Shown: piece by piece, positions 1 to 64,000 of the stretch
Numbering within the stretch: position 1 is the first letter of the stretch
How the letters are laid out: every line of letters starts with the position of its first letter
Source of the DNA: a bacterium SCSIO 12643
Lineage (GTDB): Bacteria > Bacteroidota > Bacteroidia > Flavobacteriales_G > Salibacteraceae
Assembly: GCA_024398135.1 (NCBI GenBank)
Contig: CP073750.1
Coordinates: 2,046,001 to 2,110,000 of the forward strand
Length of the DNA: 64,000 nt
Direction: 5' to 3'
The notes under the pieces: generated by a model
What the model saw: only the letters and a program-made list of their open reading frames with translations
The model's database searches: none
Told to the model about the DNA's origin: nothing
Position numbers and translations under genes: made by a program

Positions 1-882
1 CTCATGTGGAGGGAACAAAAACTTGTTTGACCAGCCATCAAATGGTTTTAAATAACCATCTGTAGAAACTGTGGTTTCCAAACTACGTAAAACAGAAGTT
101 CCAACTGCACAAACACGCTTCTTTTCGTTGATCGCACGATTTACGCGCTCTGCCGTTGTTTCCGGAACGATTAGTTTTTCGCTATCCATTTTGTGTTTCG
201 TCAAGTCTTCTACCTCAACCTGACGGAAACTGCCTAAACTGGTATTGATCGTAAGGAAAGTGTAATCTACACCATGTAATTCCAGACGCTTCATCAAATT
301 ACGGCTAAAGTGTAATCCAGCAGATGAAGGAGCTACTGCGCCTTCGTTTTTAGCGAAAATAGTTTGGTATCTATCTACATCCTCAGGTTCAACTTCACGC
401 TTGATATAATCAGGAAGCGGAGTTTCTCCCATTTGGAAAATAAGTTCTTTGAATTCTTTATAATCACCATCAAATAAGAACCTTAAAGTTCTTCCTCTTG
501 AAGTGGTGTTATCAATTACCTCAGCAACTAAATCATCATTTTCACCGAAGTATAATTTATTACCGATACGGATTTTACGTGCAGGATCTACTAAAACATC
601 CCATAATCTGCTCTCGGCATTTAATTCGCGTAGTAAGAAAACTTCAATTCTTGCTCCGGTTTTTTCTTTGTTACCATACAATCTGGCAGGAAAAACCTTA
701 GAATCATTCATGATCATCACATCACCTTCACCAAAATAATCCACGATATCTTTGAAGGTTTTGTGCTCGATTTCACCGGTATCACGATGCAAAACCATTA
801 ATCTGGATTCATCTCTTTCTGGTGCTGGATATTGAGCAATTAACTCATCCGGAATATCAATCTTGAACTTTGTTAATTTCAT
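1..882 (-). CDS. queA: S-adenosylmethionine:tRNA ribosyltransferase-isomerase QueA (3' end beyond window)
   Basis: Translating the minus strand from the ATG at 882 gives 294 codons with no stop before the window edge, so the C-terminus is missing. The protein begins [20 protein letters not shown] and contains [25 protein letters not shown] and [11 protein letters not shown], all hallmarks of QueA. This enzyme moves the ribosyl part of SAM onto 7-aminomethyl-7-deazaguanine at tRNA position 34 to make epoxyqueuosine in the cytoplasm. It lies 94 bp downstream of truB on the same strand and has its own TAnnTTTG box at 903-910, so it is probably transcribed at least partly on its own. The family identification is firm; only the missing end is unknown. 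Confidence 0.95.
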
Positions 883-902
883 GCGAATTGTTTAAAAGTC
901 TG

Positions 903-910
903 CAAAAATA
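903..910 (-). promoter_or_regulatory. Putative -7 promoter box of queA
   Basis: Read on the minus strand this is TATTTTTG, an exact match to the Bacteroidota -7 consensus TAnnTTTG. It lies 21 bp upstream of the queA ATG. I could not define a -33 box with confidence. Confidence 0.5.
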
Positions 911-976
911 TAAAATAACCTGTAATAAATCAGATGAAATAACTACTTATCATAGAGGTGAAAAGTAGATTTAATA

Positions 977-1687
977 TTACTCCTCAGGAGATGGATTGTT
1001 TTTAATTGTTTCAATCCATTCTTCTATAGATGATGCATCCGCAACTTTATGGTCTCCAATAGCTGTTCGCCTTAAAGATTTAAGATAGCCTCCTACATTT
1101 AGTTTTTGTCCTAAATCGTGTGCTAATGATCTGATATAGGTTCCTTTAGAGCATTTAACTCTAAAGTCAATTTCAGGTAATTCTAACCGTGTGATCTCAT
1201 ATTCATGTATGGTGATCACGTTTGGTTTTAGATCTAAGTCAATACCTTTTCTGGCAAATTCATATGCTTTTTTCCCATCGATCTTTTTTGCCGAAAAAAG
1301 TGGTGGGATTTGCTCTATGGTCCCAAGAAACGACTGTACCGCTTCGTGAACAGCTGATTCGGTGATGTGAGAAATATCAAACGTTTGATCAATTTCCGTT
1401 TCCATATCATACGAAGGACGTGTGGCGCCTAAAACGATTGTTCCGGTATATTCTTTGGGCATGCCCATATAAGAATCAATTGTTTTTGTTGCTTTTCCGC
1501 AACAAACAATCAATAAACCTGAAGCAAGAGGATCTAAAGTTCCCGCATGGCCAACCTTAAATCTTTTTATTCCGGTTTTATGTTTGAGTTGATATCTTAG
1601 TTTGTTAACCACATCAAATGAAGTCCAGGTGAGAGGTTTATCCACCAAAAGGACTTCTCCGGCTTTGAAATCGTATATCCGAGACAT
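977..1687 (-). CDS. truB: tRNA pseudouridine(55) synthase TruB
   Basis: A 236-residue enzyme that converts U55 in the T-loop of most tRNAs to pseudouridine. The motif GHAGTLDPLASGLL at about residues 46-59 carries the catalytic Asp52, and the start KAGEVLLVDKPLTWTS is typical of the family. The length suits a short Bacteroidota TruB that lacks the C-terminal PUA extension. Its ATG overlaps the uppP stop codon by one base (TAATG), which suggests translational coupling. It is part of the ftsX - DUF3098 - uppP - truB series, an arrangement common in this phylum. Confidence 0.96.
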   Translation of the reverse strand: MSRIYDFKAGEVLLVDKPLTWTSFDVVNKLRYQLKHKTGIKRFKVGHAGTLDPLASGLLIVCCGKATKTIDSYMGMPKEYTGTIVLGATRPSYDMETEIDQTFDISHITESAVHEAVQSFLGTIEQIPPLFSAKKIDGKKAYEFARKGIDLDLKPNVITIHEYEITRLELPEIDFRVKCSKGTYIRSLAHDLGQKLNVGGYLKSLRRTAIGDHKVADASSIEEWIETIKNNPSPEE

Positions 1688-2478
1688 TAGATCAAGTTAA
1701 TACCGATGGCAATAAGACCTACAACGAAGCAGTAATATGCAAAATACTTTAACTGACTTCTTTTCACCAAAGAAATCATCCACGTACATGCTAAAACCCC
1801 TGAGATAAATGCAGCGAAGAAACCGATAGACAATACAGGAATGGAAAGCGTTCCGAAATCGGTTCCTCCATCCAGAATGTCTTTCGCCATCTTTCCCAAA
1901 ATCAATGGAACAACCATTAAGAAAGAAAAACGTGCTGCTTTTTCTTTATCAATTCCTAAAATAACGGCTGTAGATATAGTGGCTCCTGACCTTGAAATTC
2001 CAGGAAGTATAGCGATAGCTTGTGAGATTCCTATAATGATTGAGGATAAGAATGTCACCGGTTTTTCTGTCGCTTTAGCACGATCTGCAAGAAGCAGAAG
2101 TCCTCCCGTTAGTAAAAGCAAAAAACCTACAGCCAAGACCTGACCACTAAACATAATTTCCAATTGATCATTAAATAATACACCAATCACTGCGGCAGGG
2201 ATCATGGATAAAATAATTTTCACGGAAAAAATCTTCTCTTCATTCCATTCCGTTGAGAACAGACCAGAGATGATTTCCAAAATATCTTTACGATAAACAA
2301 CAATGGTGCTTAATGCAGTTGCGCCATGAAGTAAAATCGTAAAAGCCATACTTTCTTTAGGTAGACTTGAATCTCCAAAGAGTGCTTTTACCAATTCTAA
2401 ATGCCCACTACTGCTTACGGGCAAAAACTCAGTGAGTCCCTGGATGATTCCAAGAACTAATGCTTCTAATATGCTCAT
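1687..2478 (-). CDS. uppP: Undecaprenyl-diphosphatase UppP/BacA
   Basis: A 263-residue inner-membrane enzyme that dephosphorylates undecaprenyl pyrophosphate, recycling the lipid carrier of peptidoglycan synthesis; its overexpression is known to give bacitracin resistance. Two family signatures are visible: QGLTEFLPVSSSGH at residues 13-26, with the active-site Glu17, and PGISRSGATIS near residue 160. Around seven or eight hydrophobic segments span the rest. It ends inside the truB start codon and starts 6 bp downstream of the DUF3098 gene. This cell-wall gene therefore sits in one transcript with ftsX. Confidence 0.96.
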   Translation of the reverse strand: MSILEALVLGIIQGLTEFLPVSSSGHLELVKALFGDSSLPKESMAFTILLHGATALSTIVVYRKDILEIISGLFSTEWNEEKIFSVKIILSMIPAAVIGVLFNDQLEIMFSGQVLAVGFLLLLTGGLLLLADRAKATEKPVTFLSSIIIGISQAIAILPGISRSGATISTAVILGIDKEKAARFSFLMVVPLILGKMAKDILDGGTDFGTLSIPVLSIGFFAAFISGVLACTWMISLVKRSQLKYFAYYCFVVGLIAIGINLI

Positions 2479-2484
2479 CAGATT

Positions 2485-2733
2485 TTACTCAGTGGTTTTT
2501 TTCATAATAGCGTATAGAATCACGCCATAACCTGAAAGAATCACAATAGGTGCAACACTTAATCTACGGGTAGAAAAAATAGCATCACTGAAAACATTTG
2601 GATCATCGGACCCACCTCCTGCCATCAGGAAGAAACCGATAATAACCAGTACAAATCCGGCAATTAAATAGATGTAATTTGTTTTAGTAAAAGGCAGTTG
2701 ATCGCCTCCTGAAATTTCGTTTTTATTTGCCAT
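2485..2733 (-). CDS. DUF3098 family small membrane protein
   Basis: An 82-residue protein with two hydrophobic segments, about residues 20-38 (LIAGFVLVIIGFFLM) and 58-76. Between them is a short loop with GGGSDDPNVFSDAIFSTRR, the pattern of DUF3098. The family is essentially confined to Bacteroidota and usually sits directly after ftsX, as here (1 bp between the genes). Its function is unknown. The neighbourhood suggests a role close to the divisome or the FtsEX complex, but that is inference from gene order only. Confidence 0.85.
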   Translation of the reverse strand: MANKNEISGGDQLPFTKTNYIYLIAGFVLVIIGFFLMAGGGSDDPNVFSDAIFSTRRLSVAPIVILSGYGVILYAIMKKTTE

Positions 2734-2734
2734 T

Positions 2735-3592
2735 TTATCTATATAATTGATCTGTTTTTAATCTTAAATATCTTCTCACAGCCAGAGTAGTGCTCATCCA
2801 ACTAATGAATAGTCCTAATGCGATAACTCCGACAATAACCATTGCATATAATTGAATATCGTTGATGTCAAAAAGTTCCGGCATTTGGTTTTGAATGGAA
2901 TATACTACCAAAGCAATCAATACTATGGAAATCAATGCTCCATAGAAACCGTTAATTAAACTCTTTACTACAAAAGGTCGTGTAATAAAGCTGGAAGTTG
3001 CTCCAACGAGTTGCATACTTCTGATAATGAATCTCTTGGAGTAGATCGCCAATCTGATAGTGCTATTGATCAGTGCGATCGCAACGAAAAGCAACATAAT
3101 TGAGAATGAAACCAATACCAACGTGATTTTTCGAATGTTCTCATTTACCGCAGCCAAAAGGTCTTTATGGTAATCTACATTTCTAATTTTTGGGTTCTCC
3201 AATAAATCCGCTTCTATCCAGGCTAAACTATCCGGATGCGCATATTCCGCATTCATCTTAATATCAATACTCGTTAAAAGAGGATTATAACCCAAAAAGT
3301 CTACAAAATCTTCACCTAAATCTGCCTGAAGAATTTCAGCAGCATCGTCTTTTGAAACAAATTCGGTGGTCTTTACATAACGAGAAGCATCCAATGACTT
3401 TTGAAGTCTCTTCACATCCGAATCTTTGACATCGTCACGTAAGTAAATGGTGATTCCAATATTTTCCTTTACCGATTCAGAAATGGACTTGGCTTTAAGT
3501 ACCAAAAGTCCAGTAATACCTAGCATAAAAAGCACTAACGAAATACTAATGATAACCGAGAAGTAAGATTTACCTGAGTTGCCCGAAGCCAT
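2735..3592 (-). CDS. ftsX: Cell division ABC permease FtsX
   Basis: A 285-residue permease with the FtsX layout: an N-terminal membrane segment (about residues 10-32), a periplasmic domain (about 35-160) and three C-terminal membrane segments (around 165-185, 215-235 and 255-275). With FtsE it forms an ABC-type complex that controls peptidoglycan hydrolases at the septum. The sequence SVKENIGITIYLRDDVKDSDV at the start of the periplasmic part is typical. It is the first gene of the minus-strand operon that runs through DUF3098, uppP and truB. FtsE is not encoded in the window, which is usual in Bacteroidota. Confidence 0.93.
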   Translation of the reverse strand: MASGNSGKSYFSVIISISLVLFMLGITGLLVLKAKSISESVKENIGITIYLRDDVKDSDVKRLQKSLDASRYVKTTEFVSKDDAAEILQADLGEDFVDFLGYNPLLTSIDIKMNAEYAHPDSLAWIEADLLENPKIRNVDYHKDLLAAVNENIRKITLVLVSFSIMLLFVAIALINSTIRLAIYSKRFIIRSMQLVGATSSFITRPFVVKSLINGFYGALISIVLIALVVYSIQNQMPELFDINDIQLYAMVIVGVIALGLFISWMSTTLAVRRYLRLKTDQLYR

Positions 3593-3750
3593 GTGATTGA
3601 TATGGAATTACCGTTTGTTACAATTAAAGCCGCTAAATTAAAAAAATAAGTCAATGATGGTGAATGACAGGTGATAAATAGGTTTAAGATATGTTAAGTT
3701 GCTAATGATCGAATTTATAGGTATTTTCATCATTTAAAGTCCGATCTACT

Positions 3751-5202
3751 ATGAAGTTTTTTTATCTCATACTGGTACTAATAGTACTGTCCTTTCAAGA
3801 TAGTGTTGCTCAAGATTGGAGCCTTGTGATGCCAAACGATACATTGGTTTATGAACGGCAAGATAATAATCAGTTTTTTACGGTTTGGGTGGATAGTACT
3901 CAGGTAAACGGAACAGATACTACTTATTTTATGAATAGAATTTTTCCCGGAGACACTATTAGTATTGGTAATGGTGTAATATGTGATTCAAGTATGGCTG
4001 GAAGTTGGAGTCATTTTGGTGATAAAAGAAATTTTAGTTTGATACAATTTTGTGGTCACCGCGTTGAGGTTACCGGTACTAAAACAACTATTAAATATGA
4101 CCAAAAGAAGTTTGTTATTTTTTCTAATAGTCCCGTTGGATATTCATGGATATGTGATAGTGTGGCAATGGACTCAATGAAAGTGGTATCTGTGGATACA
4201 GCATTTTTACATTCATACCAAGTACAGGATTCGGTAAAAGTGTTGAAATTTAAGGGTAGAAATATGTATGTATCGAAAAACCATGGAGTAGTTTCTGCTT
4301 TTGACTTTAGGAAGTCTCAACAAAATATATTTAAAAGTGTAGGTGTTCAGAATTTGAATATGGGAAGAATCATACCCATGGTGTCTGACATTTATGATTT
4401 TAAAGTAGGGGACGTTTACTATAGAAGGTCTGGAGGGGGTGATTCCCACATATACTATGGTAAATTAAGTAGGGTGAGAATATTATCGAAAAGTATTTCA
4501 GGAGACTCTATTAAATATACTGTTGATTTGACATGGCAAACCTATCAAAGTTATGATCAATCAGGAGTAGGTACGCGTTATCAACAACCTGAGAGAGATA
4601 TTAGGATTATAAGTTATTCTATAAGCGACCCGGGATATCTGATTAACGCACTCCCAAACACTTTCGCTACAGATTCAATATCAAATATAACTACATCTGT
4701 ATGGGTGTTTAGAGATGATCAAGATAGAATTGAGAAGAGAAATTATGAATTATGGAAAGTGCGAAATATATGCGAATACCCTTCTCATATTGTTGACTAT
4801 GATGTTGAAGGACCTAGTATGCATTGTTCAGAAGGTTTAGGAATTATTAATACAGGATATCATGGATTATATAGTTCAGAAGATAGATTAATAGGCTATA
4901 AAAAAGCAAATGGTGAATCATGGGGAGATACGTTGTTTACAAGTGTGTCTGAACCCGATTATACTTCTGATTTTATCTTGTCACCAAATCCTGCTTCAAC
5001 TGTGTTGAATATATATAACCCGTTAATAACCAAAAATGTAACTATGGAGGTTTATGGTGTTCATGGCGAATTGGTTCAAAAACAAACAATCACTTTGCCA
5101 TATCAAGCCGATGTATCCGGATATTCACCTGGTGTGTATATCATATCGATTTCTGATGAAAAAGGAAAAGTGATGCTCCGGGAGAAAATAGTTACTCAAT
5201 AG
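3751..5202 (+). CDS. Secreted protein with T9SS type A sorting domain
   Basis: A 483-residue protein. Residues 1-20 are a signal peptide ending in SVAQ. The last 75 or so residues (from about DFILSPNPASTVLNIY, through VSGYSPGVYIISI, to the end) form a type A C-terminal domain recognised by the type IX secretion system. The protein is therefore exported across the outer membrane and probably fixed to the cell surface or released. The central 380 residues are rich in aromatic and Asp/Ser residues and match no catalytic family I know. The gene stands alone between the divergent ftsX operon and asnS. The substrate and role are unknown. Confidence 0.85.
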   Translation: MKFFYLILVLIVLSFQDSVAQDWSLVMPNDTLVYERQDNNQFFTVWVDSTQVNGTDTTYFMNRIFPGDTISIGNGVICDSSMAGSWSHFGDKRNFSLIQFCGHRVEVTGTKTTIKYDQKKFVIFSNSPVGYSWICDSVAMDSMKVVSVDTAFLHSYQVQDSVKVLKFKGRNMYVSKNHGVVSAFDFRKSQQNIFKSVGVQNLNMGRIIPMVSDIYDFKVGDVYYRRSGGGDSHIYYGKLSRVRILSKSISGDSIKYTVDLTWQTYQSYDQSGVGTRYQQPERDIRIISYSISDPGYLINALPNTFATDSISNITTSVWVFRDDQDRIEKRNYELWKVRNICEYPSHIVDYDVEGPSMHCSEGLGIINTGYHGLYSSEDRLIGYKKANGESWGDTLFTSVSEPDYTSDFILSPNPASTVLNIYNPLITKNVTMEVYGVHGELVQKQTITLPYQADVSGYSPGVYIISISDEKGKVMLREKIVTQ

Positions 5203-5254
5203 GCAATTTAAATTTCCTTAACCCAAAAAATGATTTTCAATAAGTTGATTTATC

Positions 5255-5262
5255 TACCTTTG
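5255..5262 (+). promoter_or_regulatory. Putative -7 promoter box of asnS
   Basis: TACCTTTG matches TAnnTTTG exactly and lies 25 bp before the asnS ATG. Transcription would begin near 5268-5270. Confidence 0.5.
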
Positions 5263-5287
5263 CGGGCTTAATTTTTATCACAAAATA

Positions 5288-6727
5288 ATGCGAACAAAAA
5301 TCAAAGATTTGTTGGTGAGTGAAGGCCAACAGGAAGGAGTAAACATTAAAGGTTGGGTACGTACAAAACGTGGAAGTAAGAATGTATCATTTATTGCGAT
5401 GAATGATGGATCAACATTGAATAATATCCAGGTGGTGGCTGATAATCCGAATTTTGATGAGGAGGTGATGAGAAATATCACTACCGGTGCTGCTTTGAGC
5501 ATTATTGGAGACCTGGTAGAAAGTCAGGGAAGTGGTCAAAAATTTGAATTGGTGGCGAAAGAAATAGAGATTTTAGGTGTGGCAAGTACGGATGAATATC
5601 CATTGCAACCCAAAAGACACTCTCTGGAGTTTTTAAGAGAAATTGCGCATTTACGACCGCGAACCAATTATTTTTCAGCAGTATTGAGAGTCAGAAATGC
5701 TGCGGCTTATGCAATCCATGAATATTTTAACCAAAAAGGTTTTGTGTGGATGCATACGCCAATCATTACCGGTTCGGATGCAGAAGGTGCTGGCGAAATG
5801 TTTAAAGTGACCAATTTTGACATCAATAATGCACCAAAAACTGAAGATGGAGAAGTAGATTTCTCAAAAGACTTTTTTGGAAAGGCTACTAACCTTACTG
5901 TTTCGGGGCAGTTGGAAGCAGAGCTTGGTGCTATGGCATTGGGTGAGGTTTATACTTTCGGCCCAACGTTTAGAGCAGAAAACTCAAATACATCGCGTCA
6001 CCTGGCGGAATTCTGGATGGTAGAACCGGAGGTAGCATTCAATGATTTGGATGACAATATGGATTTAGCAGAAGATTTCTTGAAATATGTGATCAAGTCT
6101 GTTTTAGATACATGTGGTGATGATTTAACCTTTTTGAGCAAAAGGTTAATAGATGAGGAGAAAGTGAAGCCAGCTGTTGAACGTTCTCCGATGGAGTTGA
6201 AAGAAAAATTACAGTTTGTCATTGATAATGATTTCGAGCGAGTTTCATATACGGACGCAATTCAAATTTTGAGAAACTCTAAGCCAAATAAAAAGAAGAA
6301 GTTCCAATACTTAATTGATGAGTGGGGGGCAGATTTGCAGTCTGAACATGAAAGATATTTGGTGGAAAAGCACTTTAAAAAACCGGTGGTTCTATTTGAT
6401 TACCCAGCGAATATTAAGGCGTTTTACATGCGTGAAAATGAAGATGGAAAAACAGTGAGAGCCATGGATATCTTATTCCCTGGAATTGGTGAGATGGTTG
6501 GCGGTTCTCAAAGAGAAGAGCGCTACGATGTGTTATTGAATAAGATCAAAACCATGGGAATTGAAGAAGAAGAATTATCATGGTATCTGGATACACGTAA
6601 ATTTGGAACCGCACCACATAGTGGATTTGGTCTTGGGTTTGAGCGTTTGATTTTGTTCTTAACAGGAATGACCAATATCCGTGATGTAATTCCATTCCCA
6701 AGAACTCCGGGAAACGCAGAGTTTTAA
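5288..6727 (+). CDS. asnS: Asparagine--tRNA ligase
   Basis: A 479-residue class IIb aminoacyl-tRNA synthetase. The N-terminal OB-fold (residues 1-110, with [14 protein letters not shown]) recognises the anticodon. The catalytic domain carries motif 2 around [19 protein letters not shown], followed by MVEPE, and motif 3 at the C-terminus ([15 protein letters not shown], ending in PRTPGNAEF). The ending and the sequence before motif 2 separate it from AspRS, whose own gene lies at 33.2-35.0 kb. It has its own promoter box 25 bp upstream and is followed 11 bp later by the mevalonate genes. Confidence 0.97.
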
Positions 6728-6738
6728 AATCGTTTGTT

Positions 6739-7818
6739 ATGATCGAACCAGGAGGTATATTACATGTTCCTGAAGATTTTTCAGGAAAAGTGAGTTGGGA
6801 AAGCCCATCCAATATTGCTTTGGTAAAATATTGGGGTAAAACCGGAAATCAAATTCCGGCCAACCCATCTATTAGTTTTACGCTAAGTGAAAGTAAAACG
6901 ATTACCTCCATCAGTTTTAAACGAAGAGCAAATGTGAATTCAGGTCCACAGGTCTGTTTCATGTTCGAAGGAAAAGAAGCTGGTAAGTTCGGGGAGAAAA
7001 CGTTTTTGTTTTTAAAGAAGATTGAAGATTACTTTCCTTTTTTAAAGGAATTAGAATTGGAAATTGATACAAAGAACACGTTCCCGCATTCTAGTGGGAT
7101 CGCTTCTTCTGCCTCAGGGATGAGTGCAATGGCTTTATGCTTAATGGGTATTGAACGTTTATTAAACCCGGAGATTACCGAAGCGTATTTTTACAAAAAA
7201 GCTTCTTTTATTGCGAGATTGGGTTCAGGAAGTGCATGTCGTTCAGTGTATGGTGGTTTAACTACCTGGGGTGAAAGCACTATTTCAAATTCAAGTAATG
7301 AAATAGCGATTCCACTTTCAGATACCCATAAGGTTTTTGATGATTTTCAAGATACGATTTTGTTGATTGAGAGAGGTCAAAAAGAAGTGTCTAGCACGGT
7401 GGGACATGGATTGATGCATAAAAATCCGTTTGCGCAAACCAGATTTGACCAGGCGCGTGAGAATACGCAACGTTTGGATGAGATTTTAAAATCCGGGAAT
7501 CTGGAAGAATTTGGTGCATTGGTAGAAAGTGAAGCATTGACGTTACATGCAATGATGATGACTTCCAGTCCTTATTTTATGTTGATGAAACCCAATACTG
7601 TTGAGGTGATTCAGAAATTATGGGAGTATCGTAAAGAATCAGGAAAGCATGTGTATTTTACTCTGGATGCAGGAGCAAACGTGCATTTATTGTATCCAAA
7701 ATCAGAGTCCGTTGAGGTTTTATACTGGATTAAAAATGAGTTAATTGGCTATTGTGAAAATCAGATGTATATTTGCGATACGGTAGGACACGGTCCTCAA
7801 GAGTTAAAAAATGATTAA
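6739..7818 (+). CDS. mvaD: Diphosphomevalonate decarboxylase family protein
   Basis: A 359-residue GHMP-superfamily enzyme expected to convert diphosphomevalonate to isopentenyl diphosphate with ATP. Evidence: SPSNIALVKYWGKTG near residue 27 (the phosphomevalonate decarboxylase signature), the GHMP motif HSSGIASSASGMSAM near residue 121, and the conserved RLGSGSACRSVYGG. It overlaps the next gene by 8 bp, and that gene is a mevalonate kinase, so the pathway assignment is strong. Family members in Bacteroidota are sometimes annotated only as decarboxylase-like, and substrate specificity (diphosphate or monophosphate) cannot be read from the sequence. Confidence 0.9.
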   Translation: MIEPGGILHVPEDFSGKVSWESPSNIALVKYWGKTGNQIPANPSISFTLSESKTITSISFKRRANVNSGPQVCFMFEGKEAGKFGEKTFLFLKKIEDYFPFLKELELEIDTKNTFPHSSGIASSASGMSAMALCLMGIERLLNPEITEAYFYKKASFIARLGSGSACRSVYGGLTTWGESTISNSSNEIAIPLSDTHKVFDDFQDTILLIERGQKEVSSTVGHGLMHKNPFAQTRFDQARENTQRLDEILKSGNLEEFGALVESEALTLHAMMMTSSPYFMLMKPNTVEVIQKLWEYRKESGKHVYFTLDAGANVHLLYPKSESVEVLYWIKNELIGYCENQMYICDTVGHGPQELKND

Positions 7819-8749
7819 AGAAGCACTCTTTCATTCAAAGATTCTGCTCTTCGGAGAATACGGTATTATTCAGGATTCCATGGGTTTATCTATTCCATAT
7901 AAAGCATATATGGGAGAGTTAAAGTTTGAGGATATTGATGAAGCAGACGCTCAGAAATCAAATGCACATTTGGTGAAATTTCACGCGCATCTAGCAAAAC
8001 TAAATGCTGCTGGGGAACTTCCTGTGGATTTAGATTTAGACCGTTTTGGAGCGGATATTTCAAAAGGAATGCATTTTGACTCTACCATTCCGCAAGGGTA
8101 TGGAGTAGGAAGTTCAGGAGCCCTGGTAGCTGCAGTTTACAATCAGTACGCTGTAGATCGAATTGATCCCGAAAATGAGCTTTCTAAAGAAAACATCTTA
8201 GAATTAAAGTCTGCTTTTGGAAAGATAGAATCATATTTTCATGGCAAGAGCTCTGGAGTAGATCCGTTGATTTGTTATTTGAAGTTACCTGTATTGATCA
8301 AATCAAAAAGTGATGTGAATACCATTGGGATTCCTGATGAAAAGGAAGGAGATGGAGCGATCTTTTTGATGAATACCGGAACTATCGGAGAAACTCAGGG
8401 AATGGTTAATATTTTTATGGAGCGTATGAAACACGAAGGGTTTCGTAATATGATCCGTAAAGATTTTAAGAAATATAACGATCAGTGTATCGCAGCTTTT
8501 CTGGAAGGGGAGACGCAACCACTTTTTGATAGTTTAAAACATCTTTCTTCATTGGTTTTACAAAACTTTAAACCGATGATTCCTTCTAATTTCCAGAAAT
8601 ACTGGGAAGACGGATTAAAATCAAATGCGTATTATTTAAAATTGTGTGGATCAGGTGGCGGAGGGTTTATCCTAGGTTTTACCCGTGATTTTCCTAAAGC
8701 GCAGAAAATGCTTCAAGGTCAAGAGCTAGAAGTAATTTATAAGTTTTGA
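7811..8749 (+). CDS. Mevalonate kinase (GHMP kinase)
   Basis: A 312-residue GHMP kinase. The start FHSKILLFGEYGIIQDSMGLSI matches the kinase N-terminus, PQGYGVGSSGALVAAV near residue 95 is the ATP-binding motif, GKSSGVDPLICYL matches the mevalonate-kinase substrate region, and LCGSGGGGFILGF near residue 279 is the C-terminal GHMP motif. It would phosphorylate mevalonate in the isoprenoid pathway. It overlaps the decarboxylase gene upstream and the prenyltransferase gene downstream, forming a compact three-gene operon. Phosphomevalonate kinase activity cannot be excluded, but the order suits mevalonate kinase. Confidence 0.88.
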   Translation: MIKEALFHSKILLFGEYGIIQDSMGLSIPYKAYMGELKFEDIDEADAQKSNAHLVKFHAHLAKLNAAGELPVDLDLDRFGADISKGMHFDSTIPQGYGVGSSGALVAAVYNQYAVDRIDPENELSKENILELKSAFGKIESYFHGKSSGVDPLICYLKLPVLIKSKSDVNTIGIPDEKEGDGAIFLMNTGTIGETQGMVNIFMERMKHEGFRNMIRKDFKKYNDQCIAAFLEGETQPLFDSLKHLSSLVLQNFKPMIPSNFQKYWEDGLKSNAYYLKLCGSGGGGFILGFTRDFPKAQKMLQGQELEVIYKF

Positions 8750-9630
8750 GCCCGCTGTTTAACAGACGTCAGCGTTACGCCATATTCAAATCCTGGTATT
8801 TATTATCCTTAATTCGGTGGTACAGTATTTTAACTGTAGTCGTTGCGCAGTATCTGGCTGCATTGTATTTATTAAATGATGGGAAGGATAAATTAGAATT
8901 GCTTTTAGATCCTTATTTGCATTTATCTGTTGTTGCAACTGCATTTATTATCGCTTCAGGTTTTATAATCAATAGTTTTTATGACCTGGAACGAGATACA
9001 GTCAATCGTCCCGATAAAGTGATTTTTAGTCGATTGGTAAGTCAAACAACTTGTTTGAATGTCTACTTCTTTTTTAATACCGTAGGGGTTGTGTTAAGCT
9101 TTTATGTATCTAAGAAAGTCATGTTGTTTAACTTTTTGTTTAGTGTAGCATTATGGTTTTATTCTCATAAGCTAAAAAAGAAAGCTTTCCTTGGTGAACT
9201 ATCAGCAGCTATCCTGACACTGGCGCCATTCTTTGTGGTGATCGTATATTATCGTGCTTTTAGTTTTGACTTATTTCTATATCTCAGTTTTATTGGGTTA
9301 GTTGTCTTAATCCGAGAGGTGGTGAAAGATATTCTATCAGAGAAGGGAGATATCATTTTTGGATATGAAACATTACCTATAAAAATAGGTGTAGGTCAAA
9401 CTAAGATGATTTTAGGGTTATTGATGGTGACTACTGCAATTCCATTTGGTGTTCTTTTCTATTTGCAGGGATTTACATTGGTGATGGGTTATTTTTTTAT
9501 GGGGGAGTTGTTGGTGATTTGGAGTGGCTATTTATTGTATAAAGCCCAGGAAAAAAGGGACTTTGAATTACTTAATAACATATACAAATTCTTGACTATC
9601 GCTGGGGTTTTAAGTATTCCTTTGGTATAA
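8746..9630 (+). CDS. UbiA-family prenyltransferase
   Basis: A 294-residue polytopic membrane enzyme with about eight hydrophobic segments. The first Asp-rich motif NSFYDLERD at residues 76-84 binds the prenyl diphosphate through Mg2+; the second conserved region is REVVKDILSEKGD near residue 190. It resembles geranylgeranylglycerol-phosphate and UbiA-type transferases, so it moves a prenyl chain onto an acceptor I cannot name. The start is TTG at 8746, overlapping the kinase stop as TTGA; no ATG lies near. It ends at a terminator shared with the convergent chitinase gene. Being in one operon with two mevalonate genes ties it to isoprenoid use. Confidence 0.85.
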   Translation: MSPLFNRRQRYAIFKSWYLLSLIRWYSILTVVVAQYLAALYLLNDGKDKLELLLDPYLHLSVVATAFIIASGFIINSFYDLERDTVNRPDKVIFSRLVSQTTCLNVYFFFNTVGVVLSFYVSKKVMLFNFLFSVALWFYSHKLKKKAFLGELSAAILTLAPFFVVIVYYRAFSFDLFLYLSFIGLVVLIREVVKDILSEKGDIIFGYETLPIKIGVGQTKMILGLLMVTTAIPFGVLFYLQGFTLVMGYFFMGELLVIWSGYLLYKAQEKRDFELLNNIYKFLTIAGVLSIPLV

Positions 9631-9631
9631 A

Positions 9632-9662
9632 AAAAGGCCATCTGAAACCAGATGACCTTTTG
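9632..9662. terminator. Bidirectional intrinsic terminator
   Basis: An A-tract leads into the stem ATCTG / CAGAT, extended by AAAAGG / CCTTTT across a mismatch, with loop AAAC and a T-tract after it. It sits between the convergent ends of the UbiA gene (9630) and the chitinase gene (9679), so it can serve both strands. Confidence 0.8.
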
Positions 9663-9678
9663 TGTGTGGAATTGATGA

Positions 9679-12600
9679 TTACTTGTTACTCTTCATGAAT
9701 TTGATGATTTCAGTTGTTCCATCCTGATATTGAATTTGAACAAAGTTGAGCCCGGTATTTAAACCAGAAATATCAATTTGTGTTCTTTGGGTACTCAATA
9801 CAGGCCTTCCATAGCCATTCAAAATAGTTGCCTTCAGGATTTCTTTTTCAGAAATAATCTGGATCACGGTTGTTGCTGGATTTGGAGCAATATGTGCTGG
9901 ACTTACCTGAGCAAAAGTTCTTTCTGTGTTGAATTTATCTTCATTAGAAGAAGTTTCATTCGTAGTCCAATCTTCTATGTGTACATCAGCATTTCCTGAG
10001 TTTGGCTCAAGGTGTGCTGAAGTGGTTGGATTACAATCTTCAACATACATCCATGCGACTAATGCATCAGGAGCTTCATTAGTTACCCACCATTTGTTCT
10101 CATAGATTTTTCCATTGTAGAAAACTTTTGTTCCTGCTGTAGCATAAACTGCGTTGGTATCCCATACTTCATACCCACAGCTTGCCGATAAGTCAGGACC
10201 TCCGTTACAGTATGAGATAAATAACCAAACATTATTTGACCCAGGAACCTCATTTGCTGCTGCGTACCACTGATTTTCATAGATACGATTGTTCCATGAA
10301 ACCTGTGTGCCTGGAGTTGCATATACCTGAGCTTGCCACGAGCTTACACTACATGTTGATGTGTCTGCGTTGATGGTAAATAAAGATTGAGCGGTTGTAG
10401 TGGCACTGTCATTATCCATTGCAGAGATAGAAAGTGTATGCGAACCAAATACAGTTGGCGTATAACTTCCTGAATAAGTACTTCCATTTGAGCTTAATGT
10501 TACAGCTGATCCATTGATGGTAGCCGTAACCGTTTGTACAGTTCCATCAGTATCTGTCGCATCAAAAGAAACATTGATTGCACTCAAACTTGTTTGATTA
10601 ATAGAACTTCCATTTGCAGGAGTTACAGCAGTAATTGATGGCGCTTGATTACTTGTTGGTGCTACAATATTGAATACTGTTTGTGATGTGCTAGAAGCAT
10701 TGTCATTATCGGTAGCAGTAATTGAAAGTTGTTGTACACCATAAACAGTAGGTGTAAAAGAACCTGAATATGCATTTCCAGTATTTGTTAATGTGATGTT
10801 GTTACCATTAACAGTAGCACTTACAGTTTGAATCGTACCATCCACATCGTTAACTGTAAATGATATTGCTACAGAAGCCAATGAAGCTTGATTAATATTA
10901 CTGCTATCAGCGGGAATAATTGCACTAATAGTTGGTGCTACATTGCTGATGGTAGTATCAGTCCCGCAAGTTCGGATATATTCCCAAACCTGATTTGATC
11001 CAGGTGCTTCGTTTTGTGTCCACCATTTGTTCTCATATAACTTGTTGTTGTAAACCACTTCCTGACCTGCAGCTGCATAAATATCAGAAGCTGACCATGC
11101 ATTCACACCTTCACAACCAGTTGCATTGCTCGCATCAATAAGCGTGACGTTAATCACATCTGAAATACTATTTCCTGAATTCTGAGCCGTAGCGGTAAGT
11201 GTATAATTTCCAAATGCTGCTGGAACCCAGTTTCCGGTTGAACCATTAAAAGTGTTTCCTGAAACAGTCATTTGAATATTGGTAAGTACATTATTTGGAT
11301 CAGAAACATTCAAGCTTAAAGGAATAGTATCTCCAATATGGATGGCTATAGTATCTCCATCATTTGGCGTGCTGAAAGCAATACCGGTCACATTGTTACA
11401 CTCGTTTACATCAATTTGGAACGGAGACATATTTGCACATCCTAATTCAGTTGGATTATCAGATCCATCTAAAGCCATTCCAATACCTAAGATATCTGTA
11501 TATCTGTCAAAGTGTGCGATTCTACCCAATACTTTTGGAGATTCTGTACCTGAATTACATTCAATTGCAGGATTAATAATGTTAACTGTTGCACCAAATC
11601 CAGGTACAATTCCAGCTGATACTTGCGCTGCAGTTGGTTGCCAGTTTTCTACCATGATATCATGTGCAGATGGTTTTGGATATTGTGGAGTCATCCAAAA
11701 CCAGATCGCGGTTTGAAAAGCTACAGCTCCATCCAGTAAAACGTTTTCCGGATTATCTAATAATACTTGCTTGTCTCCATAAAGGAAAGCACTCACTTGT
11801 CCATAATTGGTATTCCAGCTTAATTGAATTGGGCCTCTACCATGGTAAGATTTACCAGGTGTTGGTGGATATAACGTACTTCCGGCATCAATATATCCTA
11901 ATGAACCTCCATTACTATATCCTTGCTCTTCGTTGAAATACAATCCGTAAGAATATTGTCCTCCAGGAGCTGTTGGCCATCCGCCTGTTGTTTCCTGAGA
12001 GATGTTTGCCAGAAATGCCATGATTTCTCTTTGTTGATTCTCTAATGTGCCATCGTTACCGAAAGAACCGTAATCCACTTCTTGCGTAATAATTGACGCA
12101 TTACTTGTCGCAAATCCAGCATCTTCTCTAATCACAATTGAATTAGAAGTTGACTTGTCAATTCTCGTAATCTTGTAAATGTTTGTTCCACATCTTCTTT
12201 CAAAAACAATCTTGATGTTTGCCATTCTATTAATAGCTTCAACAAAATTTGCGTAGCTATAGAAGTCTCCGGTTCCTGCGTTATTTGAACCTACACCAAA
12301 ACGATGTGGGAAGAACTGATCCCATAAAGCTGAGGTCATAATATGAGAAATTCTATTGGTAGCTGTGTCATTAGAGATATTCACAGTTAATGAATCTGTA
12401 GCAGAAGCCGTATCATTATCTGTTGCATTTACAAGAATGACATAGTCACCATATGCATTTGGTAATAGATTGTAAGAATACGTATTACCATTTTGAGTGA
12501 AGTTTACAGGTTGACCGTTCAATTCGAATGAAGCATTGGCAACAGAACCATCTAAATCTTCAATTTTAATTGAAACAGGAACAGTTGTAAATGTATCCTG

Positions 12601-14169
12601 AGAAATTGTTGTGTCCTGATTCGGAGCTAAGAATGAAATAGCCGGAGGATTGTTTGAAGGAACATAATTCCCAGAGAATACTTTGTTTATTGTATTTACT
12701 AGTGGTGCAGTAGTGGAGGGAGCATGTGGTAACTTGTTGGCATATGTTGCTGTAACTGTACCAGGATTTAAATCTCCGAAAGTCTGCCATACAATCACTC
12801 CCGCGATGTTATTGCTATCCACATACTTTGCTTTTTCAGTAATTGAGTTTACATCATCGTAGCTCAAAAAGAAGTTGCCTTTTGTTAGATAAGGAACCTT
12901 AGCTTCATTATCCCAATGGTAAGTCCAACCAGACATATTATCTAAAATGTAATCGTAGTTTGGTGTTCCATCAAATGCACCCCAATTGGTATAATCCGCA
13001 GCGGTCATAACCGGTCCGTCCGGATTTACATTCTTTTGAACTTTAACTGTAGGTGCATTTAAACTTGCAGGACCGTTGGTAATGACACCACGACCATAGA
13101 ACCCAACGCCCATGTTAATTTTAGAAGGAGACACCCCTTGACTTACTAAATATTGGAAAGTAGTGTGCCATGATAAACCTGCGGTTTCCTGGTTGGTGTA
13201 TGGATATAAAGGTGAGTTATGACCTGCTTTATTAGACCATCCACCATGCATGTCATAAGACATCATGTTGTAATAATCCATTGTGGTATTCAAACTTGTC
13301 CAGTTAAATCCAGCTAGTTTTACAGGATCTGCGTTAAACGCAGCTGAAATTAATTTGTTTGGACCGATGGCAGCACGTAGCTCAGCCATTAATGTAGTGA
13401 AATTTGCGTAATCTGCATTTGAACCTGTAAAGTTCATACCTGCAAATGGACCTGGAAATTCCCAGTCGATGTCAATACCATCAAAATCATAGTCGTTTAC
13501 AAGTGTTACACAATCTTGAATGAATTTACTTCTCTTTACAGAATCAGCTGCCATTTCAGGAAAATGTTTACTCATACTCCAGCCACCGATAGAAGCCATT
13601 ACTTTAACGTTATTGTCATGAGCCAAAGCGATTAAACCTTTTTTACCGTTTGGTTTTGGTAATGGAAGTGGGTAAGATCCTGTGGTACCATCCGTATGAA
13701 TCCATCCTGAGCCATTTCCTTTATAACCATGATCCTGGTAAGCCCAATATTGTGCATGATTGGGTTTTGTGTCCAGATCATCTGGTAAATACTGGATAAC
13801 TTCTAACTCTCCATCACGAAGCCATAAATCCCAGCTTGAGTAGATGTCTGTGTTAAACATCGCAGCCGGTTGTTGAACCTGACCAGATAAGTGTATGTTT
13901 TGGTTTCTAAAATCGCCACTGTGCAAAGACCCGTCATTGGCTACGCCAAAAAAGGACCAGTTAAGAATAGTATACTGAGAATAATCGATATTTAGTTGGT
14001 TAAAAAAACCAGCGGGAACGCCATGATTGGTACCTTTCCAGGCATCCCAGTTTGTAAAGTATCCGATTATCTCTTTTTGGTGTTGATCTTTGGTAAACTG
14101 ATAGTTTACCGTCTGCGCATTCAGGTAAAAAACCGAAATGAGGCTAAAAAATAGTAGTCTGTACTTCAT
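9679..14169 (-). CDS. Multidomain secreted chitinase, GH18 + GH19 + three chitin-binding modules, T9SS
   Basis: A 1496-residue exported chitin hydrolase. Domains in order: signal peptide (1-18, ending LNAQ); GH18 catalytic domain (about 30-490) with the DGIDIDWE motif at 230-237 and acid/base Glu237; an Ig-like module (about 505-600); a GH19 catalytic domain (about 620-900) with SQETTGGW (putative catalytic Glu726) and YHGRGPIQLSWN; a further Ig-like module; three CBM5/12-like modules of about 50 residues each starting near 1016, 1273 and 1330, with W-x-A/T-x-x-x-Y...Y-E-N-x-W-W patterns; two tandem Ig-like repeats between the first and second; and a type A T9SS sorting domain (from about 1425). 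GH18 retains and GH19 inverts the anomeric configuration, so the protein pairs two unrelated mechanisms. No TAnnTTTG box was found upstream. Confidence 0.95.
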   Translation of the reverse strand: MKYRLLFFSLISVFYLNAQTVNYQFTKDQHQKEIIGYFTNWDAWKGTNHGVPAGFFNQLNIDYSQYTILNWSFFGVANDGSLHSGDFRNQNIHLSGQVQQPAAMFNTDIYSSWDLWLRDGELEVIQYLPDDLDTKPNHAQYWAYQDHGYKGNGSGWIHTDGTTGSYPLPLPKPNGKKGLIALAHDNNVKVMASIGGWSMSKHFPEMAADSVKRSKFIQDCVTLVNDYDFDGIDIDWEFPGPFAGMNFTGSNADYANFTTLMAELRAAIGPNKLISAAFNADPVKLAGFNWTSLNTTMDYYNMMSYDMHGGWSNKAGHNSPLYPYTNQETAGLSWHTTFQYLVSQGVSPSKINMGVGFYGRGVITNGPASLNAPTVKVQKNVNPDGPVMTAADYTNWGAFDGTPNYDYILDNMSGWTYHWDNEAKVPYLTKGNFFLSYDDVNSITEKAKYVDSNNIAGVIVWQTFGDLNPGTVTATYANKLPHAPSTTAPLVNTINKVFSGNYVPSNNPPAISFLAPNQDTTISQDTFTTVPVSIKIEDLDGSVANASFELNGQPVNFTQNGNTYSYNLLPNAYGDYVILVNATDNDTASATDSLTVNISNDTATNRISHIMTSALWDQFFPHRFGVGSNNAGTGDFYSYANFVEAINRMANIKIVFERRCGTNIYKITRIDKSTSNSIVIREDAGFATSNASIITQEVDYGSFGNDGTLENQQREIMAFLANISQETTGGWPTAPGGQYSYGLYFNEEQGYSNGGSLGYIDAGSTLYPPTPGKSYHGRGPIQLSWNTNYGQVSAFLYGDKQVLLDNPENVLLDGAVAFQTAIWFWMTPQYPKPSAHDIMVENWQPTAAQVSAGIVPGFGATVNIINPAIECNSGTESPKVLGRIAHFDRYTDILGIGMALDGSDNPTELGCANMSPFQIDVNECNNVTGIAFSTPNDGDTIAIHIGDTIPLSLNVSDPNNVLTNIQMTVSGNTFNGSTGNWVPAAFGNYTLTATAQNSGNSISDVINVTLIDASNATGCEGVNAWSASDIYAAAGQEVVYNNKLYENKWWTQNEAPGSNQVWEYIRTCGTDTTISNVAPTISAIIPADSSNINQASLASVAISFTVNDVDGTIQTVSATVNGNNITLTNTGNAYSGSFTPTVYGVQQLSITATDNDNASSTSQTVFNIVAPTSNQAPSITAVTPANGSSINQTSLSAINVSFDATDTDGTVQTVTATINGSAVTLSSNGSTYSGSYTPTVFGSHTLSISAMDNDSATTTAQSLFTINADTSTCSVSSWQAQVYATPGTQVSWNNRIYENQWYAAANEVPGSNNVWLFISYCNGGPDLSASCGYEVWDTNAVYATAGTKVFYNGKIYENKWWVTNEAPDALVAWMYVEDCNPTTSAHLEPNSGNADVHIEDWTTNETSSNEDKFNTERTFAQVSPAHIAPNPATTVIQIISEKEILKATILNGYGRPVLSTQRTQIDISGLNTGLNFVQIQYQDGTTEIIKFMKSNK

Positions 14170-14430
14170 AATTTTTGAATTTTGTAAAACTCTATTTACG
14201 GTCCGTAGGGGATTAAGTTCATTTTATTATGCATGTAGTACTAATTTGATGTGTGAGATTTATAACCATCCATCTTTTGTCACAGTAATATCATGGGATC
14301 ACGGTAAAGTGTTAAAAAACCTTAAATTCTTTAGGGTGCAATCTGAAATATGAGCAGAAATGAAACTTTATTTAAGTAGAATATGAGGTGGAAGAAGGTG
14401 TATAATTGAAGAATAAATTCGACTTAATTC

Positions 14431-14438
14431 TATATTTG
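14431..14438 (+). promoter_or_regulatory. Putative -7 promoter box of the aminotransferase gene
   Basis: TATATTTG matches TAnnTTTG and lies 16 bp before the ATG at 14455. A TTG at 14406-14408 lies 22 bp upstream and could serve as the -33 element, though the spacing is slightly long. Confidence 0.5.
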
Positions 14439-14454
14439 GGTAAAATCCAGTTAT

Positions 14455-15609
14455 ATGAATTATCCAGAGCCTATTTTTTCTAAACTACCCAATATTGGTA
14501 CGACCATTTTTTCTGTTATGTCTCAACTGGCAGCAGAAGAAAAGGCGATAAATCTATCGCAGGGATTTCCAGATTTTGAAGTTTCCAGAGATTTGATGAC
14601 TTTGGTATATGATCAAATGAAAGCTGGATTTAATCAATATGCACCGATGCAAGGTGACATAGGATTGCGAGAACAAATTGTTTCCAAGACCTATAAACTT
14701 TACGGACAGGTATACGATCCGGAGACAGAAGTGACCATTACCGCTGGGGGTACACAAGCTATATATACTGCGATAACTGCGTTGTTACACGAGGATGATG
14801 AAGTAGTGGTTTTTACCCCGGCCTATGATTGTTATGTGCCAGCTATTGAACTGACGGGTGCGAATCCTGTATTTATTGAATTGCATGCACCTGATTATAG
14901 TATTGATTGGGATGAGGTGAAGAAAATGATCAATCACAGAACGAAGATGATTATTATGAATTCTCCGCATAATCCTAGTGGAACAATTTGGAGTTCATCC
15001 GATATGGAAGAATTGGAAAGAATTGTGAGTGGAACCGGGATTATTGTTTTGAGTGATGAAGTATATCAGCATATCGTATTTGATGGAAAGGAGCATCAAA
15101 GTGTCGCACGTTATCCCGGATTGGCTGAACGTAGCTTTTTGATTGGTTCCTTTGGAAAGACTTTTCATATTACAGGATGGAAAGTGGGGTATGCGATGGC
15201 TCCAAAAGAATTGATGAAAGAATTTAACAAAGTACATCAGTTTGTAACTTTTGCAGTTAATCATCCGGTTCAAAAAGCCTTGGCAGAATACCTCAAAACA
15301 GAGCGTCATTATTTAGGAATTGCAGAAATGTATCAAAACAAAAGAGATTTGTTTATTGATGCGTTGAGTGGGTCCAGATTTAAAATTAAGCCATCGGAAG
15401 GAACCTATTTTCAATTATTGGATTACAGTGATATTAATGATGATATTGACACGGCATATGCGCGTGAACTGACTCGAAAATATAAAGTGGCTTCAATTCC
15501 TATTTCTGTGTTCTATAAAAATGAGAGCCCGGACAGAATGTTGCGATTTTGTTTTGCCAAACAAGATGAAACATTGATGAAAGCAGCTGAAATATTAAAT
15601 GCGATATAA
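14455..15609 (+). CDS. Class I/II PLP-dependent aminotransferase (methionine/kynurenine aminotransferase-like)
   Basis: A 384-residue fold-type I aminotransferase. GGTQAIYTAITALLHEDDEV (cofactor phosphate region), NSPHNPSGTIWS (the NP motif), LSDEVYQHIVFD (Asp and Tyr that contact PLP) and SFGKTFHITGWKVGY (the Schiff-base Lys) appear in the expected order. The N-terminus FSKLPNIGTTIFSVMSQLA is that of the YbdL/kynurenine aminotransferase group, which prefers methionine and aromatic amino acids. It has its own promoter box and precedes the CLC channel gene by 34 bp; that gene has a separate promoter match, so co-transcription is uncertain. Confidence 0.9.
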   Translation: MNYPEPIFSKLPNIGTTIFSVMSQLAAEEKAINLSQGFPDFEVSRDLMTLVYDQMKAGFNQYAPMQGDIGLREQIVSKTYKLYGQVYDPETEVTITAGGTQAIYTAITALLHEDDEVVVFTPAYDCYVPAIELTGANPVFIELHAPDYSIDWDEVKKMINHRTKMIIMNSPHNPSGTIWSSSDMEELERIVSGTGIIVLSDEVYQHIVFDGKEHQSVARYPGLAERSFLIGSFGKTFHITGWKVGYAMAPKELMKEFNKVHQFVTFAVNHPVQKALAEYLKTERHYLGIAEMYQNKRDLFIDALSGSRFKIKPSEGTYFQLLDYSDINDDIDTAYARELTRKYKVASIPISVFYKNESPDRMLRFCFAKQDETLMKAAEILNAI

Positions 15610-15628
15610 TGGTGTATGGATTAAAATA

Positions 15629-15636
15629 TAGTTTTG
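15629..15636 (+). promoter_or_regulatory. Putative -7 promoter box of the CLC gene
   Basis: TAGTTTTG matches TAnnTTTG. If used, transcription would start at about 15642-15644, essentially on the GTG start codon at 15644, giving a leaderless or nearly leaderless mRNA. Confidence 0.4.
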
Positions 15637-15643
15637 CGCTGTA

Positions 15644-17428
15644 GTGAAACAACTCAGTATCTATATTAAGAAGTTTTTGATCTGGCGCTCGAAGCATTTG
15701 TCAGATAAGCACTTTATGTATTTGCTGAGTATTGTGATTGGACTATTATCAGGGCTGGTGGCTGTAGTCATCAAAAGTTCAGTACATTTTGTAGAATATA
15801 TCTTAAGAAATCTGGATCAAACGGTAGAAGATTATCTCTATTTCATCTATCCGTCAGTAGGAATTCTAATCGTGATTTTGATCCTTAAGTTTGTTCTCAA
15901 AGGAAAGATCGAACCAGGAATACCGAATCTTTTATATGCGATTTCCAAGGGGAATGGAAACATGGGAATCAAAGGGACCTTTTCAACTGTATTAACCGCA
16001 TCTATAACTGTTGGATTTGGTGGCTCTGTAGGACTGGAGGGGCCAACAGCTGCGACTACCGGAGCTTTAAGTTCAAATATTGGTCAGTTACTTCGACTGG
16101 ATTATCGAAAGAAAAAGATGCTGATTGGTGCTGCGGCATCCGGGGCGCTTGCTGCAATATTTAATGCGCCAATTGCGGCTATTGTATTTGCTTTAGAGGT
16201 GATTATGTTAGATCTGTCTGTAACCTCATTGATCCCATTACTTTTGGCATCTGCCAGTGCGACTCTGATGTCGAAGTTGTATTTTAATAATGATTTTTTA
16301 TTTCATTTTAAGGAAATAGAACCATACTTCTTTAGCGATATTATTTTTTATGTGATTTTAGGAATTTTAACCGGATTTATATCTGTTCAGTTTACCAATA
16401 CCTATTTCTACATAGAAAAGCAGTTTAATAAGATCAAAGGTGATTATACAAAACCAATTGTGGGTGGAATTCTGGTAGGGATTATGATTTTTACGTTTCC
16501 GCAATTATATGGAGAGGGATATCCTACCATTAATGCTTTAGTCGCAAATGATTTGGATACGGCCTTAGCTCCATTTACACTTTTTGATTTATCTGATAAT
16601 ATGGTCCTGGGATTGGTACTTTTGTTTTCGTTGCCAATTCTAAAATCGTTAGCTGCATCATTGACTTTAAATGCAGGGGGAATTGGAGGAATCTTTGCCC
16701 CAACCCTTTTTATTGGGAGTTCTGCTGGATTCATTTTTGGCTACGTACTTAATCTTATGGGTATTGAGAATGTTTCCAGAAGTAATTTCACTTTGGTTGG
16801 AATGGCAGGTGCAATGGCAGGTATTCTACAAGCACCTTTAACTGCCATATTCTTGATTGCAGAGATTACAGGTGGTTATACTTTGTTTTTGCCATTGATG
16901 ATTACTGCAGTGATCTCATTCTTATCGGTTCGATATTTTACACCCTATAGTATTTATACCAAGCAGTTAGGAGCGAGAGGCGAGTTGATTACGCATCATA
17001 AAGACCGTGCAGTTTTGACTTTAATGCGTTTACAAAATGAGATTGAAAAGAATTTCTTACCGGTCCATGCATATGATAAACTAGGAGATTTGGTAAAGAT
17101 TGTGGCACGTTCTTCACGGAATTTATTTCCAGTGGTGGATGAAAAGAACACTTTCCTCGGGGTGGTTAATTTGAATGATGTGCGTGAGATTATGTTTGAT
17201 CGTGAAAAGTATGACAAGCTTTATGTTCATGAGTTAATGACCCCGGCACCGGAGTTTATTTATTTTACGGATACCATGGAAAGTGTCATGTTGAAATTCG
17301 ATCAAAGTGGAGCATGGAACTTACCGGTGGTAGATGAAGATAGTAAGTATATCGGCTTTGTATCCAAGTCTAAATTATTCTCTGCGTATCGTAAATTGCT
17401 TCGTGATTTCTACGAAGAGGGAGATTAA
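15644..17428 (+). CDS. CLC-family chloride channel/transporter with CBS domain pair
   Basis: A 594-residue membrane protein. Residues 25-440 form the CLC transport domain. They include EPGIPNLLYAIS (the chloride-binding GxxxP region), GGSVGLEGPTAA with the gating glutamate kept, and GGIGGIFAPTLFIG. The C-terminal 120 residues contain two CBS motifs (LFPVVDEKNTFLGVVNL and WNLPVVDEDSKYIGFV) that often bind adenine nucleotides. The start is GTG at 15644. The conserved stretch FLIWRSKHLSDKHF before the first in-frame ATG (15716) supports this early start. The gene converges on and overlaps by 4 bp the minus-strand TonB-like gene. Confidence 0.9.
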   Translation: MKQLSIYIKKFLIWRSKHLSDKHFMYLLSIVIGLLSGLVAVVIKSSVHFVEYILRNLDQTVEDYLYFIYPSVGILIVILILKFVLKGKIEPGIPNLLYAISKGNGNMGIKGTFSTVLTASITVGFGGSVGLEGPTAATTGALSSNIGQLLRLDYRKKKMLIGAAASGALAAIFNAPIAAIVFALEVIMLDLSVTSLIPLLLASASATLMSKLYFNNDFLFHFKEIEPYFFSDIIFYVILGILTGFISVQFTNTYFYIEKQFNKIKGDYTKPIVGGILVGIMIFTFPQLYGEGYPTINALVANDLDTALAPFTLFDLSDNMVLGLVLLFSLPILKSLAASLTLNAGGIGGIFAPTLFIGSSAGFIFGYVLNLMGIENVSRSNFTLVGMAGAMAGILQAPLTAIFLIAEITGGYTLFLPLMITAVISFLSVRYFTPYSIYTKQLGARGELITHHKDRAVLTLMRLQNEIEKNFLPVHAYDKLGDLVKIVARSSRNLFPVVDEKNTFLGVVNLNDVREIMFDREKYDKLYVHELMTPAPEFIYFTDTMESVMLKFDQSGAWNLPVVDEDSKYIGFVSKSKLFSAYRKLLRDFYEEGD

Positions 17429-19134
17429 ATTCTAAAATCAATTTCTCTCACCACATAAGTAGGGATTGGAATACCATTAAAGGTTGCTGCATTCAACGGA
17501 GGAAAAGCTTTAATCATATTAATGGCAGCCTCATCCAGTCCATACCCTAATGACTTCAGTATTTCAATGTCACTAATGATTCCGATCTCGTCCACTTTAT
17601 AGCGTAACAATACTGAGCCATTAATGTTAAGGTCTTTGGTTGCTTTAGGTACCTGGAGATGCGCACGGATATATTCCTTCTCCGAATAACTTCCTCCTTC
17701 AAATTCTGCAGGTTTGAGTTCTGGCCAGTATTTGTATCCAATATTGCGTTTGACTGGAAATACGAGTTCCTTTTTATCCTGGTAAGACAATTTAGATTCA
17801 ATGATCTCCATTCCCGGAATTTCAGGGTAAAACCAGTAGTAAGTTTGGTGTGCATGTGTTTCAGCATTTTCTATAGTGATCCAGTCTTTCTCAGGAGGTT
17901 TATACCAGTTAGAATCAATTGTAGTTTCTGATTTGAAATCTTCTTCAGAGTTGATGTTTCCGAATGTATCGTAGTAGGTGAATTTGCCATCGCGATTACC
18001 ATATGAGTAATGGAATTTCTGCATAATTTTATTACTTTGAATATGTTTCTGAATGCCATGTAGAAAACCATATTGGTAGTTTAATTCACCAACGAGCTCT
18101 CCATAGGAATCATATGCGCGCCAAATGCCATGACGTAAGCCGTCTTTCTTAGGGCCTTCCTCACGTTCCTTTGGTGCAGTTGAGGTTTTACGTACCAGAT
18201 ACGTTTGGTTTGGAATTCGATCGAAATCTACAGTGAGATATAATTTATGGTATGGAGAATATACCTTCCATAACCCAATGGCGGTACCATCTTTAAATGC
18301 GCCAATACCACTGATTTTACCACCAAGGTCATAAATGTTTAAAGAGTCATTTTTCAGACCGTTTTCATAAGTGGTTTTAGAGTATAAATTACCATTATGA
18401 TAATAACGTTTTAAAATCCCATTTCCATTTCTAAATTCATCATTTTTTCGAGGCATGCCTCCTTCAGAATGTGAAGCGACTACAGATATGAGTTGACCTT
18501 CGGTATATTTGTAATGTTCCCAAATGACCCCGTTATCGTGATAAAGAATGTAAGAACCATCTAGTTTATCGTCTACATGTTGCGCATAATGGAAAATATT
18601 GAAGTTTTCAAAATAATACGAGAGGTTACTTTTGATGTGTTTTCCCTCATATTCATATTCGTGATTTAACGCAATAATTTCATTGTCATAATACTGGATG
18701 CATTGAATTGGAAACCCCTTAGGATTATAGACGATATCAATGGCTTTAGAATGGTTGAAATAGTATCCTTGCCAGTGTCCAACACGTTTTCCGTTGCTAT
18801 ACTGAAATTTAGCCTGAACATCCCCTTGAGGACCCCAAATAACCCATTCACCATGGGGCTGACCATTCTGATAATTGGCCTTCATTTTTTGTTGCCCATT
18901 AGGATAATACAAAGTCCATTTACCTGACATTAAACCATCTTTGGTATTTCCCTTAATGATGGTTCGGTTTTTATAAATCACCAAATAACGTCCGTTGGGA
19001 ATACTGTCTTTGTTGGCGGTAACATCCGTTAAAATTTGTAGTTGATCGTTGACTTTGAGCTTAATCTGAGTGACGGTTTGACTATAGCTCAAAAGGGCGA
19101 TGCCATAACTGATAATGAATAAAAGCCATTTCAT
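17425..19134 (-). CDS. Exported MORN-like repeat protein with TonB C-terminal domain
   Basis: A 569-residue protein with a signal peptide (1-18). Residues 40-420 hold many degenerate repeats of the type NGxxxGxWxxYxxxG (for example NGQPHGEWVIWG and GKRVGHWQGYY), typical of toxin-antitoxin-like/MORN repeat proteins. The last 80 residues (SVLLRYKVDEIGIISDIEILKS...GLDEAAINMIKAFPP) are a TonB C-terminal domain. Such Bacteroidota proteins are usually annotated energy transducer TonB, but no N-terminal TonB membrane anchor or Pro-rich spacer is seen, so a classical TonB role is doubtful. Its ATG overlaps the antiporter stop codon (ATGA), which implies co-translation. Confidence 0.8.
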   Translation of the reverse strand: MKWLLFIISYGIALLSYSQTVTQIKLKVNDQLQILTDVTANKDSIPNGRYLVIYKNRTIIKGNTKDGLMSGKWTLYYPNGQQKMKANYQNGQPHGEWVIWGPQGDVQAKFQYSNGKRVGHWQGYYFNHSKAIDIVYNPKGFPIQCIQYYDNEIIALNHEYEYEGKHIKSNLSYYFENFNIFHYAQHVDDKLDGSYILYHDNGVIWEHYKYTEGQLISVVASHSEGGMPRKNDEFRNGNGILKRYYHNGNLYSKTTYENGLKNDSLNIYDLGGKISGIGAFKDGTAIGLWKVYSPYHKLYLTVDFDRIPNQTYLVRKTSTAPKEREEGPKKDGLRHGIWRAYDSYGELVGELNYQYGFLHGIQKHIQSNKIMQKFHYSYGNRDGKFTYYDTFGNINSEEDFKSETTIDSNWYKPPEKDWITIENAETHAHQTYYWFYPEIPGMEIIESKLSYQDKKELVFPVKRNIGYKYWPELKPAEFEGGSYSEKEYIRAHLQVPKATKDLNINGSVLLRYKVDEIGIISDIEILKSLGYGLDEAAINMIKAFPPLNAATFNGIPIPTYVVREIDFRI

Positions 19135-20429
19135 GATTTAGGTGGGGTTTGATCCTTAATACCCAATTCATTTGCGGTGATATTGCTTAAGGAAGGTTTA
19201 GTGTTTTTCGGATTGGGGTCAAATAAATCTCCGTCAGGTTCTTCAGGACCTTTTTTATCTTTAATTAAAGACCAGGTCATTAATAAGCTAGTTGCCAATA
19301 TGACGTATAATAGAATTCCATTCTCGAAACCCGGAATAGCGAATTCTTTGGGAATCGCAAAGAATAATAAAACAGTGATTAATCCTCTTGGAGCAATAAA
19401 TACTTGTGGTAAGATATCTCGCCCAACAGTAATTCTAAGAAATAACCAGCGCAATCCAAAAGTCAGAATGAGGATTGCAGCGCTTTGAAAGAATACAGTG
19501 AAACTAACCAATTGACTCAATACAATTGTAGATCCAAAAATGACAAAGAAGAAGGTGCGAACCACAAATGCACTTTCTATAGTAATTAACCTGAAATCAA
19601 TCAATATTCTTCTTATCGCACTGGGGTTTAAATACCCTTTTAAAGGACCCCTAAAAAAGACTTTGGGATTATTGATAATTAAACCAAAAACCAGAATAAT
19701 CAGAAGCGATGAAAGGTGCTGCAATTTCCCTATTGCATACAAAAGAATAAGTACACTAATAAGCAAAAAGAGCTTGACTTCAGATTTGAGTTTCTGAAAA
19801 ATGATAATCAAAACATAACTTGCGATGACAGAGATAGCGATAGTGAAGCCGACACTACTCCCTAAAGAAATCCAAAAAGAAGCATGTGGCTCCGGATCAA
19901 ACTGTTGAATCATGAGGTAGAAAAACGTAATCCCTAAAATATCAGAGAACGTACTTTCATAAATCATAAACTCTTTTTTATCCTCATTTAATCCATGAAC
20001 AGAGGGTAATACAATCGCACTACTCAGGATAGACATTGGAATAGCGTAGAGCAGTGACTTTTCAAATCCACCATGAAGAAATAAGTTTAATACGCCTCCA
20101 ATTGCAAAGGAAGTAGCTACCAATCCCAATAGGGCGACTACAAAGGAACGCCATAATATGGGCCATTTTTCCCGTTCTAGTTTAAGATCCAGAGCGGCTT
20201 CTAATACAATCATTATAAGCCCTACAATTCCCAGGATTTCCAGTAGAGGCATGAGGTCTCGTTCAATGATATGAAATAACTGATCGACCTGATTGAGAAT
20301 AACGCCTAATAAAATTAACAGTAAAACCGAAGGAATACTCGTTTTTTTCGAAATGAGGTTAAATAGGTAAGATAGGATTACAATTAGTGAAATTCCTATC
20401 AATAAATGGTATGGTGAAATTCCATTCAT
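19131..20429 (-). CDS. Cation:proton antiporter (CPA family)
   Basis: A 432-residue membrane protein with about 12 hydrophobic segments and the Na+/H+ exchanger pattern: SVLLLILLGVILNQ early, VGLIMIVLEAALDLKL, AIVLPSVHGLN, and GLITVLLFFAIPKEF late. It probably exchanges Na+ or K+ for H+ across the inner membrane. I chose the ATG at 20429; a GTG two codons upstream (20435) is also in frame. It is the first gene of a two-gene unit with the TonB/MORN protein. The cation is not predictable from sequence. Confidence 0.85.
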   Translation of the reverse strand: MNGISPYHLLIGISLIVILSYLFNLISKKTSIPSVLLLILLGVILNQVDQLFHIIERDLMPLLEILGIVGLIMIVLEAALDLKLEREKWPILWRSFVVALLGLVATSFAIGGVLNLFLHGGFEKSLLYAIPMSILSSAIVLPSVHGLNEDKKEFMIYESTFSDILGITFFYLMIQQFDPEPHASFWISLGSSVGFTIAISVIASYVLIIIFQKLKSEVKLFLLISVLILLYAIGKLQHLSSLLIILVFGLIINNPKVFFRGPLKGYLNPSAIRRILIDFRLITIESAFVVRTFFFVIFGSTIVLSQLVSFTVFFQSAAILILTFGLRWLFLRITVGRDILPQVFIAPRGLITVLLFFAIPKEFAIPGFENGILLYVILATSLLMTWSLIKDKKGPEEPDGDLFDPNPKNTKPSLSNITANELGIKDQTPPKS

Positions 20430-20492
20430 GGGCACAAGATAGAGAATATACAGGGATTCAAAAAAGAAAGATTTTGAATTTCCTACATTCTG

Positions 20493-21311
20493 TTATTGAT
20501 TTTTTCCTAAATCCATCATGATTTGATTTCCGATCTGCAAAAAGCTGGTACCGATCAGGTAATCTAATTTGTTATCATATGATGATGAATTTAAAGTGGT
20601 CATTCCACTGGTGATTTCCTTGCCATTGACATCTGTAATAGTGTAATGTACTTTAATGATTCTTGGATAATTATCACTTTGAATATCCAGTTGATTGATG
20701 TTTTGCGGAATCACCATTTCATATTGATTGATAAATACAAATGTGTTGGCATTATAACGCTTATTCAACAAATACAAAAAGTCGGTATTCAATACATGTG
20801 CATTGGTATATTGTGGACGTGTTTCAGGATTACTCACGATTTGTCCATTTTCCATATAGGTGCCTTTTCTAGGCTCTGGTTTAGGATCTTTCTTTTTAAT
20901 CTTCTTGGTCCATTTATCCAGAGTAGACTCTTTAGATTTTGGCTCTGGAAGAATTTCATATTTGTATTCCATAGATTCATATACAAAATCCATGTCTTCT
21001 CGATACGGAGAATAGCATTCAGGAATCACCCCGGATGGAACACTATCTGCAAAAGCCATGGCTACTTCTCGAGCTAAAGACAATAAAATGGTATCACGTA
21101 GTTTTTCAAAACTGATTTTATTTTCATCAATCATCTGACGATCAAAAAACGAATTATAAAGTTTATAATTCGCTGGAATTACCATGATGTCTACTTTTAA
21201 GGAGTCATCCGATAGTTGTGCTCTACGAGATTGTGTGTTGTATGAATCATCTTGTGCATTAACTACAGTTACGCTCAAGATCAATACAAGATATGCTATG
21301 AGTTGCTTCAT
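20493..21311 (-). CDS. Exported protein of unknown function downstream of rseP
   Basis: A 272-residue protein with a clear signal peptide (1-19, VVNAQ). The middle (about 120-165) is a charged Lys/Pro-rich linker (KWTKKIKKKDPKPEP); the C-terminal half is a probable beta-rich domain (IIKVHYTITDVNGKEITSGM). I do not recognise the family. Its ATG overlaps the rseP stop codon by 4 bp, so the two are translated together and this protein may work in the envelope near the site-2 protease. It contains no lipobox and no T9SS domain, so it is probably periplasmic. Confidence 0.7.
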   Translation of the reverse strand: MKQLIAYLVLILSVTVVNAQDDSYNTQSRRAQLSDDSLKVDIMVIPANYKLYNSFFDRQMIDENKISFEKLRDTILLSLAREVAMAFADSVPSGVIPECYSPYREDMDFVYESMEYKYEILPEPKSKESTLDKWTKKIKKKDPKPEPRKGTYMENGQIVSNPETRPQYTNAHVLNTDFLYLLNKRYNANTFVFINQYEMVIPQNINQLDIQSDNYPRIIKVHYTITDVNGKEITSGMTTLNSSSYDNKLDYLIGTSFLQIGNQIMMDLGKNQ

Positions 21312-22657
21312 TTTGATTCAAAAAAACTTGAGATGCCGCTCCAAAGATCGTTCCCATTTGCAAATACCATCAGTCCTACCAAAATAATAATTCCGGTCAT
21401 TTGTGCATATTCCATGAATTTTTCACCCGGAGGTCTTCCAGCAATCATTTCGTAGATTAAGAACATCACATGGCCACCATCTAAGGCTGGGATCGGAAGA
21501 ATATTCATAAACGCCAATACCATAGATAAAAATGCGGTAAGCCCCCAGAAACGTTGCCAATCCCATGAAGCAGGAAATAGGTTTCCAATGGTACCAAAAC
21601 CACCAATTTGGGAAGCACCTTCCTTGGTGAATAGAAGTTTCATTTGGCGCACATAATTGGTCACTGTGTTTTCGGCTTCTTTATATCCAGCTGGTAAAGA
21701 CTCAAAGAAGGTGTACGTTTTAGTTTCAAAGTTGAAAAACTTTGTCGCACTGGTATTTCCAACACCAATCTTTCCGTTTTCTGAAATTTCGACTGGGACT
21801 TTGATTAGTTGTTGATCTCTGATTAACCCAATGGTTACAGTCTCTCCTTTGTGTTTTCCGACCTGTCTAACGAAATCCGAGAAGTATTCTGCGGGTTGCC
21901 CGTTTACCGTAAGGAAAGCATCACCTTTTTGAATTCCGGCTTTAGCCGCAGTAGATTTTGGCAAAATAGAGTCAGCCACAAAAGGAATTCTTTCAGCGAA
22001 AGGATTTTTTTCTTTTCTGGAAAGTATCTGTGCTTCAAAATCACCTGGGATTTCAATGTCTATGTTTTGACCATTGCGATCCACCTGTAACGATTGGATA
22101 TTTTCATCTAACAATAGCTCTAAGAAGATATCGTGATATGTGATGTCATCTGCAAGTGGTGTGTTATTGATAGCCGTGATTCGATCTCCATTTTTAAACC
22201 CAATTTCTTCCATATATGGACTCACATCTACACCATATTTAGCTTCATTGGCAGGTAAGTATGCTTTTCCCCAGGTAAAAAGAATCATGGCGTAGATCAA
22301 AATTCCCAGAATCACATTCACAGTAACTCCACCAATCATGATGATTAATCTTTGCCATGCGGGTTTTGTTCTAAATTCCCATGGTTGCGGATCTTGAGCC
22401 ATTTGCTCGGTATCCATAGATTCATCAATCATTCCGGATAGCTTTACGTATCCACCCAGTGGTACCCATCCAATACCATATTCGGTATCACCTTTTTTGA
22501 ATTTGAAAAGTGAGATCCAGGGATCAAAGAACAGGTAAAATTTTTCAACTCTTACCCCAAATAATTTGGCTGGGATAAAGTGTCCTAATTCGTGTAAAAC
22601 TACCAAGATGGATAGACTCATGATGAGTCCAAGAGCCTTAATCAGAATTTCTTCCAT
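21308..22657 (-). CDS. rseP: Site-2 intramembrane zinc metalloprotease RseP
   Basis: A 449-residue protease. Zinc-binding HELGH is at residues 22-26 inside the first membrane segment, and NILPIPALDGGH near residue 395 supplies the third metal ligand in the last membrane region. Two PDZ-like regions lie between, around residues 130-210 and 225-300 (KAGIQKGDAFLTVNGQP). It cleaves membrane-anchored anti-sigma factors or signal-peptide remnants within the inner membrane. A TAnnTTTG box lies 23 bp upstream on the minus strand. The downstream exported protein overlaps it by 4 bp. Confidence 0.95.
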   Translation of the reverse strand: MEEILIKALGLIMSLSILVVLHELGHFIPAKLFGVRVEKFYLFFDPWISLFKFKKGDTEYGIGWVPLGGYVKLSGMIDESMDTEQMAQDPQPWEFRTKPAWQRLIIMIGGVTVNVILGILIYAMILFTWGKAYLPANEAKYGVDVSPYMEEIGFKNGDRITAINNTPLADDITYHDIFLELLLDENIQSLQVDRNGQNIDIEIPGDFEAQILSRKEKNPFAERIPFVADSILPKSTAAKAGIQKGDAFLTVNGQPAEYFSDFVRQVGKHKGETVTIGLIRDQQLIKVPVEISENGKIGVGNTSATKFFNFETKTYTFFESLPAGYKEAENTVTNYVRQMKLLFTKEGASQIGGFGTIGNLFPASWDWQRFWGLTAFLSMVLAFMNILPIPALDGGHVMFLIYEMIAGRPPGEKFMEYAQMTGIIILVGLMVFANGNDLWSGISSFFESK

Positions 22658-22679
22658 GAATGCATTAAAAATTAAGCTG

Positions 22680-22687
22680 CAAAAGTA
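22680..22687 (-). promoter_or_regulatory. Putative -7 promoter box of rseP
   Basis: The minus strand reads TACTTTTG, a match to TAnnTTTG, 23 bp before the rseP start codon. Confidence 0.5.
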
Positions 22688-22757
22688 ATCTAATCGATTG
22701 ATTTAATATTCCACTGGAAAGGGGAGAGGATAGATACCAGTGTTAAAATTTATTATT

Positions 22758-23102
22758 TCACTGATGATTTGATAAATCATCAATTTCCTTTTGATTAGGA
22801 AGCCATAGCCACATTCCGATGATTCCAAGAAGGAAGATCATTAATGTATTGCTAACTTTTTTCTTTTTTCCAAGGGGTAACTTTTTCCAATTATACCATA
22901 TAAGATAACCAGTAAAAGAGTAATGTGTAAGACCAATGATCCATAAATCAAGGCTGTTTGAATACATCTGGTAAATTAGCTTTTCATGGGTGAATGAGAG
23001 AATAAAATAACCGATTTCAACAATAGTCAGAATAATAAGGATGTTTTTTAAACGATTGATTTCGAGTTTGAACTGGTTTTTTAGGGGGATGAGGTTTTTC
23101 AT
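22758..23102 (-). CDS. Small membrane protein of unknown function
   Basis: A 114-residue protein with three likely membrane segments (about residues 20-40, 53-70 and 85-102) and a basic N-terminus. It matches no family I know. It starts 12 bp downstream of the radical SAM gene on the same strand, so it is probably co-transcribed with it. No conserved catalytic residues stand out. Confidence 0.6.
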   Translation of the reverse strand: MKNLIPLKNQFKLEINRLKNILIILTIVEIGYFILSFTHEKLIYQMYSNSLDLWIIGLTHYSFTGYLIWYNWKKLPLGKKKKVSNTLMIFLLGIIGMWLWLPNQKEIDDLSNHQ

Positions 23103-23114
23103 TTAGATGAGGTT

Positions 23115-24533
23115 CTAAGACAACTTCGGTCGGGCGAACTGATCGTATATACGTTTTTCAATATTAAATCCGAATCGATCTTTTTGAATTCTCCATTGTC
23201 CCAGTTTTCTGAGTGGAGCGAGACTCTTTCGTTCTTCTTTCAAATACGCCAGTTTTAAATAGAATTTTAAGTTTTCAAAGAAGGCTTCTTTTTCCCTACT
23301 TACCCACGGGCCGGATGAACCGATATAGTCAAATTTGGACCATTCATCTGTCGATTGTGGAAGTTGATATCCATTGGCAACGACATCTTTTGTAATCGCA
23401 GATCCTGGATATGGTTTGAAATAAAAGATGGGAGTATCAAACCTCGCACTTTTTGCGCGTAGTTTTTTCACCACTTTTACTGTTTCCGATACACTTTGAT
23501 CTGATTCGCCCGGAAAACCTACGATAAATGGGAAAATCACGGCAATATCCAATTCCTTGCATTTGTCTGCGCAGTAAAAAACCTGAGTAAGTTTGACATC
23601 CTTTTTCATCCAGTCCATCATTTCCTGAGAACCGGATTCTACACCGATCAAGAGACGCCTTAAACCTGCTTTTTTACATAACTCCCAAACTTCAGGAGAG
23701 AGTCGTTGCCCTTGATCTGCACGCATGGTAGCCGCCCAGGAGAAATCGAGTTTGCGATTTACAATTTCTTCAGACAATCCTTTGATTCGTTTTTCATAGG
23801 TGAAGAAAGTCTCATCCTGGAAGTTTAGATCGGTAAAGCCATATTTCTCTTGATAATAGGATAATTCGGAACCCATTTTTTCAGCAGATATGGCAGAGAA
23901 CTTTCTTTGAAAAACAAATGGATCTGCACAAAAAGAACACCTAAAAAAGCATCCAACCGATGAGATATAATCGAACTGTCTTTTGTTTTTCTTTTTAAAG
24001 TAGGCTTCTACATCAATTAAATCATAATTGACCCGACCGAAAGTATTTACATCTGTAATGGCACGAGGAGGGTTTTGATGGGAATTACCTGCTTTTCTAA
24101 ACGAAATTCCTTTAATTCCATCTAGAGATTTTCCTTCCTCCAGATGAGAAACCAATTCCGTAAAGGTTACTTCACCCTGTCCCTGAACCGTAATATCTAT
24201 AAAGGGTTTGTCATCTAATGGTTGTAAAGGAAAAAGAGAGGTATGCCATCCTCCCCAGATAATGGGTAGATCTGAACGGAGTTTTTTGACTTCTTCCGAG
24301 ACCTTAATAGCATCTGTCAAAGGTGCGCCTGTAATTACCGTAGTGCCAAAACAAACCGCATCATCTAAATGTGGTGTTAAATGTTTAATGGCATTATTAA
24401 CCATTCTGCCATCCACAATGATCACCTCATATTTACTTTCATCTAATGCTGACCCAATAGCCAATAAAGCCAGGGGCATATCAAAGAAAACTGCTTTTGG
24501 ATTATATAAGACGACCTTTTTTCGTTTGTTCAT
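23115..24533 (-). CDS. B12-binding-domain radical SAM protein
   Basis: A 472-residue enzyme. Residues 1-165 form a cobalamin-binding-like Rossmann domain (VVLYNPKAVFFDMPLALLAIGSAL...GGWHTSLFP). The radical SAM core follows, with CFFRCSFC giving Cys195, Cys199 and Cys202 as the 4Fe-4S ligands, and RRLLIGVESGSQEMMDWM typical of the Elp3/MiaB-like fold. Proteins of this class methylate or rearrange unactivated carbons, often in lipid or natural-product pathways; the substrate here is unknown. The N-terminal domain lacks an obvious DxHxxG motif, so cobalamin binding is not proven. A 26-nt repeat lies just upstream, at 24561-24586. Confidence 0.88.
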   Translation of the reverse strand: MNKRKKVVLYNPKAVFFDMPLALLAIGSALDESKYEVIIVDGRMVNNAIKHLTPHLDDAVCFGTTVITGAPLTDAIKVSEEVKKLRSDLPIIWGGWHTSLFPLQPLDDKPFIDITVQGQGEVTFTELVSHLEEGKSLDGIKGISFRKAGNSHQNPPRAITDVNTFGRVNYDLIDVEAYFKKKNKRQFDYISSVGCFFRCSFCADPFVFQRKFSAISAEKMGSELSYYQEKYGFTDLNFQDETFFTYEKRIKGLSEEIVNRKLDFSWAATMRADQGQRLSPEVWELCKKAGLRRLLIGVESGSQEMMDWMKKDVKLTQVFYCADKCKELDIAVIFPFIVGFPGESDQSVSETVKVVKKLRAKSARFDTPIFYFKPYPGSAITKDVVANGYQLPQSTDEWSKFDYIGSSGPWVSREKEAFFENLKFYLKLAYLKEERKSLAPLRKLGQWRIQKDRFGFNIEKRIYDQFARPKLS

Positions 24534-24560
24534 TTAGCTGCCAAATCGGATAACAAGTGG

Positions 24561-24586
24561 CTAAAAGTACATCAATATTTATCCAA
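24561..24586. repeat. 26-nt direct repeat, copy 1
   Basis: Identical over 26 nt to 25258-25283. It lies 28-53 bp upstream of the radical SAM start codon. The other copy lies at nearly the same distance upstream of the next gene, which suggests a shared promoter or operator. Confidence 0.75.
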
Positions 24587-24611
24587 AGAGGAAAAGTATT
24601 TATTTTTTGTC

Positions 24612-25235
24612 TTAGCAAGTTTGATGAAAATAAGCATATGTCTTTCCGTCCCAATAGATTTGACCTCCACCCAGATCTGACTTTTCTATTTGTAGAGAAG
24701 GGAGGTCCAAAATAAGCTCTCCTTTTTCTCCGGTTCCCGTATTTTCCTCAAGTCCTGGTTCATTGATTTTCTTTCTATTAATCTTCCAGATATCTACATA
24801 TCCCATGTCATCGGACAGACCATTTTTTATTTTTAATCCAGCACCTAGTATGTAAATTTCTTTTGTGACTCCATGTATAATTGCAAATCCTTTTTTTCCG
24901 GTGTTGATTTGTTCAATAGAGAGAGCAACGTCTAAATTTCCATCACCATTAAAATCAGCTTCATGATATAAAGGGTTTAATCGTTTATCAATTTTATATT
25001 TATTTAGTAAGGATATCCCATTTAAGACATTACTTTTTAATACCCAATCAGGTAATCGGTCTAAGATGAAATTTGCAGTATCAGAATAGTTTTTTGCATC
25101 TAATTTAGTAGTGTAAACAGAATCAATAATCTTATCGAGAACAATTTTAGTGTGATTTACATTTTCAGTTTTTAAAGGGATCGAACCCGTTAAGATTGTA
25201 AGTCCCAACAGTAAAATTGTAATAAAGCTATACAT
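24612..25235 (-). CDS. Exported protein of unknown function
   Basis: A 207-residue protein with an N-terminal hydrophobic segment (residues 3-20) that may be a signal peptide or anchor. Residues 93-101 (DFNGDGNLD) form an EF-hand/VCBS-like calcium loop, often seen in Bacteroidota surface proteins, and the C-terminal half is probably beta-rich. I do not recognise a family. The gene is bounded by two copies of a 26-nt repeat: one 23-48 bp upstream of its start, the other 26 bp beyond its stop. Confidence 0.65.
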   Translation of the reverse strand: MYSFITILLLGLTILTGSIPLKTENVNHTKIVLDKIIDSVYTTKLDAKNYSDTANFILDRLPDWVLKSNVLNGISLLNKYKIDKRLNPLYHEADFNGDGNLDVALSIEQINTGKKGFAIIHGVTKEIYILGAGLKIKNGLSDDMGYVDIWKINRKKINEPGLEENTGTGEKGELILDLPSLQIEKSDLGGGQIYWDGKTYAYFHQTC

Positions 25236-25257
25236 TAAGGAAAAATAAAAATAGAGA

Positions 25258-25283
25258 CTAAAAGTACATCAATATTTATCCAA
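25258..25283. repeat. 26-nt direct repeat, copy 2
   Basis: Second exact copy of the repeat at 24561-24586, here 23-48 bp upstream of the 207-residue exported protein gene. Read on the minus strand it starts TTGG and contains TACTTTTA, close to the -33 and -7 elements of Bacteroidota promoters. Confidence 0.75.
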
Positions 25284-25321
25284 TATGAAAGTTAATTCCG
25301 CCTTGAAATGGGTTGATAGGA

Positions 25322-25798
25322 TTAATTGGGTGAGTGCAATCCCATTTTATTTCCTTCAGAGTCAATAAATATAGCGAAGTATCCGCTTTCATCCGCATGT
25401 GGTGTTTTAGGGATTATAATTTGACCTCCATTGTTTTCAACTTTGTTTAGTGCAACTTGAAGATCATCCCCACCATTGATATAAATCGTTACACCACTTG
25501 AAGAAGGAACATAATCTTCTCCTTTGACGATAACACCGGTGACCATTTGACTTTCGTAAGGCAAAAGTCCCATCTCCATTCCTGGGAATTCCATTTTCTC
25601 AATTTTTAAATCCAGAATTTCTTCGTAAAATTTAATGGCCCGGGTCATATCGGTAGCTGGGATTTCAAAAATGGCAATGTAGCTGTTCATATTTTTGGTT
25701 TTTTGGTTGTGATTTAATTCTGAATGGGATGGTGCATTAGGTGTGCATGCAGTAATGAGTACTGTGGCTGCGATAGCCATTCCTTTTATAATTCGCAT
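25322..25798 (-). CDS. VOC-family (glyoxalase-like) lipoprotein
   Basis: A 158-residue protein. The first 18 residues are a lipoprotein signal (VLITACTPNAP) with a likely lipidated Cys18. Residues 38-155 form one vicinal-oxygen-chelate domain (YIAIFEIPATDMTRAIKFYEEILDLKIEKMEF...GYFAIFIDSEGNKMGLHS). The class covers glyoxalase I, extradiol dioxygenases and resistance proteins; the reaction here cannot be named. The lipid anchor is unusual for the class. A promoter box lies 17 bp upstream. An AraC-family regulator is the next gene upstream (62 bp) on the same strand. Confidence 0.85.
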   Translation of the reverse strand: MRIIKGMAIAATVLITACTPNAPSHSELNHNQKTKNMNSYIAIFEIPATDMTRAIKFYEEILDLKIEKMEFPGMEMGLLPYESQMVTGVIVKGEDYVPSSSGVTIYINGGDDLQVALNKVENNGGQIIIPKTPHADESGYFAIFIDSEGNKMGLHSPN

Positions 25799-25814
25799 AG
25801 CATGTTGTTTTATG

Positions 25815-25822
25815 CAAAATTA
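25815..25822 (-). promoter_or_regulatory. Putative -7 promoter box of the VOC gene
   Basis: The minus strand reads TAATTTTG, a match to TAnnTTTG, 17 bp before the start codon of the VOC lipoprotein gene. Confidence 0.45.
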
Positions 25823-25860
25823 TTTTGGAGGGTGAAGCGAAAATTGTAAAAATGCGACAA

Positions 25861-26679
25861 CTAATCTTTGGAGTAGAGGAGGGAAGACAATGTGAAATTT
25901 TTATCTGTGTAAAACTGCTTGGGACTTATCCCGGTAAAATCTTTAAAGTCTTTGATAAAGTGTGCCTGATCATAATATTCACTTTCATATCCTATATCAG
26001 TAAGTGTTTTGTTGTCGTTTAATAGTGCTTTTAAAGTTTTTTGGAAACGAATGGCTTTGCACAATTGTTTTGGACTGGTACCTACAAGTGTGGTGAATTT
26101 TCTTTCCAATGATCTACGTTTTCCAGGGTCGCTTTGAAGTGTGTCTTTAATGCTCAGTGCACCGTTGGTCTGTAATATTTTATCAATGGTAGATGCTACA
26201 AGGTCTGGAATATTAATATGCTCTTTGAGTAGACTAAATAAGAAATCTTCCAGGAGTAAAATCCTTTTGCTGGTATCTGTTGCGTTTTTAATTTTTTGCT
26301 CAATTTCAATTACTTTTTTTTCTTCGAATAAAGTTTTTAATGGGGTATCCTTATCTGCCAGATCGTTCATAGAAACAGAGGTGAAATATGAAAAAGCACC
26401 AGGATGGAACCGAACCGCGAAAGACGCTACTTTTCCGGTAGGTTCTACCCACATAGGCTGATTTATTTGTCCAACTATAAAAGAACTGGGTTGCAATAAA
26501 TATTGGTTATTGGGTAGGATTCTATGGATGTCATCGCCTAGATTAAAAATCATCTCCATACACCCGTCTGAAAGTACTTGCTGTCTACCCTTGGGTACTT
26601 CTTTAGGAATCTCCAATGTCCAATAGCATTTTACAAGTGCCTTTAATTCTGAATGGGAAGGATAGGTGTTGTATTCCAT
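25861..26679 (-). CDS. AraC-family transcriptional regulator
   Basis: A 272-residue regulator. The C-terminal 100 residues form the AraC double helix-turn-helix (SIKDTLQSDPGKRRSLERKFTTLVGTSPKQLCK and TDIGYESEYYDQAHFIKDFKDFTGISPKQFY). The N-terminal 140 residues resemble the DUF6597-type sensing domain (RQQVLSDGCMEMIFNLGD). A role at the downstream VOC gene is plausible from adjacency. It starts 12 bp after the stop of a membrane protein gene on the same strand, so the two may be in one transcript. Confidence 0.9.
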   Translation of the reverse strand: MEYNTYPSHSELKALVKCYWTLEIPKEVPKGRQQVLSDGCMEMIFNLGDDIHRILPNNQYLLQPSSFIVGQINQPMWVEPTGKVASFAVRFHPGAFSYFTSVSMNDLADKDTPLKTLFEEKKVIEIEQKIKNATDTSKRILLLEDFLFSLLKEHINIPDLVASTIDKILQTNGALSIKDTLQSDPGKRRSLERKFTTLVGTSPKQLCKAIRFQKTLKALLNDNKTLTDIGYESEYYDQAHFIKDFKDFTGISPKQFYTDKNFTLSSLLYSKD

Positions 26680-26691
26680 TTTGAGTGTTTT

Positions 26692-27201
26692 TTATGAATT
26701 AGAATTTTTTGTTAGAAAGTAATAAGAAAAGCCATTGAAGGCTAAGATCACCAGAACAAAGCCAAAAGTTGATACGAGATGATCAATTGTAAGTATTGCC
26801 GCTAAACACAATGTGGTGGTGATAAGATTAATGATATAGTGGACGATGGGTTTCCAGTACGGAATCTTATTTGGAAATCTTGATTTGAAAATGTTAATGG
26901 TGAATAGCGATAGTGTGAACTGGATAAATAATACCGGAATGAATGACCATGGGTCACCGGGATACTGTACACCTGATTGAATCACAAACTCATCAAACAT
27001 CAATTCTTCTTTCTGCATTTCCGGAGAAAGATCTTCCAGTGTTTTGTCAGACATCCCTGTGGGTGAAACGAAAAGGAGTTTGAAAGAGGGGCGATGTTTG
27101 AGAAATATATACGGTTCGTAAAACTCATCATCTCGAAATACACCAGTAAATAAAACAGTCATGAGTAAAGAAAATATGGCTATACCGTAGTTGATTTTCA
27201 T
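26692..27201 (-). CDS. Membrane protein of unknown function
   Basis: A 169-residue protein with a hydrophobic N-terminal segment (about 5-22) and three more (about 88-105, 117-136 and 140-160). The loop between the first and second segments is acidic and would face the periplasm. No family was recognised. It lies 9 bp downstream of another membrane protein gene, and the two look like a small unit with the AraC regulator. Confidence 0.6.
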   Translation of the reverse strand: MKINYGIAIFSLLMTVLFTGVFRDDEFYEPYIFLKHRPSFKLLFVSPTGMSDKTLEDLSPEMQKEELMFDEFVIQSGVQYPGDPWSFIPVLFIQFTLSLFTINIFKSRFPNKIPYWKPIVHYIINLITTTLCLAAILTIDHLVSTFGFVLVILAFNGFSYYFLTKNSNS

Positions 27202-27210
27202 GTGAATGTT

Positions 27211-27765
27211 TTAAATACTCTGTGGAAAATTCAACATACATTTAATTACCATGAAAAGTGTTAATACACCAAGGCCAAATAAAACCATGGCTTTCCTTTT
27301 TTGAAGTAGTTCATGTTTGGAAAGCATTCGTAAAATCATCCATAGCAAAAGGACGATGATGATAGATATGAAGATGGTAGCAAAAGAGATACTGGTCCAA
27401 TTTCCGGAGTGCCATCTGGTCCAAATAGAGGGTTGAAGTCCGTTACGATTTATGGCAGAGCTCCAATCGGTTTCTAAATTAAAAGTATCCAATTGATGGT
27501 TAATTTCGTTGTAAATAAAGAAACTGCGATTGTTTTCATCATAATCCGGGCCGTATGTTCCGATGATATACGATTCATAAAAGTACCATTCTTTTAATCC
27601 TTGTAACACAAAACTATCCTGAACAATTAGTGTTTTTGGTCCCCAGTTATCGCTGATAGAGTTCCCTCCAGGAGTTTCTGCTTCCCAGTCTGTCCAGGCA
27701 ATAGCTTGCGCACTAAAGGCGCAAAAAACCAAAATGGTTGCTAGAATGATTTGGAGGTTTTTCAA
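27211..27765 (-). CDS. Membrane protein of unknown function with exported N-terminal domain
   Basis: A 184-residue protein with a signal peptide (1-21, ending AQA), a Trp-rich exported domain (WTDWEAETPGG...LKEWYFYESYI...WTRWHSGNW) and two C-terminal membrane segments (about 125-147 and 160-178). The start is TTG at 27765; no ATG is available before the signal peptide, so TTG is the best choice. I know no named family. It begins a small unit with the 169-residue membrane protein. Confidence 0.6.
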   Translation of the reverse strand: MKNLQIILATILVFCAFSAQAIAWTDWEAETPGGNSISDNWGPKTLIVQDSFVLQGLKEWYFYESYIIGTYGPDYDENNRSFFIYNEINHQLDTFNLETDWSSAINRNGLQPSIWTRWHSGNWTSISFATIFISIIIVLLLWMILRMLSKHELLQKRKAMVLFGLGVLTLFMVIKCMLNFPQSI

Positions 27766-27819
27766 GCTGTTTTGTCTTTTAATTATCGGCCTCCAAGTTA
27801 AACTTTGTTTTAATACAAT

Positions 27820-28215
27820 TTAGTATTGAGGTGTTTCTGTTTTATAAAGCAATATCAATGCAACTACTCCAATAAACAGTTCTCCAATCATAGCATAAAA
27901 AAGACCTTCTGCTGGCATGCCATCCAGTGTTAAACTGATCAACCTTCCAATACTATACGAAAGGAAGAATAGGGAGGTAATCAAAAGAGAAATGGATTTC
28001 CAGTTTTTTCTAAAAGCGCCTATTAAGATTATCAAACTTGCTGATAAAATGGCTGTCCCTGGAGCTCTGGTTTCACTAAAGTGACTGGCATTGCTAATAA
28101 TAATGTTAGATTGTGCTTGTAGTTCAACCGGGAAAAATACTAAGCTAATACCCACATAAAGGCCAATAATACCGGATAAGACTAAAAAGCCTGTGACTAC
28201 TTTTGAATAATTCAT
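27820..28215 (-). CDS. DUF4345-like membrane protein
   Basis: A 131-residue protein with four membrane segments (about 6-24, 48-66, 72-92 and 103-124). The pattern GLYVGISLVFFPVELQ...FSETRAPGTAILSASLIILIGA is that of DUF4345, whose function is unknown. An in-frame TTG at 28248 would lengthen it, but that codon lies inside the promoter box at 28246-28253, so the ATG at 28215 is preferred. The upstream neighbour is an AraC regulator. Confidence 0.72.
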   Translation of the reverse strand: MNYSKVVTGFLVLSGIIGLYVGISLVFFPVELQAQSNIIISNASHFSETRAPGTAILSASLIILIGAFRKNWKSISLLITSLFFLSYSIGRLISLTLDGMPAEGLFYAMIGELFIGVVALILLYKTETPQY

Positions 28216-28245
28216 TTTGATAAAATTTAAGAATAAGTGATATGT

Positions 28246-28253
28246 CAAAAGTA
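28246..28253 (-). promoter_or_regulatory. Putative -7 promoter box of the DUF4345-like gene
   Basis: The minus strand reads TACTTTTG, a match to TAnnTTTG. It lies 31 bp before the ATG at 28215 and supports that start over the upstream TTG. Confidence 0.45.
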
Positions 28254-28309
28254 TTGGGGTGATGAGCTGGAGATTTGTTTGAAAAGAATTTTAATTTGTT
28301 TGAAAAGAC

Positions 28310-29167
28310 CTATTTTAAGACTTCACTTGGTCTACAACCATATTGCTTGTAAAACGCATTGGAGAATGAACTTACACTTTCATAACCAATAAACCAGGCG
28401 ACTTCTTGAACGGTCATTTCTTTGCCGTTTAGCAATTGATATGCCCTTTGTAACCTTTGTGTTTGAAGGTATTTAAACATCGGAACACCAAATATTTGTT
28501 TGAAGTTTCGTTTCAGTTTATTGCTGTTAATTCCTATGAGTTTTGATAATTCGTTCAGAGATGGAGGGTGATTCATATTCTCGACTAAAATCTCTTTGGC
28601 TTGATGAATTTTCTTTATTTCATCCGGGTTAATTTCTGACCTTGAACCCAACTCGATTTGTCCGAAATAGTGCGATAATAATTCCAGAACCTGACTTTTA
28701 AGAAATAGTGCACGTGCGGAGTTTTGTAGTGGGGTTTCAAAAATTTTGGAGACAGCCTGATGCATTTCCGGAATCATCAATATTTGATGACCTATTTCAA
28801 AACTCTTATTTGAATTCAATAGTGGTTTTAGATGATGAAGGTATAAAGCGTTTTTTTGAGAAGATTGTTTTTTAAGGTTACGAAGCGTTATAAATACACT
28901 TACGCTATGCAGAGGTGCCGACTGGGATATTTTATGTGAAAATCGAACGCCTTGGTCTCCATAAAAGGAAAGTGCCATTCCTTTTCTACTTTTCAAGGTT
29001 TGCAACTCGTTTCCATATCTCACTTCAATATCTACATGACCAGATCCGTAAAATGAAATACCGACAATGTGATCATCAAATTGACATTGAAATAATTCAG
29101 CTTCCTGAGCATCAGTTTTGTCAATTAAGACAATAAAATCATCAATTTCAATAATGTCCGTTGTCAT
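28310..29167 (-). CDS. AraC-family transcriptional regulator
   Basis: A 285-residue regulator. The C-terminal 95 residues hold the AraC helix-turn-helix pair (PPSLNELSKLIGINSNKLKRNFKQIFG and MTVQEVAWFIGYESVSSFSNAFYKQYGCRPSE). The N-terminal 180 residues form an unrecognised effector domain. Such regulators often act on the adjacent gene, here the DUF4345-like membrane protein 62 bp downstream. It lies next to tRNA-Arg on the same strand. Confidence 0.9.
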   Translation of the reverse strand: MTTDIIEIDDFIVLIDKTDAQEAELFQCQFDDHIVGISFYGSGHVDIEVRYGNELQTLKSRKGMALSFYGDQGVRFSHKISQSAPLHSVSVFITLRNLKKQSSQKNALYLHHLKPLLNSNKSFEIGHQILMIPEMHQAVSKIFETPLQNSARALFLKSQVLELLSHYFGQIELGSRSEINPDEIKKIHQAKEILVENMNHPPSLNELSKLIGINSNKLKRNFKQIFGVPMFKYLQTQRLQRAYQLLNGKEMTVQEVAWFIGYESVSSFSNAFYKQYGCRPSEVLK

Positions 29168-29230
29168 CTGGTTGATATACTTATTTGAGTTAAGTGAGTG
29201 GCTTTGTGGTTATCATTCTCTTTTTACTTG

Positions 29231-29302
29231 TAGCTTCGCCAGGAATCGAACCTGGATCCTAGGTACCGGAAACCCATATACTATCCATTGTACTACGAAG
29301 CC
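29231..29302 (-). tRNA. tRNA-Arg (anticodon CCG)
   Basis: The minus strand folds as a 72-nt cloverleaf. The acceptor GGCTTCG pairs with CGAAGCT (terminal G:U) and the discriminator is A. The D-arm is GTAC/GTAT, the anticodon stem TGGGT/ACCTA with loop TTCCGGT, and the T-arm CCAGG-TTCGATT-CCTGG. The anticodon is CCG, for arginine codon CGG. CCA is not encoded. Confidence 0.93.
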
Positions 29303-29354
29303 TTTATCTGCCACGAAATTAAACAGCTTTTTTAAAAGCACTAAGAATTACGAC

Positions 29355-30932
29355 TTAATTCTTTGGTGAAGCAGATTGTTTTATAGAAATAGCTTGAGCT
29401 ACCCGGATTCCGTCTACAGCTGCCGACATAATCCCGCCTGCATATCCTGCACCTTCACCGGAAGGGTAGAAGTTTTTGATTTGTTGATTTTCCAATGTTT
29501 TTTCATCTCGCGGAATCTTAACCGGAGAAGAAGTACGCGTTTCTACACCAACAATCTGCGCATCGTTGGTTAAATAACCCTTCATAGATTTCCCCCAGGT
29601 TTTAAATGCACCTTGAAGTGGACGAGAAACTTCTTCAGGAAGTAGTTGCCTCATGTTTGTAGAAGTCAACCCGGGAATATATGAGGTGTCATTAAGTGAA
29701 TTGGAGAATTTACCACGAACAAAATCCTGAAGCCTTTGAGCTGGAGCACTTTGCGTTTGATTCGCCATTTCAAATGCCTTTTGCTCCATTTTTTTCTGAT
29801 ATGCTACCCCAGCAAGCGGACCATATTCTTCAATGAAGGGTTTGTATTCTTTTTTCCCAACTTCAACGACAATACCTGAATTGGCATATCTGGAATCACG
29901 TGTAGAGGTAGACATTCCATTGACGACAATCTCACCAGAATCTGTCGCTGCAGGAACAATGAAACCACCCGGACACATACAGAAGGAATAAACGCCTTTG
30001 TCCTGTACTTGAGTTACCAAATTATATGCTGCAGCAGGAAGATTGCGATCACGCTCTAAGCCACAATGATATTGAATAGAATCAATCGTTCTTTGCGGAT
30101 GTTCCACACGAACACCCACTGCAATATTTTTAGGTTCTATTAGAATACCTAATTCATGGATTTTTTCAAAAATATCTCTGGCAGAATGCCCAGTCGCTAC
30201 AATCACCGAATTACCGATAAATTCTGTCCCATCCTGAGTTATTACGCCTTTCATTTCATTTTTAGAAATGATAAAATCAGTTACCCGGGTATTGAAATGA
30301 ACTTCACCTCCTGATGCAATGATCTGTTGACGGATATTTTTAATGATTTTTGGAAGTTTATTCGTTCCAATATGCGGATGGGCATCATATAAAATGTTTG
30401 GATTGGCTCCAAAAGCTACCAGGGTTTCCAGTACCTCAAGAACATTTCCCCGCTTTTTAGATCGCGTATATAATTTCCCATCAGAATAGGTCCCAGCACC
30501 TCCTTCTCCAAAGCAGTAATTGGAATCCGGATTGACAATGTGTTTGCTATTCAGAGCATTTAAATCTTTTCTTCTCAGACTCACATCCTTGCCGCGTTCC
30601 AATACGATTGGACAAAGATTATGTTCAATGAGCTTTAATGCCGCAAATAACCCGGCAGGTCCGCTTCCCACAACTATAACCTTAGATCTGGATGAAACAT
30701 CAGGATAGTCTCTCAGATAGTTTTTTTCTTTAGGGGCAGGTTCGTTGACATAAACTTCCAGACGTAAGCGAATTAAAATACGTTTTTTACGCGCATCAAT
30801 AGACTTTCTTAAAGTTGCAATATGATTGATTTCCGATGGATCAACTTGAAGTTCTTTCGCAACAACTTTAAGAATTGCATCTGAATTGTTTGCAGCTGCT
30901 GGAGATAAAGCAATATGAACTTGTTGAATCAT
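29355..30932 (-). CDS. NAD(P)/FAD-dependent oxidoreductase (COG2509-like)
   Basis: A 525-residue flavoprotein. An N-terminal extension of about 80 residues precedes the FAD-binding motif GSGPAGLFAALKL (residues 89-101), followed by GEGGAGTYSDGKLYTRSKKRG and, near the C-terminus, GEGAGYAGGIMSAAVDGIRVA. This layout is that of the uncharacterised COG2509 dehydrogenases found in many bacteria. The substrate is unknown. It lies 42 bp downstream of lgt on the same strand and may be the last gene of the aspS-lgt unit. Confidence 0.9.
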   Translation of the reverse strand: MIQQVHIALSPAAANNSDAILKVVAKELQVDPSEINHIATLRKSIDARKKRILIRLRLEVYVNEPAPKEKNYLRDYPDVSSRSKVIVVGSGPAGLFAALKLIEHNLCPIVLERGKDVSLRRKDLNALNSKHIVNPDSNYCFGEGGAGTYSDGKLYTRSKKRGNVLEVLETLVAFGANPNILYDAHPHIGTNKLPKIIKNIRQQIIASGGEVHFNTRVTDFIISKNEMKGVITQDGTEFIGNSVIVATGHSARDIFEKIHELGILIEPKNIAVGVRVEHPQRTIDSIQYHCGLERDRNLPAAAYNLVTQVQDKGVYSFCMCPGGFIVPAATDSGEIVVNGMSTSTRDSRYANSGIVVEVGKKEYKPFIEEYGPLAGVAYQKKMEQKAFEMANQTQSAPAQRLQDFVRGKFSNSLNDTSYIPGLTSTNMRQLLPEEVSRPLQGAFKTWGKSMKGYLTNDAQIVGVETRTSSPVKIPRDEKTLENQQIKNFYPSGEGAGYAGGIMSAAVDGIRVAQAISIKQSASPKN

Positions 30933-30974
30933 GAATAATCAATTGTAATGAATTCCTAAAGAGCAAAGCAATTT

Positions 30975-31793
30975 CTAGGCTTCAGCTAGTTTTTTTGATT
31001 TAAATGAATTCCAAATAAAATATAACCCAATAATGACTACCGGAATACTCAGTAGTTGTCCCATGTTTAAGGTATAAGCATCTTCAAACGCTTCTTGATT
31101 TTCTTTGACGAATTCCACAAAGAATCGGAAACCGAAAACCAAAACCATAAACATTCCGAAAATAAATCCACGTTGTTCGCCTTTGTTATATTTCCAGTAA
31201 GCCTGATATAGAATAACGAATGAAATTAAGTAAGCCAATGCTTCGTAAATCTGGCTTGGATGACGTGCAATGCCGTCTCCCAAACGAGCAAATTCTACCG
31301 CCCAGGGTAAATCTGATGGTTTTCCAATAATTTCTGAATTAAAGAAGTTTCCTAATCTTACCAAAGCACCACCAAACGCGATAGCTATTACAGAGCGATC
31401 TAGAATCCATAGTAATGGTTTTTTCGAAACGCGATGAGACCAAATCCATAGTGAAAGAATTACACCAATAATGGCTCCATGACTCGCTAGTCCACCTTCC
31501 CATATTTTTAAAATGCTTCCCAGGTTTTGAGAATAGTAGTCCCATCCGTAAAAAAATACATGACCCAATCTTGCACCTAATATGGTGCCGATTAGCACAG
31601 TTAGGAATAATGAATCTACCCATTCAGGTTTTAAATTTTCATTGGCAAAAATCTTTTCCTCGATTTTAAAGCCTACCATAAACGCTACAGCAAATAAAAC
31701 CCCGTACCATCTTGGGTGGATGGGTAAATTTTCGAATAATGATGGGAAAATTTCCGGATTTACATCCCAAACAATTGTAGCTAATGTCATCAT
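30975..31793 (-). CDS. lgt: Phosphatidylglycerol--prolipoprotein diacylglyceryl transferase Lgt
   Basis: A 272-residue inner-membrane enzyme with about seven membrane segments. The signature GGALVRLGNFFNSEIIG (around residues 136-152) is characteristic, and IHPRWYGVLFAVAF near the N-terminus carries the conserved HP...YG. It transfers diacylglycerol from phosphatidylglycerol to the lipobox Cys of prolipoproteins. Its start overlaps the stop of the upstream lipoprotein gene by 4 bp, itself a plausible client. Confidence 0.95.
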   Translation of the reverse strand: MMTLATIVWDVNPEIFPSLFENLPIHPRWYGVLFAVAFMVGFKIEEKIFANENLKPEWVDSLFLTVLIGTILGARLGHVFFYGWDYYSQNLGSILKIWEGGLASHGAIIGVILSLWIWSHRVSKKPLLWILDRSVIAIAFGGALVRLGNFFNSEIIGKPSDLPWAVEFARLGDGIARHPSQIYEALAYLISFVILYQAYWKYNKGEQRGFIFGMFMVLVFGFRFFVEFVKENQEAFEDAYTLNMGQLLSIPVVIIGLYFIWNSFKSKKLAEA

Positions 31794-32815
31794 TGATCTT
31801 CGAGTATTACGTTATTAAAATTGGGCTTGCTAGTGTCGTTTACGATATTTTTATATAAAAACTGTTGAATCTCTGCATCAGAAATTAAGCTTTGTAATGT
31901 ATCCAACATCCAATCCTTATCTGCAACAATTGTAGAATCCAAAGCAATAGATTTAGCCTCATAGAATCGAATATAATCTTTGTATTGAGCAACTGTAAAT
32001 AAACTATCTGTAAACTGAATATGACGATATACATCTGCTTTGGTCTTTATTTTTCCTGCTCTGTTTTGAACGTAGTTTTTAATAAACTCATAAAACTGTG
32101 GATTATTCAATGCATTGGTGTCATTAACGTTTAATGATCCTGTAGATTGATAAAAATGCCTGGATATCGGAACTTCTGTTGAGGTTCTCATCATTGGATA
32201 AGCTTCTAAATAGGAAGCCATAAAATATAAGTTGGTCAATGCTTCTTGTTGCATAAAGTACTTACTCCCGGTTGGGTGATTGGCGATGTACATCACTAAC
32301 ATCGTGTCCATTTTCCCGCGAAGTTGATTCACCTCTTCAAGAAAATCATCTTCGTTGTAAGAATAATACTTTGAAGAATTGGCAATAAACCCGGCATGGG
32401 CTATATGACGATCAAATAAATATCTGGACTCATATTTTAGTTTCCCAGAGAAATCTGGTTTTTCAGATGGTTTTTGGGCGTCAAAATCTAATGATAAACG
32501 TTTGCCCGTTTGAATGAAATAGAGTTGTTTATTGTGATCGTATTCTAAGAAATAATAGCCTTCTTGTAAATCCATAGGTTCTACAAAAATCCCGTTAGAG
32601 TCAACGGTGATTTCTTTCTTGAAGTCTGGACCTTTACCTTTAACAACATCTATTGGTGAAGTCAGGCTATAAAACAATAGTGTCGAATCCTGGAGGTTAT
32701 GAATCTCTGCATCCACACCATTTTTTACAGGTTTTTCTTTGGGAGTTGAGGAACATGAAGTTATTCCTAATATGAAGATAGCCAGGATGACCCTAGAGAA
32801 CAGTGAATTCAGCAT
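31790..32815 (-). CDS. Lipoprotein with DUF4369-like N-terminal domain
   Basis: A 341-residue protein with a lipoprotein signal peptide (GITSCSSTP, lipidated Cys near residue 21). Residues 25-130 look like the beta-rich DUF4369 domain often found in Bacteroidota thioredoxin-like lipoproteins (VDAEIHNLQDSTLLFYSL...VDSNGIFVEPMDLQEGYYFLEY). The rest is helical, with no CxxC motif, so a thioredoxin function is not supported. It overlaps the upstream lipoprotein gene by 23 bp and lgt by 4 bp. Confidence 0.75.
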   Translation of the reverse strand: MLNSLFSRVILAIFILGITSCSSTPKEKPVKNGVDAEIHNLQDSTLLFYSLTSPIDVVKGKGPDFKKEITVDSNGIFVEPMDLQEGYYFLEYDHNKQLYFIQTGKRLSLDFDAQKPSEKPDFSGKLKYESRYLFDRHIAHAGFIANSSKYYSYNEDDFLEEVNQLRGKMDTMLVMYIANHPTGSKYFMQQEALTNLYFMASYLEAYPMMRTSTEVPISRHFYQSTGSLNVNDTNALNNPQFYEFIKNYVQNRAGKIKTKADVYRHIQFTDSLFTVAQYKDYIRFYEAKSIALDSTIVADKDWMLDTLQSLISDAEIQQFLYKNIVNDTSKPNFNNVILEDQ

Positions 32816-33227
32816 AAAACGCTCCTCCGTTTGAAGTTCCGGTTACTTTATAATATAATCTTCCATTTATGTACACGCCTTCAATATCATCAGCTAAAGT
32901 GTAAAGCCCTTTAGCATTATGAATATTGCTCAATGTGAGATTGTTTGATGTTCCAGAAATTGAACATTCAAAGGAATCACCACCCTGAGCATCGACTCGA
33001 ATTAATTTCTTATCAATTCTACTGACTACCAAATTGATCTGACTTGAAAAGTTGTCCTGCGGATGTGTAGCATAATTAACTACGTAATTCCCATCATAAG
33101 GTCCCACAATATTTCCCGTAAGATCCGGATCTACGGTAATTGTTGGTGGGGGTTGACATCCGGTACTTGGAATAAGTAGAGCGCCTAAAAACAAGACCAC
33201 TCCAAGTAATTTAATAATGCGTATCAT
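32793..33227 (-). CDS. Small lipoprotein of unknown function
   Basis: A 144-residue protein with a lipoprotein signal (IPSTGCQPPP, Cys24). The mature part is beta-rich with NYVVNYATHPQDNFSS and CSISGTSNNLTLSNI, compatible with a lipocalin-like or immunoglobulin-like fold, but I recognise no family. It sits 15 bp after aspS and overlaps the next lipoprotein gene, so the series aspS, two lipoproteins, lgt is a likely operon. Confidence 0.65.
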   Translation of the reverse strand: MIRIIKLLGVVLFLGALLIPSTGCQPPPTITVDPDLTGNIVGPYDGNYVVNYATHPQDNFSSQINLVVSRIDKKLIRVDAQGGDSFECSISGTSNNLTLSNIHNAKGLYTLADDIEGVYINGRLYYKVTGTSNGGAFYAEFTVL

Positions 33228-33242
33228 ACTAAAGCTTTAATG

Positions 33243-34997
33243 TTATTCTTGATCAAGAACTTGAACCTGTAAAGATAGTTCTTCCAATTGTTCCTCAGAA
33301 ATCACAGAAGGAGAATCAATCATGATGTCTCTTCCGGAATTGTTTTTTGGGAATGCGATAAAATCACGTATAGATTCCTGACCAGATATTACTGCGGCAA
33401 TTCGATCCAATCCAAAAGCGATACCACCATGAGGAGGTGCTCCATATTCAAAAGCATTTAATAAGAATCCGAATTGCTCTTCAGCTTCTTCTTTGGTAAA
33501 CCCTAACGCATCAAACATTTGACTTTGAATTGTTTTATCGTGGATTCTGATTGAACCACCGCCCAGTTCAACGCCATTGATCACCATATCGTATGCATTG
33601 GCATATACATTTTTTGGATCTGTTGCAAGTTTGTCCATGTCTTCAGGTACCGGAGAAGTGAATGGGTGGTGCATTGCGTGATATCTTTGGCTTTCTTCAT
33701 CCCATTCTAACAGTGGGAAATCAACAATCCAAAGAGGGGCAAAACCTTCATTACGTAAACCTAATCGATCACCCATTTCTAAACGTAAAACGTTCATGGC
33801 GTTTTGGGTTTCATTCAGTTTACCAGACATAATTAACATCAAATCACCAGGTTCAGCATTATCTAATGCGCCCCATGATTTTAAAACCTCAGGAGTGTAA
33901 AATTTATCTACAGATGATTTTGTTGTGCCGTCTTCATTGAACTTCACCCAAACCAACCCTTTGGCTCCAACCTGAGGGCGTTTCACAAAATCTATAAGTT
34001 TATCTAATTCTTTTCGAGAGTATCCGGCACAACCTTTTGCTACGATACCAATTACGGATTCTGCTTCGTCAAATATTTTGAAGTCGTGTCCTTTGGCTAA
34101 ATCCGTTAAATACTGGAATTGCATTGCAAAACGAATATCCGGTTTGTCAGAACCATATAAACGAATGGCATCGTCATATTTCATTCTTGGGAACTCCGGT
34201 AAATCTACATTCTTAAGTTGTTTGAACAGGTGTTTCGCCAATCCTTCAAAGGTTTGTAACACATCCTCTCTTTCTACAAATGCCATTTCACAATCAATCT
34301 GTGTGAATTCAGGTTGGCGATCTGCTCTTAAATCTTCATCTCTAAAGCATCTTACAATCTGGAAATAACGATCATAACCACTGATCATTAAAAGTTGTTT
34401 GAAGGTTTGTGGAGATTGAGGGAGTGCATAAAATTCACCTGAATTCATTCTGGAAGGAACGATAAAATCACGTGCCCCTTCCGGAGTAGATTTGATAAGG
34501 TATGGTGTTTCAATATCCAGGAAGTTTCTGCTATCTAAGAAATTCCGTGTTTCCAAAGTCAGCTTGTGACGTAAACGCATATTTTCTTGAAGAGGAGATC
34601 TTCTTAAGTCCAGATATCGATATTTCATTCTGATCTCTTCGCCTCCGTCTGTTTCATCTTCGATTGTAAATGGAGGTAAAGCAGACGCATTTAAAATCTC
34701 AAGTTTTTCAACCTTAATTTCGATATCTCCGGTAGGCATGTTTTTGTTTTTGCTGGACCTTTCAATAACCTCACCAGTAATAGAAATCACAAATTCGCGA
34801 CCTAATTTACCTGCCTCCTGACTTAATTCTTCATTATCCTCAAGGTTAAAGGCAAGTTGTGTAATACCATAGCGGTCACGCAAATCAACAAATGTCATTC
34901 CTCCTAATTTACGGGAACGTTGTACCCATCCAGAAAGGGTAACATTTTGACCAATATTGCTGATGTTTAATTCTCCACAAGTGTGCGTACGATACAT
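33243..34997 (-). CDS. aspS: Aspartate--tRNA ligase
   Basis: A 584-residue bacterial-type AspRS. The OB-fold (1-105, [27 protein letters not shown]) is followed by the class II core with motif 2 ([26 protein letters not shown]), the bacterial GAD insertion (about 270-420) and motif 3 ([28 protein letters not shown]) near residue 545. The length is right for the bacterial form. A promoter box lies 57 bp upstream. The lanthipeptide cluster begins immediately behind it in the opposite direction. Confidence 0.97.
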
Positions 34998-35053
34998 GAT
35001 TGTTTCTATTTTGATAAACGAATGAAATCGAATATTAAGATTTTCAAAGCGTG

Positions 35054-35061
35054 CAAAATTA
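35054..35061 (-). promoter_or_regulatory. Putative -7 promoter box of aspS
   Basis: The minus strand reads TAATTTTG, matching TAnnTTTG, 57 bp before the aspS start codon. Confidence 0.45.
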
Positions 35062-35157
35062 ATGGATTTTATGTATCATGTAAGCAAGGGAGAAAAAGAA
35101 TAGAATACAATTAGAATTATTTAGCAATAATGATATTGGATCATTCGTTTTTGATGT

Positions 35158-35165
35158 TAAATTTG
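35158..35165 (+). promoter_or_regulatory. Putative -7 promoter box at the start of the lanthipeptide cluster
   Basis: TAAATTTG matches TAnnTTTG and lies 63 bp before the start of the small HTH gene. The 230-bp intergenic region between aspS and this gene is very AT-rich and otherwise holds only the aspS promoter. Confidence 0.45.
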
Positions 35166-35227
35166 TTAATTGTGACTAAATATTTAATCTGCTACTAACT
35201 AAATAGCAAAAACTATAAACACTACCT

Positions 35228-35569
35228 ATGAATCAGTTGAAAGAACTTGAAACCCTTTGTGCTGTCCATGATGTTGTACGAAAACGTGTAAAAGGGACTG
35301 TATCTCAAATTGCAAATCATATAGGAATCTCCAGAAGTTGTTTCTACAATTATTTAGAAAGAATTAAAGATATGGGTGGGAATGTAGGTTATTCCAGAAC
35401 TTCACAGTGTTTTTATTATGAAAATGAATTTTTTCTGAAGGTTCAAATAGAAACGAGCGAGATGAATTATGTGATTGGTGGGAGAAAAAAAATAAAGTCC
35501 ATGAACTTTGGACGGAAGGAATATATATTTGGGTCACCAAAAGAGGATAACCTTTCTTTTGGGAGTTAA
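35228..35569 (+). CDS. Small helix-turn-helix protein, probable cluster regulator
   Basis: A 113-residue protein. Residues 20-50 (VKGTVSQIANHIGISRSCFYNYLERIKDMGG) form a winged-helix or HTH_11-like DNA-binding segment. The C-terminal half is short and basic (GGRKKIKSMNFGRKEY) and belongs to no family I know. No sensor domain is present, so it may be a one-domain regulator of the lanthipeptide genes directly downstream. That role is inferred from position. Its stop lies 194 bp before the precursor gene. Confidence 0.65.
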   Translation: MNQLKELETLCAVHDVVRKRVKGTVSQIANHIGISRSCFYNYLERIKDMGGNVGYSRTSQCFYYENEFFLKVQIETSEMNYVIGGRKKIKSMNFGRKEYIFGSPKEDNLSFGS

Positions 35570-35763
35570 CGAGAACAAGCAACAACCAAAAATTGTTTCA
35601 ACATCTTGAAAGAAAAAGGAAGTGCGGCAACACTCCCTTTTAAGACGCATCAAGTCAGGCTTGCCGGCTATGATTACGTGTGCATATCAGCAACTGTAGG
35701 GTGCCGAAAATGCAGAGGCAAAGGTATTTTTATTTTTAAGAGTAGGCCAAATAACTTATAACA
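35570..35763 (+). other. Leader region of the lanthipeptide precursor, possibly structured
   Basis: Between the HTH gene and the precursor lies a 194-bp stretch visibly less AT-rich in its middle than its surroundings. It contains an 11-bp stem AAAAGG-A-AGTG / CACT-C-CCTTTT (35617-35639, one mismatch, loop CGGCAA) followed by several short self-complementary segments. An in-frame 51-codon TTG-initiated reading frame (35606-35761) ends two bases before the precursor ATG, but I judge it more likely an untranslated regulatory leader. No close TAnnTTTG box was seen. Confidence 0.4.
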
Positions 35764-35964
35764 ATGAAAAAGTTAAAATTAACCGGAAAGTTATCTTTGA
35801 ATAAAGAGACTATTTCAAAATTAAATGATGAGCAAATGAATGATGTAAATGGTGGTAGAGGTAGCGGTAGTGATCGCTTATGCTCAAATATTCCATGTGC
35901 AACTACAGGATGTCCATCTATTGGAATAGTTTGCGAGCCAATTACTCCACGAATTAGTTCTTAA
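35764..35964 (+). CDS. Class I lanthipeptide precursor peptide (GG leader, four-Cys core)
   Basis: A 66-residue peptide. The leader (residues 1-31) has the Bacteroidota pattern KLKLTGKLSLNKETISKL, then NDEQMNDVNGG, with the double-Gly cleavage site at 30-31. The core, residues 32-66, has four Cys (40, 45, 50, 57) and nine Ser/Thr (34, 36, 41, 47, 48, 52, 61, 65, 66), so up to four thioether rings could form. LanB, LanC and a C39 exporter follow in the same direction. The leader motif and the gene set make the assignment strong; the ring pattern is not known. A perfect terminator follows the gene 15 bp after its stop. Confidence 0.88.
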   Translation: MKKLKLTGKLSLNKETISKLNDEQMNDVNGGRGSGSDRLCSNIPCATTGCPSIGIVCEPITPRISS

Positions 35965-35978
35965 TTATAGAATTTTTT

Positions 35979-36025
35979 GAAAATAGGTTGGTGTATTTAA
36001 CACCAACCTATTTTCTTTTTTATTT
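35979..36025 (+). terminator. Strong intrinsic terminator after the precursor gene
   Basis: A perfect 15-bp inverted repeat (35979-35993 with 36001-36015, arm GAAAATAGGTTGGTG) with a 7-nt loop is followed by a T-rich tract (36016-36025). Placed between the precursor and the modification genes, it should make the peptide mRNA far more abundant than the enzyme mRNA. The hairpin also covers an alternative upstream start of the next gene. Confidence 0.88.
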
Positions 36026-36038
36026 AAACCATCTATTT

Positions 36039-37256
36039 ATGAAGAGTGTATTAGTATTTGTAGTTTTCATTCACTTAACCATTCAGGCTTTTTCCCAGAT
36101 TTATGTAGACACACTGGTAAATCAGATGTATAAAATATCTGATTGTGATAGCCATTTAATATACTCAGAAATTGCTAAAATCGTAAAGGACAAAAGAATT
36201 GTAATACTGGGTGAAGCCGGCCACGGTGATGGCGGTGTTTTTGAATTAAAATCAGGTTTGATTAAATATTTAGTTGAAAACCATGGATTTAACACTGTGG
36301 CTCTGGAAGGAGCAGGATTCTTTGATTTCCAGTATATCCAGAATAATGTACCAGAAGTTGAAGGAATTCAAAGAGCGTATTTGGGTTGGGCTCCAATGTG
36401 GAAAGATGCTAAAGAGACTAGCGTATTAAATAAGCTTATAGAAGAAGGAAAAGTAAAGGCTTTTGGAATGGATTCGGAAATTAGTTACGGAGCTAGTTTG
36501 TTGCCTTATTATTTGAGTAAAATGTATTCATTCGATGGGATCGATATGGATAAACTCTATAAGCTTAACCGTAGATTATATAGGCAAGACAGTACATTGT
36601 CAGCCGAAGATTATAGAATGATTGATTCATCCTATATCGAGATTAAAAAAAGATTAGATACTATGACAATTGCCATGGATGTAAAGGAAATACTGTTACA
36701 GTCTGTGGATAATGCATTAGCACTTTCAGAAGAATATCATATTGTATTTATTGATAAGGATATGAGAGATTATGGAATTAATACAAGAGATCAACAAATG
36801 GCTAATAACATTATGTGGTTTCTTGAAAGAAACCCGAATGCTAAAATGATTATTTGGACGGCCAGTTTTCATGGCGCTACTAAAATTAAGGATATTGTAT
36901 ATGATGAAGAAGATCCTAAACTATATGATTTGTATGTCACTTTGGGAGAACATTTAAAGGAAAAATATAAAGAAGGAGTATATTCAATTGCCTATACTTC
37001 CGGAGGTGGAGTTGCGGGAATGTACTTAACCGGGCAGGAATTTCCTGTTGATCCATTTGAGGAAACATTAGAAAGTCAATTATATCAAAAACCCATATGT
37101 TTTGGATTTCTAAATTTCAATGGGTTGAACCTAAGTGAATCTAAACAATATCAAAGTATTCTTATGGGCTACAGATTAAAAAAAGGAATCTGGCAAAATG
37201 CGTTTGATGGGATTTTTTATTTAAGAACAAATCATGCAACCTCACGTAGAAAATAA
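36039..37256 (+). CDS. Exported erythromycin-esterase-like protein in the lanthipeptide operon
   Basis: A 405-residue protein with a signal peptide (1-20, AFSQ). The mature part shows the erythromycin esterase (EreA/ChaN-like) pattern: ILGEAGHGDGGVFELK near residue 55 with the His and Glu typical of the active site, then GFNTVALEGAGFFDF, DMRDYGINTRDQQMANNI and IIWTASFHGATK. Known Ere enzymes hydrolyse macrolactone rings. Here it is exported and sits between the precursor and LanC (6 bp gap to lanC), so it may tailor, degrade or give protection from the product; all three are inference. A start at 35988 would lie inside the terminator, so the ATG at 36039 was chosen. Confidence 0.78.
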   Translation: MKSVLVFVVFIHLTIQAFSQIYVDTLVNQMYKISDCDSHLIYSEIAKIVKDKRIVILGEAGHGDGGVFELKSGLIKYLVENHGFNTVALEGAGFFDFQYIQNNVPEVEGIQRAYLGWAPMWKDAKETSVLNKLIEEGKVKAFGMDSEISYGASLLPYYLSKMYSFDGIDMDKLYKLNRRLYRQDSTLSAEDYRMIDSSYIEIKKRLDTMTIAMDVKEILLQSVDNALALSEEYHIVFIDKDMRDYGINTRDQQMANNIMWFLERNPNAKMIIWTASFHGATKIKDIVYDEEDPKLYDLYVTLGEHLKEKYKEGVYSIAYTSGGGVAGMYLTGQEFPVDPFEETLESQLYQKPICFGFLNFNGLNLSESKQYQSILMGYRLKKGIWQNAFDGIFYLRTNHATSRRK

Positions 37257-37262
37257 CCTTAT

Positions 37263-38375
37263 ATGGAAGATAAAAGTAATTTAATTGATGAAATTTTCGA
37301 AAAGGTCGTTCGGTGGCATTTAAATCCAGAGAACAAAGATTATGGTCTTCTAACAGGGAAAACAGGCGAGTGTGTGTTTTTTTATAATCTATATACAAAG
37401 ACTGGGGAGGCCCGATTCATGGGGTATATAGGAGATTTTATTTCTGATGTGGTTTCTAATCCAGAAAAAATATTTAATAAGGTCACACTTTGTGATGGAG
37501 CTGCGGGTTTTGTTTGGTTTTTAAAATTTTTACAGCGAAATAAAGAGATTGAAAGTATCTATGATGTTATCGATAAGGATTTAACGAATTTTCTCTTTGA
37601 GTCTGCGGAAAAACAGTTTGATCGTGGGAATTGGGATTATATGCATGGTGCGTTGGGTATAATCTTGGCCTTAGCAGATGACGAACCTAGATTTATACAT
37701 TTAATGGAAGAAAAACTTCTAAGTCTTAAAAAAGAAGATGGAGGCGGTTTTATATGGGAATCTGAGATGTATGGAGATAAAATTAATTTGGGAATTGCGC
37801 ATGGTTTACCAAGTATCGTTTACTTTCTAGGGAAGTACAGAGAACATTTAACTAGTATAGATTCGATGTTCATTGATACGATATTGACTTCGGTGACGAA
37901 CTCTAAATTGGGACATGGTCATACCAGTTTATATCCCTCTTTTATGGGAGACGATTCCGTTTCAAGGTTGGGATGGTGTTATGGTGATATTTCTATTGGT
38001 TCCTCTTTATTAGATGTTAGTAAGCTAAATAAAAAAGCAGAAAATATTCTTTTAGAAACCGCCAGACATTCTATGTCCAGAAAAGATAAGTCGGATACGT
38101 TAATTGCGGATTCATGTATTTGTCACGGAACTGCAGGAGTAGAATTGATATACAATAAGTTTTATAAAAACTATACAGATCAAGGTTTTAAAGATTTTGC
38201 TCAGTATATGAATGCGGAGACGGGCAATTTATTACGGAAAAATAATTTTAAATTTTTTGATAGATATTCATCGGAATGGATGGAGAATTACTCTTTACTT
38301 GAAGGATTATCAGGGGTGGGTCTGGTATTGCTGGGAGTAGATAATGGATGGGATGAATGTATAATGCTAAGTTAA
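37263..38375 (+). CDS. LanC-family lanthionine cyclase
   Basis: A 370-residue cyclase with the zinc-binding residues of LanC: Cys239 in GWCYGD, and Cys287-His288 in ICHGTAG. The surrounding HGALGIILALAD and GIAHGLPSIVYFL repeats are those of the alpha/alpha toroid. It catalyses addition of Cys thiols to dehydroalanine and dehydrobutyrine, making the thioether rings. It starts 6 bp after the esterase-like gene and ends 6 bp before LanB, within one operon. The length is normal for LanC. Confidence 0.92.
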   Translation: MEDKSNLIDEIFEKVVRWHLNPENKDYGLLTGKTGECVFFYNLYTKTGEARFMGYIGDFISDVVSNPEKIFNKVTLCDGAAGFVWFLKFLQRNKEIESIYDVIDKDLTNFLFESAEKQFDRGNWDYMHGALGIILALADDEPRFIHLMEEKLLSLKKEDGGGFIWESEMYGDKINLGIAHGLPSIVYFLGKYREHLTSIDSMFIDTILTSVTNSKLGHGHTSLYPSFMGDDSVSRLGWCYGDISIGSSLLDVSKLNKKAENILLETARHSMSRKDKSDTLIADSCICHGTAGVELIYNKFYKNYTDQGFKDFAQYMNAETGNLLRKNNFKFFDRYSSEWMENYSLLEGLSGVGLVLLGVDNGWDECIMLS

Positions 38376-38381
38376 CTCTAT

Positions 38382-41300
38382 ATGAAATTGGAATTTGACA
38401 AATCATTAATCGTCAGGTCTCCATTATTGTCATTTAAAGAATCTTTAACCTTAAATGATTTAAAGAGTCTGTTTAATGATACGGTAATAATGGAAGCAAT
38501 ATTTCTTTCATCACCTGATCTCTACAATAGAATAAATGATTGGAAAAGTGGTTGTGATTTTTCCAAAGATGATGAGGGGAAATTGATAAACACCATGGTG
38601 AAATATGCGAGTAGAATGAATTCTCGATGTACACCATTTGGACTGTTCGCAGGATGTGTGGTTGCTACATTTTCTGAGTATACTGATATGAAGATTCATT
38701 CAGGGGCCAAAAAAAGAAGTACCAGATTGGATATGAATTATACGGGTGCGTTGGCGCAAAAAATAGCTAAAGAAGATTATATCCTGCCCAATTTAAAGTT
38801 TTACCCAAACACAAGTTTATATCATATAGCCAATAAATTAAGGTATGTAGAATATTACTATAAAGGGAAGTCTCGCATACATCAAATATCATCTGTGGAT
38901 AATTCTATTTATCTACAAAGAATAATTGATAAATCACAATCAGGGGCAACAAGAGTAGAGTTAATCGAGGAGTTGATTGATGATCAAATATCTTTTGATG
39001 ATGCAGCTGAATTTATTCATCAGGTTATAGAGTCTCAAATTTTGGTTAGTGACCTGGAACCTTGTGTCACTGGGGAAGAGTCGCTTGATCAAATTTTAAG
39101 TGCTTTGTCCAAAATGGATAAAGTCAGTAATAGTGTGCAGTTACCAGGATTGATCTTAGAATTAAATGATGTCAAAAGTAAATTAGCAGATTTGGACACC
39201 CGTACAGGGAATTTATCGGGAAGATATTTAGAAGTTCAAAAACAATTGGATTCGTTTAATATACCTATTGATAATGGAAAACTTTTTCAAACGGATCTAT
39301 ATCATATGCCGGTTGACTCTGAAATGACGATCACCAAAAACATTCAGAATCAATTACGAAAAACGATCGAAGTACTTAATTATTTAACCCCGTATCAAGA
39401 GAGTAGTAATTTAAAGGATTTTAAATCTAAGTTTAAAGAGAGATATAATGATCAGGCGGTTCCGTTATTAAAAGCTCTTGATTTGGAATGGGGAATTGGA
39501 TACGCACAAAATTCCGTATCCAGTGGAGAGGTTAATCCATTGATTAATGATTTGTTCTTACCGAAATTGGAGATACGAGAATCTCAAATAAAATGGGACC
39601 CGGTCCAAGAGTTTTTGCTGACAAAGCTGAATAAAGCACTCAATGAAAATAAGAAAGTTGTTCAGGTTGAGTTAGGTGAAGTAAGGCATTTAAAGAAACT
39701 TAACTATGATGATTTGCCTTTGACATTTTCTGTGAAATTTAGACATCTGTATAAAAAGGAAAGATCCGATTATTTGAAGATCGATAGTATTGGAGGTTCC
39801 AGTGGAATAAATCTATTAGGCCGGTTTGCATCATCAAATCAGCATATTGAAAATATTGTGGATGATCTGGCAAAGCATGAACAGAAAAAAACAAATGCAA
39901 TAATTGCAGAAATTGTACATCTACCAGAAAATCGAGTAGGCAATATTTTAATGCGCCCATCTTTTAGAGATTATGAGATTACCTATTTGTGTAATTCCAG
40001 TTTACCTCTGGAAAGACAAATAAAAGCAAGTGATATTTTGGTGTCTATTGTGAATGATAGAATAGTACTTCAGTCAAGAAAAGATGGAAGAGTTATTGTG
40101 CCAAAGCTTGGAAATGCGCATAATTACGCTACTAATTCGATGCCTGTATATCATTTTTTATGTGATGTGCAAAATCAAGGATTGAGAGGTGCGTTGGGGT
40201 TTTATTGGGGGGTGTTATCAGAACAATTTAAATTTTTACCAAGAGTAGAGATTGGAGATGTTGTGGTTTATCTGGCAACTTGGAGTTTATTAAAAAAAGA
40301 CTACCAGGATTTATGCGATAATCCTCAGAGCATTTCTATATGGCAAGAAAAATGGGGGGTTCCCAATCAAATTTTGCTAACCGATGGTGATAATGAACTC
40401 TATGTGAACTTAAAAGATACTTTAAGTTTAAATATGTTTTTATCAGAGATAAGAAAGCGAACATCTATCAAATTTGTTGAGTTTCTTTTTAAATCTGAAA
40501 ACGCGATAATCAAAGATGAGAAGAACAATTCTTATACGAATGAATTGATAGCAACGGTTAAGCGAAAGGTTACTGATACAAATGCTGAATTGGCTGTAAA
40601 TCCCCATAAAGGGTCGGATGAAAAAGGAGTAAGTCATTTTAATTTGGGATCGGAGTGGTTGTATTATAAAATTTATACAGGAACTAAAACTGCAGATATG
40701 ATTCTGACAGATGTGATCAAGCCATTAGTCGAATTTCTAAAACAAAAAAAGTGGATTGATTCATGGTTTTTTATCCGTTATGCAGATCCCGAACACCATC
40801 TTAGATTAAGATTCCATTTACCTGAAATAGATAAATTGGGATTGGTGATTTCTAAATTTAATGAGTCTTTCGAAGAATATGAAAACAATGGATCGATCTG
40901 GTCTATAAAAAATGATGTTTATGAGAGGGAAAACTCAAGGTATGGCTATAACTCTATTCACATAGCGGAACAAATATTTCATTGGGAAAGCGAGTGTATA
41001 ACCGATGTGATTGCTCATATTGAAGGTGATGAGGGGGAAGAGGTGAGATGGAAATTTGCGGTAAGAGCAGTGGATGACCTTATTGATATTTTTAAATATA
41101 CTCCTGAAGAAAAAAGAGATTTCATGGAGTGGTTAAAATCAGCTTTTGCAGAAGAATTCGGTATGGATCGATTCCTAAAAAAGCAAATGGATAAAAAGTT
41201 TAGGGAGCATCGGAATTTGTTAATTGAAGTATTAGATCGGAGTAAAGATCAATACTCAAATCACAAGACTTTATTAGAATTATTATCCAGAAAGAGAATG

Positions 41301-41516
41301 TTCTCACAGGGGTTGGTAGATGAGTTGTTGGAGATGCAACGTAACAATGAGTTGCACGTGAATATGCATGAATTATTGGCGAGTTTTATTCATATGCTGC
41401 TGAATAGATTATTTAAAAGTAAACAAAGAGTACATGAAATGGTTGTGTATGACTTTTTGTGGAGAACCTATCGTTCAGAAATAGCAAGACGAAGTAAGAT
41501 TAAAGAAAGTGTATAA
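38382..41516 (+). CDS. LanB-type lanthipeptide dehydratase (full length)
   Basis: A 1044-residue class I dehydratase. The N-terminal about 700 residues form the glutamylation domain, beginning IVRSPLLSFKES and including RMNSRCTPFGLFAGC near residue 78, a conserved LanB stretch. The C-terminal part from about residue 750 (HFNLGSEWLYYKIYTGTKTAD, WFFIRYADPEHHLRLRFH) is the SpaB_C elimination domain. Using glutamyl-tRNA it dehydrates core Ser/Thr. Both domains are in one chain, unlike the split LanB of some Bacteroidota clusters. It starts 6 bp after LanC. Confidence 0.93.
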   Translation: MKLEFDKSLIVRSPLLSFKESLTLNDLKSLFNDTVIMEAIFLSSPDLYNRINDWKSGCDFSKDDEGKLINTMVKYASRMNSRCTPFGLFAGCVVATFSEYTDMKIHSGAKKRSTRLDMNYTGALAQKIAKEDYILPNLKFYPNTSLYHIANKLRYVEYYYKGKSRIHQISSVDNSIYLQRIIDKSQSGATRVELIEELIDDQISFDDAAEFIHQVIESQILVSDLEPCVTGEESLDQILSALSKMDKVSNSVQLPGLILELNDVKSKLADLDTRTGNLSGRYLEVQKQLDSFNIPIDNGKLFQTDLYHMPVDSEMTITKNIQNQLRKTIEVLNYLTPYQESSNLKDFKSKFKERYNDQAVPLLKALDLEWGIGYAQNSVSSGEVNPLINDLFLPKLEIRESQIKWDPVQEFLLTKLNKALNENKKVVQVELGEVRHLKKLNYDDLPLTFSVKFRHLYKKERSDYLKIDSIGGSSGINLLGRFASSNQHIENIVDDLAKHEQKKTNAIIAEIVHLPENRVGNILMRPSFRDYEITYLCNSSLPLERQIKASDILVSIVNDRIVLQSRKDGRVIVPKLGNAHNYATNSMPVYHFLCDVQNQGLRGALGFYWGVLSEQFKFLPRVEIGDVVVYLATWSLLKKDYQDLCDNPQSISIWQEKWGVPNQILLTDGDNELYVNLKDTLSLNMFLSEIRKRTSIKFVEFLFKSENAIIKDEKNNSYTNELIATVKRKVTDTNAELAVNPHKGSDEKGVSHFNLGSEWLYYKIYTGTKTADMILTDVIKPLVEFLKQKKWIDSWFFIRYADPEHHLRLRFHLPEIDKLGLVISKFNESFEEYENNGSIWSIKNDVYERENSRYGYNSIHIAEQIFHWESECITDVIAHIEGDEGEEVRWKFAVRAVDDLIDIFKYTPEEKRDFMEWLKSAFAEEFGMDRFLKKQMDKKFREHRNLLIEVLDRSKDQYSNHKTLLELLSRKRMFSQGLVDELLEMQRNNELHVNMHELLASFIHMLLNRLFKSKQRVHEMVVYDFLWRTYRSEIARRSKIKESV

Positions 41517-41525
41517 CAAAGTGTA

Positions 41526-43739
41526 ATGGGATTTCCTTTTTATCGTCAACCTGACAAAATGGACTGTGGTCCAACCTGTTTGCGTATTATATCAAAGCAC
41601 TATGGACGTAATGTATCTTTAAATAGACTTAGGGAATTGTCAGAAACTACGAGGGCGGGATCTTCTTTAAGAAATATTTCTGATGCCGCTGAAAAAATTG
41701 GGTTTCGAACACTTGGTGCAAAATTAGATCTGGTGAAACTGAAAGAGGAAGCTCCGCTGCCTTGTATTGTTTTCTGGCAACAACAACACTTTGTTGTTGT
41801 ATATAAGATCAAAAAGAATACGGTTTATGTTTCTGATCCCGCGCATGGATTACTTGAGTATAGTAAAGAGGAGTTTATAAAAAACTGGATAGGTTTAAGC
41901 GCAATTGAAAGTTCAGGTGAAGGAATTGCGTTATTGCTAGAACCTACTCCTCAGTTTATGGAGGATGAAGAAAATGATAAAGAAGTAAATAAGGGGTTCC
42001 GATTTTTATATAAATATCTATTTAGGTATAAAAGCTTTTTGGTTCAATTGGCAATTGGATTATTGGCAGGAAGTATTTTGCAATTAATATTTCCGTTTTT
42101 AACACAAAGTGTTGTAGATATTGGTATTCAAAATCAAGATATACACTTTGTTTATTTAATATTAATAGCGCAGTTGTTCTTGTATTTTGGGAAAACTGCT
42201 ATCGATATAATCAGAGGTTGGATTTTTTTGCATTTAAGTGCTCGAATAAATATATCCTTAGTTTCTGATTTTTTTATCAAGTTGATGAAGTTACCTATTT
42301 CATTCTTTGATGTGAAAATGACTGGTGATCTGATGCAACGTATTAATGATCATGAACGTATTGAAAACTTACTTACTTCAACCTCTTTGAATGTATTGTT
42401 TTCATTTTTTAACCTAATTGTATTTGGTGGAGTCCTGGCATGGTATGATCTATCGATTTTTGCGATTTTCTTTATTGGTAGCTCACTTTATGTGTTGTGG
42501 GTAATTCTTTTTCTAAAGCGAAGAAAAGATCTCGATTATAAAAGGTTTTCTCAAATGAGTGATGAGCAAAGTAAAATTATGGAGCTTATTAATGGAATGC
42601 AAGAGATTAAATTGCATAATGCAGAAAGACAAAAAAGGTGGGGGTGGGAATACGTGCAGGCTAGATTGTTTAGAGTGTCTATGAAAAGTTTAGTATTACA
42701 ACAAACTCAAATAATTGGTTCAGGATTTATAAACGAAATAAAGAATATATTCATAAGTATATTCTCTGCAAAACTGGTTATTGATGGCCAAATTACTTTA
42801 GGTATGATGATGTCGATTTCCTATATTATTGGTCAATTGAATAGTCCAATTGAACAGTTGATAGGTTTTGTGTACTCTGTTCAGGATGCAAAGATTTCTC
42901 TGGAACGTTTATCAGAAATTCATAACAAAGAAGATGAGGAAGGTTTGCCGGGTGTGGATGGAACAAATGAGAAGGTTGTTGAAATTCCCCTAGATTCAGA
43001 TTTTGCATTAGATCAGGTTTGTTTTAGATATGTTGGTAGTACGTATGAAGTGATTAAGGGGGTGGACCTGGAGATTCCGGCAAACAAAATTACTGCTATT
43101 GTTGGCGCAAGTGGTAGTGGGAAAACTACTCTAATGAAGATGCTTCTGAAGTTTTATGAGCCCACAGAAGGAGATATAAAGATTGGGAGATTCAATTTAC
43201 AGAATGTATCACAAAAATATTGGAGGGAAATGTGTGGAGTAGTAATGCAAGAAGGGTATATATTTAATGATACGATAGCAAATAATATTGCAATTGGGGA
43301 AACGGTGATCGATAAGGAGAAGTTGAAACGAGCTGTTGAAATTGCCAATATAGAAGACTTTATAGAAGGATTACCTCTGGGGTATAACACTAAAATAGGA
43401 ATGGAAGGAATTGGTATGAGTACGGGGCAAAAACAGCGTTTATTGATTGCCCGTGCAGTGTATAAAGATCCAAAGTTTATCTTTTTTGATGAAGCTACAA
43501 GCGCACTCGATGCAAAGAATGAAAGTATTATTATGAATAACTTAAATACTTTTTTTAGAAAAAGAACTGCTGTTGTAATAGCGCATCGTTTGAGTACGGT
43601 TAGAAATGCAGATCAAATAGTGGTTTTAGATCAAGGTAGAATTATTGAGAGAGGTACCCATGAAGAGTTGGTGAGCCTAAGAGGAAGTTATTATACATTA
43701 GTTAAAAATCAGCTTGATTTAGAAAAAATTAATGCCTAG
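41526..43739 (+). CDS. C39-peptidase ABC exporter (LanT-like)
   Basis: A 737-residue bifunctional transporter. The N-terminal C39 peptidase has Gln8, Cys14 (KMDCGPTC), His88 (QQHFVVVY) and Asp104 (SDPAHG), the expected active-site set for cleavage after double Gly. About six membrane segments follow (170-440). The ATPase domain has Walker A GASGSGKT at 527-534, the signature MSTGQKQRLLIARA and Walker B FIFFDEATSALD. It should remove the leader at Gly30-Gly31 of the precursor and export the product. It overlaps its adaptor gene by 8 bp. Confidence 0.95.
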   Translation: MGFPFYRQPDKMDCGPTCLRIISKHYGRNVSLNRLRELSETTRAGSSLRNISDAAEKIGFRTLGAKLDLVKLKEEAPLPCIVFWQQQHFVVVYKIKKNTVYVSDPAHGLLEYSKEEFIKNWIGLSAIESSGEGIALLLEPTPQFMEDEENDKEVNKGFRFLYKYLFRYKSFLVQLAIGLLAGSILQLIFPFLTQSVVDIGIQNQDIHFVYLILIAQLFLYFGKTAIDIIRGWIFLHLSARINISLVSDFFIKLMKLPISFFDVKMTGDLMQRINDHERIENLLTSTSLNVLFSFFNLIVFGGVLAWYDLSIFAIFFIGSSLYVLWVILFLKRRKDLDYKRFSQMSDEQSKIMELINGMQEIKLHNAERQKRWGWEYVQARLFRVSMKSLVLQQTQIIGSGFINEIKNIFISIFSAKLVIDGQITLGMMMSISYIIGQLNSPIEQLIGFVYSVQDAKISLERLSEIHNKEDEEGLPGVDGTNEKVVEIPLDSDFALDQVCFRYVGSTYEVIKGVDLEIPANKITAIVGASGSGKTTLMKMLLKFYEPTEGDIKIGRFNLQNVSQKYWREMCGVVMQEGYIFNDTIANNIAIGETVIDKEKLKRAVEIANIEDFIEGLPLGYNTKIGMEGIGMSTGQKQRLLIARAVYKDPKFIFFDEATSALDAKNESIIMNNLNTFFRKRTAVVIAHRLSTVRNADQIVVLDQGRIIERGTHEELVSLRGSYYTLVKNQLDLEKINA

Positions 43740-45099
43740 TCAAATGATCCATACTACGAAAGAATCGGAAGTAATTGAGGTTCGAAATCAGGAAACACCT
43801 GAGTTTGTTGTGGAAAGACGTTCAAGAATTGATGAAATTAGATCAGATGAAGTGCAGGAAATTTTAAATCGGTTACCGTCCTGGACAGTTAGATGGGGGA
43901 TGACATTGATTTTTTGTTTGATTTTGATTTTGATAACTTTTTCATGGATTGTCAAGTATCCGGATATTATTAAAGCTCCAATGGTATTAAGTACTGAGAA
44001 CCCACCGGTGCGTTTGATAAGCAAGGTCTCGGGTAAAATAGTTAGTTTGGAAAGAGCTAATGGAGATATTGTTTCTATGGGAGAAAAGTTGGGGCTAGTA
44101 GAAAGTCCAATATCCCTTGAAGAAGGGAACTATTTAAAAAATTATATCAGAGAAGTTAATATCCTTTTAATTGATAGCACACACAGTTTACCTCAAATAA
44201 AACCAGAATTTGCTTTTGGGGAGCTTCAACAGGCATTTAATCAGTTAAGTAAATCTTGTTTTGAATATCAGAAACTGCAACGCAATAATTATGAGAGGCA
44301 AAGAATGAATTCTTTACAAGATAAAATTGATAAATACGAGAAGGTTCGCGTAATTACTAAAAGGCAATTGAGAATTGCAGAATTGGATTTAAAAAATGTA
44401 AAATATGTTTTAGATGAAAATGTTATCCTGTTTGAAAATGGTACAATTTCAAAAATGGAACTATTTGCTGAGGAAAGTAAATATCATCAGAAACAGATGG
44501 AAATAGAGAGTTTAAACAAGTCGATAGCAGAAATGGATGTCAACTTGAGTAATTTGAATCAAGAACTAGCTGATTTAAAATATAATTATTTGGATAAGGT
44601 TTTGGTTTTAAAAAATGACATTAGTCTGTATGTCAATAGTATTCAGAGTGGTTTGGAGAGTTGGAAGTTTAACTATGAAATTTCAGCACCTGTTAATGGT
44701 AGATTAGTCTATTTGTCGCATTGGAAGAAAAATGAGTATATTAATTCTTCAACCCCATTATTTGCTGTTATTCCAGAAAATGAGGAGTTTGTCGCGAATT
44801 TAAAAGTGCCTTCAAATGGATATGGAAAGATTAAAGTGGGACAAAAAGTGAGGTTAAGTTTAAGCAGTTTTCCGTCTACAGAGTTTGGTTATTTGGAAGG
44901 AGAAGTATCCAGATTAAATGAAATATCTAATCAGGGTGAATATTTGGCTGAGGTTAGATTGATAAATGGAATGAAGAGCAGCTACAATATAAATCTGGAG
45001 TTTACTCCAGAGATGGAAGGAGTCGCTGATGTGATTACTGATGATCTAAGAATATTAGAAAGGCTGTTCATTCAGTTCAATAAATTAACGCAACGATAA
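43732..45099 (+). CDS. HlyD-family secretion adaptor of the lanthipeptide exporter
   Basis: A 455-residue membrane fusion protein: cytoplasmic N-terminus (1-50), one membrane segment (about 52-75, MTLIFCLILILITFSWIV), a split lipoyl/beta-barrel region (FEISAPVNGRLVYLSHWKK and GYGKIKVGQKVRLSLSSFP) and a long central coiled coil (about 150-310). It spans the periplasm to link the C39 exporter with an outer-membrane TolC channel. The start ATG overlaps the exporter gene; an ATG at 43744 is also possible. No TolC gene is in the cluster, but one lies at 51.9 kb. Confidence 0.9.
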   Translation: MPSQMIHTTKESEVIEVRNQETPEFVVERRSRIDEIRSDEVQEILNRLPSWTVRWGMTLIFCLILILITFSWIVKYPDIIKAPMVLSTENPPVRLISKVSGKIVSLERANGDIVSMGEKLGLVESPISLEEGNYLKNYIREVNILLIDSTHSLPQIKPEFAFGELQQAFNQLSKSCFEYQKLQRNNYERQRMNSLQDKIDKYEKVRVITKRQLRIAELDLKNVKYVLDENVILFENGTISKMELFAEESKYHQKQMEIESLNKSIAEMDVNLSNLNQELADLKYNYLDKVLVLKNDISLYVNSIQSGLESWKFNYEISAPVNGRLVYLSHWKKNEYINSSTPLFAVIPENEEFVANLKVPSNGYGKIKVGQKVRLSLSSFPSTEFGYLEGEVSRLNEISNQGEYLAEVRLINGMKSSYNINLEFTPEMEGVADVITDDLRILERLFIQFNKLTQR

Positions 45100-45108
45100 T
45101 TGGTTATT

Positions 45109-45813
45109 TTAAACGTTAAAGGGTGTCATTTCCATATCAAAAATTCTTTGAAAATGAACCTGAAGTTTATCTTTTACTTCCTGCATATCAACCTCTCGAC
45201 CTAATTCTCTTTGCAATGAAGTAACATCTTTATCTACAATACCACACGGAACAATATTGCCAAAATATTCTAAATTGGTATTTACATTTAATGCGAATCC
45301 ATGCATGGTTACCCAACGAGAGGTCTTAACTCCAATGGCACATATTTTTCTCTCTTGTGGAGTTCCAGGATCAATCCATACACCAGTATATTTTTCAAAT
45401 CGTTCCCCTTTGATGCCATATTCAGCACATAATTGGATTACAGCCTCTTCAATATTTCTAAGATATAGGTGTATGTCTGGTTTGAATTGATCTAAATCTA
45501 GGATAGGATAACCTACTAATTGACCTGGGCCATGATAAGTAATATCACCACCCCTATTAATTTTATAAAATGTAGCCTCTTTATCTTCAAGACCTTGTTC
45601 GTCTAATAATAGATTGTCTAAAGATCCACTTTTTCCAAGCGTATAGACATGTGGATGTTCAACGTAGAAAAAGTAATTTTTCGGAGAAGTAGGCTGTTCA
45701 CTTTTTATGTTTTTCAGTTTAAGCTCAACACTTTCTTTGAAGATTTCCTCCTGAAAATCCCAGGCTTCCTGGTAATCCAATTTACCTAAATCTTTGAAAA
45801 ATACTTTTGGCAT
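45109..45813 (-). CDS. lipB: Lipoyl(octanoyl) transferase LipB
   Basis: A 234-residue acyltransferase that moves octanoate from acyl-carrier protein to lipoyl domains. Signatures: GGDITYHGPGQLVGYPILDL around residue 88, ERKICAIGVK with the catalytic Lys, and NIVPCGIVDKDVTSL with the catalytic Cys. The length is normal. It is the last gene on the minus strand here and converges with the HlyD adaptor with only 9 bp between stops. Confidence 0.95.
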   Translation of the reverse strand: MPKVFFKDLGKLDYQEAWDFQEEIFKESVELKLKNIKSEQPTSPKNYFFYVEHPHVYTLGKSGSLDNLLLDEQGLEDKEATFYKINRGGDITYHGPGQLVGYPILDLDQFKPDIHLYLRNIEEAVIQLCAEYGIKGERFEKYTGVWIDPGTPQERKICAIGVKTSRWVTMHGFALNVNTNLEYFGNIVPCGIVDKDVTSLQRELGREVDMQEVKDKLQVHFQRIFDMEMTPFNV

Positions 45814-45822
45814 AGCTTTAAA

Positions 45823-46806
45823 TTACTCGTGTGATTTTGCTAATTCACTTTTGAGGTAATCAATAACTTTAACTTCAACAACATCAACATCATTTAACTC
45901 ACTTAGGTGGAATGAAACCCAATCTTCAAAGTGGATATGGTATAATGTTCTACAAATTTTAGAATCTCCCTTTCCCCAAATTTCAAATATACTATCTGTA
46001 TGTTTGGATATGATTTCTTTATTTATTTCAATTCTATGCTGATTTTTAGAACTGTCATCCGAATTGCGTAGAAAAACGACAGAGAATTTATTATCTCCAC
46101 CAGCCCATCCCACTAGCTCATTATGATTCATTTCAGGAATGATATGATGCCAGCAAAGCATTTTAGAGTTTTCATTAATCTGTTGACGGAACCTCGTTGC
46201 AATGCCATCATATCCTGAAACTGAGTAAATAACAGGTATAGTGTTTTGCAGGTTCTTAGCTAATGATTGGGATTTACTAATGATATTGCCTTCTTCAAGG
46301 TCAATTAATGAAATTGATTTTCTTATTTCCGATTCGATATCAAATTGAGTGATTCCGTAATGATTGAGTAAAAACATGAGTGAAACAAGTGAAAAAGCGA
46401 TCATAGATCTTGGTGGGTTGCCACCTTCTATCAAGATACAATTTAGATTGTTTTGATCAATAATTTCTTTTGCTATTCCACCTGAAGTAATAAATGCAAT
46501 TTCAGTATTTGACTTGATCGCTTTATGGATAACACTAATTGTTTCTTCGGTATTCCCAGAATATGTAGAGCCAATAACCAAAGTGTTCTCATTTACCCAT
46601 GTCGGTAATTCGTAACTGTTATTTATAAAAACCGGAATCTGAGTTGCAGCAAGCTCGGAGATAATTGTTCCACCAATCCCAGAACCACCCATTCCGGTAA
46701 TGAGTACATTGTGAAATGTTTTATTTGAAGGGGTCAAAACTGTATTCTGTCCAATTTCTAAAGCTTCATTTAATTGCTTTGTGAAATTTTGAATTAGTGT
46801 TTTCAT
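45823..46806 (-). CDS. Bifunctional phosphoglucose/phosphomannose isomerase
   Basis: A 327-residue SIS-domain isomerase of the archaeal/Bacteroidota type. The N-terminal SIS domain (LITGMGGSGIGGTIISELA near residue 34) binds the sugar phosphate, and the C-terminal SIS domain includes NSKMLCWHHIIPEMNHNELVGW with the conserved Glu-His pair. It interconverts glucose-6-P/fructose-6-P and mannose-6-P. I chose the ATG at 46806 (MKTLIQNFTKQLNEAL, the usual start) over an in-frame ATG at 46845 because that one lies upstream of the promoter box at 46828-46835. It runs 9 bp ahead of lipB. Confidence 0.88.
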   Translation of the reverse strand: MKTLIQNFTKQLNEALEIGQNTVLTPSNKTFHNVLITGMGGSGIGGTIISELAATQIPVFINNSYELPTWVNENTLVIGSTYSGNTEETISVIHKAIKSNTEIAFITSGGIAKEIIDQNNLNCILIEGGNPPRSMIAFSLVSLMFLLNHYGITQFDIESEIRKSISLIDLEEGNIISKSQSLAKNLQNTIPVIYSVSGYDGIATRFRQQINENSKMLCWHHIIPEMNHNELVGWAGGDNKFSVVFLRNSDDSSKNQHRIEINKEIISKHTDSIFEIWGKGDSKICRTLYHIHFEDWVSFHLSELNDVDVVEVKVIDYLKSELAKSHE

Positions 46807-46827
46807 ATTTCTTTGTTTAAGGGGTGC

Positions 46828-46835
46828 CAAATTTA
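46828..46835 (-). promoter_or_regulatory. Putative -7 promoter box of the sugar-phosphate isomerase gene
   Basis: The minus strand reads TAAATTTG, matching TAnnTTTG, 21 bp before the ATG at 46806. It decides the start codon. Confidence 0.5.
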
Positions 46836-47007
46836 GTTTAAACATATAAATCTCGCATAATTTATTTCTGTAAAGGGTGTGAATAATTCTATAGGTGGAT
46901 GTGAATATTATGTGAATTTTGTGTGACGATTACATCGGTTTATGACGATTTGATTAAATATAAGTGAATTAAAAAGGTATAAAGCCTGTTTTTATTTAAT
47001 AAAATTC

Positions 47008-47015
47008 TATTTTTG
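47008..47015 (+). promoter_or_regulatory. Putative -7 promoter box of the rimP-nusA-infB operon
   Basis: TATTTTTG matches TAnnTTTG. Transcription would start near 47021-47023, just ahead of the hairpin at 47040-47064 and about 75 nt before the rimP ATG. Confidence 0.55.
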
Positions 47016-47039
47016 CAGCAAAATTACGAAGAATGGAAA

Positions 47040-47064
47040 AGAGGGGTTTCGAACCCCTCTTTTT
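47040..47064 (+). terminator. Terminator-like hairpin in the rimP leader
   Basis: A 9-bp perfect stem AGAGGGGTT / AACCCCTCT with loop TCG is followed by TTTT. It lies between the promoter box and rimP, not after a gene on this strand, so it could act as a leader attenuator or end a short RNA of about 45 nt. Confidence 0.6.
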
Positions 47065-47095
47065 GTATCTTAAATTAAAGTCAAGGCGATTATAG

Positions 47096-47563
47096 ATGAT
47101 TCAAGAGTCAACAGTCAGAAAATTAATAGAAGAAACCATAGAAGGAACGAATATCTTTTTGGTCGATCTTAAGATTGGTTCCGGGAATAAAATTTCTGTT
47201 TTGGTAGATGCTATAGGAGGATTACCTATTACAGATTGTATGAAAGTAAGTCGTGGTATTGAGTTTAATTTAGATCGTGAGGAGCAGGATTTTGAATTAA
47301 ATGTTTCTTCACCAGGGCTGGATAAACCTTTAAAGGTATTTAAACAATATGAGAAGAATATTGGCAGGAGTTTGAAGGTGACTCTAGTGGATGAGGGTGT
47401 TGTAGATGCAAAAGTGACTTCGGTTTCAGAACCGGAAATTGAGTTTAGTTTGGAAAAAGTGATTACTCCAAGTGTATCTCTTGAGAAATTAAAAAAAGGA
47501 GATGCTTTTAGAGTGATAAATAAGGATATTAAAGAAGCAAAAATTAATATTTCGTTTAAGTAA
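47096..47563 (+). CDS. rimP: Ribosome maturation factor RimP
   Basis: A 155-residue protein needed for 30S subunit maturation. It has the RimP N-terminal domain (FLVDLKIGSGNKISVLVDAIGGLPITDCMKVSRGIE, ELNVSSPGLDKPLK) and the C-terminal SH3-like domain. It is followed by nusA and infB, the widespread order. The gap to nusA is 22 bp. Confidence 0.93.
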   Translation: MIQESTVRKLIEETIEGTNIFLVDLKIGSGNKISVLVDAIGGLPITDCMKVSRGIEFNLDREEQDFELNVSSPGLDKPLKVFKQYEKNIGRSLKVTLVDEGVVDAKVTSVSEPEIEFSLEKVITPSVSLEKLKKGDAFRVINKDIKEAKINISFK

Positions 47564-47585
47564 GCGGAAGTTAAATATTACAGTT

Positions 47586-48824
47586 ATGATGAATACAGAT
47601 CAACTTATTGAGTCGTTTTCGGATTTTAAAGAATTCAAAAACATCGATCGTGTAACTATGATGAATATCTTGGAAGAGGTATTTCGTTCCATGATCATTA
47701 AGATGACGGGAACAGATGATAATTATGATATTATTATCAACCCGGATAAAGGTGATATTGAGATTTGGCGTAATCGTGAGATTGTAGATGATGATGAGGT
47801 AGAGGATGAAAACTTGGAGATTTCTTTGAGTGATGCCACGAAAATTGAGCCTGATTTTGAAATCGGAGAAGAGGTTGCTGAGCAAATGCAACTAGAAGAT
47901 TTTGGAAGAAGAGCAGTATTGGCATTACGTCAAAACCTGATTTCTAAGATTCATGAATTGGAAAAAGATTCTTTATATAAACTCTACAAAGATAGAGTTG
48001 GAGATATCCTCACGGGTGAAGTTTATCAGATCTGGAAAAAAGAAGTCTTAATTTTAGATGACGAGGGTAATGAGTTGATATTGCCAAAGTCCGAGCAAAT
48101 TCCAAGTGATTATTTCAAGAAAGGAGAGACTGTTCGTGCGGTGATTAAGAAAGTAGATATGCGTAACAATAGTCCTGTGATTATTTTATCGCGTACTGCA
48201 ACTGAATTCTTGGCGAGGTTATTTGAACTAGAAGTTCCTGAAATTTTTGATGGATTGATTACAATTAAGAGTATTGTAAGAGAGCCGGGAGAACGTTCTA
48301 AAGTAGCAGTTGAATCTTATGATGATAGAATCGATCCGGTTGGAGCTTGTGTGGGTATGAAAGGATCTAGAATTCATGGTATTGTAAGAGAATTACGTAA
48401 TGAGAATATTGATGTAATTAACTATACAGCGAATCCTCAATTATTTATTGCACGCTCGTTAAGCCCTGCGAAGATTACAAATACAGTGATTGATGAAGAA
48501 AACGCAAAAGCAGATGTTTTCTTAAGACCAGATCAGGTTTCTTTAGCCATCGGAAAAGGTGGTCACAATATTAAATTGGCAAGTAGAATTACTGGTTACG
48601 AAATTGATGTTTACCGTGAAGAAGGAGGAGACAACGAGGATGTGGATATCGAAGAATTTGCAGATGAAATTGACGGATGGATTATTGACGCTTTAAAAGC
48701 GATCGGATGTGATACCGCAAAAAGTGTAATTCGCTTGTCTAAAGAAGATTTAATTCAAAGAACAGATTTAGAAGAAGAGACTGTTGATGCAGTATTAGCA
48801 ATTTTACGTGCTGAATTTGAATAA
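47586..48824 (+). CDS. nusA: Transcription termination/antitermination factor NusA
   Basis: A 412-residue RNA polymerase-binding factor. The N-terminal domain (1-125) is followed by the S1 domain (GDILTGEVYQIWKKEVLILDD, about 138-200) and two KH domains (GACVGMKGSRIHGIVREL and LAIGKGGHNIKLASRITGYEI). The last 60 residues form one short helical acidic repeat (DALKAIGCDTAKSVIRLSKEDLI). Because NusA promotes pausing and termination at hairpins, it could act on the hairpin in the leader of its own operon (inference). Confidence 0.95.
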   Translation: MMNTDQLIESFSDFKEFKNIDRVTMMNILEEVFRSMIIKMTGTDDNYDIIINPDKGDIEIWRNREIVDDDEVEDENLEISLSDATKIEPDFEIGEEVAEQMQLEDFGRRAVLALRQNLISKIHELEKDSLYKLYKDRVGDILTGEVYQIWKKEVLILDDEGNELILPKSEQIPSDYFKKGETVRAVIKKVDMRNNSPVIILSRTATEFLARLFELEVPEIFDGLITIKSIVREPGERSKVAVESYDDRIDPVGACVGMKGSRIHGIVRELRNENIDVINYTANPQLFIARSLSPAKITNTVIDEENAKADVFLRPDQVSLAIGKGGHNIKLASRITGYEIDVYREEGGDNEDVDIEEFADEIDGWIIDALKAIGCDTAKSVIRLSKEDLIQRTDLEEETVDAVLAILRAEFE

Positions 48825-48882
48825 AACCGCGTAAAAATGATTTAGTTTATATTAATTTGCCACCAAATACAACTTTCCAAAT

Positions 48883-51723
48883 ATGGCAGGTCCAACAAAG
48901 AGATTAAATAAAATAGCAAAAGAGTTTAACGTAGGAGTGAACACAATTGCCGAGTTCCTTAAAGGAAAAGGTCATGAGATTGATGCTTCACCTAACGCTA
49001 AAGTTTTGCCTGAAATGTACGAATTGCTTGTAGAGCAGTATGGTTCAGATAAAGCTAGAAAAGAAAAATCTCAAGAATTAAGAAATAAAAAAGTGGAACG
49101 TAAGACGATTTCACTTGAGCCGGAAGCTCCTATAAGACCAACTGTAGTAGAAAAGGCTGATCCGGTATCTGTTGAGCCTCCAAAGGAAACTCCTAAGCCA
49201 GAAGTGAAGGAAGAAGTTGAAACACCTGCTCCAGTGAAAGAAGAGGTGAAGACGGAAGAGGTGAAAGAACCTGTTGTAGAGGAAAAGCCAGTAGTTGAAG
49301 TGAAAGAAACAAAACCTTCAACTGAGGTGGAAATCAATAAAGGAGATCAGGGAGAATTTGAGGATGGTAAAGGGCCTAAGATTTTAGGTACGATTAAGTT
49401 GGAAGAACAAAAGCCAAAGGCCAAAGGGAAGCCAAAGAAAAAGCCGGAGCCACCTAAAGAAGAACCTAAGAAGGAGAAGAAACCTGAACCTCCAAAGGAA
49501 GAGAAGAAGGAAGAACCAAAACCTTCGAAACCTGCCGAGCCGGAAATGGTAAAGGCACAGGTGGAAAAATTAACTGGTCCAACAGTGGTTGGTAAGATTG
49601 AATTACCAACGAAGCCGGAGAAAAAGAAAAAGCCAGTGGCTTCTTCTACGAATCCGAATGGAAATAAAAGAAAACCAAGAAAGAGAATTGCGAATCCAGG
49701 AGGTGGTCAAAACAACCAGGGAGGTAATAACCGAGGCGGTCAAAATAGATCAAATCAGGGAGGCAATAATCGAGGTCAAAATAGAAGAAAGGGGAGAAAG
49801 CCAGAACCAGTTGTACAACGTACTGATGAGCAAATCCAAAAAGAGATTAGTGAAACTCTGGCAAGATTAAGTGGTAGCAAGAAGTCGAAAGGGGCTAAGC
49901 ACCGTAGAGCGAAGAGAGAAAGTGCAGCGCAACAAATGGAGGAAACTCTTGCGGCTCAAGAATCTCAAAAGAAAAACATCAAAGTAACAGAGTTTGTTAC
50001 CGTTCATGAATTGGCAACAATGATGGAAGTGTCCATCACAGATGTTATTTCAGCATGTATGACTTTGGGAATGATGGTATCCATCAACCAAAGATTAGAT
50101 GCAGAGACGTTATCTATCGTAGCAGAAGAATTTGGATTCTCTGTGGAGTTTGTAGGTGCAGATACCGAGACAGATGAGGTAGAAGAAATTGTGGATGCTG
50201 AGGAAGACTTGGTACCAAGAGCTCCTATCGTTACGGTAATGGGACACGTTGATCACGGTAAAACCTCTTTATTGGATAAAATTCGTGATGCAAACGTAAT
50301 TGCCGGTGAGGCCGGAGGAATTACGCAGCATATTGGCGCCTATATGGTGTCTTTAGAAGATGGTAGAGAAATCACATTCCTGGATACTCCGGGTCACGAG
50401 GCCTTTACAGCGATGCGTGCACGTGGTGCTCAGGTTACAGATATTGCCATTATTATTATTTCAGCTGACGATAGTGTGATGCCTCAAACTATTGAGGCCA
50501 TTAATCACGCGCAAGCGGCTGGAGTGCCAATGGTATTTGCATTTAATAAAATGGATCGTCCAGATGCAAGTGCAGATAGAATTAGAGAGCAATTATCACA
50601 ACAAAATATCCTGGTAGAAGAGTGGGGTGGAAAATACCAAACTCAGGAAATTTCGGCTAAAACCGGAATGGGTATTGATGATTTGTTAGAGAAAGTATTA
50701 TTAGAGGCCGATCTTTTAGAATTAAAAGCTAATCCGGATAGAATGGCTTCAGGAACTATTATTGAAGCGTCTCTGGATAAAGGTAGAGGTTACGTAACTC
50801 AATTGATTGTTCAAACCGGAACAATCAGGGTAGGTGACTTTATTGTTGCTGGACAATATTTTGCAAAAGTAAAAGCGCTAACCGATGAACGTGGTAAATC
50901 TATTCGAGAGGCAGGACCGTCTCATGCGGTATCAATGTTAGGTTTCGCAGGAGCACCAAATGCCGGTGATAGCTTTAAGCAGTTTGCTGAAGAGCGTGAA
51001 GCAAAACAATTAGCGTCTAAGAGAGAGCAGTTACAAAGAGAACAAGGACTTAGAACGCAGAAACATATTACATTAGATGAGATTGGTCGAAGATTATCAT
51101 TAGGTGATTTCCACGAGTTGAATGTAATTGTAAAAGGTGATGTGGATGGGTCTGTTGAGGCATTAGCAGACTCGTTAATGAAACTTTCTACGGAGAATAT
51201 TCAGGTGAACGTAATTCATAAATCGGTAGGTCAAATTTCTGAATCTGATGTGTTGTTAGCAACGGCTTCTGATGCGATTATTGTTGGATTCCAGGTAAGA
51301 CCTTCAGCAAGTGCGAGAAGATTAGCAGATAAGGAGCAAATTGATATCAGATTGTATTCTATTATTTACGATGCGATTGAGCAGATGAAAGATGCAATGC
51401 AGGGTATGTTGAAACCTAAACTGGTTGAAGAGATTGTTTGTAATATCGAGATTAGAGAAACTTTCAAGATTTCAAAAGTTGGAACAATTGCAGGTTGTTA
51501 CGTTCTGGATGGAACAATTACACGTAATACACATGTAAGAGTTATTCGAGATGGTATCGTAGGATACGCTGGAAAACTGGGTTCTTTGAAGCGCTTTAAA
51601 GATGATGTAAAAGAAGTAAAAGCAGGATACGAGTGTGGATTGAATATTGAAGGATACAATGATATTAAAGTAGGTGATATCATTGAAGGATATGAAGAAC
51701 GCGAAGTAGAGCAAAAACTGTAA
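48883..51723 (+). CDS. infB: Translation initiation factor IF-2
   Basis: A 946-residue GTPase that delivers initiator tRNA to the 30S subunit. A short N-terminal IF2_N domain (1-55, [19 protein letters not shown]) is followed by about 350 residues of low-complexity charged Lys/Glu/Pro and Asn/Gly/Arg sequence. A second IF2_N-like motif comes near residue 375 ([21 protein letters not shown]). The G-domain begins with GHVDHGKT at 454-461, followed by DTPGHEAF and NKMD. Beta-barrel domains and the C-terminal fMet-tRNA-binding domain complete the protein. A perfect terminator follows. Confidence 0.97.
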
Positions 51724-51752
51724 TGCATTAATTACATTTAGAAATATTAAAG

Positions 51753-51784
51753 ACGGTCATTAAATATTTAATGACCGTTTTTTT
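51753..51784 (+). terminator. Intrinsic terminator after infB
   Basis: A perfect 26-nt palindrome (arm ACGGTCATTAAAT) ends in a run of seven Ts, 30 bp after the infB stop codon. It closes the rimP-nusA-infB operon. Confidence 0.9.
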
Positions 51785-51902
51785 ATGCCTTGATTTTGTT
51801 ATTCGACTGACAAAAACCAAAACCATCTATCCCAAATTTCTCCCTTTTAAATACAGTATTTTACGTTCTTTAAAATATAATCAGAACACCTTAGGTATGT
51901 CA

Positions 51903-51910
51903 TAAATTTG
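51903..51910 (+). promoter_or_regulatory. Putative -7 promoter box of the efflux operon
   Basis: TAAATTTG matches TAnnTTTG, 20 bp before the TolC-like ATG at 51931. It argues against the in-frame TTG at 51913, which would lie at or before the transcription start. Confidence 0.5.
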
Positions 51911-51930
51911 TCTTGGAAAATAGTGCGATT

Positions 51931-53346
51931 ATGACAAAATACCTTCTTATCATCTCATTCCTATTGAATGGATTTATCTCTTTAGCCCAGGAAGTTTGGA
52001 GTTTGGAAAAATGTGTGCAATATGCATTGGAAAATAACCTGGATGTGCGTCAGGCAGAATTGAATGTTGAGAATGCACAAACTGGTGTGATGCAATCCAG
52101 GAGTCAGTTTTTACCTAGTGTAAATGCATCGGCATACTATGGATATAACTTTGGTCAACGTATTGACCCATTTACGAATCAATTCGCTCAAAGTACAGTA
52201 AATACAGGGAATTTTAATTTGTCAGCCAATTGGACGCTTTTTTCAGGATTACAAAACCTGAATGCATTGACGCAAAGTCAATATGATGAAAAAGCATCTG
52301 ATTTTGCATACAAAAACGCACAATATTTGACCAGTTTAGCGGTAACGACATCTTTTTTGCAAATTCTATTTAATGAAGAAACCTTAGGGGTAGCTGAGAA
52401 GCAATTGGAAATTACTGCGCAGCAGGTTGATCGTACGAGAAAACTGGTAAATGCGGGTAGCGCTCCGCAGGGAAGTTTATACGATATTGAAGCACAATAT
52501 GCTCGGGAAGAGCTTGCAAAAGTGAATGCTGATAACCAGGTAGTTTTAGCGTATTTGTCGCTGAAACAATTGTTGCGTCTCCCGGGAGACTTTAACATGA
52601 AGGTGTTGGTACCCTCTAAATATGACAGTAGCGCTTTGGCACTTCCTAAAAGTTTAGATGCGGTAATTCAAACTGCGTATGATTCATATCCAAGTATTAA
52701 AAGTAATGAGTATTCATTACTAAGTGCTGAAAAACAAATCAGCTTATCAAATGGAGCAATGATCCCAAGATTAACATTAAGTGGATCTTTAGGTACGGGT
52801 TATTCAGGAAATGCAACAGACGTAATTGGGCAAACTTTTGAGGGAAACAGACCCATAGGTTTTGTGGAAAACTCTAATGATATTGTTTTGAGTCCATCAT
52901 ATTCAACCCAAACAAGAACACAAGGTTTTGGTGATCAGGTGACAAACAACTTTAACCAATCTTTAGGTTTAAGCTTAAATATCCCAATTTTCAATAGAAT
53001 GAATAATCGCGCAGCTGTGAATAGGGCTAAAGTGAACTATGCGATTCAGGAAAACAATCTGGAAAAAGAGAAACAAAAAGTAAGACAGGATATTGAAAAA
53101 GCTTACGCAGATGCGTTAGCAGCTTATAAAAGTTATATGTCTACGGAGAAAGGCTTGAAGTCATTAGAGGAAGCATTTAATTATGCGCAAAAGAGGTTTG
53201 ATGTCGGGATGATTAATGCGGTAGATTATAATGTGGCGAAAACCAATTTGTATAGAGCGCAGAGTGATCTGGTTAAAGCAAAATTCGATTACATTTTTAG
53301 AATGAAAATATTAGACTTCTACCAAGGGAAGTCATTGACATTATAA
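51931..53346 (+). CDS. TolC-family outer membrane efflux protein
   Basis: A 471-residue outer-membrane channel with a signal peptide (1-19, FISLAQ). Two repeats of the helical TolC fold are visible: WSLEKCVQYALENNLDVRQAELNVENAQTGV in the first half and the counterpart with NYAIQENNLEKEKQKVRQDIEKAYADALAAY in the second. ATG 51931 was chosen from the promoter and signal peptide. The gene is followed 29 bp later by an HlyD adaptor but the inner-membrane pump gene is not adjacent. It could also serve the lanthipeptide exporter (inference). Confidence 0.9.
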   Translation: MTKYLLIISFLLNGFISLAQEVWSLEKCVQYALENNLDVRQAELNVENAQTGVMQSRSQFLPSVNASAYYGYNFGQRIDPFTNQFAQSTVNTGNFNLSANWTLFSGLQNLNALTQSQYDEKASDFAYKNAQYLTSLAVTTSFLQILFNEETLGVAEKQLEITAQQVDRTRKLVNAGSAPQGSLYDIEAQYAREELAKVNADNQVVLAYLSLKQLLRLPGDFNMKVLVPSKYDSSALALPKSLDAVIQTAYDSYPSIKSNEYSLLSAEKQISLSNGAMIPRLTLSGSLGTGYSGNATDVIGQTFEGNRPIGFVENSNDIVLSPSYSTQTRTQGFGDQVTNNFNQSLGLSLNIPIFNRMNNRAAVNRAKVNYAIQENNLEKEKQKVRQDIEKAYADALAAYKSYMSTEKGLKSLEEAFNYAQKRFDVGMINAVDYNVAKTNLYRAQSDLVKAKFDYIFRMKILDFYQGKSLTL

Positions 53347-53375
53347 GTTCAAATGACGAGATAAAGAACTTTCAG

Positions 53376-54713
53376 ATGAATAAAAGAAATATATTAATTG
53401 GAGTAGGAGTCCTGATTTTCGGTGTGCTTTCGTTCCTTGTTGTAAAAAAATCTAAAGAGAGCAATGCCAAGTATACGGTAACTTCTACAGAGATTGTTAA
53501 AGGAAAGATTGTTGAAACGGTTTCAGCTACAGGTAGAATTCAACCGGAAAGAGAGGTAAAGATCAGTCCGGAAGTTCCTGGAGAGATCATTGAATTACCT
53601 GTTGTGGAAGGTATGAAAGTTTCCACGGGAGATTTATTGGTTAAAATTAATCCGGATTTATATCTGGCATCCGTTAGTCGTGCCCAGGCAGGATTAAATT
53701 CTGCGAAAGCCAATATGGCTAATTCCAGAGCAAGGTTAACACAATCTAAGGCGAGGTTTATAAATGCTGATGAGAACTATAAACGTCAATTGCAGCTGAA
53801 TAAAGACGGTGTTGTTTCCGATTCAGATTTTGATCGTGTGAAGAGTGAATTTGAAGTGGCAAAGGCTGAAGTGTCTGCAGCTGAAGAGAGTGTTAAAGCA
53901 GCAGAGTTTAATGTGAAAAGCGCACAGGCTACTGTGAAAGAAGCTAATGATAATTTAAAACGTACGACTATCTATGCACCAATGAATGGGACGGTATCCA
54001 AATTGAATGTTGAACTTGGAGAGAGAGTGGTAGGGACTGCGCAAATGGCGGGAACAGAATTGATGCGCGTGGCAGATTTAACTCAAATGGAAGTTCACGT
54101 TGAGGTAAATGAAAGCGATATTGTGAGGGTAAAAGTAGGAGATCAGGCTACGGTCGAAGTGGATGCATATCTAAATAGAAAGTTTACCGGAGTGGTGAAA
54201 GAAATAGCGAATTCTTCAGCATCATCTAATATTCAATCTACGAATGAGATTACCGTATTTAATGTTGAAATTAGTATTGATCGAGCATCGTATGAAGATT
54301 TAATTGATCCTAAAAATCCGCATTTAAGTCCTTTCCGCCCGGGTATGTCGGCTAATGTTGAAATTTTAACCAATGAAAGAGATAATATTGTGATGGTCCC
54401 TATTCAATCTGTTACCATTCGCCCTGATAGTTCTGAGAACGTAATGAGAACGGTTAAAATTAATCTCGAAGAATATGAGGATGATGAATTGTTTGAGGTG
54501 ATTTTTGTCTTGGAAGATGGCGAAGCGGTAATGAAAAAAGTGAAAACTGGAATTCAGGATACTAAAAATATAGAGATTGTGGAAGGAGTAAGTGAAGGAG
54601 AAACTGTTATTTCAGGACCGTATTCTATTGTCTCCAATAAATTGCTCCATGGGGATAAGGTGGAAATTAAGAGTAAAGAGGATCTTTATAAAAGTGATTC
54701 GGACGAAAAATAA
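53376..54713 (+). CDS. HlyD/MacA-type efflux periplasmic adaptor
   Basis: A 445-residue adaptor. It has an N-terminal membrane segment (about 5-24), lipoyl half-motifs (IQPEREVKISPEVPGEIIELPV near residue 57 and TTIYAPMNGTVSKLNVELGERV near residue 200), a coiled coil (about 105-195) and a beta-barrel plus membrane-proximal domain. It resembles MacA, which links a MacB ABC pump to TolC. No MacB permease follows; tsaB comes next (73 bp), so the pump must be encoded elsewhere. Confidence 0.9.
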   Translation: MNKRNILIGVGVLIFGVLSFLVVKKSKESNAKYTVTSTEIVKGKIVETVSATGRIQPEREVKISPEVPGEIIELPVVEGMKVSTGDLLVKINPDLYLASVSRAQAGLNSAKANMANSRARLTQSKARFINADENYKRQLQLNKDGVVSDSDFDRVKSEFEVAKAEVSAAEESVKAAEFNVKSAQATVKEANDNLKRTTIYAPMNGTVSKLNVELGERVVGTAQMAGTELMRVADLTQMEVHVEVNESDIVRVKVGDQATVEVDAYLNRKFTGVVKEIANSSASSNIQSTNEITVFNVEISIDRASYEDLIDPKNPHLSPFRPGMSANVEILTNERDNIVMVPIQSVTIRPDSSENVMRTVKINLEEYEDDELFEVIFVLEDGEAVMKKVKTGIQDTKNIEIVEGVSEGETVISGPYSIVSNKLLHGDKVEIKSKEDLYKSDSDEK

Positions 54714-54786
54714 GAGCGGAAATCACTAATTTCTATCTTTTGAAATATTTTCTCGAAATCAGATAGCCTATTTTCGCAGCCAGATT

Positions 54787-55470
54787 ATGGCTACAATCTT
54801 AAATATTGAAACTTCCACAACAGTTTGTTCGGTGGCTATTGGAATAAATGGTAAGCTTTGTGCTGCCCATGAAATAAACGATGGGTATTCCCATGCGGAG
54901 CAACTGGAGGGCTTAATAGAAAAGTCTTTAGTTGATGCGCAATTGTCCATAAAAGATATTGACGCAATATCAGTGAGTAAAGGTCCGGGATCATATACGG
55001 GTTTAAGAATAGGGGTTTCATTGGTAAAAGGTTTGTGTTATGGTCTCAAAATACCAATGATTTCTGTTCCTACATTAGAAGCCATGGCAAATCATCCCGA
55101 TGTAGTTGGATTTGGCGGATTAAAAGTCCCAATGTTGGATGCCAGACGAATGGAAGTTTATACCTGTGTATTGAATGCCGACAATTCGGTAAAGGAAGAA
55201 ACAAAGGCCCTGGTATTGGAGTCAGATTCATTTGAGGAGATACTGGAACAAAGTCAAACTGTTTTTTTTGGGCCTGGAATGGATAAAAGCAAGTCTCTTT
55301 ATGCAGACCATTCATCGGTTACATTTATTGATGACGTATTCCCTTCAGCCAGGTTTATGATTCCAATTTCGGAGCAGAAATTTTTAAATGAAAATTTTGA
55401 AGATGTGGCCTATTTTGAACCTTTCTATTTAAAAGATTTTGTTGCTGGGAAGCCTAAAAAAATGTTGTAA
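54787..55470 (+). CDS. tsaB: tRNA threonylcarbamoyladenosine biosynthesis protein TsaB
   Basis: A 227-residue actin-like fold protein with the start ILNIETSTTVCSVAIGINGK, SKGPGSYTGLRIGVSLVKGL and VPMLDARRMEVYT, all TsaB hallmarks. It partners with TsaD and TsaE to make t6A at position 37 of ANN-decoding tRNAs. It probably has its own promoter (a near-match TATTTTCG lies 18 bp upstream). Confidence 0.92.
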   Translation: MATILNIETSTTVCSVAIGINGKLCAAHEINDGYSHAEQLEGLIEKSLVDAQLSIKDIDAISVSKGPGSYTGLRIGVSLVKGLCYGLKIPMISVPTLEAMANHPDVVGFGGLKVPMLDARRMEVYTCVLNADNSVKEETKALVLESDSFEEILEQSQTVFFGPGMDKSKSLYADHSSVTFIDDVFPSARFMIPISEQKFLNENFEDVAYFEPFYLKDFVAGKPKKML

Positions 55471-55567
55471 GCAATGGGAGTAACATCCTTTTGTAGTCCT
55501 AACAATTATGTTAATTTCGAGCTCCTTAACTTTATTGTAAAGTTATAGCGATAAGAGAGATGTTTTT

Positions 55568-57955
55568 ATGTGGGAATTACTCGCCAGATTTATTGTAAGA
55601 CGTAGTGTTTTTATACTGATTACCATACTAGTAGGGACAGCTATTGTAGGGTATAATTCTACGAATTTGCGTTTACAATGGACACTCCCAAAGATGCTGC
55701 CAGACAATGACTCAACGTTGATTGCGTATAATGAGTTCAAAGAAAAGTTCGGTAATAATGGGCAGGCGATGATCCTGATTCTGGAAGAAAACCCTTTAGA
55801 TGATCTGGAATTGTTTAATTCCTGGTATAGATTCGGACAAACATTAGAGGATATTGATGGGGTGGATACAGTGGTATCTATCAATAGACTTTTCAATGTG
55901 GTTAAAGATACCGCAAACAAGAGATTCGACCTACGAAAAATTGTGCCTCATGAATTGAAAACGGAGGCTGAATTGGATAGTGTTCGGGCTTTGATATATT
56001 CCTTACCGTTTTACAAAGACCGGTTGATCAATGATACCAATCATGTGAATTTGATGCTGGTTACATTGAATGGCAAAATCTTTAATTCCAAACAAAGAGA
56101 GCCGTTAGTGTCTAAAGTTTTTAGTAGTGTTGATGAGTATGCGGAGACCAATAAATTACATATTCACTCAAGTGGTATGCCGTATATCCGAACCATGATT
56201 ACGCATTTGGTAAAAACGGAATTAGGTCAGTTTTTAGGTTATGTAGTTTTAGTTACGATTATTGTATTGATGATCTTTTTCAGATCATTTTCTCCCGTGC
56301 TGGTTTCTATGCTTATTGTGATTCTGGGGGTCACCTGGAGTTTTGGAATTATTACGTTTTTTGGTTTTGAAATCACAATTCTAACGGGAATTATTCCGCC
56401 TTTAATCATCGTTATTGGTATACCGAATTCCATTTACCTCATTAATAGATACCATTCAGAATATGCGCTACATCAGAATAAGGTATTAGCGATTAGTCGT
56501 GTGGTGCGTAAGATTGGTCAGGCGACCTTGATGACTAATGTGACAACTGCGGTTGGGTTTCTGGCTTTTGCTTTTACACAGAGTTCGATTTTAGTAGAGT
56601 TTGGAATTGTTGCGTTTGTGAATATCATGATTCTATTTGTGTTATCGATATTTATGATTCCTGCTATTTTGAGTGTTTTGCCACCACCAAAGAAAAGGCA
56701 GATGCGTCATCTGGATCGTAAAGGTTTAAATAAGATAGTGGATGGATTGATCCATGTGATTTCATATCATAGAACAAAAGTATATTGGGCTTCATTAGCG
56801 TTAGTAACTATTTCACTTTATGGACTTTCTTTAATGACGACCACAGGTAATCTTACTGATGATTTACCTCAAGATGATCCGGTAATTCAAGATCTGCATT
56901 ATGTAGAAGATAACTTTAGAGGTGTGATGCCTTTTGAGATAGGAATAGATGGATTAAAGCCAGGTGTGGTTTCTAAAACATCTACATTAAAGCGGATTGA
57001 TAAGTTAAATACACTGTTCGCGGATTATCCTGAGTTTGGAAAACCAATGTCGATTGTAGAAGGGATTAAGTTCACCAAGCAAGCGTATTACGGAGGTAAC
57101 CCAAAGAAATATCAATTGGTAAAAGGCAATGAAAAGTTGTTTATCAAGAAATATCTTGATAATACACAGGGTAATTCCAATATGTTGAGTCCATATGTAG
57201 ATAGTACTGGTCAGTTTGCGCGTGTTTCAGTGCCAATGAAAGATGTGGGTAGTATTGAAATGGACTCTTTAATGAGTGATTTAGGGCCAAAAATCACGGA
57301 GATTTTCCCGGAGGAAAAATTTAAAATTCAATTGACTGGTCCTGGGGTAGTTTACCTAAAAGGAACGAAATATCTTGTAAAGAACTTACTTCAAAGTTTG
57401 GCGTTAGCGATTTTAATTATTGCAGGTTTAATGGCAATTTTGTTTAAGTCATATAGAATGATCATGATGTCAATTTTGGTTAACCTTATTCCGTTAGTTG
57501 TGACAGGTGCTATGATGGGTTTCTTTGGAATTCCGCTAAAACCTTCAACAATTTTGGTATTTAGTATTGCTTTTGGAATTTCAATCGATGATACCATTCA
57601 CTTTTTGGCGAAATATAGACAAGAACTGGAGAACTGCGAATGGGATTTAAAACCGGCTGTAATAGATTCCATAAAAGAAACAGGTGTAAGCATGATGTAT
57701 ACATCTATTATTCTGTTTTTTGGATTTGGTGTTTTCGCCTCATCTCAGTTTGGAGGTACTCAAGCTTTAGGAATTCTAACATCATTAACTTTGATTGTTG
57801 CAATGATTGTGAACCTTGTACTGTTACCCTCTCTATTGTTGACCATGGGAAAACAGTTAACAAATAAAGCATTTAAAGAGCCTTTAATTGAAATTATTGA
57901 TGAAGAGGAAGATATAGATTACTCCGGCTTAAGAATTGAGAATAGAGAGAGTTAG
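55568..57955 (+). CDS. RND superfamily (MMPL-type) transporter
   Basis: A 795-residue membrane protein with 12 likely membrane segments in two halves. Each half has one segment, a large exported loop, then five more segments. SFGIITFFGFEITILTGIIPPLIIVIGIPNSIYLINRY and SIAFGISIDDTIHFLAKYRQE hold the conserved Asp/Asn-containing helices (segments 4 and 10) that carry protons. This is the small single-subunit MMPL/patched-like group, often linked to lipid or hopanoid movement. The substrate is unknown. No adaptor is adjacent. Confidence 0.88.
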   Translation: MWELLARFIVRRSVFILITILVGTAIVGYNSTNLRLQWTLPKMLPDNDSTLIAYNEFKEKFGNNGQAMILILEENPLDDLELFNSWYRFGQTLEDIDGVDTVVSINRLFNVVKDTANKRFDLRKIVPHELKTEAELDSVRALIYSLPFYKDRLINDTNHVNLMLVTLNGKIFNSKQREPLVSKVFSSVDEYAETNKLHIHSSGMPYIRTMITHLVKTELGQFLGYVVLVTIIVLMIFFRSFSPVLVSMLIVILGVTWSFGIITFFGFEITILTGIIPPLIIVIGIPNSIYLINRYHSEYALHQNKVLAISRVVRKIGQATLMTNVTTAVGFLAFAFTQSSILVEFGIVAFVNIMILFVLSIFMIPAILSVLPPPKKRQMRHLDRKGLNKIVDGLIHVISYHRTKVYWASLALVTISLYGLSLMTTTGNLTDDLPQDDPVIQDLHYVEDNFRGVMPFEIGIDGLKPGVVSKTSTLKRIDKLNTLFADYPEFGKPMSIVEGIKFTKQAYYGGNPKKYQLVKGNEKLFIKKYLDNTQGNSNMLSPYVDSTGQFARVSVPMKDVGSIEMDSLMSDLGPKITEIFPEEKFKIQLTGPGVVYLKGTKYLVKNLLQSLALAILIIAGLMAILFKSYRMIMMSILVNLIPLVVTGAMMGFFGIPLKPSTILVFSIAFGISIDDTIHFLAKYRQELENCEWDLKPAVIDSIKETGVSMMYTSIILFFGFGVFASSQFGGTQALGILTSLTLIVAMIVNLVLLPSLLLTMGKQLTNKAFKEPLIEIIDEEEDIDYSGLRIENRES

Positions 57956-58020
57956 GAGAAATAAATATAATTCATAAAAAGTGGATACGGATAGTATCTG
58001 TTGGATATACTAGAGGAATA

Positions 58021-58992
58021 ATGCAGGAAATTAGTGCGATCTCAGAGAAATTAGCTGAAGGGATTAGTAAATTAAATTTGGACCGTGATCCTTCAGGGCT
58101 ATACGAACCTATAAAATATATTCTATCATTAGGAGGAAAAAGAATCAGACCATTGATGACGCTTATTGCGGCCGAAATGTTTGACCATACTCCATATAAT
58201 GCAATGCCTCAGGCTTTAGCCATAGAGGTGTTTCATAATTTCACATTGTTACATGATGATATCATGGATGATGCTCCATTGAGAAGAAACAAAGAAACTG
58301 TTCATTTAAAATGGAATGTCAACACAGGGATTCTTTCAGGTGATGCCATGTTGATTAAAGCATATCAGTTATTAAGTGCAACCTCACCGATTTATCTGTC
58401 TGAGATTTTCAATTTGTTCAATGAAACTGCACTAGGCGTGTGCGAGGGACAACAAATGGATATGGAGTTTGAAACACGTGATGATGTGAAAATTTCCGAA
58501 TATTTAGAAATGATCCGATTGAAGACTGCAGTGCTTTTAGCGAGTTCTTTAAAAACCGGAAGTATTATTGGTGGAGCTAATGATGCCGATGCGAATCGCA
58601 TGTATGAAATTGGGGAGAATTTGGGAATAGCATTTCAATTGCAAGATGACATTTTAGATGCTTTTGGAACTCAAAAGATCGGTAAGCGAATCGGTGGAGA
58701 TATTATCTCTAATAAGAAGACTTATTTATTAATCACTGCTCAGGAATTGGCTTCAGGAGATCTGAAATCCAGATTGGATTATTGGATTCAAGCTGAGGAT
58801 TTTGATGAAGCAGAAAAGGTGCGTGAAGTATTAGACATTTTTAATCAATTAGGCATTCAGGAGATTGCGCAAAAGGAAATGAACAAATATTCTGATAAAG
58901 CCATGAAAATGCTAGAAGAGTTAGAGGTTTCCAAAGAAAAGAAAGTGAATATCAATGCGTTGATGAATAAGTTGCTCCAACGTGATTTCTAA
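58021..58992 (+). CDS. Polyprenyl diphosphate synthase (all-trans type)
   Basis: A 323-residue enzyme with the two Asp-rich motifs of trans-prenyl chain elongation: first LLHDDIMDDAPLRR (Asp79, Asp80, Asp83) and second QLQDDILDAFG near residue 212. GGKRIRPLMTLIAAE near residue 38 holds the IPP-binding Lys and Arg. It extends short prenyl diphosphates by IPP, using the product of the mevalonate genes at 6.7-8.7 kb. Chain length is not readable. The next gene starts 5 bp later. Confidence 0.92.
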   Translation: MQEISAISEKLAEGISKLNLDRDPSGLYEPIKYILSLGGKRIRPLMTLIAAEMFDHTPYNAMPQALAIEVFHNFTLLHDDIMDDAPLRRNKETVHLKWNVNTGILSGDAMLIKAYQLLSATSPIYLSEIFNLFNETALGVCEGQQMDMEFETRDDVKISEYLEMIRLKTAVLLASSLKTGSIIGGANDADANRMYEIGENLGIAFQLQDDILDAFGTQKIGKRIGGDIISNKKTYLLITAQELASGDLKSRLDYWIQAEDFDEAEKVREVLDIFNQLGIQEIAQKEMNKYSDKAMKMLEELEVSKEKKVNINALMNKLLQRDF

Positions 58993-58997
58993 AAGTT

Positions 58998-59357
58998 ATG
59001 GGTGAGCTGAGCTGGATTCAAGAAAATCAAAAATGGATAGTACAATATCCTGATTTTTTAGATCTTGTACGTCAGCAAATTCAAAAGGATTTTGGATTGG
59101 AAGGATTCCAAATGGAATTTGGAAGTTCAGATGATTTGGAAGATGTTTATCATAAACTTTATGATCAAATCACGAGATTTGTACAACAGGATTTTAATGG
59201 GTTGATGCGATTGTTATATCGTATTGATATAAGTGAAACCAAGGTGCAAAAACAAATGGATTTGATTCCGGACGATACAGCTAGAGCGATAGCAGAATTG
59301 ATTATCAAACGTGAAGTACAAAAAGTAATTTTAAGAAAACAATTTAGTACAGATTAG
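58998..59357 (+). CDS. Small protein of unknown function downstream of polyprenyl synthase
   Basis: A 119-residue, mostly helical and soluble protein with no membrane segment or signal. I know no named family. Its tight spacing to the polyprenyl synthase gene (5 bp) suggests it is co-expressed, and it ends 18 bp before tRNA-Ala. The coding frame is clean with codon use like its neighbours. Confidence 0.65.
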   Translation: MGELSWIQENQKWIVQYPDFLDLVRQQIQKDFGLEGFQMEFGSSDDLEDVYHKLYDQITRFVQQDFNGLMRLLYRIDISETKVQKQMDLIPDDTARAIAELIIKREVQKVILRKQFSTD

Positions 59358-59360
59358 TAT

Positions 59361-59368
59361 TAAATTTG
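59361..59368 (+). promoter_or_regulatory. Putative -7 promoter box of tRNA-Ala
   Basis: TAAATTTG matches TAnnTTTG and ends 7 bp before the first base of the tRNA, the ideal distance for a transcript starting at or close to the tRNA 5' end. Confidence 0.6.
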
Positions 59369-59375
59369 TCTCTAT

Positions 59376-59450
<75 letters not shown>

Positions 59451-59460
59451 AAATAGGAAT

Positions 59461-59694
59461 ATGTAAATCAGAATAATTATCTTATTGTTTTGATTTACAT
59501 CAACTTAAATCTTATTCTCAACGGTTCGACTTCCCCGAACAGTTCTAGTATCACATATTGAATTATCAGTAATGATGTTGTTAATCAATACTTTAAGGGT
59601 TCGGTTCTTATAAGCTTTTTTTTTGAAGTCTTTAGGTATTATTAAATATCTAATTGTAAATGTTTGTAGTCGTTTGTAATTATTTAAATAGGAT
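59461..59694. repeat. Repeated leader, copy 1 (with 17-bp hairpin)
   Basis: About 230 bp strongly similar to 61438-61670 and more distantly to 63010-63160. It begins with a 40-nt hairpin (59461-59500, 17-bp stem allowing two wobble pairs, 6-nt loop) 11 bp after tRNA-Ala, continues with the shared segment CCGAACAGTTCTAGTATCAC and ends with CGTTTGTAATTATTTAAAT about 35 bp before the DUF4304 gene. Confidence 0.8.
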
Positions 59695-59730
59695 GATTAC
59701 ATTTAGCCACTTGTTGTACACCATAATGAG

Positions 59731-60450
59731 ATGACTACACAAGAGTTTAAGAAACAAACGGGCAAATATCTAGGAGCAAAAATTCGTGAATTGGGATTCA
59801 AAGGCTCTGGTTTCAATTATATAATGGATTCAGACAATTATGTATTCACAATAGGAATTCAAGCAAATCGATATGGAGGTAGTTTTTGTGTAGAATTGGG
59901 AGTTCATCCTAAGAAAATAACATCTAATGGGTTTGAAGATTTAGATTTTAAAAAACTCAAATATTACAACTGTGAATTTAGGACAAGACTTGCAAGAGAA
60001 GGAAAAGGTGACAAGTGGTGGAATTACACAAACTCAGAATCAAAAAACCTTCAACTCATTGACGAAGTTCTCATTTATATTGAAAAGTATGCCTTACCTA
60101 TAATCGATGGTTTCATAAAAGACAAAGACCTATTGGAGAAGGTCAAAATAACAGATTTAAAAAATAGATTCATTCCAATCCCAGACTACAAAAGTGGTTT
60201 AACACCAATGATTTCTGATATACGGTTAGCTTGGGTTTTAGCTGTTGAACTTGAAGATATCAATCATGAGAAATCATTTGAATTTGCTAAATATGCTTTA
60301 TCAAATGATAAATCGCCAAGTAACTTTTTTGGAAATACCGACTTACAAAGAATACTTAAATCCTATAATTACAGTTCAGGCAAAGGAAAAACATCTCAAG
60401 ATAAAATGAACTTTTGGACAAGACTTACAGGTAAATTGAAAAACAAATAA
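59731..60450 (+). CDS. DUF4304-like protein (cassette 1)
   Basis: A 239-residue soluble protein. The start MTTQEFKKQTGKYLGAKIRELGFKG, the following GSGFNYIMDSDNYVFTIGIQ and GGSFCVELGVHP match DUF4304, a family scattered in many genomes and often in accessory regions; the function is unknown. It is followed 6 bp later by the first palindromic element, the arrangement seen with every gene in this stretch. There is no signal peptide. Confidence 0.75.
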   Translation: MTTQEFKKQTGKYLGAKIRELGFKGSGFNYIMDSDNYVFTIGIQANRYGGSFCVELGVHPKKITSNGFEDLDFKKLKYYNCEFRTRLAREGKGDKWWNYTNSESKNLQLIDEVLIYIEKYALPIIDGFIKDKDLLEKVKITDLKNRFIPIPDYKSGLTPMISDIRLAWVLAVELEDINHEKSFEFAKYALSNDKSPSNFFGNTDLQRILKSYNYSSGKGKTSQDKMNFWTRLTGKLKNK

Positions 60451-60453
60451 ATA

Positions 60454-60678
60454 CGGTGTACAACATGGTATATAGCAAATAGGGCGTTTAGTGGTTTACG
60501 AAAGTTCTGTGCTATCTACCAACACCGCCAACGCGAAGCCTCACCGCAGGTAAATCGTTGATTTGGCCTTTAAAATGAATAAGATAAAAACAAAATACAA
60601 CGTTTTGGCTCAGTGCAAACTCGAAAGTTTATCGCTTTCTACTGCCCTACTTGCCATATACTAACCGTTGTGTGTAAT
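60454..60678. repeat. Palindromic intergenic element A (long imperfect inverted repeat)
   Basis: The left arm (60457-60484, ACAACATGGTATATAGCAA then ATAGGGC) pairs with the right arm (60644-60673, GCCCTACTTGCCATATAC then TAACCGTTGTG) at about 21 of 26 positions. The 160-bp centre is GC-richer, with short self-complementary parts. The element resembles an integron attC site in layout, but its ends do not match the consensus core exactly. It fills most of the 309-bp gap before the next gene; the remaining 80 bp is AT-rich and otherwise unremarkable. Confidence 0.65.
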
Positions 60679-60759
60679 TAAACTTATTTATTCAAAGAGA
60701 ATAACAATAATATTATGAATCATTAACTGTTTTTAAAGACGAAAACAAAATTACAATCT

Positions 60760-61245
60760 ATGGATTTTTATAATAAATACGCGGTTTACTTTGGAATTTT
60801 ATTCGTCATATCAATGTTTATAGAACAAGCTTTTTGTATTCTGATTTTGGGGATTTTAATTGGAATAATTTCGATTGAATCACTGTTTATTAGAATTACT
60901 CTTAATAGAATAGGTGTAAAGTGTAACGGTGAAATTGATGGGATAGAATCGGATAATGAAAACTTCAAAACTCCAAAAATTAAATTTAAGACTTTAGAAA
61001 ATGAAGAAATAATTGGAACCCCTTCGTTGTATGTTTCTACAAGTTTTAGCCAAGTTCAATCTTATAAGTCTAAAATCGGAAGAGAAATCCCAATAATCTA
61101 CAATCCCAATAACCCAATAAAGTTTGAACTATATAATGAAAAAGGATATGGTACTATAGGAATTATTGTTACGGGTATCTTGTCCTTTGGATTGCTAATT
61201 CTCGGAACTCTTGAACTTACAGGTATTATCAATAAATTCAATTAA
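60760..61245 (+). CDS. DUF3592-like membrane protein (cassette 2)
   Basis: A 161-residue protein with hydrophobic segments at about 8-24, 25-48 and 132-155. Between them is an exported or cytoplasmic beta-rich domain (KIKFKTLENEEIIGTPSLYVS...GREIPIIYNPNNPIKFELY), the DUF3592 pattern. The function is unknown. It lies between element A and the next element arm at 61261, 15 bp after its stop. Confidence 0.7.
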   Translation: MDFYNKYAVYFGILFVISMFIEQAFCILILGILIGIISIESLFIRITLNRIGVKCNGEIDGIESDNENFKTPKIKFKTLENEEIIGTPSLYVSTSFSQVQSYKSKIGREIPIIYNPNNPIKFELYNEKGYGTIGIIVTGILSFGLLILGTLELTGIINKFN

Positions 61246-61260
61246 TTTCTTTAAAAACTA

Positions 61261-61286
61261 CGCACAACAATCGCTATATGGAATTC
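61261..61286. repeat. Element arm C (left-arm-like, partner not found)
   Basis: CGCACAACAATCGCTATATG then GAATTC resembles the left arms of elements A and B and follows the DUF3592-like gene by 15 bp. No convincing right arm was found. In its place, 80 bp on, lies the 60-nt repeat at 61367-61426. Confidence 0.45.
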
Positions 61287-61366
61287 TTCATAATGCTGTA
61301 CTTTCTTTTAACTACGTATTCGCTTCCGGAAACACATTAAACATGGCGTAACATTAAGATCTATAA

Positions 61367-61426
61367 ATCCTCTCTCAACAAATAAATCTCACGTAATTGG
61401 TTCGACATAGTTCCTATCGTCTCCAC
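61367..61426. repeat. 60-nt repeat with tRNA-Ala 3'-end-like sequence, copy 2
   Basis: It is 54/60 identical to 62950-63009. Its second half contains GGTTCGAC and ends TCTCCAC, as do the T-loop and acceptor end of the intact tRNA-Ala at 59427-59450, and it is followed by the same hairpin. The match to the tRNA is partial. Confidence 0.55.
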
Positions 61427-61437
61427 TGAAATGAAAA

Positions 61438-61670
61438 ATGCAAACCAGAATAATCTTGTATTATTCTGGTTTACATTAAATTAAGCTACATTCTGATTGG
61501 TTCGATTTTCCCGAACAGTTCTAGTATCACATATTGAATTACTAGCAATAATGTTGTTAATCAATGTTTTAATGATTCGATTCCTATAAGCTTTTTTTTG
61601 AAGTCTTTGGGTATTATTAAATATCTAATTGTAAATGTTAGTTGTCGTTTGTAATTATTTAAATTAGATT
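61438..61670. repeat. Repeated leader, copy 2 (with covarying hairpin)
   Basis: Second copy of the leader at 59461-59694. The hairpin (61438-61476, 17 bp with one mismatch and a 5-nt loop) keeps its pairing although the sequence differs: T-A in copy 1 is C-G here, and two wobble pairs become standard ones. The remainder aligns with few changes up to GTAATTATTTAAAT. With 61246-61437 it accounts for the gene-free stretch before 61719. Confidence 0.8.
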
Positions 61671-61718
61671 ATTATTTTCAAGTACAAGTTAGAAACCATC
61701 ACCGCTTAATTTATAAAA

Positions 61719-62198
61719 ATGAGAAACCAATTCTTCACACTTATCATTCTAATTCTGGGACTATTTAACTATTCGTTTGTGAACACCAATTCAGAACAGA
61801 ATCCTATTGAATGTAAATCCTTAGATATAGGTTGTTTACAAATAGGAGGTGAAAATTCTGGAGAACTTATTATAAGAACCAATGAAGAATATCAGAGATT
61901 ACTTCTAAGGCGCTCCCCTCATTCGGACTGTGGAAATTATGAATTACCACTAATTGATTTCAATAATCACATATTAATTGGATATATCAAGGGATTTAAA
62001 GGATGTAAGGAACCAATTGCTAATCATACAATATCCGAAGTAAATGGAACAATTCAATTTAATGTGGAAGTTGAAGAATTAGGAGCATGCAAGCGCCTTA
62101 ACTGGGTGACAATTTGGTGTATGGTAAATAAAACCGAAGAAAATCCAACGGTTAGCTTTAAAGAAACAATTACAACTAACGTCAATTATAAAAATTAA
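61719..62198 (+). CDS. Exported protein of unknown function (cassette 3)
   Basis: A 159-residue protein with a signal peptide (about 1-21, FNYSFVNTNS). The mature part includes several Cys (CKSLDIGCLQIGG, SDCGNYELP, KGCKEP, GACKR, WCMVN), possibly disulfide-bonded in the periplasm. No family was recognised. It is preceded by leader copy 2 and followed by element B, 48 bp after its stop. The sequence is AT-rich like the rest of the array. Confidence 0.6.
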   Translation: MRNQFFTLIILILGLFNYSFVNTNSEQNPIECKSLDIGCLQIGGENSGELIIRTNEEYQRLLLRRSPHSDCGNYELPLIDFNNHILIGYIKGFKGCKEPIANHTISEVNGTIQFNVEVEELGACKRLNWVTIWCMVNKTEENPTVSFKETITTNVNYKN

Positions 62199-62244
62199 CG
62201 GTAAAAAAGAAAATAGAATTGAGTGTTGAATCTGGCGAGAAAAA

Positions 62245-62437
62245 CGGTTGCTAACAATCGCTATATATAATGCTCCGTTTAAATCTAAACACTACGCTTC
62301 TAATTCATTTCACGATAAAGTGTATTTTAGCTTTTAAACCGATAAAAACTTAAAAAACTAAACATTACCTGCACGTGCGTATCCGAAGCCTTCGCCTTTC
62401 GAAAACGTACTATACATAGCGGGGACGTTGGCAAACA
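62245..62437. repeat. Palindromic intergenic element B
   Basis: The left arm (62246-62273, GGTTGCTAACAATCGCTATA then TATAATGC) is the imperfect inverse of the right arm (62407-62436, GTACTATACATAGCGGGGAC then GTTGGCAAAC). The middle has its own GC-richer core (GCACGTGCGTATCCGAAGCC). The next gene begins 7 bp after the right arm. Confidence 0.65.
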
Positions 62438-62443
62438 TTTAAA

Positions 62444-62890
62444 ATGAACTCCATGCTTAAAACATTAATTTTCATACCAATCTTAATATTGACCGTCAAT
62501 TTAGCACAAGGACAAACTTACAATTACGATTACATTTTTAACGAATGGAAAGAAGGTGAAATTGATATAAATGAAAATGTAAGTGATGGAGGTACACGAA
62601 GAGGAGGTTGGGATTTTTTGACAATTAATAAGGACAGCACCGTGATTTATGCTGGTGCTTTTACTTGTGGTTTTGGCTCCAAAAGAATAGGTACTTGGAC
62701 TCTTGACAAGCAAAATAATATAATCACCTTTTTATTTAAGAATACTGAAGGATACATAAACAATCCTGAAAATGGTGAAATTGATCTTACAGAAACTTAT
62801 CTTATAAAAAAATTGAATGAGACCGAGTTAATACTAATTCATCAAAACGGAAATCCGCCAATACAAATAGGATTCTTTGCAAACCAATAA
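62444..62890 (+). CDS. Exported protein of unknown function (cassette 4)
   Basis: A 148-residue protein with a signal peptide (1-23, LAQGQ). The mature part has GGWDFLTINKDSTVIYAGAF and RIGTWTLDKQNNIITFLFKN, a beta-rich pattern close to the lipocalin-like proteins common in Bacteroidota. I give no family name. An ATG at 62453 is an alternative start. The gene sits 7 bp after element B and is followed 12 bp later by another left-arm-like sequence. Confidence 0.6.
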   Translation: MNSMLKTLIFIPILILTVNLAQGQTYNYDYIFNEWKEGEIDINENVSDGGTRRGGWDFLTINKDSTVIYAGAFTCGFGSKRIGTWTLDKQNNIITFLFKNTEGYINNPENGEIDLTETYLIKKLNETELILIHQNGNPPIQIGFFANQ

Positions 62891-62901
62891 TTAAAACAAT
62901 T

Positions 62902-62927
62902 TGCCCACAACGGCTATAAGTAATTGC
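62902..62927. repeat. Element arm D (left-arm-like, partner not found)
   Basis: TGCCCACAACGGCTATAAGT then AATTGC resembles the left arms of elements A to C and lies 12 bp after the preceding gene. Only one arm is recognised; the 60-nt repeat at 62950 follows. Confidence 0.45.
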
Positions 62928-62949
62928 TTGTTCTCGCCTACTCCTGAAA

Positions 62950-63009
62950 ATCCTCTTTCAACAAATAAATCTCACGAAGTTGGTTCAACATAGTTCCTAT
63001 CGTTCCCAC
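62950..63009. repeat. 60-nt repeat with tRNA-Ala 3'-end-like sequence, copy 3
   Basis: It is 54/60 identical to 61367-61426 (GGTTCAAC in place of GGTTCGAC, TTCCCAC in place of TCTCCAC). A weaker version of the leader hairpin follows at 63018-63054: an 11-bp stem with two wobble pairs. Confidence 0.55.
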
Positions 63010-63186
63010 AAACTAGAATATACGAATCTAAAATAACCTGTATGGTTTGTATATGATTGAACTCTAGATTTGATTACGGATTTCTAGGTAGTTCTCATAT
63101 CAATTATGTATTTTCATAGTCAGTGGTAATTATTTAAATTGGACAATTGCTTTTCGCTATTTGTTGAAAGCAATTAAAAATTGAAT

Positions 63187-63666
63187 ATGAATATTAGTGA
63201 ATATTTAGCAAATCGGCTTAGAGAGATTCTTTTGAGCGGTAAATGGGTCATTGGAACGAATTTTAAAGAACAGATCGAAGATTTGACATGGGTAGAGGCT
63301 ACAAAGCAGGTGGAAAACTTTAACTCAATTTCTGACATAACTTTTCATATCAATTATTATTTGTCAGGAGTTATGGATGTTTTTAATGGTGGGGATCTTA
63401 CCATTAGGGATAAGTACAGCTTTGATGCACCGGAAATTAAGAGTGAAAAGGATTGGAATCTGAGAAAAGAAAAATTTGTAGAGGATTCAGAAAGCTTCAT
63501 CCAATTGGTTGAGAATATGGAAGTAGAAAGATTAATGGATGTTTTTGTAAAAGAAGAATATGGGTCATTTTACAGAAGTATTGATGTAATCATTGAACAT
63601 ACTTATTATCATCTGGGACAAATAATTCTGATTAAAAAGAAAATAAGAGAAGCAAGTGAGAATTAG
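63187..63666 (+). CDS. DinB-like protein (cassette 5)
   Basis: A 159-residue soluble helical protein. DITFHINYYLSGVMDVFNGG and IIEHTYYHLGQIILIKKKI carry spaced His residues in the positions of the DinB/DUF1572 four-helix metal-binding fold, and the length fits. Bacterial DinB-like proteins include thiol transferases and many of unknown function. ATG at 63187 was chosen over the TTG two codons earlier. It follows leader copy 3. Confidence 0.78.
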   Translation: MNISEYLANRLREILLSGKWVIGTNFKEQIEDLTWVEATKQVENFNSISDITFHINYYLSGVMDVFNGGDLTIRDKYSFDAPEIKSEKDWNLRKEKFVEDSESFIQLVENMEVERLMDVFVKEEYGSFYRSIDVIIEHTYYHLGQIILIKKKIREASEN

Positions 63667-63792
63667 TTTAATGGTTACTTCATTTTTATGGTTAAACTTA
63701 GGAGTGGTTAAACACTCTGATTTAAATGAATTTCAAGAGTTATTTGTCCATACGTTCAAAGTGTATAGATAATCATATAATTAAAATAAAAA

Positions 63793-64000
63793 ATGGAACG
63801 CAAAGTTTGTACGGTATGTGATCTGGAAATTGAGGAAAACTATTGTACCAGATGTGGACAAAAGTTTACAGGTCATAAACTTTCCGTTCTCTTCTTAATC
63901 AGTGATTTTCTTTCTAATTTCTTTTCGCTGAATAAATCTGGTTTCTCTACGATATTCAGGATTTTGGTTGATCCCAAAAAGGTAACTACCAACTACAGTT
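63793..64000 (+). CDS. DUF3667-like protein (5' part only)
   Basis: The reading frame runs from the ATG at 63793 to the window end (69 codons). It starts MERKVCTVCDLEIEENYC with paired CxxC motifs (Cys6/Cys9 and Cys18/Cys21), a zinc ribbon, and then a hydrophobic-leaning stretch with FSLNKSGFSTIFRILVDPKK. This is the N-terminus of DUF3667, small membrane proteins of unknown function common in Bacteroidota. The remainder lies outside the window. Confidence 0.75.
   Translation, partial: MERKVCTVCDLEIEENYCTRCGQKFTGHKLSVLFLISDFLSNFFSLNKSGFSTIFRILVDPKKVTTNYS

Follow-up and report, generated by a model that had tools for sequence, protein, structure and literature searches.

The operon and its surroundings

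The window, i.e., the whole 64-kb stretch of DNA that was analyzed, carries on its plus strand between positions 35228 and 45099 seven open reading frames, which encode in this order a small HTH protein, a precursor peptide (lanA), an erythromycin-esterase-like protein (ere), LanC, LanB, a C39 exporter, and HlyD.

33243..34997, minus strand: aspS, housekeeping gene of the left flank (ORF)
35228..35569, plus strand: small HTH protein, probable regulator (sub-cut-off HTH matches only; homologues elsewhere)
35764..35964, plus strand: lanA precursor, whole gene (ORF; NF038153)
35764..35856, plus strand: lanA leader, 31 aa, ending in NGG (NF038153, 53.1 bits)
35857..35961, plus strand: lanA core, 35 aa, with 4 Cys and 9 Ser/Thr (read from the sequence)
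35979..36015, plus strand: terminator-like hairpin of 16 bp followed by a T run (folding energy, z-score)
36039..37256, plus strand: Ere, erythromycin-esterase-like, predicted periplasmic (PF05139; residues; Ere fold)
37263..38375, plus strand: LanC cyclase (PF05147; motifs; structure match 8byk)
38382..41516, plus strand: full-length LanB dehydratase (PF04738, PF14028; structure match 9g04)
41526..43739, plus strand: C39 peptidase-ABC exporter, PCAT type (Pfam; 4ry2 match; motifs)
43732..45099, plus strand: HlyD-family adaptor (HlyD_3; TIGR01843 below cut-off)
45109..45813, minus strand: lipB, housekeeping gene of the right flank (ORF)

The preliminary description had claimed a complete class I lanthipeptide gene set running in one direction, with gaps of 10 bp or less from the esterase gene onward and with aspS and lipB as neighbors, and all of this is borne out: family scores and motifs agree with the seven genes, the spacings measured are 6, 6, and 9 bases followed by an 8-base overlap between the exporter and hlyD genes, and both flanking genes were correctly named and lie on the minus strand. 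The hlyD stop is 9 bases from the end of lipB. The same seven-gene order is found in genome G008 (locus L073), which, together with the family scores, excludes a chance origin of the gene set. Judged from its sequence, 35228-45099 belongs to a type of class I lanthipeptide operon known from earlier work on Bacteroidota (PMC7268733). At the gathering score, Rfam found two tRNAs and nothing else in the 64-kb window, and a scan for promoter-like sites, which gave fewer sites than shuffled sequences (39 versus 47.7), was left unused.

The LanA leader exceeds the cut-off of 22 bits for NF038153 (lant_leader_L1a) and thus belongs to the Bacteroidota leader family. The calculated mass of the core is 3546.705 Da when unmodified and falls by 18.011 with every dehydration, to 3384.610 Da after nine. 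The hairpin that parts lanA from the enzyme genes has a folding energy of -23.9 kcal/mol (z = -7.7); since the scan for terminator-like structures was as a whole near chance (6 found versus 4.8 in shuffles), the case for this hairpin is made by the z-score of its own fold. Of 117 matches to the leader pattern, some of them evidently due to chance, 86 precursors were kept, each with lanB, lanC, or ere at most 5 kb downstream and with a distinct 75-base stretch. A hairpin follows 32 of these pattern-matched precursors, and z is above -2 for 49, among them the second L073 precursor (z = -1.4), the stem of which is visible when a longer stretch is folded. The strong terminator-like hairpin between lanA and the enzyme genes is a new observation of this study. 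The HTH gene product has no family match above the cut-off in the Pfam profile search; one homologue occupies the same position in L073, and others adjoin RiPP genes in L137, L202, and L204.

LanB combines the glutamylation and elimination domains (PF04738, 441 bits; PF14028, 226 bits) in one protein of 1044 aa, has the conserved columns of the LanB alignment, and matches structure 9g04, presumably MadB (E = 6e-53). LanC (PF05147, 121 bits) is a separate cyclase that aligns with the LanC structure 8byk and carries the motifs WCYG at 238 and CHG at 287, which we take to be zinc-binding. The exporter has C39 (126 bits), ABC membrane (108 bits), and ABC_tran (98 bits) domains in one chain, as is characteristic of PCATs; its residues 6-727 align with the bacteriocin transporter 4ry2, and its motifs DCGPTCL, HFVV, and DPA presumably carry the catalytic Cys, His, and Asp. 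The adaptor scores 42 bits against HlyD_3 (cut-off, 22.2) and 87 bits against TIGR01843, i.e., under the cut-off of the latter. The exporter is 72% identical to those of G008 and G025, and LanB is 27-32% identical to theirs. A mosaic operon formed by module swapping was considered and rejected, because among the 25 listed loci that have the two genes, identity is 50-72% for the exporter and 27-42% for LanB, so that the exporter is merely the more conserved protein. Proteins from MAGs of other families (42-44%) resemble the window LanB more closely than the G008 protein does, and an exchange between families is possible.

The gene set had also been described as an insertion between aspS and lipB, and comparison with relatives mostly supports this. 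LanB is absent from both of the other genomes of the genus examined (drafts, 91% and 95% complete); of the 35 family genomes, 4 have LanB and 34 have lipB. In congener G001, aspS (87% identical) is situated after lipB, and the interval of approximately 2.1 kb holds an AAA/DUF4143 ORF in place of the cluster; in congener G002, a different ORF follows lipB and runs to the contig end. The G008 operon sits at another site, near an ORF read as oxoacid dehydrogenase. On the other hand, the marks of a recent insertion that were sought did not appear: neither edge region contains direct or inverted repeats of 14 bases or more, 34998-35764 and 45061-45130 share no word of 8 bases or more, and the G+C content of the cluster genes (0.33-0.345, versus 0.354-0.37 in the rest of the window) is not strongly shifted. 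Gene gain at this site is likely, a reading that depends on the two draft congeners, with loss in both of them as a conceivable alternative.

Sequence and fold of Ere

The preliminary description had listed the esterase as one gene among others; its presence is confirmed, and it proved to be the part of the operon that deserves attention, as it recurs beside RiPP genes. The ATG at 36039 opens an apparent signal peptide, as judged by eye, and a TTG at 35988 is also a possible start. Profile (PF05139, 58.5 bits; cut-off, 26.4), fold, and the E/H/E/R/H residue set all place the protein in the erythromycin esterase family. The EreC-type residues are Glu59, His62, Glu90, Arg250, and His278, and their spacings of 3, 28, and 28 are the same as those of E47/H50/E78 and R261/H289 in EreC (PMC7979712). 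His62, Glu90, Arg250, and His278 are invariant in all eight complete Ere proteins compared. The predicted structure, a poor model (pLDDT 59, pTM 0.60), aligns with EreC and Bacillus cereus relatives with Z-scores of 17.5-18.6 over 256-285 residues (rmsd 4.4-9.0).

Recurrence of Ere beside RiPP genes

Ere is linked to RiPP genes in nine loci, eight of the lanthipeptide type and one of the grasp-with-spasm type. Two of the lanthipeptide loci are in the same genome, G714, with the orders lanA-lanA-ere and ere-lanC, and others occur in Chryseobacterium LAM-KRS1 and Taibaiella chishuiensis; the grasp-with-spasm operon is in G499, where no full LanB was found. In the class sample, four Ere genes have a LanB neighbor within 5 kb versus 0.06 expected, or three versus 0.055 when the window is left out (P = 2.6e-5). 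The placement of ere near lanB is therefore non-random, and its recurrence beside lanthipeptide genes is a new observation here.

Sixty-eight of the 79 PF05139 places in the class sample were examined for neighbors, using five profiles (LanB, LanC, exporter, HlyD, HTH) plus a single leader pattern. At least seven of the 68 Ere genes adjoin RiPP genes, which is a lower bound because other RiPP types could be missed by these profiles. Several Ere contigs are short, and the Ere ORF of L250 was not found by profile. In L163 and L210, ere is near lanB yet outside its operon and was not counted as linked, and the 277-aa "lanB" match of L257, which is below the cut-off (19.7 versus 24.4 bits), was not taken as LanB. 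Weak HlyD or ABC matches were seen near ere in L222, L232, and L247, outside the RiPP-linked count.

Among LanB loci, Ere is a minority feature, present in 5 of the 132 counted (distinct copies kept of 138); L204 was missed in this count, its LanB being truncated at the end of the locus. Sister operons have other secreted hydrolases near lanB, namely S41, S9, S33-like, and aspartyl protease. In LanB runs, defined as at most three linked genes on the same strand to either side, hydrolases make up 21 of 477 genes; in the remainder of these loci, they make up 20 of 1327. The excess is modest and in part circular, since sequences found close to lanB had served as seeds for the S41, S9, S33-like, and aspartyl-protease profiles. 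Overlapping loci may count genes twice, and two hydrolase genes (S41 in L115, ere in L204) are outside these runs.

The Ere tree omits L036, a second copy of the window Ere that inflates the number of changes, and the partial L197. A single clade of five linked Ere proteins was rejected (p-AU = 0.00013), a result to be taken with caution in view of long branches. The linked proteins are partly clustered, with 3 changes on the tree; shuffling of the labels gave 4.8, and a value this low in 3 of 500 shuffles. In view of the long branches and partial clustering, there may have been two or three origins, or one with losses of linkage.

The role of Ere and comparison with known systems

Gram-negative class I lanthipeptides are numerous but hardly characterized, and the means of self-protection in the producers are, to our knowledge, not clear. 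A hydrolase that recurs in the operons is a concrete candidate for immunity or maturation.

The operon very probably serves to synthesize a class I lanthipeptide and to export it. Its first two genes would encode a small HTH regulator and the precursor, and the hairpin behind lanA may keep the precursor in excess over the enzymes. By analogy with well-known families, LanB would dehydrate Ser/Thr residues of the core through glutamyl esters, LanC would form as many as four thioether rings, the leader would be cleaved off behind GG by the C39 domain, and the ABC exporter, together with HlyD, would carry the peptide outside. Ere likely belongs to this pathway, and we consider it rather probable that it acts on the peptide itself, whether for self-protection or for trimming. 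As the best explanation of the whole, we tentatively propose that Ere, a member of the Ere/Tiki superfamily, is a hydrolase of the periplasm that activates water by His and Glu and is dedicated to the exported peptide; it would most likely shield the producer by cutting peptide that re-enters the periplasm.

A less likely role is maturation, in which Ere would be a LanP-like second peptidase that trims the exported peptide after the C39 cut. The Ere/Tiki superfamily does contain peptidases (PMC6254334), S41 and S9 peptidases lie near lanB in related operons, and, for graspetide loci, PMC8939145 proposes that Ere homologues have a part in modification or resistance, and that Tiki/TraB and other peptidases have one in leader cleavage or maturation. 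However, the C39 exporter should itself remove the GG leader, and the similar operon of G025 has no ere in the part covered (its contig begins inside the first precursor). Moreover, an HlyD conduit leading straight outside should skip the periplasm, so that a periplasmic Ere would miss the outgoing peptide; this argues against trimming and only mildly for immunity.

That Ere is an unrelated passenger, e.g., one that serves general resistance to macrolides or other compounds, is improbable. The profiles used found no RiPP gene near 61 of the 68 Ere genes examined, and among 395 genomes of the phylum, the best match to the window Ere is a G118 protein (33% identical) whose gene is surrounded by genes without an evident RiPP tie. 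However, ere is 6 bases from lanC in a gene order shared with G008, the association holds without the window and extends to nine RiPP-linked loci, and the protein falls outside EreA, EreB, and EreD (23.1, 34.3, and 18.4 bits versus cut-offs of 750, 750, and 800). Least probable is an editing esterase that clears leftover Ser/Thr glutamyl esters from incompletely eliminated exported peptide: Ere enzymes are esterases (PMC7979712) and class I dehydratases glutamylate Ser/Thr ahead of elimination (PMC9993889), but LanB should be cytoplasmic whereas Ere has a signal peptide, and Ere also occurs in the grasp-with-spasm operon.

We suggest, again tentatively, that secreted Ere/Tiki hydrolases may form a recurrent RiPP accessory class in Bacteroidota, recruited more than once and acting on the exported peptide, be it for immunity or for trimming, in both lanthipeptide and graspetide systems, with S41, S9, and other secreted hydrolases replacing them in sister lanthipeptide operons.

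The class I lanthipeptides of Bacteroidota described in PMC7268733 share with this operon the LxLxKx5L/GG leader type, the GG site, the C39 protease, LanB, and LanC; its main text mentions neither "esterase" nor PF05139. The pinensins discussed there are likewise class I lanthipeptides from Bacteroidetes, but with a split LanB, whereas the window LanB is full-length. The lanthipeptides of Chryseobacterium OV715 and Runella limosa obtained from Escherichia coli (PMC9993889), the latter also named LanI-101 (PMC9576775), are dehydrated, thioether-ringed products of Bacteroidota LanA/B/C, from other strains and with other cores than in the window; the word "esterase" is absent from both main texts. 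The LanB of a Runella limosa locus (L173), possibly the published cluster, is 33% identical to the window LanB.

Ere itself shares its fold, residues of the E47/H50/E78/R261/H289 type, and their spacings with the macrolide esterases EreC and EreA, as given in PMC7979712, and differs from EreC in its low identity (18%, Foldseek match), its signal peptide, and its placement in a peptide operon. In the graspetide loci reported in PMC8939145, a member of the Ere family likewise accompanies a RiPP enzyme and a double-glycine peptidase, the RiPP enzyme there being an ATP-grasp, in contrast to the LanBC locus of the window. A family of macrolide-destroying enzymes is thereby tied to RiPP pathways, which would bear on the source of such resistance enzymes.

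Gene content and genomic site

Features of the window referred to in this part are as follows.
9679-14169: chitinase of 1496 aa
35228-45099, + strand: lanthipeptide operon
36039-37256, + strand: erythromycin-esterase-like protein (Ere; PF05139)
59376-59450: tRNA-Ala
59400-64000: repeat units and small ORFs

Reading of the ORFs places seven genes on the + strand in the interval from aspS to lipB, in the order given by the preliminary description. According to profile scores, their products include a precursor with a class I lanthipeptide leader, an erythromycin-esterase family protein, LanC, a LanB of full length, a C39-ABC exporter and an HlyD adaptor, which bears out the complete class I lanthipeptide set claimed there; the HTH gene has family matches below the cut-off only.

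The source genome, a single 4.12-Mb contig, has one LanB match. LanB occurs in 4 of 35 family genomes and in 4 of 42 across the order, and neither of the remaining members of the genus, two draft genomes that are 91% and 95% complete, has it. In one of these congeners (G001), lipB and aspS, whose proteins are 79% and 87% identical to those of the window, are separated by approximately 2.1 kb that holds an AAA/DUF4143 ORF. In the other (G002), a different ORF comes after lipB, and the contig then ends. For five more distant members of the family, the 1.4-8.3 kb read beyond lipB showed no aspS. The G008 operon has the order HTH-lanA-ere-lanC-lanB-c39T-hlyD, with an extra precursor upstream and a nearby ORF that reads as an oxoacid dehydrogenase. 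The cassette thus recurs at different places in the window genome and G008, and its gain between aspS and lipB in this lineage, as previously proposed, is the simplest reading; the congeners without LanB agree with it, and loss from them is a possible alternative.

Elsewhere in the window, the chitinase combines GH18, GH19 and CBM5/12 domains, and its match to a type IX secretion tail is below the cut-off. The region past the tRNA-Ala reads as a repeat-rich gene array, in which repeated non-coding units (e.g., 141 and 108 nt, 82-84% identical, approximately 1975 bases apart) lie between small ORFs that are 159-239 aa long; one is a DUF4304 protein, one is weakly DinB-like below the cut-off, and two have no family above it.

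Precursor, maturation enzymes and exporter

The window LanA has a 31-residue leader with NGG at the end and a 35-residue core with 4 Cys and 9 Ser/Thr. Among the 117 pattern matches listed from sister loci, which include some evident chance ones, the leader is well conserved and the cores are strongly divergent. At L089 13207-18737 (G692), ten lanA-like matches with strongly varied cores, two of them overlapping, lie upstream of a single lanC-lanB-c39T set. A 16-bp hairpin and a T run are located 3' of the window lanA. A 3' hairpin with z <= -3 follows 32 of the 86 pattern-matched precursors that lie upstream of lan or ere genes, and for 49 of them z > -2; in the multi-precursor arrays L213, L193, L175, L172 and L196 a hairpin follows the last precursor, and in L124 the last precursor is without one. 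We infer that the hairpin attenuates transcription of the enzyme genes; partial termination past lanA would account for a high precursor-to-enzyme ratio.

Many columns are invariant between the window LanB, which is alignable with structure 9g04, and five other LanBs, including R78, R82, T84, D117, R799, R808, R810, E850, R853 and H1004, which correspond to catalytic residues of NisB. The WCYG and CHG motifs of LanC are conserved, and the exporter aligns with 4ry2 over almost its full length. Judging from these families, dehydration by LanB, ring closure, cleavage at the GG and export would follow. Other RiPP chemistries use this type of exporter as well: in G003 there are three related C39-exporter/HlyD pairs (L136, L137 and L138; exporter identity 50-64%), one of them adjoining a grasp-with-spasm operon with the same HTH family as the window operon and another a VKOR/thioredoxin/C39 protein and Cys-rich GG precursors.

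Recurrence of Ere beside RiPP genes

A set of 395 genomes from the class contains LanB (PF04738) at 54 places in 41 genomes and Ere at 79 places in 66. They are neighbors within 5 kb in 4 cases versus 0.06 expected; without the window, 3 (G008, G728 and G603) are observed versus 0.055 expected (P 2.6e-5). The neighborhood was read for 68 of these 79 Ere genes, and at least 7 of the 68 adjoin RiPP genes. This reading added G714 twice, with lanA-lanA-ere (L281 7582-9552; neither lanB nor lanC found nearby) and ere-lanC (L273 8725-11120; lanB not found nearby); the genome is fragmented, with LanB on a third contig, and the three contigs perhaps hold one scattered system. In G499 (L257 8729-15042), a grasp-with-spasm operon (TIGR04192, 279 bits; TIGR04193, 310 bits; both above cut-off) ends with Ere, and two uncharacterised proteins of 533 and 277 aa lie between Ere and the maturases. 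In total, nine RiPP-linked Ere loci were found, eight lanthipeptide and one graspetide-type, with L142 (Vicingaceae MAG JAHYJH010000065), a repeat of G728, counted once.

Gene orders at further Ere-bearing loci (the two named organisms are among 80 named LanB loci)
G728: lanC-ere-CarbopepD_reg-lanB
G603: lanA-ere-lanC-lanB
Chryseobacterium sp. LAM-KRS1: lanA-lanC-lanB-ere (ere cut at locus end)
Taibaiella chishuiensis: lanC-ere-lanB

In a tree of 37 Ere proteins, which has long branches, a single clade for the five lanthipeptide-linked ones was rejected (p-AU 0.00013). The linkage label needs 3 changes, 2 of them forced by starred branches, and shuffled labels need 4.8 on average, with 3 of 500 shuffles as low as observed. 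The clade rejection and label changes suggest that Ere was probably recruited to such operons more than once, and some linked proteins perhaps share one origin; a single gain followed by losses is a possible history.

Nature and putative role of Ere

The window protein belongs to the Ere family by profile and by predicted fold, with modest model confidence (pLDDT 59, pTM 0.60). The model matches EreC (6xcq) with a Foldseek E of 1.8e-12, and EreC and B. cereus relatives with Z 17.5-18.6 over 256-285 residues (rmsd 4.4-9.0), followed by ChaN (Z 10.7, 182 residues, rmsd 3.9) and HopBA1 (Z 10.3, 177 residues, rmsd 5.2); PMC6254334 names the latter two among Tiki-superfamily proteins. Residues E59, H62, E90, R250 and H278 are invariant across ten Ere proteins; the last four are invariant in eight RiPP-linked ones, and the graspetide-linked protein has Gln in place of E59.

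As read from the sequence, Ere has a signal peptide, with no lipobox or sorting tail seen, and is predicted to be periplasmic, where it would act on the peptide. A periplasmic location together with an HlyD-type exporter slightly favors self-protection, a tentative assignment that falls somewhat short of an even chance, over trimming of the peptide, which we regard as rather unlikely. Proteins near lanB in sister operons also include hydrolases, most with an apparent signal peptide.

Hydrolases near lanB in sister operons
S41 peptidases: L094, L095, L104, L111, L115, L117
S9 prolyl oligopeptidases: L102, L107, L197, L200, L205
S33-like alpha/beta hydrolase: L119
Another alpha/beta hydrolase: L116
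Aspartyl protease with PDZ: L171

With home-made profiles, one of five hydrolase types lies within three genes of lanB at 21 of 132 LanB loci. Per gene, this amounts to 21/477 near lanB versus 20/1327 elsewhere in these loci, a threefold excess with some circularity, since proteins near lanB served as seeds for four of the five profiles.

No description of Ere in lanthipeptide operons was found among the papers that the literature searches listed, judged by titles and abstract openings and, for PMC8939145, PMC9716278 and PMC12016528, by passages of the text. According to PMC8939145, two gammaproteobacterial graspetide loci encode an Ere homologue together with a double-glycine peptidase, and other such loci encode Tiki/TraB peptidases. 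By score, the window Ere is far from curated macrolide esterases. EreC relies on E47, H50, E78, R261 and H289 and on no metal (PMC7979712), and the corresponding residues of the window Ere have identical spacings of 3, 28 and 28. Bacteroidetes class I precursors with a GG leader and C39 proteases are described in PMC7268733, and expressed Bacteroidota class I examples in PMC9993889 and PMC9576775. The operon is sound, complete and of this known kind, and its Ere-bearing form is, as far as the searches go, an undescribed variant in which Ere has a putative role.
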